From Scolanthus callimorphus (taxonomy: Eukaryota > Cnidaria > Anthozoa > Actiniaria > Edwardsiidae), in contig CM066923.1 of assembly GCA_033964015.1 (NCBI GenBank), positions 868,001-932,000 on the forward strand: a DNA stretch of 64,000 nucleotides. Reading direction: 5' to 3'. Positions 1 to 64,000 of the stretch are shown piece by piece. A program made the translations under genes and the position numbers. A model generated the notes under the pieces. The model made no database searches. It was not told the DNA's origin and saw only the letters and a list, made by a program, of their open reading frames with translations. The number at the start of each line of letters is the position of its first letter. Position 1 is the first letter of the stretch.

Positions 1-330
1 AACAACTGAACACCAACTTCCAAAAATGTGACCAGGAATTGCATGATTCTTAGGATCTTGTAATGATTCTGATTGGTCAATTTCTCAAAGAACATGTTGG
101 TTACTATGGATCTATCGAGTGTTGTTCGCTTTTCACCAAAAATTATGCATGTTCATTGAGAAATTGACATTATCAAGAATTTGCAAATCCTGAAATTCAT
201 GCAATTCCTGGGGACGTTTTTAAAAGTCATAAGGAGTCATAAGTCATAAGGAGTGTAGGGAGAAAAGATGGCCAAAATTCAATCCAATCTGAGGGAAAAA
301 ATTATATGGATTTGTTTGTTTTTGTTGCAG
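1..330 (+). other. Intron of the tetraspanin-like gene with a fold-back repeat
   Basis: This is intronic sequence upstream of the exon at 331. It contains an imperfect inverted repeat: GACCAGGAATTGCATGA near 30 is mirrored by TCATGCAATTCCTGG near 200, and the inner arms (AATTTCTCAA and TTGAGAAATT) also pair. It is probably a small non-autonomous DNA element. No other coding exon was recognised. Confidence 0.45.
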
Positions 331-402
331 CTGATTGGCATCACGTTTGCCTGTTGTCTTGCAAGCACACTGCACAACAACCTCAAGTATGAGTTGGTTT
401 AG
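331..402 (+). CDS. Tetraspanin-like protein, last coding exon (partial gene)
   Basis: A pyrimidine-rich stretch ending in TTGTTGCAG at 330 is followed by 24 codons ending in TAG at 400-402. They read LIGITFACCLASTLHNNLKY plus ELV. This resembles the end of tetraspanins: the last part of transmembrane helix 4 (a typical pattern is QLIGIVFACCL) followed by a short cytosolic tail with a YE-hydrophobic ending. Tetraspanins are four-pass membrane organisers of the plasma membrane and endosomes. Upstream exons lie outside the window, so the paralogue cannot be named. It could be another four-pass protein, but the CC motif directly after the helix is typical of tetraspanins. Confidence 0.6.
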   Translation: MIGITFACCLASTLHNNLKYELV

Positions 403-894
403 ATGCAACAAAGTGGCTGAGAACTGGAGAGTATCACTTGAAGTGTGGAGATTTGGTCGAAAGTCAAAGTGACATCATATAGGCTTTGAATAGATTATTC
501 GTTTTATTGGCTATACATGATACAGACACTTCTCTATATAGAATATGAAATTATTAAGACAATAATCAAGGTATGAGACAGCAATGCCCACATTTTAGAA
601 CCAGAACCCATGACTCCAGAAATGTGCCAACTCATGCATCTATTACTATATTAAAACAAGAAATGTAAAAGAGTTTTCAGAACTCATAAAATGCTAGTGA
701 GACTTTGAAAAGTTTCAGAGACCATTTGTGAACCCTAAATCAGCTGCTGTGATTTAGAAATCCAGATGAAGTAGCACATGACCTGTAAATATGTAAAGTG
801 GCTCAGAGTGTCATAATAGCAACTCCTGACAGCTCTGTGAGCTGCTTTCTAAAGCAGGATGAGAGGGGTTCCAGCCCTGCAGATTTCCCCTTAA

Positions 895-1116
895 GCCTGG
901 TGCACACTAGCGACATAACGACATAAGGACATTATGTTGCAACGAAAAAAGTACGGGAAATAATTGAAACAATCAATATTTTCCATGGATCTTCATTAGA
1001 TTACTTCACCAAAGCAAACTTATGTTATTTTTTGACGACTTCAACTTCTTGAAACCACTAAATTTTGTTCGCGTGACATGTTTCTTATGTCGTTATGTCG
1101 CAAGTGTGCACCAGGC
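895..1116. mobile_element. piggyBac-type MITE with TTAA target site
   Basis: The 222-bp element has terminal inverted repeats starting GCCTGGTGCACACT, mirrored by AGTGTGCACCAGGC, followed by paired GCGACATAACGACATAAG arms. It is flanked exactly by TTAA at 891-894 and 1117-1120, the target-site duplication of piggyBac transposons. It has no coding capacity, so it is non-autonomous. Confidence 0.75.
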
Positions 1117-1407
1117 TTAACGTTTCCCCAAATTGATTGATTTTAGACAATTTATAATTACAGAATTACTTATACAAATTATTGGATCATCTGTTGTAGT
1201 ATTTATTTTTAGCGTTATCATATTAAGGACTAGGAAGATATGTAAAAATCTTACATAAAATATGCCCAGAAATTAACTTACATTTAGGATTTCTGAGCAC
1301 ACAAAACAGATTACAAACACTGAAGTTTGATATATGATTGTTATGATTGTGTGGTACTGAAATAGTGATACCTTGTCAATTTTATCTATCTTCAGAATTT
1401 ATTGAAT

Positions 1408-1527
1408 GGTGTGGTTCCAGAAAATATCCAACCCCCCTCATGGAAGGAAGAAATTGGAAATTCTGGAGGGGGGGGGACTTCACAACACCCTTCCCTGGGG
1501 ATGGGAATGGATATTTTCTGGAAACAC
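1408..1527. repeat. C-rich dispersed repeat copy (GTGTGGTTCCAGAAAAT family)
   Basis: Begins GTGTGGTTCCAGAAAATATC and ends with the near-inverse TATTTTCTGGAAACACA, with C/G runs and TGGAAATT motifs inside. Related copies lie at 3176-3353, 21664-21813 and 36667-36867. It looks like a fold-back element with degenerate ends. Confidence 0.6.
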
Positions 1528-1687
1528 ATCCTATATTTTAGTGCATTTTATTGATACAGAAAAGTAGAGTATCCATATCACATGGCATCCATAATAGTGA
1601 TCAGACATGCTTCACAGCATGTTATTTTAATTTATTTTATTCATTTTGTTTTGTCTCCTCAACAACAGTGTCTCTGAGCAAGGTTGC

Positions 1688-1721
1688 ACCATGGAGTTAT
1701 TATGCATAATAACTCCATGGT
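1688..1721. repeat. Perfect 34-bp palindrome
   Basis: The 34 bases are identical to their reverse complement with no loop; the centre is TATGCATA and the ends are ACCATGG/CCATGGT. It could extrude a cruciform. No function can be assigned from sequence. Confidence 0.85.
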
Positions 1722-1902
1722 TGCACTGAGTGAAAATATGATTTTTTTATTATGAATGATATTAATATATAGTACAATGTTTTATGTTGATAGTTGTGAC
1801 CTGTCTATGATCCCAGCAATAAACATATGAATGATTTTACATATGTTTTTGGAACTACCGAAGTTCACCTGAGCAAAAGATGCGTTTCAGGCATGAGCTA
1901 TG

Positions 1903-2053
1903 CAGGGACGTCAACTCCAAAAATCTGGAGACTGCGAAATTTCCTGCAATTCTCTCTGGAGAAATACAGTAAATGACAGTCTTCTTGAAATTTTCACAGG
2001 AGATGAAGCAAAAAATCTTGAGAGTCCCAACAAAACCAAGTTGACGTCCCTGT
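1903..2053. mobile_element. Small inverted-repeat element (CAGGGACGTCAAC ends)
   Basis: Ends CAGGGACGTCAACT and AGTTGACGTCCCTG-like are inverted around about 150 bp, with further pairing of the inner arms (TCTGGAG / CTTGAGAG). A diverged relative of one arm occurs near 34378-34440. No coding capacity; probably a MITE. Confidence 0.55.
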
Positions 2054-2335
2054 TGTCCCTGTGTATGTTGCTAATGTAGGTGGAGTTAAAGACATACACT
2101 TATGGGTGTTATGGCAACACATTTTCAAAATGATGATTGTGAGAGAAACGCTCTTACATTACCTATTACATAATAACTGCATCTAAACTGCCAGGGACAT
2201 GACAAATATTGGAATTCTTGGACTTAGGTTGTGTGAAGTAAATCACTGATGGAATAGCTCCAATAAAAAATAGATATTGCCAGAAACTTGCATCCTCTCT
2301 GTCTTCTTCTCCCTCTCCATAGACTCCCACTTCAT

Positions 2336-2395
2336 CCCCCCCCCCCCCCCCCCCCCCCCCGCCACACACCACACACACCACACACATTTTTTTGT
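2336..2395. repeat. Poly-C tract with CACACA-rich tail
   Basis: A run of about 25 C is followed by GCCACACACCACACACACC-type simple sequence. The length is unlikely to be reliable in any assembly. Confidence 0.8.
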
Positions 2396-2679
2396 CGGGA
2401 TGATTGTCATATCAAATCAAATCGTCATATCTTTAAGGTGCTAGAATCACAGGATTATCATAATCTGCACAGAAGTAAACCTTGTAAAGAAAGAGAGAAC
2501 TAGTTGACAAGACAATATAATTAGACAACATTAAAGGCAGCATTTTAATCAAAGATGAAATTTCTTGATGGGTATCTTTTAAGGGAAAAATTATTTGAGC
2601 CACGCCCTTTTGATATCTTTTAGGTCAAAGTACATGTGACCGGTAACCCTGTGGCATCAAGAGCTCCACCTCAACTTGT

Positions 2680-2822
2680 CCACCTCTAGTCCGCCATCTT
2701 GTTTCCCGTTCGTCTCACATTGCGGCATTGAAATTCATTTATTTCGATATTTGTTGGCCTCACCTGTCATGTTATTGGGTTCTACACGCAATTAGCCAGT
2801 TTCCAATAGAAGGGCTCGGAAA
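2680..2822 (+). promoter_or_regulatory. Probable promoter and non-coding first exon of the DHCR24-like gene
   Basis: The sequence holds CCGCCATCTTGTTT (2692-2705), the reverse complement of the YY1 core AAGATGGCGG often seen near animal transcription starts. It ends with a good splice donor, GGAAAG|GTAAGC at 2822/2823. A matching acceptor, TTATTTTTCCAG, lies at 3686-3697, seven bases before the chosen start codon. The pair defines a 5' UTR exon and an intron of about 875 bp. The transcription start itself is inferred. Confidence 0.5.
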
Positions 2823-3175
2823 GGTAAGCTCGTTTCTGCTGCCCATGCCGCTTGACAGAAGAAAATATAAGCGTAAATCAGTTTACCCACTGCACTTTAC
2901 TGCATTGCCTGTCTTGGATATTGAATGAGTAAAAACTTCAAGATCTAAAAAAGGGTTGGCCGTCGGAAATCCTGAAAATGAAGCCTTAAAAATAAGCTTT
3001 ATTAATTTACCTAGGAAATATTTTCTTCCCTATGGGACGAACCATTCATTTAGGATATTTCCGCGGGAGGTTGCAGTTTTTGTGGAGGGTTTTTTTCCTG
3101 GCTCAAAAGGAGTGCCAGAGCAGCGCTTTTACTTTCTTCTGTTTATTAACCAGCTTGCAGGAATTGTGTCTTTAC

Positions 3176-3353
3176 AAAAAATATCCATACCCCCAACCCC
3201 CACGGAAGGGTGTTGAGAAATGCCCCCCCCCCCCCAACCCTCTGGAATTTCCGAAGAAAAATACAGTATTTGTATGGAAAATATCAGGTAAATTGATCCC
3301 CCCACCCCTCTGGAATTTCCAATCCCTTCCATAGGAGGGGGTCATGGAAACAC
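3176..3353. repeat. C-rich dispersed repeat copy
   Basis: Second copy of the family listed at 36667-36867, with the shared internal ATACAGTATTTGTATGGAAA and TGGAATTTCC blocks. It lies in the presumed 5' UTR intron of the DHCR24-like gene. Confidence 0.65.
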
Positions 3354-3703
3354 ACAATTTTTTCTAGCTCAGAAGCCCACTTTTTTTTGAGGGGGGGGGG
3401 GGGAGCAGGATTTCTACAACCTTTCCATAGCTGTCAACTCATGCCCATTAGACAGGTTGTCACAAGATTTTGAAGCCTGTCACCCACAGTTGGGTTGAAA
3501 GGTATGCCTTCCCTTAGGGCAGAAAATATTTCTGTGCTAGGTATTTTTTAGGGTTTATTCAATAGGAATTTATAAGGTTTATGTAGTTTCTAGTTTTATT
3601 ACCCCATCCCTGCAAATGTAAAGCATTGAAACTATGGTGTATGCTATATCTATTATTATTATTATTATCTGAGATCTCACATTCTTTATTTTTCCAGATC
3701 AAA

Positions 3704-5319
3704 ATGATTTCACTGCTTTCTGTTAAACAACGGCTCAGCCGATGGATGGAAGACAACAGAGGAATAATCATAACTTTTTTCTGTTTGCCTGCAAGTTTCC
3801 TTTTTGACCTTGGTATGAAGATAAGAATTTGGTTCTACAGAGAAATTTTGTCTGCTCCCAAGCGTCACAATGTGAGAGTGCAAAAAATCCAATACCAAGT
3901 TGCAAAATGGAATAAACAGCCAAAAGATCAACAAAAACTGATGTGTACATCCCGTCCAAATTGGCTAAGTTTATCAACAACGTTTTTTGAGAAAGAAAGA
4001 TGCAATCAAGTTCCAATTCCACTATATGATATTCTTGAACTCAACGAGGATGCAATGACTGTTCGAGTTGAACCAATGGTTTCAGTAGGAGAAATAACTA
4101 GATACCTGATACCCAGAGGGTATACACTAGCAGTAACCTTAGAAATCGCTGATGCTACTTGTGGGGGATTAGCATTCGGTGTTGGCATGACGACATACTC
4201 CCATAAAGTGGGTCTCTATCAGGAGACAATTGAAGCATATGATGTCGTCCTCGGAGATGGTTCCTTGGCTCACGTGACAAAGGATAATCAGTATTCAGAT
4301 TTGTATTATTGTCTGCCCTGGTCGCATGGTACCCTGGGATTCTTAGTTGCTCTTGAACTGAAAATTGTCAAGGTGAAGCCTTATGTGCACATGAAATATA
4401 TCCCTGTCAAAGGTCAAAAGAAGTATTGTGATTTAGTTCGTGAACTTTCTGGCACATATGACAAGGACAAGCCAACTCCTGACTACCTAGAAGCAACAGT
4501 TTATAACAAAGATGAGGCCATAGTCATGGTAGGGAACTTTGCAGATGTCACAACCGATGAGCAAAGATCCAAAATTAATCATGTGACAAAATGGTACAAG
4601 CCTTGGTTTTACAAACACGTGGAAACCTTCCTTGAGAGGGGTGAAAGCGAAGAATACATTCCTCTTAGAGAGTATTTATTACGTCACAACAAGTCCATCT
4701 TCTGGGTCATTGAGTCTATGATTCCATTTGGAAATAAACCATGGTTTTTGTTCTTTTTTGGTTGGTTATTACCACCTAAACCTGCCTTCTTAAAATTCAC
4801 CACCACCCCAGCTATTCGAGCTATGACTTTCACTAAACAAGTCTTCCAAGATATCGTCCTGCCAATCAACAAGCTTGAAGAACAGATCAATGTCAGTGAG
4901 AAGTTGTTTAACACATATCCACTACTTATCTACCCCTGTCGTATCTACAATCATGGTAAACATACCAGCCAGCTACGCCCACCACGCCCTGATCAGATGT
5001 GCCCAGGGGCTGACTGGGGATGTTCAATGATCTAGGTATTTATGGCGTACCTGATTTAGTTAAACAAAAACAAAGATATGATGCTGTTGGCACCATGCGG
5101 GAGATGGAAAAATTTACAAGAGAGGTTGGGGGATATGCGTTCTTGTATGCTGATGTGTTCATGAGCCGAGAAGAATTTGAAGAAATGTTTGATCTTACTG
5201 CGTATGAAAAAGTCAGAAGCAAGTATCACGCTGTTGGAGCTTTTCCCCATCTTTACGACAAGATCAAGCCAGAGATTGATGTATTTGAAGTAGGAAAGCA
5301 ATACATGGACCCACTTTAA
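3704..5319 (+). CDS. DHCR24: Delta(24)-sterol reductase-like protein (DHCR24/DIMINUTO family), one frameshift
   Basis: The protein is an FAD-dependent oxidoreductase of the DHCR24/DWARF1 family, which reduces the 24(25) double bond of sterols at the ER membrane using NADPH. The start at 3704 sits just after a splice acceptor (3697) and leads into a hydrophobic N-terminal anchor (about residues 12-45). The FAD-binding PCMH region follows, with VRVEPMVSVGEIT, GGLAFGVGMTTYSHK-like and WSHGTLGFLVALEL-like blocks, then YKPWFYKHVE, EYIPLREYLLRH, SIFWVIESMIPFG and the C-terminal GIYGVP, MEKF and YADVFMSREEFEEMFD. The reading frame breaks at about 5012-5014, where ADWG should run into MFNDLG; one extra G in TGGGG would restore it (about 538 aa; the family is about 515-560). 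The coding part has no introns. It is intermediate between animal and plant-type members. The family call is firm; whether the gene is functional is not settled. Confidence 0.85.
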
Positions 5320-5987
5320 AGGGGTTGTAACAAAATGTTAAAATCGGGAAAACATTTTCTTATTACCATCAAGACTTCACTGCAAATGATTGCAGCAAGA
5401 GAAGTGCAACAAACTGCTCAGTTTCTAATCGAACATTGATAAAATATATGACATACAAGATATTAGTAGAAAATAATTAACTGATTTCTCTTGCTGATTG
5501 CTGTAGATTGATTGATGTCAACATAGTAGTATACATGTATGTACAGTTAACAGGTACAGTGTAACAGGGGTAATGGTCCCTAAGATCAACCTTGCTCAGA
5601 GAGGAAGACTATCACACAAAACTCAATGCAAGTTCAAAATATATTTCTATTTTAAACCACATGGAGTTGGTAACCATTGGGAGAGCAAGGAGTTTAGCAT
5701 TGATAAAGCCCTGTAGCAAGAGTGTGAAGTCAGGGACAATTAATCAAATTTTGCTGCACCATAGGATAATCGTTTGTAGTGAGGGCATTTACCATCTTGA
5801 ATGTGTATCTTTATTATTGGACAAAGGACTGTGGGATTTATTTTATTGATTAAAAATTCACTTTATGATCCTTGCTGAAGCATATAAAATTATTTACACT
5901 ATTTTGCAGTACCTAGATTGTTACAACAGGCATGTACCCCTGAGTAGTTATGGTAACATTAAGCTTGGAGTTGCTATGGTAACCCAC
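5320..5987. other. Intergenic region between convergent DHCR24-like and SMC4 genes
   Basis: The two genes converge here. No gene or clear mobile element is seen. TTTATT at about 5838-5843 could be a polyadenylation signal (AATAAA) for SMC4 on the minus strand. Confidence 0.5.
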
Positions 5988-6205
5988 TAGCCTCATGTAG
6001 CTATCAGTTTGGGATTGATGGTAACACTCTAGCCTTGTGTAGCTATCAGTTTGGGGTTGATGGTAACACTCTATCCTTGCGTAGCTATCAGTTTGGGGTT
6101 GATGGTAACACTCTAGCCTGTAGCCTTGCGTAGCTATCAGTTTGGGGTTGATGGTAACCCTCTAGCCTTGCATAGCTATCAGTTTGGGGTTGATGGTAAC
6201 ACTCT
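5988..6205 (-). repeat. Tandem copies of the SMC4 C-terminal coding end (about 44-bp unit)
   Basis: Read on the minus strand, the last codons of SMC4 ([17 protein letters not shown], 6205-6162) are followed by about four further tandem copies of the same 44-46 bp, diverging with distance, and a fainter one near 5945-5985. The copies lie in the presumed 3' UTR. The repeat therefore arose by duplication that captured the end of the coding sequence and its stop. Confidence 0.85.
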
Positions 6206-9200
6206 TGGTACAGTCATAGGTCTTGTAGATGCCAATCAAGCGATCAGCCAGCTCAAACATGTTGTTCCTTAGACTAATAATAATAAATTGCGCATTCTTG
6301 GTTCTCTCCTGAAAAAAGAAAAACAAAATCCAAATGAGTTATCATGTTTGTTGGCTGAGAGTACAATTTTTAGATATTGCCAATTTATAGTGTCTAGGGG
6401 TTGATGAATGTTGAGGAGTTATTAGATATGGCCATCATGCAGGCATGAAGGGATATGTTGAATGGAGTCAAAAGTCGGCAGCTGTTAGCAGAACGGCCCT
6501 ACGACTGAATGCTGGCTATAACTTTGTAAAGTCTCTAGTGTTCACCTTGATGTAGTTTGCAACAATTGAGACATTCCTGAAGTCCAAAGCGGCATCAATC
6601 TCGTCCATTACATACAGAGGCGTGGGCTTGAAATGATGCAACGCGAACACCTTCAACAACACACAAGGATATGAAAAATAATCAAACCTCAAATCTGTTA
6701 ATAATCTAAGTTGTAGAACAACAATGAGTCTTCCAATTATTTGTGCACTAATTACCTATGCGCATGATAATTATCAACACACACTGTTCTTTGTTTCCTA
6801 ACAATTCCAATTACCTACGCGCATGATAATTATCAACACGCACTGTTCTTTGTTTCCTAACAATTCTAATTACCTATGCGCATGTTAACTATCTACGCGC
6901 ACTATTCTTTGTTTCCTAACAATTCTAGTTACCTACGCGCATGATAATTATCAACACGCACTGTTCTTTGTTTCCTAACAATTCTAATTACCTATGCGCA
7001 TGTTAACTATCTACGCGCACTATTCTTTGTTTCCTAACAATTCTAGTTACCTACGCGTATGTTAATTATCTACATGCACTGTTCTTTGTTTCTTCAGTTC
7101 TAATGACCTACGCGCATGTTAGAGCAGATTTCGTATGACTGTGAAAAGTGCCGCGGTACGGCGCGGTACTGTCGCGGTGGCGGTACGGAACCTGGCCTGC
7201 TGTATATGGAAATAAATCGCCAATGAAATCGCGTAGTCGCGGTACGGTCGCGGCGCGGAACAACTTTGTCGCGGTACTTTTCACAGTCATACGAAATCTG
7301 CTCTAATTATCTACGCATACTTTTCTTTCTTTTCTCAATTCTGATTACCTACGTGCATGTTACTTATCTACGCTTCCTCACAATTCTAATGACCTACGCG
7401 CATGATAATTATCTACACGCACTGTTCTTTGTTTCCTAACAATTCTAATGACCTACGCGCGTGATAATTATCTACACGCACTGTTCTTTGTTTCCTCACA
7501 ATTCTAACTACCTACGCGCATGATAATTATCTACACGCACTGTTCTTTGTTTCCTCACAATTCTAATTACCTACGCGCATGATAATTATCTACGCGCACT
7601 GTTCTTTGTTTCCTCACAATTCTACTGACCTACGCGCATGATAATAATCTACGCGCACTATTCTTTGTTTCCTCACAATTCTAATTACCTACGCGCATGA
7701 TAATTATCTACGCGCACTGTTCTTCGTTTCCTCACAGTTCTAATTACCTACGCGCATGATAATTATCTAAACGCACTGTTAATTGTTTCCTCACAATTCT
7801 AATGACCTACGCGCATGATAATTATCTACACGCACTGTTCTTTGTTTCCTCACAATTCTAATTACCTACGCGCATGATAATTATCTACACACACTGTTCT
7901 TCGTTTCCTTACAATTCTAATTACCTACGCGCATGTTAATTACCTACACACACTGTTCTTTGTTTCCTCATAATTCTACTTTTCTACGCGCATGATAATC
8001 ATCTACGCGCACTGTTCTTTGTTTCCTGATAATTACCTACGCGCATGATAATTATCTACGCGCACTGTTCTTTGTTTCCTCACAGCTCGCAATGGCATCT
8101 GATGGTCATGTTCTTACCAATGCTAGTGAGCTAAGAGTCTTCTCCCCGCCAGACAAGTTCGAAATGTTCTTCCAGCTTTTCTTTGGTGGACGTACACTGA
8201 AAAACAAAGCACAGACATTTAGCCTTTAAATTCAAGCGTATCTTTGTCCTCCTGCCTTCCTTGCTCGATTATTTGATCCTTGATCTCGAGCTCACGCACC
8301 TGAAGACGATGCCCTCAGAAAATGGGTCCAAACTGTCGACAAGTTCTAGCTCCGCATCACCTCCAAGGGTGATCATCTGAAAAACAAGTAATACATCATC
8401 AAACATCATAATGCATCATCAAACATCAGAATACATCATCAAACATCATACATCATCAAACATAATACATCATCAAGCATCTATAACCAGTATTTTGAGG
8501 ATCAAAGTAAGCAAAAATATCAACCTGTTATCATCACGTGTGACGATATAGAAATCTTGCGCTCTGATTGGTTGTTCATGATATCATCACGCCCGTCTAT
8601 GGCCCCGTCCACACTACGCCAGCTAAATTTGAAAACGGCTAATTTTTTATACGGTTGTGCTTTCCGTCCACACTACGCCGGCTAAATTTCCCACCGAAAA
8701 CGGAGCTTTTCGAAAACGCTACCGAAAGTGGCTAAATTTGAAAACGCCGGCTACGCGTTTTAGTATGGACGGCGAAAACGGATCTTTTCGAAAACGATGA
8801 CGTCGTACCACACGTCTGTGAGGAAATTATGACCGCGGGCTCTCGTTTTTCTTTTTCGCACATGCGCTTAGCTGACGTTCTTGTGCGATTTCACATTTAG
8901 CCGGCGTAGTGTGGACAGAAAATAGTTGTTCCATTTCGAGGCAAATTAGCCGTTTTCAAATTTAGCCGGCGTAGTGTGGACGGTGCCTATATTTTGGTGC
9001 TCCAGTGTGTAGTTATCGATGTAGTTATTATATTATGTAGTTATTATATTATCACATTTATATTTATAGTTCCATGTATATAAATGACTCTGGAGAGGTA
9101 GATGTATGCGCGATCCCACCTGATACATTTCTTTAAGTTTAGTTGTGATGATAGTGAACCCGGCCATGAACTCGTCCAGCCTTTTCTTCCGCAAAGCCTC

Positions 9201-12200
9201 GTGTTCTTTTCGCTTGTTGTCGCGATCAGCTGTGACCTGATCAAGCTCACCCACTCGCGCCAGATAGGCCTCCTCCTGTAAATATATTGAGGATGGCATT
9301 AGATTAGTCACGGTTGCCATAAACCAGGTGTTATCCTATCGCCCGTGGACGAGTCTACGAAAATTTAGAACTCCTCGCGGGGGAGGCTCTGGTGGGAGCC
9401 ACGAGCGCATGCGTAAAAGAAAATGACCTATTTATGCCTCAAAATCACTAGTACAGCATAGAGCGAAGGCATAGGTTTGAAAGACGACTAGCAAACGAGA
9501 TATGCTGGAATGGTGTCATTTAGCTAGATAGGTCGGGTTGTATGTACGCAGGTGCGCCATTTAAACCAATCTGCGAAGACTCTCAACTGGCTGTCGCCGG
9601 AGCCTCCCCTGAGGGGTGGTGTGCCAGGAAACTCTCGGTACGAGAATGAAACTGGAGTGAGTGACCGGAAAAAGAGCGGATGACATCGTGTCTCCTCGTG
9701 ATAACTCGTTTCTATGTTTCGTATATTGACGAGTTCTTGCCAAACCCTGTAGGTCAAGTAAGCATTGCGTTGATACATGGTTAACGCACCTTTTTCCGAT
9801 ACTCAGCAATGGCTGCCATGTTGGGCTTCATCTGGCTCAGTTTCTCTTCCAAAACAGTGATTTCGTACTGAAATAAAATGCGTAACACGTCAGGTTGGCT
9901 AAGTCACATCTTGTGTTAGTAGTCCACTAATCTACGAATCTTCTTGGCTTTCATCCCAGAGACAACAACAAATATCTTTATTTACATATCAGACACTGAA
10001 CATTGCATAAATATTTATTTATTTATTTCCTGCAACTCGCAAAGCGATGGCGAATCATAACAATACAAGGCAAGTTGAAGCGGTAATATGCGAAAAATAG
10101 AAGTATGATCTGGGCAAATTTCGCAGCAACTGGCATCGCAAACTAATATCGCAAAGCGAGTTTGATGAAAAATTACCTCGTGTAACATGGAATATAAGTA
10201 ACTAATTTGCAATGTGGTAGAATATTGTCCCATACCATGACTGTTTCCTTGTCTGTCCCCTCGAGCTGTTCCTCCGTCAGTTTTGGTAGCGCCTCCTCTT
10301 GTTGGTCTTCTGATATCCCCACGGACTGAAGCGCTAACTTATTTAACTGAAAGAAAAAAGCAGAAAAATTATGAAACTATGAATTATGTTTTGGGTAATT
10401 CTGAGTATCAAGATTTTTTAAATTGTCAGCTCCTCGGTCAAGAACGTAACGTAGCTGAAATGCAACAACTGAAAATTAGGTAAAAGAGAATGCTCGCAAC
10501 AGAGCGAGAGGCAAAAGCAACCCAAAACACAAATACAGGGAAGTCGAACGGCAAGTTATTTATTTTCTTATTTTCATAATAATAGTGTGGGACACCTACC
10601 TCTTTCTGCCAATGTTTGACCTTTTGTAAGTTCTCTTTATACACTGTCTCGTATTTATCCACCTCGTGTTTGAGATCAACCTCTTGTGTTTTAAGCTCGT
10701 TCTCCTGTGCCTCGATGGCGGCGTATTCCTCCTTGGTTTTTGCCAACAACGCTTCCATTTCAGTCATACTTTTCTGAAATGTACACAAGAGGCGTACCAT
10801 TAAGCGGAGCGCGTACTATTTATGCGGAAGTCGCTGAACTAGAAGGCCAGTACCAGTACCAGAGCCCTATAATGATCAAACATGGTTTGAACGACCGCAT
10901 AGTTTCGTAATTGTTTTTTTTATGCAGTGCGGTTTCCGTGTATCCTGTTGTATCTCAATCGTGGATTCACGGCTGAGGTACAACATCCAGCACGCAACCT
11001 ATACTATTGATCAACAAGAACTTTGTTCGTATTGAAGAAACAACGGGAAAAGCACGCTGGTACTGGCTGTGTGAAACAGCTTGTGCTATACGAGTCCGGT
11101 AGACATTGAACTAAACCAATAGCCAGTGAGTAGAGGAGCAAATCAGATAGCAGTATTCATGATAACATGCAAGTGGGTCTCTACTAACAATAGATATGTA
11201 GTACCTGCGCTTGTTCATAGTCGTCCAGTACTTGACCGGCTTTTTCTTCAAGAGTCACAAACTCAGCCTGAAGTAGATCACAAAAGCAATATTATAGTCA
11301 CTAGTGCAAATCAGTAAAAACTTGTTGTATTGATGTCATTAGACTCTACAGTTACACTCTTTAGACGCATGCAAGGGATAAAACAATTACAGTAAATTTC
11401 GCTTTCGCTCGTCATCTCGAACCATCGCGCATGATAAAGTTGGAAACTCTGGTAATGACTTTTAACATTGCCATCAAGTCTTACAGTGTATTTTGACAAC
11501 TGGTTAACCATCCCATCCATTTTTTTTTGGGGGGGGGGGATTTTCTGACCTCTAACTTTGCAATATTAGCTGTGTTGTCATCCACTTCCTTCTTCAGCGA
11601 AGCCACCTTTTCTTCGCATTTCGTGATGTTTCTAAAAACCATGAACCGAGATTAGTTTTTAACACGACGACATCTTCCATAGCATGCACTATGTCAGACA
11701 TATTGACAAGTTTTCGTAATATTAGTGTTTTTTTAGTGATATCACCCACCTTTTCGCTGTCTTGATAGCCACGTTTGACTTGGTGATCTGTCCTTGGATT
11801 TCGTCAATTGCTTTTGTCGCCGCATCAAGTCGACTCTGAAAACAGTATAACGTCAAAACATATATAAATAATACCTCATATGTCTTTAGCCCTCTGTATT
11901 ATACATCAGATTTGGATGAGCGATGGATTTTGGCCGTATTCTCAAGCTATAATGCAATGTATTGGGGAACCATTATCAATGTAGTGTGCGGGGATAGCTC
12001 AACAGCTGTCACTGACCTGTTGTCCTTTGAGCTTTGCTCCGCCTATGTCCATGATTTGCTTGTGCAGGCTGCAAATTAAAAACACGACTTATTAACAACA
12101 TGAGACTTTTTATAGTGATATTTGGCAGTGTGGCTCAAACGTTACGCAAATCCATGCAAAATCGCTATGACCTGTCCTGCTTTCGAAGTAAACAAACAGG

Positions 12201-15200
12201 AACATTAAATCAAATAATATCATTGGGTGAGAAAATCCCAAACAAACTTGCTAGCTAAAGGACGGACTGATCCTAATGTTCGGGTCAGCCGAGAACAGGA
12301 CAGCGGAAGCTAAATTATATTGGAGGGTGGGGGTGGGGGAACTGTCGAAGAAAAAAATATTTGTTTGTCTAGGTGTTTGGAGGCACATGCTCCCCAAAAC
12401 AAAATTATGAAATTTTAGACCTCGGGACGGCCGGAAATGCTTCACGATTTGGTGCTTAATTACCAGATGACTCAATCTTGACTGTGAGCCCAGAAAAGCA
12501 GCTATAGATGGAAAACGTGAAGTGAAACAACAAACTTCCGGCGCGCCTATTTGTGATATATTAATTTGGAAACTATTAGGTTATTTGCTCAAAAAAATAT
12601 TTTGGTAATCATCAAAATCATTGCGCCCCCGCCGCTCATGGCGAAAGGAATCCACTTGATCGCCTGATGTAAAAGCAACTAAAAGCAACGTTAACCTTCT
12701 GAATTTTGTAACCTGAGAAGCAGGCTTTGTTTGTAGTTATTTGAAACCTGTTTTCAAAGAACTGGCTAACGTTTGCTTTGTTTGTTTGTTTACCTTTGCA
12801 CCTCGGCCTCTATTTTAGACGCAGCTGCGCCTGCCTTTTTCCACTCTGTAAAAGGACAACGTAAGAAGTTGTTTTATGATTAGTTTGTTGTGTGAACAGG
12901 AACTGAATTCCTTTACTGCAATTTTCATAATTCTGCAAACTCTACGCCAACTAACAATTCGAGGTTTGGCTTCCGTCAATCAAACGAGTCAACAGCTCTG
13001 GGTGATTTCACGAGAGGTTCTTTGAACTAATAAGGTCTAGCGAGGCTTCAAAACCAAATTTTCCACCATCAAATGCAAACGAAACTCAGAAAAAATGCAT
13101 GCGCCTATTTTAAAATGTTCGATTGGCGGAAGCCAAAACTCAGTTTGGCGTGCGGAAATGGCTGATTGCATTTTCAAACCGCACGGGGGGTTGAGGACCT
13201 CTTTTAAAAAGACCCCCTCCCCTGGAATTTCCACTCGTGAAACAGACCCCCTCCCTGGAATTTCCAACCTCATAAAGGACCCCCTCCCCTGGAATTTCCA
13301 TTTTTTCTGGCAAAATACCCCTGGAAAATCTATTTTGGATAACATGTCCCTGGAAAGTCACCTTTTTTACCCCTCCCCCCTGGAATTTCCAGTCTCCAGA
13401 CACACCCCCTCCCGTGGAATTCCAGAGTCCAAACAGCCCCCCTGGGAAATTTCCATAGGTCCTCACCCCCCCTGTACGGATTAAAAATGCAATCAGCCAA
13501 TGTTAAGTGCGAGCTCGCAGAATTATGAAAATCGCAGTAAGATTGCGTGTATGTCGAGCTCACCCTTGTCGTATTTCGCCACCGTGTTCTCGAGCTCATT
13601 TAGCCGCTTCTCATCAGGAGTCGTCTTTTCGACTTCTTTCTTCAAATGCCCGATCTGTTCATTTAACGTCTTTTCTTGATCGCTCAATGCCTGCAAATGA
13701 TTAAATAGCAAATTACAGGGTGATACAAAGCCGCTCACTGCAGCCAGATAGGCCTTTTGCACTAAGAGGTCACGTAACCCGGTCACCCTTAAAATAAGCA
13801 GCTTCGCCCAAATGATTCTCAGAAATGAAAAGAGATTTAAGTAAAAATCCAGACTTCAGCCCTCTACAATGAATACTGATATTTTACTAGGATTTGTATG
13901 ACTGGATAGCAAGGCTTGCAATCCAGCCATACAAACCCTATTAAAAAAGAGAGTTATATTTTTGATCCCATTTTTTGAGTTTGCATTGTAGCTTGCTGAA
14001 ACTTGTTTTTTTTTTTTTTTACTAATTTTCATTTCTGAGCATCATTTACGTGAAGCTGCTCATTTCAAGGGTGACCGGGTCACGTGTAAAAGGCCTTATC
14101 AGGCAAGCGGTGAACTTCATTCTAGCAACAGCAACAGCATGAGCAGGAAATAATGAAAACGAAAATACAAGTTGTTTCAGACCATTTTCCCGTTATAATT
14201 ACATACCTGGACCTCCATGTTATTTTTCTCCAGCTGGTGTTCCATAGTTGTGACTTTCTTCTTCAGCTCGTCCACTGATTCCTCCAGATTTTTCTTCATC
14301 TCACGAGACTCCTGACATACGAAACACAATACCATATTTGGACATTTGGACATGTACAGCTTGATCACCATATTTGGACATGTGCCATACCATATTTGGA
14401 CATGTACTACACCATATTTGGACATGTGCCACACCATATTTGGACATGTGCCATACCATATTTGGACATGTGCCATACCATATTTGGACATGTGCCATAC
14501 CTTATTTGGACATGTGCCAAACCATATTGGACATGTGCCATACCATATTTGGACATGTGCCATACCATATTTGGACATGTACCTGTACAGCTTGATCTTC
14601 TTGCTCGAGCTTCTTTTCCATCTCCTTGAGCATGTGTGGTGTGACGTCAGAGACGAAAGCAGAGCACATGCGACCTTTAGCTACTCGGGTTCCTCCACCA
14701 CTCATGGTCCCTGACATTAGAAGGCAATGAGAAATTGACAAATCAATAGCGCCGAGATACGTAGGATCATAGCAATGATTTGAGCCATCAATAGCTTAGT
14801 TACCTCTTGGCATAAACGCACTTGCCTACACAAACACCCATTTGTTCCCCATTTGTTCCCACTATAGATTAAACACAAAAATCTAGCTCTGGTTAGGCCA
14901 ACGTTTGCACTTAAAACGCTCTGCGTCACATTGTTTCCTTGAAAGTATAATACAAGTCTATGAAATAGCTTTCGTAACTACCCGTACGTTAGTCAGCAAA
15001 GCAATAAGCATGAACTTTGGCGTTAAAGCGCGCTATCGCGCCTCATTTTACGAGCCATACCTGACTGATCTATCAATGCGCCCTCCAGGGTCACTACACG
15101 CCATCTTTTACTTCCCTGGAACACAATCAAGGTATTACTCTTTAAGAATAGAGCGTATTTCAGTTGACGTGAATAGTTTGCAATTTCTCCTATAAATTTT

Positions 15201-17605
15201 ATTCCGAATTGGAGTGTAATGGTTTTGTGATTGGTTTCATTTCGATTTCATTAGTTCACGTTGAGACCATGGGCACCACAAAACTGTCTTCTGAGAAGAT
15301 GTGATATTTACCTGGAATGCAATCTTGGTTGCTTGCTCAAGGTTATTTGCCACCAACGTGTTTCGGAGGGCAAAGAAGAACGCGGTCAGGACTTTGGGGT
15401 CTTTAACCCGCACAAGGTCAAACAGACGAGGGACGTCATTTGGCCTGGAGATTAATGGGAATTTAAAATGAGGAGGCAGCAACCAAGGAAGGTACAAATG
15501 TCATGAATGCAGCACGAAATACAAAACAAAGTGGCACAGAATCGAATGCAACGCGGTCGTGCAAAGGTTTTCGGTTATGTGCAATGGGAAATGTTAAGCT
15601 TACGAAGTCGGTGGTCTTCACTGATTCAATGGGCAATGTGAAATGGACACCATTATTAGTGCGCACGTTCTCCCGTAAGAAAAACGACGTTTGGCCTAAA
15701 TTTACCAGCAGTACACGCATTTTTTTAGTTCAATCCAAATTAAGTGCGCGTTTTCTGGTAAAGAAGAATTAATGTTGTTGACAGCAAATGTTGAGAGACA
15801 CATTAAAAAAAACCTACAAACTGTAAAGGTATGTCGCTATTTGGCGACTAGGTTGAAATTTTTGTTCGCCAAACCCTAAATCTAGTCGCCATTGGCGACA
15901 ATATGGTGGCAATATCGGGCCCTGAAATGCTATGGTGCAAACTTACGTTTGTATTTTGGAGGAAGCATCTTTCCGCCACGTCTCCACCTGAATACAAGTG
16001 AGTTTTGGAATTGTCTAGTTTAGTGCGCAATAATATAAATGCTTCCTGAACTTATTTGTTATACGCCTATTTCAAAAAAGGTTGCTTTGGGAATTGGTCT
16101 TGGGATGCTATTGTTTGGTGTTCACTCAAGCAGATAATCGTATTCAGTATTCTGCACTTCAACGACCACTTCCCAACGTTTATTTAGGATATAAAAAGTA
16201 CAACTGGCTTACATGGTCACAAGTGTCTTATCAAAAAGAAAGGTTACGTAATGTAGCGTTTTCCACATTGTTCAGTTGAAAAGTTATTTTTCATTTGATC
16301 TTACCTTATCAAGGCCTATAAATGTAGCTGCCCCGATGTTATTTTTCCGTAAGAACTTGACACAGTTTTGTGCTGTTTCCATGGTATCACAGACGATGTG
16401 ATCTAACGCACCGCATGCCGTACTTATCGCGACGTCATATTTGTCATCTATGGTACCGAGGTCGCCCTAGAAGGTACAGAAAACCAGATCTTAACTATGG
16501 TAAAAAGGGGCCCTATAAGTTATAGAAACCAGATGAGAGCCCAAGCAGTTATAGTTTGGATGTAAGTGCTATCCCATCAAGTGAGAAAAAGGTAATCGCG
16601 GCAATCTTGACTTTACAACCTTGACAGTCTTATGAGCGACACACAGAAGAACAACTAGCTTTAGATGGAGAGCAGTCTTTTCAACAGGCGGATTCAACAA
16701 CGTCAAAAAAAAAACGTTTTTTCAATAGAGCATCACTCTTCGACTGTCCTTGTTTTAACCCTTGAGAATAAACAACTTTCTTTTGGAAAAGGTTGTACAC
16801 ACCCTTTTCAAAAACGGAACATGTTACCATACGCCTGTCACCAAAAGCTCGTGAATACAAAGTGTTTGCACTGTAGCCGTAATTGGAGCTTATAGTTGCA
16901 GCAAGCGATGGAGAAGAAACGAAATCTAAGATTCTTTTCCTGTATCTTCATCATCTCAAATCCCTTCTTAGGCCACACTTTATTTTTCCCGTTAGCCTCT
17001 GGTAGTAGGCTGGTGGTAGGCATGTCCAGATCAACGTTTGTCGAAAAGGGAGTAAACAAGAGAACATCGTTTTGCCACTCACCAGTCTGCCACAAGGCCT
17101 GGAATTCGTCCAGCAGATTTCTCCTTCATCAATGCCTCTAAAACATTCCCTCTGAAAGCGAATTTTAAGAATTAAATCAGAGATACCTGGAGATGCAAAT
17201 AGTTTTTATACAAGATACGTTCAATTTTTGTTACCTGCTGCGAGAAGCTTGTAATGAGCTGCGAGCTTCTTCTACTTTAGTCCTGATACTGCGAAGCTAG
17301 AAAAGGAAAAAGTTTCCAGTTCTGTAGGGTTCTTCATAAAACGCTTTTAGTTTCGAAACGCAGTGGAATTACCACTTGGAAGATTGACGTTATGAATAAA
17401 ACGATTACCTCTTGCGATGATTTGCTTTCTTTTTGAACAACCTTTTCCAGGTCATCTTGGGCTTTCTTCAGTTGCTTTTTCATGTCTGGTAACTCTTTCT
17501 TTATGCTTTGCATTTCGCTATTGTATTAATAAAAATGTTTATCAGTATGACAATGGCCCCCCACCCCCAGCAGAGTAAACATTTTATTGTCAACATGTGG
17601 GGAAA

Positions 17606-17645
<40 letters not shown>

Positions 17646-20600
17646 CAACCAAGGCTTGCCACCCAGAATTTTTTATTAGCTACATCCTTGAAATATATGG
17701 GAAATTGACAGAGAAAGGGGGGCCATGGCATGCTCAGCCCCCTCTATATCCACACCCATGTAGACATACATACCTTTTTCTTTGTTGATGTTTCTGTAAA
17801 GTACTCTCTAGATTGGCATGAGCTTCTCTCAGCTGGGATGTGGCACTCTTGTGCTGGCTCTTGTAGATCTCAAGCTCACTTTTGGCAACATCAACCTACA
17901 AAAAACAAAACCACCATGATGGAGTTTCCTTTCTAAAACAAATTCTTCTCTCAAATGATCAAATTGTTTTACCTTTGATTTGGTCTCATTGACAACTTTG
18001 TTCTTCTCCATCAACTCTTCTTCCCTTGACTGAAAGACATCACACAAATGTTCACTTATCTATACAGAAACTGTCATTTCCATCATTTTCCTGCACAGGC
18101 ATTACTAAGCTTTGTCTGTTTTGAAAGAGGTGCAGCAGTTTGTACTAGTTTCTACTAGGTCGTGAGTGGTGTTTTTTTATAAGTAATTTTAACTGGTACA
18201 CAAAAATTAATACAAACCTTAATTGCCAAACAACTATTGATTGATATGTTTACCTCCTTCTGATTTTGTAGACCCTCTGTTTCATGCTTGAGTCCTGTGG
18301 GGGAATTGAAACAAATTGGATATGTACCCTGTGCACATACAAATATGTGTAGTACAAGTTTGAGAAATGATATAAGATTTGAAAATTTTTTGTAAATGAG
18401 TCCTGTACAAAATAACAGAGCCTCAAAATAACTGTCTGCTATTTTTGCACAGTGTTTTATACTTTCAGTTTTTATTATCATTTCTCATAGACAAAAGATA
18501 AAGGGGAAATAAAAGCAATTGCCTAATAAATGTCATTGAAATACAAATCATTAGATCAAAACCATCAATTCAAGTTTACAGTACCTGCCATGATTTCAGC
18601 AAGCTTTGCTTCCTCGTTGTTCTTCTGAACCTACAAGAATCAGATAACTTATTTCCAAAGCAGTTAAACATCCCTGGTGAAAAACTGAAGCAGGATCTTG
18701 TAAGATCATAAACAAATCTAGTCCTCTAGGATCCTGTAATCTCTTTATAGGATCTTGTTTTTCACCAGGGACAATCAGTAGTTCACAAAACTAGCTAGGT
18801 GTCATTCATTTATCAGTACCTCCAACTCCTCTAGCTTTTTGCTCAATTCTTCAACCTTCTTTTGCTGTTTCTCAGGATCATCCTTTAGGTTTGCAAGCTA
18901 AACAACAACAACAAAAATTGAAGAGAAATATGTTCAATTTCAAAATACATTAATTCACCAAAACTGTGAAACTCTCTAGTATCTGTTTATGAAGGTGCAA
19001 ACACTGACGTCACAAAAATCCCTGATAACCAAGTTGAGGACATCTGTTTCAGCTAACCTGGCCCAGAAAATTGATTAGTTGATTTCAATCTGCATGCATA
19101 TTGTAATATTTGTAGATAGAGGGCCACAAGGTTATTAGCCTTTGGCTATTTAGTGCTCCCTCTCTAAATAAAGTCTTTATTATTATTATTATTACCCTCC
19201 CACCGACCCTGAAATTCCACTTTATTTCTGCATGACCACCCAGGAACTCATGTTCACCCATCCTAGAATTCCAGAGTTTCCTGGGACCACCAATAATATT
19301 TGAATGTGAAGGTTACTCAACATGGGTACTGTTCTAACAATAAAATAAGCAAATTCAAAGTTACCTTTTCTGTTTCTTTCTCTAAATTTTTCTGCAATTT
19401 CTTTGAACTTTGCTTGGCATGTTTATAATCCTAAGTTTAAAAAAAGGCACAAAGAATCATGATTTTAAACAAGGAACATTTTTTGTAACCAATGAAGTAA
19501 ATAATATGGTCATTTCTCAAAGATTGCTGCAGATGCAAACAGTACCTCTCTGAGCTTCAGGTCATCCCTTTCATAAGCAGCAAAATTCTTTTTAGTTTCC
19601 TCAGCTACTTTTGCTATCTCATCATATTGCCTGAAAAACAATTTAAGATTGATAAGACAATGGCTGGATATATGTTTAAGGTTTCTTTTCCTTACTTACT
19701 TGCTAATTTTCTTATTCTCTTTTCCTTTCGTTTTCTTGTTTCCTGCAATCCAGATTACATTTAATCAGCATTCCTTTAGAAAAAGTAAAGTAAACAACCA
19801 CAGCTTTTAAGAACTGCTTCAGACATCTTAGTGAATAACATTAATAAGCCATGGTTAGCAGAGTAAACCAAAATATATTTTTAATTATCAAGTGAACCTT
19901 GAAGACTGTAACATTGAGATCAGCATGGACACAAAAGCATTACAGCAAACTTTATTGGCAAAATAGAGAACCTGTGATTTTGTGAGGGGCATCACAAGTG
20001 TATATTTTGCTGATAAAGTCATAGACTGTTTTTATGATAAAGCAGCAGGGTTGTAGCCAGGATTTGAGAAGGAGGGGGGTCGCTTCTGTACAAATGTATA
20101 GTTCTCTTTTCAAGTTTTTCTTAATTTTTACTGTTTTTCTTCTAAAAAGGGAAGGGGTCACATGAAACCCCTCCCCAGCTACGCCCCTCAGCAGGTGCAA
20201 ACCATTACTTTATCAGGGGACCAATCAGTGTGCATTAATATATCATAAATACTGTGCAGTTATAGATTTCATCACTTCTCACCTGAACATTCTTCAATCT
20301 GTTTATGCAGATCTCCAAATCCAGCCTTCACTTCATTTAGTTTTTCCTGAGCTTTCTGTTCATTCTTAGAGCACTCATAACTTAAACAAAAATGGAATCA
20401 TAAAATCATGAAAATCCCAAAAGCTGGCTGCTTTGTTTTATTTATAGTGTATGGCTAAACGTTTTGTTTCTTTGTTTACAGCTAAAATTATTGCATCTCG
20501 ACTCGCGTTTTCAAAACATCGATTTTGCTGTTCCACCAGTCAAATATTATAAGCCAATCAGATTCTTGTCCTGTTTCGCGTAGTGCAGTCGCCTGGCTTT

Positions 20601-22500
20601 CCGTCGCAACATTGTCTGGTTTTAGTTCAGAGAAAAGCCAGTTGACTGCAATAGGCGAAACACTGGCAAGAATCTGTTTGACTCATAAGATTTGACTGGC
20701 GAAACAGAAAAGCCGAACACAAATCGATGTTTTGAAAACGCAGGTCGCGATGCAATGATTTTAGCTGTAAGCAGAAATATATATAAATTTTCTGCAAAAC
20801 CTGTACAAAAATATGTGTGGGTACATTGCAGTTATTTTATATCCCCAACAAACACTTACATGTATCTCTGAAAAAGAGTGTTTCTTTTCCTTGTAATGTT
20901 GTTTTCCATGTTGATATATTCCACTGCCTCGTCTTTACTTCCTTCAAGTTCATCTTTCTCCTTTTCAACAGCTTTGACTCGGTTCAGCTAATGTTGGAGA
21001 TAAAATGAAAATTATCAGCCTAATATGCCAAGCCTAAGATTAAAATAACAACCCAAGATCAGCTGCTAATATAAAAAAAGAAATGAAATGTTAGTACTGC
21101 AAATTAGCAAAATGTACATGATCATTGTCAGGTTAACAGTGATGTTGTGAGATGCCTGATTGTGATTTCATACTGCAGTTTACAATCATGAGTGAGATTA
21201 TAGATCAAAGCGTATTTAAGTTCTGTAGTAAGTTTAACATCCCCATAAACAGGTTGGTGTAGTGGAAGAGACAGGACCTCGGTTTATTGTAGAGAAATAT
21301 TGTAGGAGAAATGTCACCAGACAAAACTCACAAAAATTTAAAAGCATTCAAATCACCTTCTCTCCTCTAGCCTCATTCAGTGTTTCAACCTCCTTCGCTA
21401 GTCCTTCTATTGGTTCCTTGTAGCGACTTGAGCCAATAATATCCTCCAGATATTCCAACATACCATCCTCATGTTCTGTTAATGCTTTAGGCTTCATCAT
21501 TGAAATCTGTTCCACTTCGCCCTAACAACAATAAACAAATGGATATGTTCTTATGAACATTTGGTTCACCTTTTCAGCCAGTGTTTACTATTTTGTAAAT
21601 GGATGATGATTTTCCCTGATTTTACATGGACTAAAAATCTCATCATACTAACATTTGAAATGTGATTCCAGAAATTATCTGTACCTCACCCATTGAAGGA
21701 GTTTGAGATGTAACCCCAGCCCACTGGAATTTCAAGTGACAAATGCAGTGATTGTGTGGAGAATAAAAGACATTTGGCCCCACCCACTGGATTGTTTCTG
21801 GAACCACACAATGGTACACTTTACATGTTAATCAACATTTTTATCATACAAACCTGAAGAATGAGGAAGCGATTATGATCCAGATCAATGCCAACTTCAC
21901 GCAAGAGCTTGGCAACATCTTTGAATGGCATTTTACGTCCATTGACATAATAATCTGATGAGTTGTCTTTGCGAGCAGTGCGTGACACAATAAAGTTACT
22001 CCCAGGTACTATTTCATATTCATCACCAGGCTACATAGAAAACAAAAATCAATCATATTAATATCTGTATGCTCAAAAGAGCATGGCTAAATTATGATAT
22101 ACTCTATAGAAGCATGGTTGGCTCAGCGTTATGACGTTGGTCTCTCACTGCTGTGAACCGGGTTCAACTCCTGGCTGGGACAGAGGAAATTTTCTTTCTG
22201 TTTGGGTCTCGGTTGAAACTGGTTCATATTGTGAGTTGAACTTTGTTCTACTGTGTTTCACTTCTTTCGGATGAAACAATAAACCGAGGTCCAGTCTCGC
22301 CTTCCTTCTCTACCCAGTTCCAGTGGGGATGTTAAAGAATCACTGGGGATGTAATAAACCCTCTGGCAGTGACCACCCTCAGTGTGTGTGCTTAGGACCG
22401 CTTGGCTGCCAATGGCACCCTTGGGACCCAGCGTAATTCAGCTGCGAGTTTGGGGTGTCTCTAGCAAATACATATTTTTTATAAATCGAGCTGCAATCAC

Positions 22501-22534
<34 letters not shown>

Positions 22535-23872
22535 CTTCACATGTCGACCTGATAGGGGTGCTCGTCGTATTTTTTAGGGGTCAAAATCGACTCTCCGGTA
22601 TTTTTTAAGGGTGTATCGGAGAAACATTGTGGTTTTCACTAATGAATGGTATTTTTTAGGGGTATGCAAATGAATGAAAGGGTCGCAAACCAAGCAAAAC
22701 GTTTTCTGGCTTTCTTTCTTCATTTATAGCTCTAAAAAATGGCCTGTTTTGAGATAAGAAACAATGAACAATCACAAAAAGGGTTTATTGTTGGTATTTT
22801 TTAGGGGTCATTTTGTTTTATAAGGTATTTTTTAGGGGGTGGATTTTTTATGTCCTGGTATTTTTTAGGGTATATTTTCCGATGGTCCCGACGAGCACCC
22901 CTATCACTCTTACTTGGGAGAACCCCCCCGGGTGCAATCACCTGTATTTTGAACTAACATATAGTACTGTAGTACTGTTAACACTGGAATAAGCAGGAGG
23001 GGGGGGGGGAGAGATTTTTTGGATGGAGCCTGTTCACATAAATTGACAACAAAGAAATGCCCAACTACCAAACTCAGTTCTAATTTGTTGAGCACATCAC
23101 CATCATCATAAAAAAAAATTAAAGTCAGGGGTATCATGTAGACAGCAGTACAGCGCATTCTACTTATAAATCTATTGACACCACTGTAAAGAAAGCAAAG
23201 AAGCCATTGGCAAACTTATATGTCAAATTCATTCTTTACCAGGTCTATAATCCTCTGAAAATGCACAAATACCGTGCAACTTGTGACGTTAGGATGAGAT
23301 GAGGAGTTGTGAATCAACTGAGAAACTTTCTTGGATCGAATCATCTTGATCGATATCCAAACACGAACAACATCGCATCGATCACATTAGATTTGCCGCT
23401 TCCATTGGGACCTACTATCGAGGAAAAGCTCTGTTTGAAAAAAAAGAATAATAGTAATTAAAAATCATGAGTTCAAAAATGATTCATAATCATAGGATGA
23501 CTGTCAGACCTGACTGTCACGGTAGGTTTCTGTTTATAAGCGTATGCAGAAGTTTGGTCATGAAGCCAGCAAAATAGTTTGAGTAATTGATTTCTTGAGC
23601 ACAAGAATATATACTAAAACTTACTACCATTTAAACTTAACTTTCATGGTTTGACATCTAGAAATTGCTGCACGATATCGTAGCACAAAACCTACCTTAT
23701 GAAATGGCCCTAACTCTTGTATTCCAGCGTAAGATTTGAAGTTTTCATTAACAATTTTGGTAATCATCAGTCTAGGTTCTCTAGTAGGGGTTTTAGGGTC
23801 TTCCTCCATGGTCATTTCTTGGGAGTTTTGGCTTTGTTCGGCCTCTGGTTGTTGTTGAGTCTCGTCCGCCAT
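6162..23872 (-). CDS. SMC4: Structural maintenance of chromosomes protein 4 (condensin core ATPase), 37 exons
   Basis: SMC4 pairs with SMC2 as the ATPase core of condensin, which compacts mitotic chromosomes. Exons (minus, all GT-AG): 23872-23696, 23430-23240, 22030-21854, 21521-21357, 20987-20860, 20380-20283, 19742-19700, 19630-19546, 19430-19365, 18897-18820, 18630-18585, 18294-18254, 18029-17973, 17895-17774, 17517-17409, 17296-17235, 17151-17083, 16466-16305, 15987-15947, 15444-15312, 15115-15061, 14710-14583, 14311-14207, 13690-13564, 12845-12794, 12068-12017, 11835-11750, 11631-11550, 11267-11205, 10773-10600, 10346-10236, 9867-9790, 9275-9120, 8376-8300, 8196-8118, 6650-6546, 6308-6162. 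The N terminus reads [18 protein letters not shown]. Walker [10 protein letters not shown] is in exon 2, coiled coils in exons 4-16, the hinge around exons 17-21 ([20 protein letters not shown]), a second coiled coil to exon 33, signature [13 protein letters not shown] in exon 35 and Walker [12 protein letters not shown] in exon 36. Length is about 1,242 aa (human 1,288). Exons 2 and 17 each lack one base; all other phases agree. Confidence 0.96.
6736..8085. repeat. 59-bp satellite array in the penultimate SMC4 intron
   Basis: About 20 copies of a 59-bp unit containing TACCTACGCGCATGATAATT, then ATCTACGCGCACTG and TTCTTTGTTTCCTCAC. Units differ by scattered substitutions and a few are truncated. 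The array occupies nearly the whole intron between 8118 and 6650 and is interrupted by the MITE at 7122-7303. No spacers are present, so it is not a CRISPR-like structure. Confidence 0.9.
7122..7303. mobile_element. TA-flanked MITE inserted into the 59-bp array
   Basis: The 182-bp element has long terminal inverted repeats (GAGCAGATTTCGTATGACTG ... CAGTCATACGAAATCTGCTC) and a GC-rich interior with CGCGGTACGG motifs that also pair. TA dinucleotides flank it (7120-7121, 7304-7305), as for Tc1/mariner-type insertions. Removing it restores a normal repeat unit (CATGTTAATTATC), so it inserted after the array formed. Confidence 0.8.
8389..8475. repeat. Short tandem ACATCATCAAACATCA repeat
   Basis: About five imperfect copies of a 16-20 bp unit built on CATCATCAAACATCA, inside an SMC4 intron close to the acceptor of exon 34. 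Confidence 0.7.
8601..8987. mobile_element. 387-bp inverted-repeat element (GTCCACACTACGCC ends)
   Basis: Ends GGCCCCGTCCACACTACGCC and GGCGTAGTGTGGACGGTGCC are inverted, and the inner parts (GCTAAATTTGAAAACGG) occur several times in both orientations. TAT flanks both ends (8598-8600, 8988-8990), a possible 3-bp target duplication. It is a non-autonomous element in the SMC4 intron between exons 33 and 34. Confidence 0.7.
12916..13537. mobile_element. Composite TA-flanked MITE with a nested C-rich fold-back
   Basis: The outer ends CTGCAATTTTCATAATTCTG and CAGAATTATGAAAATCGCAG are inverted and TA-flanked; the same ends occur at 46858-47039. Inside, from about 13030 to 13500, sits a second fold-back with GCTGATTGCATTTT arms and repeated CCCTCCCTGGAATTTCCA blocks. 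Open frames over this stretch are products of the repeats. It lies in the SMC4 intron between exons 24 and 25. Confidence 0.65.
14332..14585. repeat. 22-bp minisatellite in an SMC4 intron
   Basis: About 11-12 copies of CATATTTGGACATGTGCCAT plus AC fill the intron between exons 22 and 23, reaching the splice donor of exon 22. The unit is open in several frames, giving spurious ORFs rich in [12 protein letters not shown], which are not genes. Confidence 0.9.
17608..17644. repeat. Poly-C tract of about 37 bases
   Basis: Uninterrupted C run in the SMC4 intron between exons 14 and 15. Open frames over it encode only poly-proline or poly-glycine and are artefacts. Confidence 0.85.
18670..18769. 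mobile_element. 100-bp fold-back element (CCCTGGTGAAAAAC ends)
   Basis: CCCTGGTGAAAAACTGAAGC at the left is mirrored by GTTTTTCACCAGGGA at the right, and the inner GGATCTTGTAAGATC and AGGATCCTGTAATC blocks also pair. It lies in the SMC4 intron between exons 10 and 11. Confidence 0.6.
19105..19196 (+). mobile_element. Retrotransposon 3' end with (ATT)n tail
   Basis: GGGCCACAAGGTTATTAGCC leads to CCCTCTCTAAATAAAGTC and a TTATTATTATTATT tail. This matches the usual end of animal non-LTR elements or their SINE partners: short conserved tail plus microsatellite. It sits on the plus strand inside an SMC4 intron. Confidence 0.55.
20046..20195. mobile_element. GTAGCCAGG inverted-repeat element
   Basis: GGTTGTAGCCAGGATTT at the left pairs with CCCCAGCTACGCCCCT at the right. 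The same end motif (GGGGCGTAGCCAGG) occurs in the insertion at 40217-40374 and, decayed, near 24466. It is a small dispersed element in the SMC4 intron between exons 6 and 7. Confidence 0.5.
20479..20767. mobile_element. TA-flanked MITE, CAGCTAAAAT family, copy 1
   Basis: The 289-bp element has inverted ends CAGCTAAAATTATTGCATC and GATGCAATGATTTTAGCTG, with a second paired block GTTTTCAAAACATCGATTT. TA flanks both ends. A related copy lies at 45571-45842 in the DNAAF8 gene, showing that the family is dispersed. Confidence 0.8.
21229..21293 (-). mobile_element. SINE tail fragment, inverted relative to 22108
   Basis: On the minus strand, CAATAAACCGAGGTCC and GGGGATGTTAAA occur in the same order and spacing as in the SINE at 22108-22480. 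It is a truncated second copy within an SMC4 intron. Confidence 0.6.
21664..21813. repeat. C-rich dispersed repeat copy
   Basis: GATTCCAGAAATTATCTGTA at the left is mirrored by TTGTTTCTGGAACCACACAA at the right. It is related to the copies at 1408, 3176 and 36667. Confidence 0.55.
22108..22480 (+). mobile_element. tRNA-derived SINE
   Basis: The head is tRNA-like: an A-box-like TTGGCTCAGCG at about 22114 and a perfect B-box, GGGTTCAACTCC, at about 22158, separated by a CTCTCAC segment as in tRNA-Glu(CTC). The acceptor stems do not pair well and about 300 bp of unrelated body follows, with the motif CAATAAACCGAGGTCC also found at 21229-21293. It is therefore a SINE rather than a tRNA gene. Confidence 0.65.
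22500..22932. mobile_element. 433-bp hAT-like non-autonomous element with 8-bp duplication
   Basis: CCCGGGGGG at the left is mirrored by CCCCCCGGG at the right, followed inward by paired GATAGGGGTGCTCGTCG / CGACGAGCACCCCTATC. TGCAATCA is present directly on both sides (22492-22499, 22933-22940), the 8-bp duplication expected for hAT-type transposases. The interior repeats GGTATTTTTTAGGG about six times, a possible subterminal binding-site array. The left end carries a 30-G homopolymer. It is in SMC4 intron 2. Confidence 0.75.
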
Positions 23873-23989
23873 GTTTGTTCTTGTTCGTTTGGTTTTGGCG
23901 CCAGAAGCCAGAATGCACCTCGACCGCGCGGAGACTGGAGCTTAGGGGAAGCGAGACACAGGAATCCCAGGGGCGCTTTAGCCTGAATA

Positions 23990-24168
23990 GGGTCACGTGA
24001 CCCAAATCCCATATTTCCGAATAAAATCTTGAAAATTCAACAGGCTGCCATTTGCTCCAGGACAGGTTAGAAATTTTAGGCTGAAACTTGGGTTTCTGAC
24101 TAATATCAACTGGTTCTTTGTATTTGTGGAATTGATTTTGACTATTAGGTAGTTGGGTCACGTGACCC
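23990..24168. promoter_or_regulatory. Twin GGGTCACGTGACCC palindromes upstream of SMC4
   Basis: The same 14-bp palindrome, centred on the E-box CACGTG, is present at 23990-24003 and 24155-24168. These lie 118 and 283 bases upstream of the SMC4 start codon. CACGTG is the core site for bHLH-zip factors (Myc/Max, USF, MITF/TFEB). Identical 14-bp sites at this position suggest real promoter elements of SMC4; the factor is not known. Confidence 0.5.
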
Positions 24169-24869
24169 AGTTAGTGCAAAGTCTTTCACCCTCGTAAACA
24201 ACGAGAACATTTTCTCTAGTATTTTTATTTTTTTTTTTTTTACAGGGAAAAGACGTCTGAAATTCAGGCGGGCGCTTTCCATTGGACAAAAATGTCTGGT
24301 CAAATGGAAGAACCGAAAAAATCACTGACGAGTGAACTCTGGGGATCGAAATAGCTACACACTCCATCCGTAGCTCATAAGTGCAGTAAGTGCAGTAGCT
24401 GCGGTTCCTTATGAGCTACTCACTGCGTAAGCAAAGCAGTGCGCGAAGAAGGGACCAGACTGCCAGGGGCGTGGTTAGGAGGGGTAGTTTTGGGACGAGA
24501 AAAATGTTCAGTATCATATCAGGGGCTTTGGTATCATACTTTTCATAGTTGTGACTTGTGATTCCCCTTTTGAGTACAAACATAATGAGTCAGCCTTAGT
24601 GATCGCTGGTGTTCTGTGTGGGATTCCTGTGCTCGATTGAAGTTGAAGCACGGTAGCCGTCTAATATGAAAACATTATGACTTAGAACTTAGAAAAGATA
24701 CTCCCTAAAGATAGATTACTCTAATTACGGGAGGAACAGACAGCGGGTGATCTACAGCCTGCGAAGGTGGCTGGGCACCTTGAGCGCTCTTATAGCAGGC
24801 GTAAGAGCTGATTTAAATGATGGCAGGTCTGCAGCGCTCACAACGTCAGCACGAAGTCAGTTCTAGGTA
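24169..24869. other. Intergenic, no gene recognised
   Basis: Contains a short T-rich tract near 24228-24240 and a decayed GGGGCGTGGTTAGGAGGGG motif at 24466, related to the GTAGCCAGG repeats. No coding region is supported. Confidence 0.5.
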
Positions 24870-25195
24870 CGAATAGTTCGTGGGAAGAATGAGTAGTTAT
24901 AGGACAATATATTTAGCCTGTAACTGCTGGTAGGTCTGTGAATGTCTTCGAGTGCTTCTCGTGTTCTGAATAGGAGTCAAATCTTCTGGTGGTCGGCAGG
25001 GGATGAGCTGATTGTGAAACTTATAGAAAAGTGTGGACTGAATAACTAGACGTCTGGAAGGGTATCCCAACCCAAATTTTTTCACTAACTGGGAAGTGCT
25101 TGTAGTTAGCTTATAGTCACGGCACACGAATCGAGCGGCATTTTTCTGTCTAGTATAATTTAATCCGTAATCCAGCCTTTGTAGCTGCAATGGAT
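24870..25195 (-). pseudogene. Non-LTR retrotransposon ORF2 fragment (C-terminal tail)
   Basis: The open minus-strand frame has the usual tail of invertebrate reverse transcriptase ORFs: QKNAARFVCRDY, STSQLVKKFG, RRLVIQSTLFYKFHN, TRSTRRHSQTYQ, then in the adjacent frame SFFPRTI. These match the pattern AARFV..DY..TSSVT..L..L.W..L..RR...L.LFYKI.N seen after the thumb region. No catalytic domain remains, so it is a dead 5'-truncated insertion. Confidence 0.65.
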
Positions 25196-25460
25196 TTTAA
25201 TAACACGACCGAAGCCCGCCCGCCCAGAACGCTATCAACTAGACCGATAACGAGTTACTGGTACAAAGAAATGTCAAGGTCTATGTACTTAAACCACCTT
25301 TAATTCATTATTTATTTACAAATATTTATTAATCTATGAAGGTTTCTACCTATCTACGATGCGTATGAGAATTTTATGTTAACGAGTGACACGCAACTCG
25401 AAAACATCAACTAATAATATTTTCAGGGTTGAACAAAAGACTCAGCTATACTATACCCTG

Positions 25461-27305
25461 AGTACCAGAGTATCCTGGAGTCCATAGCTATTGTAATGAC
25501 GATTCCAGCTATAACGCACGCGCGCGCTGCATGTCGGTAGAGTACCAGAGTATCCTGGAGTCCATAGCTATGGCAATGGACGATTCCAGCTATAACGCCG
25601 CGCCCGCTGCATGTCGGTAGAGTACCAGAGTATCCTGGAGTTCATAGCTATGGCAATGAACGATTCCAGCTATAACGCCGCGCACGCTGCATGTCGGTAG
25701 AGTACCAGAGTATCCTGGAGTCCATAGCTATGGCAATGGACGATTCCAGCTATAACGCACGCGCGCGCTGCATGTCGGTAGAGTACCAGAGTATCCTGGA
25801 GTCCATAGCTATGGCAATGGACGATTCCAGCTATAACGCACGCGCGCGCTGCATGTCGGTAGAGTACCAGAGTATCCTGGAGTCCATAGCTATGGCAATG
25901 GACGATTCCAGCTATAACGCACGCGCGCGCTGCATGTCGGTAGAGTACCAGAGTATCCTGGAGTTCATAGCTATGGCAATGGACGATTCCAGCTATAACG
26001 CACGCGCGCGCTGCATGTCGGTAGAGTACCAGAGTATCCTGGAGTCCATAGCTATGGCAATGGACGATTCCAGCTATAACGCCGCGCGCGCTGCATGTCG
26101 GTAGAGTACCAGAGTATCCTGGAGTCCATAGCTATGGCAATGGACGATTCCAGCTATAACGCCGCGCGCGCTGCATGTCGGTAGAGTACCAGAGTATCCT
26201 GGAGTCCATAGCTATGGCAATGGACGATTCCAGCTATAACGCACGCGCGCGCTGCATGTCGGTAGAGTACCAGAGTATCCTGGAGTCCATAGCTATGGCA
26301 ATGGACGATTCCAGCTATAACGCACGCGCGCGCTGCATGTCGGTAGAGTACCAGAGTATCCTGGAGTTCATAGCTATGGCAATGGACGATTCCAGCTATA
26401 ACGCACGCGCGCGCTGCATGTCGGTAGAGTACCAGAGTATCCTGGAGCCCATAGCTATGGCAATGGACGATTCCAGCTATAACGCCGCGCGCGCTGCATG
26501 TCGGTAGAGTACCAGAGTATCCTGGAGTCCATAGCTATGGCAATGGACGATTCCAGCTATAACGCACGCGCGCGCTGCATGTCGGTAGAGTACCAGAGTA
26601 TCCTGGAGTCCATAGCTATGGCAATGGACGATTCCAGCTATAACGCACGCGCGCGCTGCATGTCGGTAGAGTACCAGAGTATCCTGGAGTCCATAGCTAT
26701 GGCAATGGACGATTCCAGCTATAACGCACGCGCGCGCTGCATGTCGGTAGAGTACCAGAGTATCCTGGAGTCCATAGCTATGGCAATGGACGATTCCAGC
26801 TATAACGCACGCGCGCGCTGCATGTCGGTAGAGTACCAGAGTATCCTGGAGTCCATAGCTATGGCAATGGACGATTCCAGCTATAACGCCGCGCGCGCTG
26901 CATGTCGGTAGAGTACCAGAGTATCCTGGAGTCCATAGCTATGGCAATGGACGATTCCAGCTATAACGCACGCGCGCGCTGCATGTCGGTAGAGTACCAG
27001 AGTATCCTGGAGTCCATAGCTATGGTAATGAACGATTCCAGCTATAACGCCGCGCGCGCTGCATGTCGGTAGAGTACCAGAGTATCCTGGAGTCCATAGC
27101 TATGGTAATGAACGATTCCAGCTATAACGCCGCGCGCGCTGCATGTCGGTAGAGTACCAGAGTATCCTGGAGTCCATAGCTATGGACGATTCCAGCTATA
27201 ACGCACGCGCGCGCTGCATGTCGGTAGAGTACCAGAGTATCCTGGAGTCCATAGCTATGGCAATGGACGATTCCAGCTATAACGCCGCGCGCGCTGCAGT
27301 CGATA
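25461..27305. repeat. 81-bp minisatellite, about 23 copies
   Basis: The unit begins AGTACCAGAGTATCCTGGAG and ends with an alternating CG stretch (CACGCGCGCGC) and TGCATGTCGGTAG. Most units are 81 bp, keeping an open frame of 27 residues (MSVEYQSILESIAMAMDDSS, then YNARARC); units with GCCGCGCGCGC are 80 bp and break that frame, ending each ORF. Copies are almost identical, with few variants (GAGTTC, GAGCCC, TGGTAATGAA), so the array is young or homogenised. The alternating CG blocks could form Z-DNA. There is no upstream gene context, so it is treated as non-coding. Confidence 0.9.
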
Positions 27306-27425
27306 GATGTGGGAAATTTGTCGAACGAACTGTTAAAAAAGCGCGCGCTGCATTCTGGCATTCTGAATAAAGAAGAGAGCGCGCGCTTATAGGTGGAATC
27401 GTCCATTGTGTTTCTCGTATTTCTT

Positions 27426-29355
27426 GCCCCGGTTGTTCAAAAGCCGATTAAATTTAATCCGGGTTTAATCCAGGATTAAATTTGAGCACGCGCGCTAGAG
27501 GTGTTGCTTGAAAGTAGTTTAACTTTAATCCGGGTTTAAAATACGGCAAATCGAGGGTTAAATTTAACACACCTCTTGGGGGTGGTTTAAATCGCTAATC
27601 CAGGTTTAACTGGGCTATCAGCAGTAGAATAAAACACTAGAATGACACTAGAAAAGAGGACAACGTGACTATTGGGCCATCAATTATTATTTAAATTCTA
27701 ATTTGCCCCTGTGAAAATGTATTTATACATGTTTGCCGAGGTTTTTTGGGTCTGACCTCAAGCTATCGAGTGTAATGAAATAAGTTGTTTTGTTTTGAAA
27801 GCTTGCAAATCATTTAAACTTGAAGAGTGCGTGGAGAATTATAGCTGTGGCAGGGAAAAAAAAAAACTTTAAAAAACAATTAGTCTTTCGAAGTCATCTG
27901 CTGCCGATCGCAAGATCTATAACGTTACTCTATTAACAAAAACAAACTATTATAATACCCCTGCGTGACACTTCCAAATTTAGAATGACATGAATCCAAA
28001 GTACCACGTGATTCTCTCACAAAACGATTGCAGTTTGGAAACTGGCAGTGTTTCAAAAGAAAACCACACACATTAGCTTTTCTTTTTTTGGTTTATCTTT
28101 CGCCCAGCAGAAAAGATAAGAGGGGAACTGTAGCTTCAACTGGTGGTGACAACTATATATATTTAGCTATGTTTTGCCAGCATTTCTCGTACCAAAAAAG
28201 TGGCGAAGAAGGATCTTCTGTAAAACAAGTTGGCGGGTTGGAAACTCGAAAGCCAAGGCAAACTACATGAAAACAGAGGTCCTCTTGCAGATCGTAAGTC
28301 GAGAATCAGTCATGTCATTGATAAGTTTTGTATGAATAAAATCAGTCGATGTTTTTGCAAACAAAGTTGAGATTTCGACATGATTTTAATACTAAATAGG
28401 TGTTGTGGCAGCATACGGCAACAAAACAAAATGTGAGCTTTTCAGTTTTCGTCTCTTTTTCTTCACTGAAACAGTCGATTTAAGTTAAGTACTTACTAAA
28501 GAACGAAATGGACTTTGCCAAGAGAAGAAGGCATTTGCTAGGAAATCTAAACGACAATAATGAAAAGGCTAGGCTTCCTAAATTATTTATCATGTTTTCG
28601 AAAAGGAATACTTCTTCATTCAGCGCAAGTCTTATTGCCAGGCTTTCGAAAAAACTACTTTGTTTGTGCAAAATATCTAAGATAAAAAGATCACTGCGAA
28701 AAACTTGTAAGACTTAGGCCTAATTCATACGTCGATCTTTTGCCGCGTCAATTCTAATTATTTGTAATAAGCGCATGAGGAGATCGACGTATGAATCAGC
28801 CACTGAATTAAAAGCGACGCCAAGATGAAAACGACCGCTTGTGTCGCTCGAAACGACTAAAGATCGGCGTTGATTCAAACATCGCTCTTCCTCATGCGTC
28901 AATTCTAATTGCTCACCCAATGTTTATCTGTACGGTCGCCGCAGATCGACTGCTTGTTGGCTCAATTTTATTTATTGAGATTGGCAGATTACGATCGACG
29001 TCTGAATCGGAGACGATTTCTATTAAATTCAAGTCGACCTTAATCCCAATTTAAATTGACGCGGCAAAAGATCGACGTATGAATTAGGCCTTAATTACGC
29101 TAAATTCTAGAACTATTCAGCACGAGCAGGTGTGTTTTTCTAGTTTTTTTGGGCAGTAAAACTGGATTTACCGGGTTAATCTTGAGTTAAATTGAGTTGA
29201 CTCTGGTTTAGCTAACCCAGGATTAATTTTGACTTAACCTTCTTTCGAGAAACAGCATTTTAACCCCGATTTAGTTAATCCTGGATTAGAGAAGATAACC
29301 CAGGGTTAAATCCTAACTCTGGGTTAAAGTTAATCGGCTTTTGAACAACCGGGGC
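27426..29355. mobile_element. 1.9-kb inverted-repeat element (GCCCCGGTTGTTCAAAAG ends)
   Basis: GCCCCGGTTGTTCAAAAGCC at the left is mirrored exactly by GGCTTTTGAACAACCGGGGC at the right; both arms continue with variants of TTAATCCNGGTTTAA in several copies. No transposase-like frame was recognised inside. The PIF-type MITE at 28717-29090 is nested in it. Confidence 0.7.
28717..29090. mobile_element. PIF/Harbinger-type MITE with TTA duplication
   Basis: The 374-bp element has long inverted ends, GGCCTAATTCATACGTCGAT mirrored by ATCGACGTATGAATTAGGCC, extending to TTTTGCCGCGTCAATT. TTA flanks both ends (28714-28716, 29091-29093). A TWA duplication and ends starting with GG are the marks of PIF/Harbinger elements. 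It is nested inside the larger inverted-repeat element. Confidence 0.8.
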
Positions 29356-29365
29356 CAGTACTATA

Positions 29366-29692
29366 TTCTCACTTGGTCCCATTGTGCTTTATATAAGTTA
29401 TGGGAAGGAGACCTGGCGGAGCTCAAGATGGCAACTGCAAAACGCGGGAGGGTGGCTTCTGGCCCCACCAGGCCTTAAGGGATGAGCACAATGAGACAAC
29501 TGCAAAATGAGGGTGGGTGGGTGGGTAAAAGAACTGGCTTTTAGCCCCACCAGGCCTAGGGATGAGCACAATGAGACCATTATGGAAGCTCTCTACCAGG
29601 GACGCCATCTTGGCCCCGAGATCTCGAACAAACTGACAAAGTATGCTAATGAGTTGATAGCTTATATAAGCACTGTTGGGACCAAGTGAGAA
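29366..29692. mobile_element. TA-flanked MITE (TTCTCACTTGGTCCC ends)
   Basis: The 327-bp element has inverted ends TTCTCACTTGGTCCC and GGGACCAAGTGAGAA, with inner arms TATATAAG, flanked by TA. The interior contains a direct duplication of about 60 bp built around CCCCACCAGGCCT and GATGAGCACAATGAGAC. Confidence 0.75.
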
Positions 29693-30810
29693 TAGCCTCT
29701 ATATTTTAGTAGCCTGACGGCTTTATGCGTGGCAGGCCTTTAAATAGTACTTAATCCGCCACTGTCTATGCTTTTTTTTTCATGGAAACGCGATGACCTG
29801 ATAAAAGACTGCTGAGACTCAGGAAACTGCAAGTATTACGTACAAAACCTGCTGCCTAATACCTCGCTAAGAATTGTAGTACGGACGTGATTATTATCCA
29901 AACGTTTATTTGCGTTTATTTGATAAAAAAAGGTTTTACAGTTCTGCGCGTCTAACCGTTGCCACCCGAGCAAAGATTCTTACAAGTTCATTAATAGCCT
30001 GTGAATTCTGATAATTATTCCAATTTCGTATTTTTTAATTGAAAATGAAGAAAAAGGAAAACAAACACCAAAAGCCTTCAGTTAGTTACGGACTATAGAT
30101 GAACTTTTCAAAAACTTCAAAGAAACTTTGTCGGGTGGCCACGGTTCAACACGCACGACTGTAATATTCAATGTGTGATGAAATCTAATGGATACTAAGA
30201 ATGAGTGGGACTTTATAAATATCTTTTTTCGCACTGTTAAGTTTCAAAACTACTTTACTTGTCATTTGAAATGGCTGTCACCAGAGCCTTCCCTTGGATA
30301 CGAGAATCCTTGGTCCTCATTTAATTTACAAGTTGTTCCGATCAAAATCTTTGAAATGGGTGTAAAACAAACCATGAATGTCCCACTTATTTGAGGCCGT
30401 GCATTCCCTACTCTTGTTCACATCTAGATGCAAAAAGTACACCCCTATTTTACTTCCCTGCTAACAGAAGCCTCCTTTATCTGCATTTCACTGTTTTACA
30501 GGCCTCCAACTTGAAAAGGTGTTATTTATCTCGCACCTCCACAACTGCATCTAATAATGTCTATTGTGGTGACATGTGCGCTTAGTTGCACCAAGGAGGT
30601 TTAAAGTTATTGTGTTTCTGAATAATTAATGAAACATGTTTACTTGAAGAGTGAGCGCACTATAACACCAGAGAGCAATCCCTCTTGCCACAAGTCACCC
30701 CTCCCACACGACCCCCTCCCCTACAAAACACACCTCATCTCAGTCATCTAGGACCCCCTTCCTGCACAAGCCGCCCCTCCCACACGACCCCCTCCCGTAC
30801 AAACCACACT
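29693..30810. other. Intergenic, downstream of the beta-secretase gene
   Basis: No gene was recognised. Near 30700-30830 there are two imperfect tandem copies of a C-rich block (CACACGACCCCCTCCC). This region should hold the 3' UTR of the minus-strand protease gene, but no convincing AATAAA was identified. Confidence 0.5.
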
Positions 30811-39196
<8,386 letters not shown>

Positions 39197-39604
39197 TCTC
39201 ACTAAATACTGCCGAGGCGGAGGAGGACGCGTGACAAACTAAACTCAAAAATATCCGCGTAAACTCATGGCTTCCCATTCAAAATCCTTCGGAAGCCAGG
39301 AAAGCCTTCAAACTCTCCCATTTAGTACTCTTTTAAGAGTTTTTCTGAAGTTTGCGAATGCCATTTTCGTGTTATATTGAGCACTTTTTTTCACGAATGC
39401 GGATCCATGTTTGCTTCTTGTTCAGCAGTTTACGTCACAGACCACGTGACTTGTCAGATTTACTTCCGGTGAATGTGGTCACCCAATATATTTTGGTCTG
39501 TGAGGGCAGAGAAATTTCAGTCATTTCCGTTTATTTTTGCAAATAGCTTGGGCGTCGACCTAGAGATAAAGCGGAGACCAAGGGACTACTTGAACGTTGA
39601 AGGG

Positions 39605-41355
39605 ACTTGAAGGGACTACTTATTTACTTGAGTAATTCAAAACGAGACCAAAATAATGAGCCTTGATTTTGTGAGGTAGCCATCCATTCGTTCTCAAACG
39701 GAATAAAAATACAACCTTTTGAATTTGAAAGCTTTCTTTTTGTTATCTGTTGATTTCTGCTCGCAAAACCGGCTCGTTTATTCACCTTTATAGTGGCCGA
39801 GTGTAGGTCGAAAAGACGGCTGAAATTCAGGCTAGCCCCCTCCCTTGTAATGCGCTACGGAAATCAGAATTCTCCAAGTTTGAATTCAAATGACCTATCA
39901 AAAGATAGAGGTTGGTTCAATCTTGATATATTATCGGAAGTTCGCTTTTAGGAAATGTTGACACAACTAAAATTATCTAGCGGGCACCTTCTATTATAAG
40001 GATCGGTACTCCGCCTAAGGTGACTTTTCAATTTTGAGATTTTTCGTTGTGAAAAAAGTGAGAGATCATATTGAATAGTAGCTACTTTTGGGTGTTCCTT
40101 TCGTGGAGCATCTGTACTTCTGTAAGAACCTATCTAAATCTTTAACAACTCCCTTCCCTGATCGATCCTTAAAGAGCCACTATTATATACGCACAGGGAC
40201 GGCAAGGTGGTGGTGGGGGACGCAGGGGCGTAGCCAGGGGGGTTCCAGGGGGGCCCCCGGAAATTCGGAAATTTTCCCATACATTTACTGTATTTGCCTA
40301 GAGAAAATTTGAGCATTTTCGTCCCATGTTTTCACTATCCGGCCCCCCCTTCAAAAATTCCTGGCTACGCCGCTGGGACGGCAAGGTGGTGGTGGAGGTG
40401 GTGGGGGGGGGGGGGGGGGGGGTGCTGAGTTTAGTGAAAATGTATGAAAACATGGCGAAATGTGTCCCCCTCCCCCCACATTTCCCCTAAAGGGATTTTC
40501 AAAATTGAAAATCACTTTAGGTGGAGTGCCGATCTTTATATGGAAAGTGAGAATGAACACTAACTATACACACATCGGCATAAGTCTGGCCTAGACGGAA
40601 CGCTAGCACAGTCTATTACCCGTGCAGTTCGGCAACCATGTACAGCTGTTTCGTCCTTGTTAGGACTCATCAGCATGGCATAGCCGGTGTTTGCCTCAGT
40701 AAACTTCATTGGCAAACAACTGCAGAGGCGACTTCGAAAATCGAAGTGCTTTAAACCACAGCAAAGACCCATGTGGGACCTTAGCTGCGACCGGGCTAGC
40801 GTTATGCCAATGTATGGCATATTCAGTTGCGTCAATTTCCTAAAAGCGAACTCCGATAATATATCAAGATTGAACAACCTCTATCTTTTGCCAGGTCATT
40901 TGAATTCAAACTTGGAATTCAACTACAATTCTACTACAATACAAACAGCCTTATTCTAGTGTTTTCTCTCACCAGTATTCTTTTTTTCCGAGAACAGTTT
41001 AGCGTTATGGAACCTGCTGCCTACTGAGGTAGCACTTTCTCCATAACATAGATCTTTCAAATCCAGCGCCTTGCCGGCTGTAATATCCGTTGTGATCCCT
41101 GGCCACCTACGGCGACTTTAGTTCTCACGCCGCCCCTAGTAATTAGCGCAAACTACTATAGGGTATTGTATTTAAGTATTTAAGTATTGGAGCACGTTCT
41201 GATTTCCGTAGCGTAACAAACAAGTCGGTTTGTAGGCAGGAATCAACAGAACCAAAAAGAGAGCTCTGTGAACAATAAGTAAGTAGGTAGTGCTGACAAA
41301 ATCAAGGCTCATTATTGAATTACTTAAGTAATAATTAGTCCCTTCAATACTTGGC
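39605..41355. repeat. 1.75-kb imperfect palindrome (large fold-back element)
   Basis: Several left-arm blocks recur inverted and in reverse order on the right: GAGTAATTCAA with ATAATGAGCCTTGATTTTG (39632-39678) against CAAAATCAAGGCTCATTAT (41298); CTACGGAAATCAGAA (39853) against TTCTGATTTCCGTAG (41194); GAGGTTGGTTCAATCTTGAT (39908) against ATCAAGATTGAACAACCTC (40863); GGATCGGTACTCCGCCTAAG (40000) against the inverse near 40520. It may be a decayed large fold-back transposon or two inverted copies of one element. Confidence 0.7.
40217..40374. mobile_element. 158-bp insertion flanked by 21-bp direct repeats
   Basis: A 21-bp sequence beginning GGGACGGCAAGG is present at 40196-40216 and again at 40375-40395. 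The insert between has GGGGCGTAGCCAGG near its left end and CCTGGCTACGCC near its right end, the same motif as the element at 20046-20195. The direct repeat is unusually long for a DNA-transposon duplication. A 20-G tract follows at about 40403. Confidence 0.65.
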
Positions 41356-41773
41356 CACTGCTTGGCGAAATGTGGCCGCCATCCTTGACTCTGCGCGCCG
41401 TCGTTTTTGCATTCTGGCACATGGTAGTTTTTGCTGTGAGACAAGCTGAACTCCGAAGAGTCGAACCTTTTGTATGAGCTTTATCTTTTAATAGAACAAC
41501 AACACAACAAGTAAGTCAAGCAAAGCAGAAACAACGAATAATATTGCTACTTGCGCACAAGAAGAAGAGTGCGCGCGTTGGTCTGATCTTCCTGTTCAGA
41601 TGTCACGTGACCATACTCAGAGGCCTGGGACCGAATGTGGTGCCATGGAGAAGAAAATGGCGTCAAGTTGTTGGAAAATTCAGCGAAACACGACCACAAA
41701 TTCACCGCATTTCACCTCTTTTTGGCACGAAAGCCTGAATTGGATGTTTGATAACTTCTTGCGATGAGCAAAT

Positions 41774-44700
41774 ATGGATTCTAGTAGCGGAAGCGACGAG
41801 GAGGGTCCGTCTTCGCGGCCGGACAACAAATCCCAATGGCAACTAAAGCCAGTTCTGGACGGGATCTTCGCTGAAGTTGATTTGAATATTCCCGTGCTTG
41901 ACTCCGGGAGCGCATCTGAGGTAAAAAGGGATAACGGTTAATGAAATGATGCTTACTTTGTGCCAATAATTTTTTGTGTTTGCGAAATTTAAGAAACTTA
42001 TTTTAGATTGCAACCGTTTGAAATGTTTCTGTTTTGTTTTGATCTTGGTTGTCTTCTTTATTGTTTGTAAGTTATAAATTCCCTGGGTATTCCCTGTGTA
42101 CTGCTTTTTCCCTTGTAAGTAAGAACTACTTTTTTTACGGCAATAACAATGTCGAGGCTGACGTCTTTAAAATATTGCGTTACTTTCCCCTTCTTTTCAA
42201 GTGGGGTTGGCGGTTGCTTGTCACGAACAGTTCAAATGATATGCTCTTATTGTTGTTTGTTTGTCAGTCAGAGTACTCTTCAAACCTTCTTTCCTCTTTT
42301 CAAACCCTCTTTCCTTGTTCTGCATAAATCCTTTAGAATTGTTTTCAGCATGTTTTTATAAACCATTGGCATGCCACAGGAATATGTCTTTTTTCCAGCA
42401 TGCATATATTATATCTGGCCAGTTGCCAGGGGATGGTGTATGTTGACCATCCAAATTAAAAAAGAAATCCATTGTCCCTGTGAGAATTTTTCTATTGTGA
42501 GGAGTCTTATGTTCTCATGGTTTGTTTTCATCTATAGAGTGAGAGTGACAACGAGGACGATCCATTCATATTCAGTAATGGGGGGCTCAAGAGACTCTCA
42601 AGCCTTGTGGTCACTAAAGAGACACATTCTAAGGAAGAGGATTCCTCTACCACATCAGAAACAGAAGAGCTCAGGGGTGTGTCAGTATCGTCAGCAGACA
42701 GTGGGATATCTACTGTTGGTGCAGGTGGAGAAGGCACCTTGTCACCAAGTGTCTTACAGGTTTGTGAAGAATATTTGCATCCATAGCATTGGTTTATAAT
42801 ACTAGGGGTGGCAAATGGTCAATGCGAGAATTCTGAGAATGCGAGAACGCCGCTTTCAAAATCCGAGATCGAGAACTCGATTTGAGATTCGCCATATAAA
42901 CACAACAAACTGGAAAATCCGAGATCCGAGACGACCTGAAAAAAAATCCGAGATCCGAGAACGGCAAATTTCAAAATACGAGAATTCGAGAACGCCTAAA
43001 ATTTCGCGAGAAAACAGTTTTTTTGAAGGACCATTCGCCACCCCTAATACTGTCTGACAGCCATGACTAGGTTTGATTCATGGAAGAGTAGCTGACCCCA
43101 TCTGTGAAACAGGCAGCTGAAAGTGTTCATGGCACTGCAGTATGTTTAGTGAAAGTAAATCATAGGTTTTACCTTTAAAAACAGTTTCACAGTTTGAAAA
43201 GTGCAAAGTGACTAAAAAAACTTGCTGCTTGTGTTCATTATAAGCCATGTTGTTGATTAATGCTTTTAGCCCCTAGTGGTTTAACACTGGTACTCCCCAC
43301 CACTCTGCTAAAGTTATAAAAGCAAAGCTTAAGTTCATATATTCAGGTTTGTTTAAAGTCTATTTCTTTTTCAGACAAGTGTTAAAAAAGAAGACTTGGA
43401 GCATTCAGACTTGGAGGATCCCAAATCTCCTGAGAAGCTTGTGAATCTGCCATCAGATCAGTCTACTCCAACTCAGACTACAACCCAGGTACCTCATCTG
43501 AACTTTTCCCAAATACAAGACATTGACATTGATGGTTTATTGAGAAGACTGAATGAAGTGTGTATCCCTGAGGAAGCTGAAACCGCTATAGCTGAAATGA
43601 ATAACAATGGACTTGAATCAGATGTCAGCAGTAGTAATAGCAGTGAAGACTTGATGGTACAGTTAGCTTCTCTGAGTCAGAAACATTCAGAAGAGGCTGT
43701 GGATGTTCCAACCATCACTAGAGATGTGGTGTCATCCAGGACTACAGGTGGAGTGTCTGTTCAGAATGCTGGAATGATGACAGCACCATATACAGCCTCA
43801 GTTGGTACTAGTACACCCACTAGTGGAGGGAGTAGGATTGAGGATGAGAAAGCCACTACACATCTTGACCTAAGAGCTGACCAAGACAGATCCATTTTTA
43901 AGGTACTTCCCTTTGACTGTCAGATTCTATATAATTTATGAAATTACCAATCAAAAGGTAGAAATGTTTATGGGAACAGTTACATTTACATAGCTAGTCC
44001 ATAACCTACAGGCTATTCCAAAGTGAATAAAAAATGTAAAAGGGGACCAGCGGCGGAACCGAAGCACAGACACTGAGGATGTCACTGCCCCGTGCCAAAT
44101 TATTAAGCCCTAATTACATTCTGTATTATTAGTAGGTGATTTATCTTTGTTAAATTCCAGGGAGTTAGTTTGACAGCAATGGAGAAGTTGTTGGGTAGTG
44201 GAGATGACAGGTAAGAACTTGAATTATAAACCATGACATGCATAACAACAATAACAACAACATTTATATAGCGCCTATATCTAAATAGTTCTATGCGCTT
44301 TACATTGTTGTAATCAAAATAAATATTTACATTAAAAAATGTATTACATATGTACTGCATATGCAGTACAGTGTGTTGACTTAGAAACCATGTTATACAT
44401 ACTTGCTTACATAGCATGTGGTACAGTGTATTGTTGTACAGCAACATGTGGTCCTTGGCAACCTTAACTCTTTTCTCATCACTAGTTCAACTGCTTAAAT
44501 TACTATAAATCAACTAGAAGTCTATAACAAATCCTGTATTTCTATTGGCCAACTACTAATGATCTATTAGTGATAGACGGAGTTTAGGAAATTGGTGATT
44601 TTCCTGTAGTTCTTCCAGTGATTTCTCTTGTTGATTTATACTAAAAGCAATTAGCAAGTCCTAATTTTGTATTGAATAGACTGTATTTACCCGTATATAA

Positions 44701-47700
44701 GACGCACCTGTATATAAGACGCACCTTGAATTTTGAGGTCATTTTGGCAAAAAAATCAATTTCTAAAGATTTTCAATTTGTATTTCGTGCAACAGCACTT
44801 CCATAAAGAAATCGCATGACAAATAGACTGGCAGTAAATGGAAAATGGCAATATAAACATGGGGGCAAATGTTTTACGCCACGAACAGATGAGTAAAATA
44901 TTCCAACTGTATTTTACTCATCGCAATGTCGCTACATTGCTAATTTTGATTTCCAGTAAGTGACTTATTTATTGATGACATTCCAACTGTTTCTTCATTT
45001 TATTTTGTTTGTTTGGGATAAATCTTGTGCTACACAGGATTTCACGCAAAATTTAAATAGTTGTGCTAATATTTCTATGCATTGTAGCCTTCTAGCAGGC
45101 ATTTACAGGCTGATTTTATCGCAAAAATCCCGGAGTTCGTAGTCGCGAGTGCCGAAGAGCGGCATCTTGGATTTTTGGACGTGCGTCCTGGGCCAAGTGA
45201 CAAAATCCAAAATGGCGCTCGCGACTAAGAACTCCGAGATTTTTGCAATAAAAACAGCCTCCAGCGCCTGCTGGCAGGTTTCACGGTACGAAATCCTAGC
45301 TTTATTATGTGCAACCGAACCACACAACCATGAATCAGCAAATTTGTAAAGGATCTTTTGTATTGGTTGTTATGCAAATTCGCAACAGTGATGTTCCGTG
45401 TATAAGATGCACCCCGATTTTGAAGGTTATTTTGGAGTGAAAAAAGTGTGTCTTATATACGGGTAAATATGGTAATGGCCATTCAGCTTTGAGGTCTCTA
45501 ACTGGTAAATGGTAAGCTGCTTTGAATGATTTTATTTGGAAGTACAGAAAAAAGGGAGTATTCTTCTTTACAGCTAAAAGCATTGCATCGCAACCCACGT
45601 TTTAAAAAACATCAAATTATGTTTTGATTTTGTTACTCTGCTGCTCCACCAATCAAACTATATGAGCCATGAAACTTCACCTAGACCCAGTGTAGGCAGC
45701 TGGCTTCCCTCTGATTTAAAACCAGACAACACCGCGATAGAAAGCCAGGCTGCACTAGGCAAAACAGGGCAAGAAGCAAAGCCAAAGCCAAAAACAGCAA
45801 AGCCACAAAGAAATGCAGGTCAAGATGCAACAATGTTAGCTGTAATGCTTGTTCTCTACGCATCATAAATTTGCGCATAAAAATCTGTAATTTCAGTGCC
45901 TCAAGTAGCTCTGAAGATGAAGACTTGGCATCTTGGCATGAGCAGCGCAGGAAATTTAAAGAAGAATCCATGGCTAAAACTAAAACACCTACACAGAAGG
46001 GAAAAAGAGTTATTTCCCCTCTGAGACACCAAAAGCGAGGAGAGAGCGCATCTTTGGAAAAGTCCAAAGAAGATATTAAAAGTAGCCATGACAAAAGAAG
46101 TAGCCCTAATAAGAAAGTACCAAGTGAACATTTAGATGTACAAGAGGAGGAGAGAGCTGAATTGCTTTTAGTAATGAAGGAAAAGACACAATCCCCTGCT
46201 GAACAAGTGAATCCTGGTGAGCAAAAACATCAAAATAAATCAGAGACATTTGAACATCTGAAGGCAGGAAATGAAGCAATAAAGACCAAGATTACAGATA
46301 AGGTGGCTAGGTCAAGTGTTAGTACCGGTACAGAAATGTCTGATTTAAAACCCGTCAAATTAGCATGGGAGGACACTAGTTCCCTTTCTGGGGGTAAACA
46401 CAAAGAGTCAATGTTTGAAGAAAAGGAGAAGATCATTTTGGAGGACGGAAAGCAAGATGTTAAAAGCACTATTGTTCACTATTCAAATCAATCTAAACTA
46501 CATGATAGAGAGCCTCTTGTGAATGGGATCACAGCAAGTGAAGAAGTGTCTGTCAAAAAGAAAACCACTGAAGGTGAGTTTGCAAGATTTCCAATGCATC
46601 AAATTCTTAAGGCAGATGCTTGCAAGATGATATGTAAAAGAGCAGATTTCACATGGGTGTCGTAATGGCAATGATTGTGGCGTAATGGCATTGCATCATG
46701 CTGTGTCTTAGCATTTTGAATGATTGATGAGATTTCACTCGATTTGATTGGATGAACAATCATGAGAAGGCGATCGGTTCCATGTCATGCCATGACCATC
46801 CATCTTCAAACAATTGAAAAGTTGAAAATGACTTCCACTCTGTTTAAGGGAACCTTACTGCTGTTTTCATAATTCTGTGCACTGACTTTATTAATTGGGT
46901 TTGCATAGCGTTCCGTGAATCAAACATCGCCAGGTAGCTTTTGCAAAACCTCAGAGCTGTCAGAGTGGTGTTTGTGGTTGCTAAGTGTTAGTTTGGTTTG
47001 ACTGTTGCTTCAGAGTTCACAGAATTATGAAAACCACAGTAATGTGAGGCATATTTGGAGGTTGAAAAAGAATAAAAGTAACATTGCAAAGCAATATTGT
47101 TCTCTTCCGAGGTTTGGATGTTAACAAATTTTTTTTGTCTTGAAGCAAAAATAATAAAAGAACCCAAGCTAACAAAGACAATGCAGTCGATAGAGAAGAA
47201 GGAGAAGAAATTACGGATGAAGGGTATGCTAGAGAGGGTCAAACAACAAAGGGAAACCAAGTCATCTAGTGGGAAGATGCCTGCTGTTGCACCTGCTACT
47301 CCTGTAGTGTTTGATCTGGTATGTGGGACAATAACATACATTACAGCCGTGATTCAGCAAAGATGCAAAGAATGTTTTTTTTTACATAATGTTAGCATCG
47401 GCCAAAGAAGAAAGCAGGAAACGAAAAATAATAATCAGGGTTTGAAGGTGTGGTTCTGTTGGTGTGCATTCCAACTGTGCCAGTTAATTGAACAAATATT
47501 TAAAAGTTCTCCTTCAAATGCAAAAGGTCACAACAACAACCAGCCGATCTCACCTCAATACAATTGGTCAACGGTAGACTTGACTTCAAGCTCGAATTCC
47601 AATTTGAATCACAACACGAAAACAGCCCGTCACTTCGTAACCCTAGCAGACTCGGAATAACATTTTGTTTTAGAGGCGTTTTAAGTAAGGTAGGGTAAAT

Positions 47701-50700
47701 GTCTCGAATTTGCAAAACATTTCACAATTTTGCCGTACTTATTCATTTTTCAAAGCATTTCCTTTCTTCAGAACACACCAGTTCTTGAAGGATCGAAATT
47801 ATAAACAGTGCTGTACGCTTGGTCAGGGAAGCCATTTCAGTGTTGTACGTGACTGAGAGGACAAAGCTGTGGTCAGGGAAGCCATTTCAGTGTTGCTCTC
47901 GGACAGACTGATTTAGCCAAGAAACGTTTGCGCAGACAACCCGATTATATTAGTAAAGATAGAGTGGGAACTAAAAGGCCTATTGCAACATTTTTTAGAA
48001 TCTGTTTGGAACGCTTGGCGATGCAACAAAAACTCGTTCTGATTGGCTAATTTGAGAGCAAGAAATGAGCTGCAAAGTGATGGCAAGCGAAAAGCCAACA
48101 GTAACTTGCTGCAGTAGAGCACCTTTCTTATCCTAGTGCTCCTGTGTTTGATATTTCCTAGGAGGCGTCATATGAGTCAGCACCGGCCACCTTACCTGAG
48201 CTAGAATCAACCAAGTCCTACCTCCTACTAACGGCAACATTATCCTCATGTGGGAAACTCCAGGTGGGAGGTAGCAAGGGTACCAAGGGTAGTACCCATC
48301 GGAACAGTACAGACAGTGCCAGCTATAATGCCCTACTCGCCTGGCTCTTGTCTCTCATACCCGTGCCTGAGGAATTGGAGGAGGAGTGTGTGGACTACGC
48401 CGCCCAGTATGGTGTTCCGTTCCATGTTATTGGCCTGCAACAAACATGGCACGAAGGACAGCTATCACTGAAGATCGGCATCTGCCGCCGGACAGAGATC
48501 ATTATACGTAACGGGAAACAAGGAAAGGGGAATTCATTTCTCACAGCTGTCAACAAGTATTTACGGACTAACACACTGCTTGATGTTCTCCCTGGAGTGT
48601 TGCAATGTACTAATGCACTCATGGCACTCCCCTGGGGCCAGAGGAACCTGTCCTCCATCCTCTCAGTGAATCCTGACCCTCATTCCATGTCGCGGGTGTT
48701 TGGGGCGGAGCCAGGGTTCTACTGGCAAACCTATGATGTAGAGGACTCATCGTGCGAAGGAAGCCTTACCAACCTAACATTCTGTGGCCCAGAGGTGGAG
48801 AATACAATGGCGCTAATACAGTATACGGCCTTCCACGATCCCACGTGCATGCAGGATGTGCTTAGTCGTGTTTGGCGCGATGGGCTGGATGTAGCAGGTG
48901 TCAGACTGTTGTATGCAAACACAGATGGCATGTGTAAGTTCCTGGGGTCAACCGAGAGCCTTTGCAGCTTATTAGCCAATTAGAGCAGTCGAAAAACAGT
49001 GGATCAGTTTGAAAACAAAATAAAACGGGGCGCAAAGGCTCCCGTTTGATGATTAAGTGGGTTGTGAGAGACAACAGAAAGGGGCTGAAACGGACGATTT
49101 TAGCGAACGTTTCGAGCTTTGATTCCGGCTGTTCTTTAGGGCGGAGAGATGAGATACTGCCGAAGGCCGCAACGTTGCCAAGCTGCGATAAAACCCAAGG
49201 ACGTACACTTTGTGACCATATTTGGAGCCTTTGTCTTGCTTGTCGTGCGCCAAAACAAAGAAAACCGTTTAGATTAGCGCGCGCAAATAAGTCCTTTTCC
49301 AAATATGTTTATACTTTGTACCTTTGTAGCTCGCAGCTTGGTCTTGCGTTACACGTTTGTATTTTTCTGGTTTTATCAGGCACCATTTGCACTGCTGTAA
49401 AAAAGAAGATGAGCTCGAAAGTACATTATTTCTTAATGAAATTGCTAGGATTTCACAGTCCATCTGGATTGAGCTTGAAGACAGTGTAAAGGAGTGAGTG
49501 GACGAAACAACAACAATAGCATTGAGCGCACGATGCCTTTTTTTACTTTATTTTATGTTGTCTTTCAACAGCTCTTGACTCGTCCAGTACCCATGTTTTA
49601 CCCGGTGGAACTGCTCCCCTCCTTGCACTCGCAATTCGTGGTACCTTCGCTGTCATGCGGTGGCTGGACGTAGTTGGACCACTGGATGTCAGCTTGGCAC
49701 GCCGCACTGATCCTATCTCACTCCGTGCACTCTATAGCCAAGACTTGAGAGACGATCGTATGTTCTACTGCCCTCGAAACACTGCCCGCGCTAACGAGGA
49801 GCTTGCCAGATGGTTTGGAGGGCGTGTTCCAGAGAACGACACTGTTAACTTTGGATCGCCAGATGGTGTGCTAGACAGGCCACGGCCGTGCGATACCCGT
49901 GGGCGTGGAGTGGAACAAATCCCTACCAGCTCTTTACACACTCCTCTCGCGCCTCCCCCATGCACGCTAACGGCCTGTTCAGCCTCCTCGGTGGTTCTTA
50001 TCTCCTCGCCTCTGGTACCCACTAACTTCATTGGGGAGATTTTAGAAGTTTGTTATGAAAGAGGGTTTGCTCTGCAAGGGATTCGGCGCATCCGTCTGCA
50101 TCCTAACCGTCTGAAGGATAATAACAGGACGTACTAGGGCTTATCCCAGCTCAGGTGTCAGTGTTCTGCCCGATAAACCCCCTGCTGAGCGACAGAAAGA
50201 TGCGTTGAGCAGGGACTCCTACCAGAACTCGTTACGGAACTCAGCGTGTACCGTGATGTGCTTAAGGCGGGAGAACGGGATGCATCAACTGTACGCCCTC
50301 ATGTCTGTTGTAACAGACCACCTCTTACAATTACAGGCACTACCTCCTGAGGTCTCCTCCAAGAGCCAAGTCATGGTCACCCAACTCTGCTTCACGTCGG
50401 TACCCTTCACTGATCACGTACTCGCTATCTTGGGCCACAAGATGGACCAACTTCCGCATTCGGGCATCTACAGTGCTGCATTCCTCAGCCATTCATTCTA
50501 TTCCAACCCTGAACTCGAGCAAGTCTGCGTAGTAACGTTACTCAAGGAGAAAGTCACGCAAATGGCGCATGAGATATTGCGTTACCTTTTTTACTGCCCA
50601 CCGCCAGGACGTGACCCGGAGGAAGGGTACTGTACCCTAGAGTTGCTAGGCATTAAGCTTATCACTTCTATGTCTCTGCACCAAGCTAAGGAGTTCTCTC

Positions 50701-53700
50701 CTTACGAGATAGGTGACAAGCTCTGGCAAAGCAGCCTTAGACCCTTAACTACCGGCCCTGCCTTGATTTGCGCGCTGAGAGGCGTCAATGCGTTCTCGCG
50801 GCTACGGACATTTATACATAACTACGTCGGCGGCTCCCCCAAGAAACAGCGCCTTGAGAGCAAGGAAGAGGCTTGCCCCGATCTTTTCATGTCCCCTACC
50901 CCAGAGATTGCATACCGACAGCTTACTGCAGTGTTTCACGAGCACGAACTTCATGCTGACTACAACTCGCGATCCAATCTTCATATGGTTCCTCCTCCGC
51001 GGCAGCATGCGCGCACGAGATGTGACTCACCTGATGGTGTCCGAGTGAAGGACAAGCGACCAGGCTGGACCAGAGATGCTGATCGTAAAGACCAGAACGC
51101 AGGGAAGGTAGAGACGCTGTCGCATAATGATGTGCACATAATATCAAGCTTACTGGCAGGACCAAGGCCATTTGTGAGCGTGTGTGTGGTGAAGCCCGAT
51201 GCGGTGCCCAAGTATATTGGGAAAGTTCTCAGGAGGCTTGTGCGGGAGGGATTCACTGTAGTTAACTTGAAGATGAAATGTCTTACTCAAGCTGAGGCCA
51301 AGTTGCTCGTCTCACATGACCCGGATTGCCGTAATAACAAGGTAAGAGAACGAAAAATATGTACCCACAGGGTATAACAGTGCATGACAAATTTTCTAGT
51401 TATTAACGTACTACAAAAGCCTGTACGGTAGTCCCGTATTTTAGGGTAGGAATGTTGGGCGAAAGAAACTTATGTTTTTCCCCACAGCGATCGTAAAATA
51501 AACACATTCAGACATTCTTACTCCCAGACGTCATAGGCACTGAATTTGAATAATTTGAACTAATTAATAATAATCAGTAAATGGCAGGTATGATGAAAAA
51601 GGAAAGGTGTCAAGCGTAGTGAAAAGTTATTGACTACACGGAAGAAAAGGGATTTTTTTTTAGTTATTCGCAGAGAATCACGTGTATGAATAACTTGCAT
51701 GCGGGTCATACGCATGCATGTGGGTCATACACGTGCCGAAAAAAGAAAAAGGGAAAAACAACACTGCTCTGAGGAAAGCAAAAAGCAAAACTCGAAATGG
51801 GTTGCGTTGCGTCGACACGAACTGGCCAAAGTCCACCCCAAAACTCGAAAAGCCAAGCGGGAGGAAAATCTACTCCTCTTGTAAAGACAATCGATGTCAA
51901 GCCAGCGTTGCCATCATCAAGCTCAGAAACAAAAACGGGCTAGTTCGGAGGGCACCATCATCATCATCATCATCATCAAGCTTTATTAAGAAACGGTATC
52001 ACTTCATTGACAATGCTCTTCCAGTGAGCCGCGTATAAAAACTATCTACTATCTACTACCACTAAATACAAGATAACTTATCAAATACTACGATACTACC
52101 TACATCTACCGAATATATTTAAGAAAAACTACAGTTGATAGAAATTGTCTTTGAAAGATTTAAAATTTGGCTGATTTCTTAAATCAGATGGAAGGCTATT
52201 CCACAAAACTGCTCCTCTATAGCTGAATGCTCGTTTACCAGCTTCAGTACGGGGTCTCGGAATAAAGATTTTATTTGAACTTCCTCTCAAATTATGAGAA
52301 TGGACATCGGTTGTTGAATCAAACATTGTTGAAATCCCTTCCGGATAAAGACCGTTCATACACTTGTAAACACTCGCTGCGAGCAGTTTTGACCGACTAT
52401 TTTCAAGAGTTTCCCTCCCGAGGTCCTGTAAAATATTGGCAGACCTGTAAAATATTGGCAGACCTGTAAAATATTGGCAGAAACTAGAACCTCGCACATT
52501 GTCCCAAACGCCAATGACATCCCGTACGCCTTCTTCAACTCAAAATAACAAGAAAGCGTCGGGCACAAGGAGAAAAATCGGCCGTGCGACTGTCGAGCTT
52601 GCTGTTCTGCCGAGCTTGCTGTTCTGCCGTCTCTTCAACCTCAGACACGACGCCGGGCGTACTGTAGTGCTACAGACCTGTTCGACGCTGAGAGGCGATC
52701 AGCAAGAATCGTTCGAAAGAAATTTTAACCGGTGAACTTATCGGAGTGAAGACATTGAATTCTTTTTGACGGGGTGTACTGCAGTGGTGCAATTTTTCCC
52801 CGCTTTGACCGTAAGGTTTGCTTTTAGTAAAGGTTATTAATAAAGGTTATTAACGTATTATACAATTCGTTTATTATCGATAAATTATAATAAACAAAGA
52901 AAACACCCTATTAAATGATATGAGCTTTACAGAAATCTCATCAAAATCACGCCTCAGAATAAGAGCCCGATTTTCTTTTTCAGACTAAAATATGAGACAT
53001 TAAAAGTCAATGATGGAATTTGGTCAATTATCACAGGAAACCCATTCATGGGAAAAGCTGACTTTCTACAGTTTCCCAAGAATGGGAAGTGTTTCTACAT
53101 TCACAAGAATTGGAAGTGTTCGACTTTCCCATGGAAAAACATGTCAATTCAGAACACTTCGAATCCCTCTTTGGGACGCCTATTAGAGCCGTCTATAATC
53201 ACAACATTCTGGTTCAGAAACAATGTTTTAGGTGAAGTAGCGCTGTACCAGGACGGCTTGGAAAAATACCCCAAATAGACCTTAGAGTAGGTTTCAGAGT
53301 ACTCCTCTGCCAATGGCTGATTGCATTTTTAAACTGCACGTGTGTGTGTGGGGGGGGGGGGGATGTGCCAGGGGAAAGAGTGTGTCTGGTGCTTCGAAAC
53401 TCGTAAAATAAATACATGATACACCTTAAGTATGTCATATTTTTATTTACCGGGGTATATTCAGACACACTTACTTCAGACGTCTTACGCACTGGATTTG
53501 AATAATTTGATCTAATTAATAATAATTAGTAAATGGTCGGTAAAGATGAAAGAGAAAACTGGGAAAGGTGTCAAGCGTAGTGAAAGTTATTGACTAATGG
53601 AAGAAAACGGAAAATTTGACTTATTCGCAACCGGAAGTAGCGCGGGCCGCAAAGGGCTCCGGTTTTCGCTCGCCGCGTTTTCTACGCGTTTTGATTGGCT

Positions 53701-56700
53701 GGGCATCGCGACTTTGTTCTCCCAGCCAATCAGATTGCAAAGACAAAACAAATAAATGATTACGTGCGTTTAGTTCTGTAATCGTCGGTGTTTTTCGCCT
53801 CCTGGTTATTTTTTCGTTGAATTAGTTTTGAATCTGATTGGCTAAGTGTATTTACTTTAGTAAATGTTTAGTGTTTAGTTTTCTACACTCATCTGAAATT
53901 CGCACTATTTAAAAAAAAAAGTGCTCTTATGTAAATGTTTTTACATATGAAACGAGACAATTGTAACAATGAGTTTTTTGATAATATTTTAAAGCATCAA
54001 ACATTGTACTTTTCCCGGATTTTAATTTATATAATTTAAATAATTGTAAGCATGTTGTAATACATTTTTATGCGAAACATGTTTTTAACAAACCTTTATT
54101 ATCGTTAATATTATTACTTATTTATGACTTTTCTTAGGAAGCACATGTGTGCCACATGACATCCGGCCCAGTCCTCGCTCTTAGTGTTCAAAGAGAGAAT
54201 GCGGTCGGTAAACTCCTGGAGGTAATAGGACCAAGCAAACCGGATGAGGCACGCTCTAAGTCGCAGTTCTTTTTACGAGGGTCGTACGGCTCAGACCGCA
54301 TCAGAAACGCACTCTACGGTGAGTAAGAGACTCTCGCAAAGAGGTGTCTGCGCGCTCAAGCCAACCATTTCACACTGATTGTGTATTTTGACCCAGATCT
54401 GGGCCAAAGTATTGCCTGGCCAATGGTGCATAAGGACAATATCAGCAGCAGGGTAAAATGTATTAAATATTTCTTATAGAAGTATCACCAGGCCATTGAG
54501 TGCTTCGTTTGAAAGTTACAGACAAAATTCTTGTTTTCCCTTTCGGTACACACGGTACACGCAAGTCCAATCGGAGAGATGGAACACGTTGGGTTGTTGT
54601 GCTAATCAGAAGATCAAGCGAGATTTTTCCTTGTACTGATCGACCTGATTTCGCTGCTGGAGCAACAGGAAGTGTGTGCGATAAAATCAAAATGTACTCC
54701 GTAGAAAAAGGAAAATAATCAAAACCCCCAACAAAGTCGCAAGACCAAAAAGCGGTGCGCTGTGATTTACCAGGTGCATTGTACTGGGCTCGAAATTAAG
54801 AAAGAATCATCGTTATTTATGCCTAGATGAAAAAACGACAAGGAGTAAAATGTTAATTTTTAGTCGTCTTTACGCCCGTATCGGTCGAGCGCTGCCTTAT
54901 TCTCATGAACCTGTTGTTGTATTTCAGCTTCCCCGACATATTCCATGGCCGTACGCGACACTATGCTGTTATTTGGAGAAGGGCTTTGTTGTCCGCAAAC
55001 TATCGACCTCCAGGCAGAGGAAGTGAGTGAAACACGATCAATATTTTTTAATATTTTAAAAGGATCTTTGTTTTTAGTCTGGTAATGATTGCTAGTGACT
55101 ATGCCGATGATAGCAAAGGTAATTAGTATAAATTGAACATCGGCAGTTATTGTATACCTACAATCGCGGGGACAAAATTAGTACACACTTGGCTATCCAG
55201 GCTGTTCCCTGTTCCCCTGTTCAATGTTGTTTGGTGCGCGCAGCGTTCAATTCAAATTGGCATGCTCTAACATTGTAAGGGGGACGGGGTGTTTACGAAA
55301 TTTTTGTCCGCCGCTGTAGACTTTCACTCAACAAAACAAGGCTGCTATTGGTTGATTTGGGGGTCACGTGGCCTATACCCCACAGTTATTTCCCGCTGGG
55401 GTATAATAATGTACTAGACTGCTTGCAGTCCCTTCTTTGGCGAACGTCCCTGAAAACGAGCTCGTGAAAAGCGCGTGACAATGTCGCTCGTGCCTTCGGT
55501 GCCTACAAGCCATCGGCGCTTGCAAAAGAAGAGATTGCAAGCAGAAGGGATTATCTACTGAAAATGTGATGCGAACCCCGTCCTTTGTGTCGGTCACGCA
55601 ACGCTTCCCTTCTTCGTTCGTGGGTATGGCAGCATTGCGTGACCAACACAAAGGACTGCTGTGCAGGAGACTACGTGTGAACGCGACATTACTGTCATTC
55701 TTAACCAGATTCCAAGTCTCATTCTCGACGCCATATTTGAGGTGAAGCCCAAGCGTCTGTCAGTAGACGTGCTTGCATCTGAGGCTATCCCGAGTTGTAA
55801 CAGTGCTACAGATTTTTTCATGGATGTGCTACACCTCCCTGCCTCTCTGCTGGAGGTCAACTGTATTCTGCTACATCCTTCACTCCTCCAGCCCCAAGGA
55901 GCCAACTCGCCAGGTACTCTATAAACCTTTCATTTTCGCTTTTTTGTTGAGTCACAAAGTTCTGGCGCGAGATGAATAACGCGCAACATCGACAAGCTGA
56001 GGGATTTTGGGCCTCGTATTTCCCCGGCTTTACATGTACGCGTTTTCAAATGTGTTCAGGTCGCCACCCAGTGCCAGCTTATGCGGAAGTGATCGACGCC
56101 ATGACGACAGCTGGTTTACAGCCAATTGCAATGAGGATGCTACAGTTGAACGAGACTCAGGCGGCGCAATGCGCTAGATTGTACACGGAGAGCCTAAACC
56201 AGGACATCAAGCCTTATCAACTGGTAAGCCTTTACTCCCTTTATACTAACTGATGTGGTAGAGCCTAAACCCGGACATCAAGCCTTATCAACTGGTAAGC
56301 CTTTACTCCCTTTATACTACCTGATGTGGTAGAGCCTAAACCAGGACATCAAGCCTTATCAATTGGTAAGCCTTTACTCCCTTTATACTAACTGATGTGG
56401 TAGAGCCTAAACCCGGACATCAAGCCTTATCAACTGGTAAGCCTTTACTCCCTTTATACTACCTGATGTGGTAGAGCCTAAACCAGGACATCAAGCCTTA
56501 TCAACTGGTAAGCCTTTACTCCCTTTATACTACCTGATGTGGTAGAGCCTAAACCAGGACATCAAGCCTTATCAACTGGTAAGCCTTTACTCCCTTTATA
56601 CTACCTGATGTGGTAGAGCCTAAACCAGGACATCAAGCCTTATCAACTGGTAAGCCTTTACTCCCTTTATACTACCTGATGTGGTAGAGCCTAAACCAGG

Positions 56701-59700
56701 ACATCAAGCCTTATCAACTGGTAAGCCTTTACTCCCTTTATACTACCTGATGTGGTAGAGCCTAAACCAGGACATCAAGCCTTATCAACTGGTAAGCCTT
56801 TACTCCCTTTATACTAACTGATGTGGTAGAGCCTAAACCCGGACATCAAGCCTTATCAACTGGTAAGCCTTTACTCCCTTTATACTACCTGATGTGGTAG
56901 AGCCTAAACCAGGACATCAAGCCTTATCAACTGGTAAGCCTTTACTCCCTTTATACTACCTGATGTGGTAGAGCCTAAACCAGGACATCAAGCCTTATCA
57001 ACTGGTAAGCCTTTACTCCCTTTATACTACCTGATGTGGTAGAGCCTAAACCAGGACATCAAGCCTTATCAACTGGTAAGCCTTTACTCCCTTTATACTA
57101 CCTGATGTGGTAGAGCCTAAACCCGGACATCAAGCCTTATCAACTGGTAAGCCTTTACTCCCTTTATACTAACTGATGTGGTAGAGCCTAAACCCGGACA
57201 TCAAGCCTTATCAACTGGTAAGCCTTTACTCCCTTTATACTACCTGATGTGGTAGAGCCTAAACCAGGACATCAAGCCTTATCAACTGGTAAGCCTTTAC
57301 TCCCTTTATACTACCTGATGTGGTAGAGCCTAAACCAGGACATCAAGCCTTATCAACTGGTAAGCCTTTACTCCCTTTATACTACCTGATGTGGTAGAGC
57401 CTAAACCAGGACATCAAGCCTTATCAACTGGTAAGCCTTTACTCCCTTTATACTACCTGATGTGGTAGAGCCTAAACCGGACATCAAGCCTTATCAACTG
57501 GTAAGCCTTTACTCCCTTTATACTACCTGATGTGGTAGAGCCTAAACCAGGACATCAAGCCTTATCAACTGGTAAGCCTTTACTCCCTTTATACTACCTG
57601 ATGTGGTAGAGCCTAAACCAGGACATCAAGCCTTATCAACTGGTAAGCCTTTACTCCCTTTATACTACCTGATGTGGTGATGTTCGGCTTGAGCCTAAAC
57701 CAGGACATCAAGCCTTATCAACTGGTAAGCCTTTACTCCCTTTATACTACCTGATGTGGTAGAGCCTAAACCCGGACATCAAGCCTTATCAACTGGTAAG
57801 CCTTTACTCCCTTTATACTACCTGATGTGGTAGAGCCTAAACCAGGACATCAAGCCTTATCAACTGGTAAGCCTTTACTCCCTTTATACTACCTGATGTG
57901 GTAGAGCCTAAACCAGGACATCAAGCCTTATCAACTGGTAAGCCTTTACTCCCTTTATACTACCTGATGTGGTAGAGCCTAAACCCGGACATCAAGCCTT
58001 ATCAACTGGTAAGCCTTTACTCCCTTTATACTACCTGATGTGGTAGAGCCTAAACCAGGACATCAAGCCTTATCAACTGGTAAGCCTTTACTCCCTTTAT
58101 ACTACCTGATGTGGTAGAGCCTAAACCAGGACATCAAGCCTTATCAACTGGTAAGCCTTTACTCCCTTTATACTACCTGATGTGGTGATGTTCGGCTTGA
58201 GCCTAAACCAGGACATCAAGCCTTATCAACTGGTAAGCCTTTACTCCCTTTATACTACCTGATGTGGTGATGTTCAGCTTGGGCCTAAACCAGGACATCA
58301 AGCCTTATCAACTGGTAAGCCTTTACTCCCTTTATACTACCTGATGTGGTAGAGCCTAAACCAGGACATCAAGCCTTATCAACTGGTAAGCCTTTACTCC
58401 CTTTATACTACCTGATGTGGTAGAGCCTAAACCAGGACATCAAGCCTTATCAACTGGTAAGCCTTTACTCCCTTTATACTACCTAATGTGGTAGAGCCTA
58501 AACCAGGACATCAAGCCTTATCAACTGGTAAGCCTTTACTCCCTTTATACTACCTGATGTGGTAGAGCCTAAACCAGGACATCAAGCCTTATCAACTGGT
58601 AAGCCTTTACTCCCTTTATACTACCTGATGTGGTAGAGCCTAAACCAGGACATCAAGCCTTATCAACTGGTAAGCCTTTACTCCCTTTATACTACCTAAT
58701 GTGGTAGAGCCTAAACCAGGACATCAAGCCTTATCAACTGGTAAGCCTTTACTCCCTTTATACTACCTGATGTGGTAGAGCCTAAACCAGGACATCAAGC
58801 CTTATCAACTGGTAAGCCTTTACTCCCTTTATACTACCTGATGTGGTAGAGCCTAAACCCGGACATCAAGCCTTATCAACTGGTAAGCCTTTACTCCCTT
58901 TATACTACCTGATGTGGTAGAGCCTAAACCCGGACATCAAGCCTTATCAACTGGTAAGCCTTTACTCCCTTTATACTACCTGATGTGGTAGAGCCTAAAC
59001 CCGGACATCAAGCCTTATCAACTGGTAAGCCTTTACTCCCTTTATACTACCTGATGTGGTAGAGCCTAAACCCGGACATCAAGCCTTATCAACTGGTAAG
59101 CCTTTACTCCCTTTATACTACCTGATGTGGTAGAGCCTAAACCAGGACATCAAGCCTTATCAACTGGTAAGCCTTTACTCCCTTTATACTACCTGATGTG
59201 GTAGAGCCTAAACCAGGACATCAAGCCTTATCAACTGGTAAGCCTTTACTCCCTTTATACTACCTGATGTGGTAGAGCCTAAACCAGGACATCAAGCCTT
59301 ATCAACTGGTAAGCCTTTACTCCCTTTATACTACCTGATGTGGTAGAGCCTAAACCCGGACATCAAGCCTTATCAACTGGTAAGCCTTTACTCCCTTTAT
59401 ACTACCTGATGTGGTAGAGCCTAAACCAGGACATCAAGCCTTATCAACTGGTAAGCCTTTACTCCCTTTATACTACCTGATGTGGTAGAGCCTAAACCCG
59501 GACATCAAGCCTTATCAACTGGTAAGCCTTTACTCCCTTTATACTACCTGATGTGGTAGAGCCTAAACCCGGACATCAAGCCTTATCAACTGGTAAGCCT
59601 TTACTCCCTTTATACTACCTGATGTGGTAGAGCCTAAACCCGGACATCAAGCCTTATCAACTGGTAAGCCTTTACTCCCTTTATACTACCTGATGTGGTA

Positions 59701-62700
59701 GAGCCTAAACCCGGACATCAAGCCTTATCAACTGGTAAGCCTTTACTCCCTTTATACTACCTGATGTGGTAGAGCCTAAACCCGGACATCAAGCCTTATC
59801 AACTGGTAAGCCTTTACTCCCTTTATACTACCTGATGTGGTAGAGCCTAAACCCGGACATCAAGCCTTATCAACTGGTAAGCCTTTACTCCCTTTATACT
59901 ACCTGATGTGGTAGAGCCTAAACACGGACATCAAGCCTTATCAACTGGTAAGCCTTTACTCCCTTTATACTACCTGATGTGGTAGAGCCTAAACCCGGAC
60001 ATCAAGCCTTATCAACTGGTAAGCCTTTACTCCCTTTATACTACCTGATGTGGTAGAGCCTAAACCCGGACATCAAGCCTTATCAACTGGTAAGCCTTTA
60101 CTCCCTTTATACTACCTGATGTGGTAGAGCCTAAACCCGGACATCAAGCCTTATCAACTGGTAAGCCTTTACTCCCTTTATACTACCTGATGTGGTAGAG
60201 CCTAAACCCGGACATCAAGCCTTATCAACTGGTAAGCCTTTACTCCCTTTATACTACCTGATGTGGTAGAGCCTAAACCCGGACATCAAGCCTTATCAAC
60301 TGGTAAGCCTTTACTCCCTTTATACTACCTGATGTGGTAGAGCCTAAACCCGGACATCAAGCCTTATCAACTGGTAAGCCTTTACTCCCTTTATACTACC
60401 TGATGTGGTAGAGCCTAAACCCGGACATCAAGCCTTATCAACTGGTAAGCCTTTACTCCCTTTATACTACCTGATGTGGTAGAGCCTAAACCCGGACATC
60501 AAGCCTTATCAACTGGTAAGCCTTTACTCCCTTTATACTACCTGATGTGGTAGAGCCTAAACCCGGACATCAAGCCTTATCAACTGGTAAGCCTTTACTC
60601 CCTTTATACTACCTGATGTGGTAGAGCCTAAACCCGGACATCAAGCCTTATCAACTGGTAAGCCTTTACTCCCTTTATACTACCTGATGTGGTAGAGCCT
60701 AAACCCGGACATCAAGCCTTATCAACTGGTAAGCCTTTACTCCCTTTATACTACCTGATGTGGTAGAGCCTAAACCAGGACATCAAGCCTTATCAACTGG
60801 TAAGCCTTTACTCCCTTTATACTACCTGATGTGGTGATGTTCGGCTTGAGCCTAAACCAGGACATCAAGCCTTATCAACTGGTAAGCCTTTACTCCCTTT
60901 ATACTACCTGATGTGGTGATGTTCGGCTTGAGCCTAAACCAGGACATCAAGCCTTATCAACTGGTAAGCCTTTACTCCCTTTATACTACCTGATGTGGTG
61001 ATGTTCGGCTTGAGCCTAAACCCGGACATCAAGCCTTATCAACTGGTAAGTCTTTACTCCCTTTATACTACCTGATGTGGTGATGTTCGGCTTGAGCCTA
61101 AACCCGGACATCAAGCCTTATCAACTGGTAAGTCTTTACTCCCTTTATACTACCTGATGTGGTAGAGCCTAAACCCGGACATCAAGCCTTATCAACTGGT
61201 AAGCCTTTACTCCCTTTATACTACCTGATGTGGTGATGTTCGGCTTGAGCCTAAACCAGGACATCGAGCCTTATCAACTGGTAAGCCTTTACTCCCTTTA
61301 TACTACCTGATGTGGTAGAGCCTAAACCCGGACATCAAGCCTTATCAACTGGTAAGCCTTTACTCCCTTTATACTACCTGATGTGGTGATGTTCGGCTTG
61401 GGCGTAATTTTTTGCCACTCAGATCACATGGCATTCATTTGAATAATCTTTCTTTGTTTTGGATGCTTCCATATTCAAAAGAAAGAATACTCATGGGAAT
61501 GTCATCTGATCTAAAATTATTTTTTCTTCGCGTACAGCAAGCGCAAAACTGTAAGCTTTGACAGTGAAGCGGGTGGTGAATTAGTTAAACGGCCTGCATT
61601 ATACTAGTGCTACAAAAATATTGCTAATACACAACTGACTGAATGTGCTAACACACTGACTGACTAACTATCAAGATTTGCTTACTTTTGGTCCACATAC
61701 GTGCATCTTCAGACTTATTTGAAAGCAGTGACTGTAAGTGCGCGTCCTCGAAATTTCATTTCTTACGAAAATAAATTTGTGAAGAACTTCAATACCAGCA
61801 CGCGTACCGTCCAATACAATGTGGTGGTGCTGAGGAGACTTTGCGCGACTCTTACTCGATTAAATACTGCATAGTATTAATGCATTTTACGCGTTATCAG
61901 GCTTTCCAGCTGCGCCAGGGCCCTTGTGTGGTTATGGCTGTTCTCAAAGATGGAGCTGTGACATCATTTAACACATTAATGGAAAGGTTAGTAATTCGGA
62001 CTTCGGGATGCAGTAGCTCGTTCCGGCCTTTATCCTTTTCTTAGGCCAGTCATCGGACAACACCCTGTACAGTCGCAATTTGTAATAATTATCGCAATTT
62101 GTAATACCTGTCGCAATTTGTAATAAAGTTGTCGCAATTTGTAATACCTGTCGCAATTTGTAATAAAGTTGTCGCAATTTGTAATAAAAAATAAAAATAT
62201 GTAATAAACAGAGCTGTCGCAATTTGTAATACACCTCCGTCGCAATTTGAAATAAGCAACAATCAAATCGCCTAGGTTTGAGCTGCAAAGGAAATAGCAA
62301 AGTCAAATTCAACTGAATAGGGCCGCTGCCATTTAAAAATGATTTTTGTATTGTATTGCTTATTACAAATTGCGACGGAGGTGTATTACAAAGTGCGACA
62401 GCTTTGTTTATTACAAATTGCGACGGAGGTGTATTACAAATTGCGACAGCTTTTTTATTACAAATTGCGACGACTTTATTACAAATTGCGAAAGGTATTA
62501 CAAATTACGACAACTTTATTACAAATTGCGACAGGTATTACAAATTGCGACAGTTATTACAAATTGCGACTGTACACACCCACCTATTCCCGCTACAAGA
62601 ATAGGCGAGAACAGGCGGGGGGGGGGGGGAATGCTGACGAGAAAGGGAGGGGTGGGGGATAGGGGAAGAAAAGGCAAGACTAGGCGAGAATAGAAACTTG

Positions 62701-63143
62701 TGTCAAAGATTGGCGGGGGAAAACGAGATTAGCCAAAAACTCCTGCCAGAGGTGGTGGGCGGGAAGAGGCAATATTATCCTAAACATTGTGTTGGAGATA
62801 AGCAAGAATAGGCAAGAATAAGCGATTTTTTGTCCAATAACAGGCCTTTCCTTTTCCTTTAACTGCTTATCACTTAGGGACAGGATATGCGCCAATATAA
62901 TAACGAGCTTTTTTATTCTTTAGTCTGGGCAAGAACAAATCGATTGCGACAAAATATGGAAGACATATCATGGCAGCACGCACAACGACACATGTAAGTC
63001 CACACTAATGCGGCATGATCTGTAATAAAATATGATCACAAGCACGGTCTTTTTACTGTTCTTTGCAGGCCCGTCATCTTGTTGAATGCTTCTTTGATTC
63101 TCTGGTACCCAACAGAAAAGTGCGCCTTCAGATCAGCGACTGA
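41774..63143 (+). CDS. DNAAF8: DNAAF8-like protein with a long chain of degenerate NDPK-like modules, 15 exons
   Basis: Exons (plus, GT-AG): 41774-41920, 42538-42759, 43375-43902, 44161-44210, 45897-46573, 47146-47318, 48162-48933, 49572-51341, 54138-54318, 54928-55022, 55667-55913, 56060-56223, 61901-61986, 62924-62993, 63069-63143; about 1,751 aa once one extra base near 50118 is discounted. The N terminus (PVLDGIF, then VLDSGSASE...DPFIF) and blocks such as DIDGLLRRLNE, LDLRAD and SSSSEDEDLASW resemble DNAAF8/C16orf71, a factor in cytoplasmic assembly of axonemal outer-arm dynein. From about residue 800 there are roughly five NDPK-fold repeats, for example VVKPDAVPKYIGKVLRRLV...MTSGPVLALSVQRENAVG and WLDVVGPLDVSLARRTDP...SLRALY. 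At the catalytic-His position the clear modules show Cys, Met, Tyr and Met, so phosphotransfer is not expected. Human DNAAF8 is 520 aa without this part. The orthology is from remembered similarity; the exon model rests on consistent phases. Confidence 0.72.
42805..43044. mobile_element. TA-flanked MITE (GGGGTGGCAAATGGTC ends)
   Basis: The 240-bp element has ends GGGGTGGCAAATGGTC and GACCATTCGCCACCCC, flanked by TA, with internal tandem-like AATCCGAGATCCGAGAAC motifs. It is in DNAAF8 intron 2. Confidence 0.8.
44686..45467. mobile_element. 782-bp TIR element (TTTACCCGTATATAAGAC ends) with nested fold-back
   Basis: Ends TTTACCCGTATATAAGACGC and GTCTTATATACGGGTAAA are inverted and TA-flanked, the style of pogo/Tc1-like non-autonomous elements. 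Inside, at about 45085-45290, a second inverted repeat (GCAAAAATCCCGGAGTTCGT against ACTCCGAGATTTTTGC) is nested. No transposase remains. It is in DNAAF8 intron 4. Confidence 0.75.
45571..45842. mobile_element. TA-flanked MITE, CAGCTAAAA family, copy 2
   Basis: The 272-bp element has ends CAGCTAAAAGCATTGCATC and GATGCAACAATGTTAGCTG, related to 20479-20767. It lies about 50 bp upstream of the splice acceptor of DNAAF8 exon 5. The 68-codon frame across it (45662-45868) is a product of the element. Confidence 0.8.
46858..47039. mobile_element. TA-flanked MITE (CTGCTGTTTTCATAATTCTG ends)
   Basis: The 182-bp element has inverted ends CTGCTGTTTTCATAATTCTG and CAGAATTATGAAAACCACAG, flanked by TA. 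It is a complete relative of the outer ends of the composite element at 12916-13537, including an internal CGTNAATCAAAC block. It is in DNAAF8 intron 5. Confidence 0.75.
51495..51675 (+). repeat. Intronic direct repeat, copy A
   Basis: About 180 bp, including GAATAATTTGAACTAATTAA, AAAGGTGTCAAGCGTAGTGA and GTTATTGACTA, is repeated in the same orientation at 53456-53633 with moderate divergence. Both copies lie in the DNAAF8 intron between exons 8 and 9. Confidence 0.75.
51955..52500 (-). pseudogene. Non-LTR retrotransposon 3' fragment, minus strand
   Basis: The minus-strand frame ending at 52129 carries a typical ORF2 tail: SVYKCMNGLYPE, HSHNLRGSSNKIFIPRPRTE, GKRAFSYRGAVLWNSLPSDL, FKDNFYQL. 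Downstream on the same strand the element ends in AATAAAGCTTGATGATGATG, a microsatellite tail at about 51957-51985. The polymerase region is absent. It lies in the DNAAF8 intron between exons 8 and 9. Confidence 0.85.
52431..52486. repeat. Three tandem copies of a 19-bp unit
   Basis: ACCTGTAAAATATTGGCAG is repeated three times at the upstream edge of the retrotransposon fragment on 51955-52500. Confidence 0.85.
53456..53633 (+). repeat. Intronic direct repeat, copy B
   Basis: Second copy of the repeat at 51495-51675. The 1.8 kb between the copies includes the retrotransposon fragment. Confidence 0.75.
56190..61399 (+). repeat. 71-bp tandem array, 72 copies, carrying exon end and splice donor
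   Basis: The array starts inside DNAAF8 exon 12 and runs 5.2 kb into the following intron. A standard unit is a 33-nt block identical to the end of exon 12, encoding SLN[Q/P]DIKPYQL in phase 0, followed by a 38-bp block that starts GTAAGCC and ends GTGGTAG. About 63 units are 71 bp, one of the set is 70 bp, and 8 are 82-bp variants carrying GATGTTCGGCTT instead of the A before GAGCCT; the last unit runs into unique intron with the same GATGTTCGGCTT. Most 82-bp units cluster at the 3' end. Units are nearly identical. Each therefore resembles a micro-exon with its own GT-AG mini-intron; retaining the 38-bp block would add VSLYSLYT and then a stop. Confidence 0.92.
62070..62572. mobile_element. 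503-bp TIR element with iterated CGCAATTTGTAATA motifs
   Basis: Ends CAGTCGCAATTTGTAATAA and TTATTACAAATTGCGACTG are inverted and TA-flanked (62068-62069, 62573-62574). Each arm contains seven to nine copies of a 14-17 bp motif GTCGCAATTTGTAATA, in one orientation on the left and inverted on the right, with a unique centre of about 80 bp. It lies in the DNAAF8 intron between exons 13 and 14. Confidence 0.85.
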
Positions 63144-63479
63144 GCGGTTGGTTTCGCGTGCACTTGTGGAGGTATTGCATGCTTTGCGCGGTTTCCAAGA
63201 ATAATTCGTAGGCATACATGAATTATTCGGACAAACATGCTGGCAAGACCTGATACGCGGGTTCTCTTTGAGCTTCTTTGTACGTAAAACATTCCGGGAC
63301 TTTTTTAAAAACTGCGAGCTTTTTCAGAGCTTTGCATGTTCCTCTTTGTAACTTTTTGTGAGTTTGTGAGTTTGTTTTTCTTCGCTTTGCTATTGTTCGG
63401 TTTTCCAAAGATGGCAACATTGAATCAATGTACGAGAAAAGGCAAAAATATACTGATAGGAAACAAGTTGCGTATAAAT
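63144..63479. other. Downstream flank of the DNAAF8-like gene
   Basis: Presumed 3' UTR and intergenic sequence. No clear AATAAA and no gene were identified. Confidence 0.4.
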
Positions 63480-63495
63480 ATGACACAGCTATGTG

Positions 63496-64000
63496 TGATT
63501 CCGATCCGTGATCGTGATGGGATTCCGATCCGTGATCGTGATGTAATTCCGATCCATGATCGTGATGTGATTCCTATCCGTGATCGTGATGTGATTCCAA
63601 TCCGTGATCGTGATGTGATTCCGATCCGTGATCGTGATGTGATTCCGATCCGTGATCGTGATGTGATTCCAATCCGTGATCGTGATGTGATTCCGATCCG
63701 TGATCGTGATGTGATTTCGATCCGTGATCGTGATGTGATTCCGATCCGTGATCGTGATGTGATTCCGATCCGTGATCGTGATGTGATTCCGATCCGTGAT
63801 CGTGATGTGATTCCGATCCGTGATCGTGATGTGATTCCGATCCGTGATCGTGATGTGATTCCGATCCGTGATCGTGATGTGATTCCGATCCGTGATCGTG
63901 ATGTGATTCCGATCCGTGATCGTGATGGGATTCCGATCCGTGATCGTGATGTGATTCCGATCCGTGATCGTGATGGGATTTCGATCCGTGATCGTGATGT
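63496..64000. repeat. 24-bp satellite running off the window end
   Basis: About 21 copies of a 24-bp unit, GTGATTCCGATCCGTGATCG plus TGAT, with single-base variants (GGGATT, CCAATC, CCTATC, CATGATC). The plus frame reads VIPIRDRD repeated without a stop; an ATG at 63480 precedes the first unit in frame, so 173 codons are open to the window end. Coding status is unknown. Confidence 0.9.

Follow-up and report, generated by a model that had tools for sequence, protein, structure and literature searches.

A 72-copy minisatellite across an exon-intron boundary in a DNAAF8-like gene

Within a 64,000-nt stretch of DNA (the window), 72 near-identical copies of a short sequence lie in tandem at the end of a coding exon, and each standard copy can be read as a short in-frame exon followed by a GT-AG intron. 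Does the spliceosome handle these units as micro-exons and mini-introns, a possibility raised in the original prediction, or does the array leave the transcript together with the intron that it opens?

The host gene and its array

The host gene is an orthologue of DNAAF8 (dynein axonemal assembly factor 8), a cilia-assembly protein: its best match is the protein of that name from Nematostella vectensis (66% identity, 64% query coverage, E=2e-206), to which it shows collinear homology with NDK-like domains. From this match the window is probably anthozoan, and the gene looks like that of a sea anemone. Pfam NDK is above its cut-off in two pieces of exon 8 and, on the join of exons 12 and 13, falls just under it (E=8.2e-6; 26.2 bits against a cut-off of 27 bits). 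The exon set (Table 1) is a hand model built from open reading frames, GT-AG sites and alignment to Nematostella DNAAF8 (P0001), P0002 and a shark protein (P0003); a further candidate exon, at 45691-45818, is out of phase with the exon that follows and was left out.

Table 1. Positions in the window of the modelled exons and of the features of the array
Feature	Position	Strand	Basis
Exon 1	41774-41920	+	hand model
Exon 2	42538-42759	+	hand model
Exon 3	43375-43902	+	hand model
Exon 4	44161-44210	+	hand model
Exon 5	45897-46573	+	hand model
Exon 6	47146-47318	+	hand model
Exon 7	48162-48933	+	hand model
Exon 8, frame break near 50112-50150	49572-51341	+	hand model
Exon 9	54138-54318	+	hand model
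Exon 10	54928-55022	+	hand model
Exon 11	55709-55913	+	hand model
Exon 12, part of NDK-like domain; final 33 nt form the exon part of unit 1	56060-56223	+	AG/.../GTAAGC boundaries, phase, alignment
Minisatellite over the exon 12/intron 12 boundary, 72 units	56189-61387	+	TRF and anchor split
Predicted intron 12 of the normal transcript (5677 nt); holds the array minus 35 exonic nt at its left	56224-61900	+	
Putative mini-intron of unit 1, the first 38 nt of intron 12 (GTAAGC...TACTAAC...TAG)	56224-56261	+	
Unit 19, 70 bp, 1-nt deletion in exon part; inclusion would shift the frame	57469-57538	+	
Starts of 82-bp units	57610, 58118, 58200, 60767, 60849, 60931, 61013, 61166	+	
3' part of array, 5 of 8 82-bp units clustered (junction CTTG/AGCC, no AG)	60767-61247	+	
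Terminal unit, ends GATGTTCGGCTTG, then unique intron (GGCGTAATTT...)	61319-61400	+	
Exon 13 (AFQLRQGPCVVMAVLKDGAVTSFNTLME...)	61901-61986	+	hand model, alignment

The predicted copy number was recovered in two ways: TRF reported a period of 71 bp, 72.0 copies and 97% matches, and splitting at anchors returned exon-like starts and GGTAAG donors, 72 of each. On recounting, 62 units measure 71 bp, one 70 bp and eight 82 bp; a further one, the terminal unit, runs into unique intron. In every unit the final 33 nt of exon 12 are fused to the beginning of intron 12, which puts 72 GTAAG donors in tandem at the head of one intron, near-identical as foreseen (69 read CTGGTAAGC, two CTGGTAAGT and one TTGGTAAGC). 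The geometry proposed for the standard unit is also correct: 33 nt in phase 0, encoding SLN[Q/P]DIKPYQL, precede 38 nt that run from GTAAGC to TAG, the exon part being 35 nt at the left edge of the array and 33 nt elsewhere. GT-AG ends are confined to units of the standard form: the eight of 82 bp end in CTTG and hence have no AG at their junction.

The units comprise 15 distinct sequences in a structured order, with a Q-rich 5' part, a P-rich run, and 82-bp units towards the 3' edge. Neighbouring units are identical in 32 pairs, a number equalled in none of 5000 shuffles, and the longest identical run is 11 units; this clustering is ordinary minisatellite turnover. With a unit of minisatellite size (71/82 bp) that spans a modelled exon-intron boundary of its host gene, with concerted evolution and with divergent edges, the array shows these hallmarks of the tandem boundary duplications known from amphioxus as mirages.

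In 26 tests of exon ends (both ends of the 13 modelled exons), an exact 35-nt copy within the next 400 nt turned up for the 3' end of exon 12, and at the other 25 ends no exact copy within 400 nt exceeds 10 nt. These figures are to be read against a control of 20,000 random window sites, 11% of which have a copy of at least 33 nt and 16% one of at least 14 nt: random sites often have long copies because tandem arrays make up 16% of the window. For a random 71-bp seed in the DNAAF8 gene, the chance of crossing an exon boundary is about 8%. The 72 near-identical copies themselves are a real array, beyond chance, whose copy number depends on one assembly. An SMC4-like gene in the same window provides a second, weaker case of a boundary array, a hint that the genome may contain many of them.

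Open reading frames of at least 45 aa on the forward strand or 70 aa on the reverse strand, the lengths listed, are absent from inside the array; one at 55951-56250 (+) reaches from exon 12 into unit 1. A viral origin of the unit was set aside, its 27-base core having no exact match in viral_contigs, where records of an organism's own genome may be left out.

Splice signals, reading frame and homologues

When scored with a matrix from the gene's 12 other donors and ranked among the 3242 GTs that lie outside the array, CTGGTAAGC is at the 98.8th percentile. The two branchpoint-like motifs named in the original prediction do occur, but TACTAAC is confined to four of the 72 units (1, 3, 9 and 14), the other 68 carrying TACTACC, with C at the position of the branch A. 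The acceptor TAG/AG of the unit scores between -6.8 and -8.1 bits (lighter pseudocount), which is the 24th-36th percentile of window AGs over two pseudocounts and the 25th-35th when array AGs are excluded. By the same model, 11 of the 12 modelled acceptors reach the 84th-99.5th percentile in leave-one-out scoring; it is built on these 12 hand-modelled acceptors, and that of exon 5 (37th-50th) fails it. The TTGAG/CC of the 82-bp units, at the 88th-93rd percentile, is within the range of modelled acceptors, but the 31-nt exons that it would define are out of frame. By these sequence models, that of the acceptor being built from 12 sites, the units have a good donor, a weak acceptor and, mostly, no branch A.

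Nor, as far as the few variable sites show, is the exon part conserved at the protein level: of the five exonic columns with substitutions, four change the amino acid, and there are five variable columns in 33 exon positions (one also with a deletion) versus three in the first 36 intron positions, counts so small that the power to detect selection is low. Missing branch A, weak TAG acceptor and unconserved exon part together argue against the units being micro-exons with mini-introns. Recursive splicing, which had also been suggested, calls for an AG directly before a GT; here the acceptor-like AG and the unit donor are 33 nt apart, leaving no zero-length ratchet site. We likewise rejected the idea that RNA structure hides the donors: at -47.4 kcal/mol, the fold of three units is much like that of their shuffles (z -0.98, 35 of 200 at least as good).

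The caution that 38 bp is short for an animal intron settles the matter neither way: pairing a donor with a later acceptor would give introns of 38+71k nt, and splicing of a 43-nt intron is reported in humans. Human ultra-short introns with poor signals (43, 49 and 56 nt) can be spliced, and 15 of 22 screened candidates of 37-65 nt were supported (PMC4463651); weak signals are therefore no bar to splicing.

Units were expected to keep the frame in any number, and this is true of 62 of the 71 extra units, each of which can be added singly in frame and which, all taken in, lengthen the protein by 682 aa with no stop, but not of the remaining nine (eight without AG at their start and one frameshifted). 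An unspliced unit does read into a stop, only one residue later than predicted: VSLYSLYTN or VSLYSLYTT, then TGA. When donors are joined directly to exon 13, donor 1 alone leaves the frame open, and the other 71 meet one common stop codon.

Exon 12 is collinear with Nematostella DNAAF8 (...YSESLNADVKPYQL/AYQLQQGP), and both that protein and P0002 contain the 11-residue segment once, continuous across the exon 12/13 junction. In the alignment, shark P0003 and coelacanth P0004 are gapped or diverged at the junction and have no repeat there; P0005, a metagenome protein of 132 aa, is collinear as far as DIKPHQM and divergent after it. Three protein searches, with 3, 1 and 1 matches, returned nothing near-identical to the window, so that its own species is absent from these matches; the search among them that was designed for a two-copy protein (3571 candidates of 0.55-1.75 x 206 aa, E up to 10) gave one match, without two copies.

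Origin and probable fate of the array

In our view the array is quite likely a minisatellite, comparable to the mirages of amphioxus, that spans the boundary, is normally removed whole with intron 12 and has mostly silent downstream donors. A tandem duplication would have captured 35 nt of the exon end and 36 nt of the intron start, and the clean join GTGGT/AGAGCC would have placed an exonic AG behind the intronic piece, so that each unit came to resemble a micro-exon with a GT-AG mini-intron. A second clean join, GGCTTG/AGCC, may have given rise to the 82-bp units: the 71-bp join has an additional AG from the exon, for which two independent clean joins account better than derivation of the 71-bp from the 82-bp unit by a single deletion, a route that we rejected. 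Unequal exchange or slippage would then have amplified and homogenised the units. The likeliest transcript joins 56223 directly to 61901; the array would be lost with the intron, the normal protein would contain one SLNQDIKPYQL, and the 71 downstream donors would be mostly silent decoys, whose occasional use would lead to a stop codon and probably to nonsense-mediated decay. Most likely, then, the array is harmless rather than a device for making a longer protein.

The same features could be read in other ways. Were some units used as symmetric 33-nt micro-exons, through introns of 38 or 38+71k nt, the last NDK-like domain would acquire variable numbers of 11-residue repeats. Phase 0-0, the stop-free frame of the 62 units, the good donor and the splicing of very short human introns (PMC4463651) are all in keeping with this, as is human IFI6, in which two downstream units of a minisatellite are reported to serve as donors (PMC4526556). 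We nevertheless regard it as decidedly unlikely: the signals of the unit are poor, its coding part is unconserved, the sole match of the dedicated search lacks a second copy, and the insertion would fall inside an NDK-like stretch (a Pfam match just under its cut-off and a second match that is not significant). It is very unlikely that the array forms a cassette of 62 in-frame 33-nt micro-exons, spliced at low level from any donor to any later acceptor, that yields DNAAF8 with 0-62 extra repeats varying by allele or cell; if true, this would be a self-expanding exon array caught while forming.

Alternatively, the array might act in cis without being included, its 71 decoy U1 sites competing with the true donor or retaining U1 and so lowering or buffering DNAAF8 by copy number. 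Seventy-two near-identical donors do lie within 5.2 kb, and since every decoy used alone ends in a stop, any such use cuts productive mRNA. However, exon definition favours the donor nearest to an exon's acceptor, and the true donor is the closest to that of exon 12; moreover, amphioxus mirages are described as without effect on normal splicing (PMC3087553, PMC3902484), and we hold a cis effect to be decidedly unlikely. It appears highly improbable that assembly accounts for most of the copies, through expansion of an array that is real but much shorter: near-identical 71-bp units are difficult to assemble, the identical runs of up to 11 are likely places for such an error, and in the draft genome of amphioxus one globin mirage is reported as apparently aberrantly assembled (PMC3087553), but 15 distinct unit sequences in structured order speak against it.

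Relation to known boundary arrays

Mirages in amphioxus are minisatellite-like arrays in which exon-intron boundaries are duplicated in tandem; they are reported from Adh3, the globins BflGb6 and BflGb9, TnC and, in imperfect form, PGBD5, with Adh3 units of 10-72 bp and with six and three units in the two haplotypes of BflGb6 (PMC3087553, PMC3902484). The DNAAF8 array likewise has a boundary copied in tandem within its host gene, repeated splice signals and concerted evolution, but its bearer is probably an anthozoan cnidarian and not a cephalochordate, it has about 72 copies, and its unit combines a donor with an in-frame acceptor-like AG, mimicking a micro-exon with a mini-intron. Human IFI6 (6-16), whose minisatellite unit is reportedly 12 bp, also has its splice donor repeated by an array at the end of an exon. 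The IFI6 minisatellite supplies multiple donor sites (Turri et al. 1995), and two downstream donors are reported to be in use, giving three mRNA species (PMC4526556); its downstream units can thus act as donors, whereas each downstream donor of the DNAAF8 array leads, if used alone, to a stop codon. In potato, a new intron was detected after a duplication across an intron-exon boundary, a case in which, as here, the duplication can provide ready-made splice signals; unlike in potato, splicing of the units is not favoured in the DNAAF8 array.

The DNAAF8 array is a large case of the mirage type, probably in another phylum than amphioxus, and it extends a phenomenon found in the literature for amphioxus mirages and human IFI6 to a probable anthozoan at about 72 copies. 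It is a natural experiment on donor choice, in which the spliceosome has to pick the one correct site out of 72 near-identical ones, and, having GT and AG in frame, its unit is a possible starting state for the gain of introns or exons through tandem duplication.

The boundary minisatellite and its host gene

The array that straddles the end of exon 12 and the start of intron 12 in the DNAAF8 orthologue is real and unusually large for a boundary minisatellite. TRF recovered 72.0 copies of a 71-bp period with 97% matches, and splitting the sequence at [A/G]GCCTAAAC and at GGTAAG returned 72 exon-like starts and 72 donors, in agreement with the copy number first claimed. Sixty-two units measure 71 bp, eight 82 bp and one 70 bp, with the last unit entering unique intron. 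The 33-nt exon part encodes SLNQDIKPYQL in its common sequence in 34 units, SLNPDIKPYQL in 33 and single variants in five; the donor reads CTGGTAAGC in 69 units, CTGGTAAGT in two and TTGGTAAGC in one, and the array contains 15 distinct unit sequences altogether.

A hand-built model of the host gene, based on ORFs and GT-AG sites, has 13 visible exons, with the 3' end lying beyond the modelled part. Among the 7986 candidates scored (only those with most words in common), three matched: the Nematostella vectensis protein named dynein axonemal assembly factor 8 (P0001; 66% identity, 64% query coverage, E=2e-206), then P0002 and Mobula DNAAF8 (P0003). This ranking points to a source that is probably an anthozoan cnidarian other than N. 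vectensis. A search with the C-terminal part gave a single hit, the Latimeria protein P0004. Two pieces of exon 8 exceed the Pfam NDK cut-off of 27 (28.9 and 36.6 bits), and exons 12 and 13 fall narrowly under it (26.2 bits). In PDB, the matches to the Nematostella counterpart, NDK homologues 5 and 7, all fall short of significance (best E 0.06); one of them puts the repeated segment within an NDK homologue 5 chain. Within exon 8 the reading frame switches and homology resumes in another frame (RLHPNRLKDNNRTY* vs GRTRAYPSSGVSVLPDK); the alternatives are a misassembly, a genuine frameshift and a tiny intron that went unrecognised.

The repeated segment occurs once in P0001 (SLNADVKPYQL) and in P0002 (CLPADWKRHHL), leading on into the exon-13 part, while P0003 and P0004 diverge at the segment and lack the repeat. 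P0005, a metagenome protein of 132 aa, ends in ...DIKPHQMVREHRS, a few residues that hold no repeat, and looks like the product of a gene caller passing from the same exon end into an intron. The ancestral protein therefore most likely had a single copy, with the ancestral donor in unit 1.

Features in the window, with positions on the forward strand
Feature	Position	Strand	Remarks
ORFs, the first with FAD-binding domain PF01565	3587-5316	+	Pfam
59-bp-type array (TRF also 118 bp x 11.5)	6748-8084		about 100 bp upstream of the start of an SMC4 C-terminal exon, - strand
Copy of SMC4-like exon end	14353-14366		directly behind 22-bp array
22-bp array	14367-14580	-	begins at intron position +3 behind SMC4-like exon
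81-bp array, 23 copies	25460-27307		open over long stretches in one + and one - frame; TRF and ORFs
DNAAF8 model	41774-61986	+	13 visible exons
Frame break in DNAAF8 exon 8	50100-50150
71-bp array	56189-61387	+	72.0 copies (TRF)
70-bp unit (unit 19)	start 57469	+	deletion within exon part
Terminal unit	start 61319	+	continues into unique intron
Two 19-bp-type arrays	62072-62570		one motif (GTCGCAATTTGTAATAA and reverse complement) in opposite orientations; shortly after exon 13
24-bp array	63494-64000		truncated by window edge; several open frames (IPIRDRDV)

Origin of the unit and repeat background

The exon sequence at the array's left edge is CACGGAGAGCCTAAAC, and the intron sequence at its right edge is GATGTGGTGATGTTCGGCTTGGGCG. 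The 71-bp unit is a direct head-to-tail join of AGAGCC...GTGGT and the 82-bp unit a direct join of AGCC...GGCTTG, both of which read as clean tandem-duplication joins. Duplication would have set the exonic AG (codons GAG AGC) behind intron sequence; the direct join of the 71-bp unit thus makes its acceptor-like AG exonic in origin and not a splice site that evolved as such. An exon part whose length, here 33 nt, is a multiple of 3 has a chance of one in three. Adjacent identical units form 32 pairs, as many as in none of 5000 shuffles, and the longest identical run is 11, a likeness of neighbours as expected under unequal exchange or slippage.

At a minimum score of 50, the 22 merged TRF arrays take up 16% of the window. 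If 71 bp were duplicated at random in the DNAAF8 gene, the duplication would span an exon boundary, with at least 10 bp on either side, about 8% of the time, and 11% of 20,000 random window sites have an exact copy of at least 33 nt within the next 400 nt. Given such a repeat-rich window and these rates, an array across one boundary is unsurprising. The 81-bp units carry a CG-rich tract of variable length (GCACGCGCGCGC/GCCGCGCGC), and one tested piece of that array (25676-26101) has no Pfam match above cut-off; the 24-bp array has only a match far beneath it. The 22-bp array lies behind an exon, named SMC4-like from PDB sequence matches, whose end we take to be at 14583; adjoining the far side of the array is GATCAAGCTGTACA, which repeats 14 nt of that exon end but lacks the donor. 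Exact copies of at least 14 nt within the next 400 nt occur at 16% of the same 20,000 sites, so this second possible boundary-linked minisatellite is suggestive only. The ORFs at 3587-5316 presumably represent a DHCR24-like gene; their PDB matches are weak and to other FAD oxidases.

Reading frame and splicing signals

According to the original prediction, each standard unit resembles an in-frame micro-exon followed by a 38-nt GT-AG mini-intron. The arithmetic, tested over exons 11-13, is correct: 62 of the 71 units downstream of unit 1 can be added singly in frame, and all 62 combined add 682 residues with zero stops. Eight others (units 22, 29, 30, 66-69 and 71) follow an 82-bp unit and so lack an AG where they begin, and inclusion of unit 19 shifts the frame. 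Unspliced read-through of unit 1 or 2 yields VSLYSLYTN* or VSLYSLYTT*, one residue more than the VSLYSLYT that had been foreseen before the stop. When a donor is joined straight to exon 13 and all sequence before it is kept, the frame stays open for one donor of the 72; the remaining 71 all hit one identical stop codon.

The biology of that picture is weak. The unit donor is good, at the 98.8th percentile among 3242 GTs outside the array. Scored with a matrix of the 12 modelled acceptors of the gene, the unit acceptor reaches the 24th-36th percentile of window AGs (25th-35th of the 3471 outside the array); left out one at a time, 11 of the 12 modelled acceptors reach the 84th-99.5th and that of exon 5 the 37th-50th. 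Within the array the 82-bp units hold the top AG, TTGAG|CC, at 2.4-4.8 bits and the 88th-93rd percentile; it falls inside the range of modelled acceptors and would produce an out-of-frame 31-nt exon. The predicted branchpoint-like TACTAAC is present in four units, all within the first 14, but the other 68 of 72 have C at the branch position. Five of the 33 exon positions are substitution columns (four amino-acid-changing, one silent), one of which also holds the frameshifting deletion, and three columns vary among the first 36 intron positions; small as these numbers are, they give no sign that a repeat in the protein is under selection. The 38-nt length, raised as an objection, does not by itself exclude unit inclusion, since introns of 38+71k nt, from the donor of one unit to the acceptor of a later one, are open to the cell. 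Nor are poor signals proof against unit splicing, as splicing is reported for human introns 43, 49 and 56 nt long, and 15 of 22 introns of 37-65 nt were supported in a screen, several with inefficient splice or branch sites (PMC4463651).

Known boundary arrays

Tandem duplications of exon-intron boundaries, termed mirages, are described in amphioxus Adh3 (units of 10-72 bp), globin and further loci; their clusters are reported to be unstable in length, either a 5' or a 3' boundary may be duplicated, and the Adh3 data and globin RT-PCR suggest that regular splicing is undisturbed, though many units bear AG/GT signals (PMC3087553). For Adh and TnC mirages, the PGBD5 paper states that no aberrant mRNAs are produced (PMC3902484). 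For human IFI6, a minisatellite reportedly supplies several donors, and use of two downstream units gives three mRNA species (PMC4526556). For potato RdRp, a new intron reportedly arose by tandem duplication over an intron-exon boundary (PMC4974935). Among the matches listed in searches of an open-licence full-text library, we found no report of boundary arrays of this type in a cnidarian. The mirages described above are cephalochordate; in anatomy and turnover the present array matches them. Most likely, the array is neutral and is spliced out whole.
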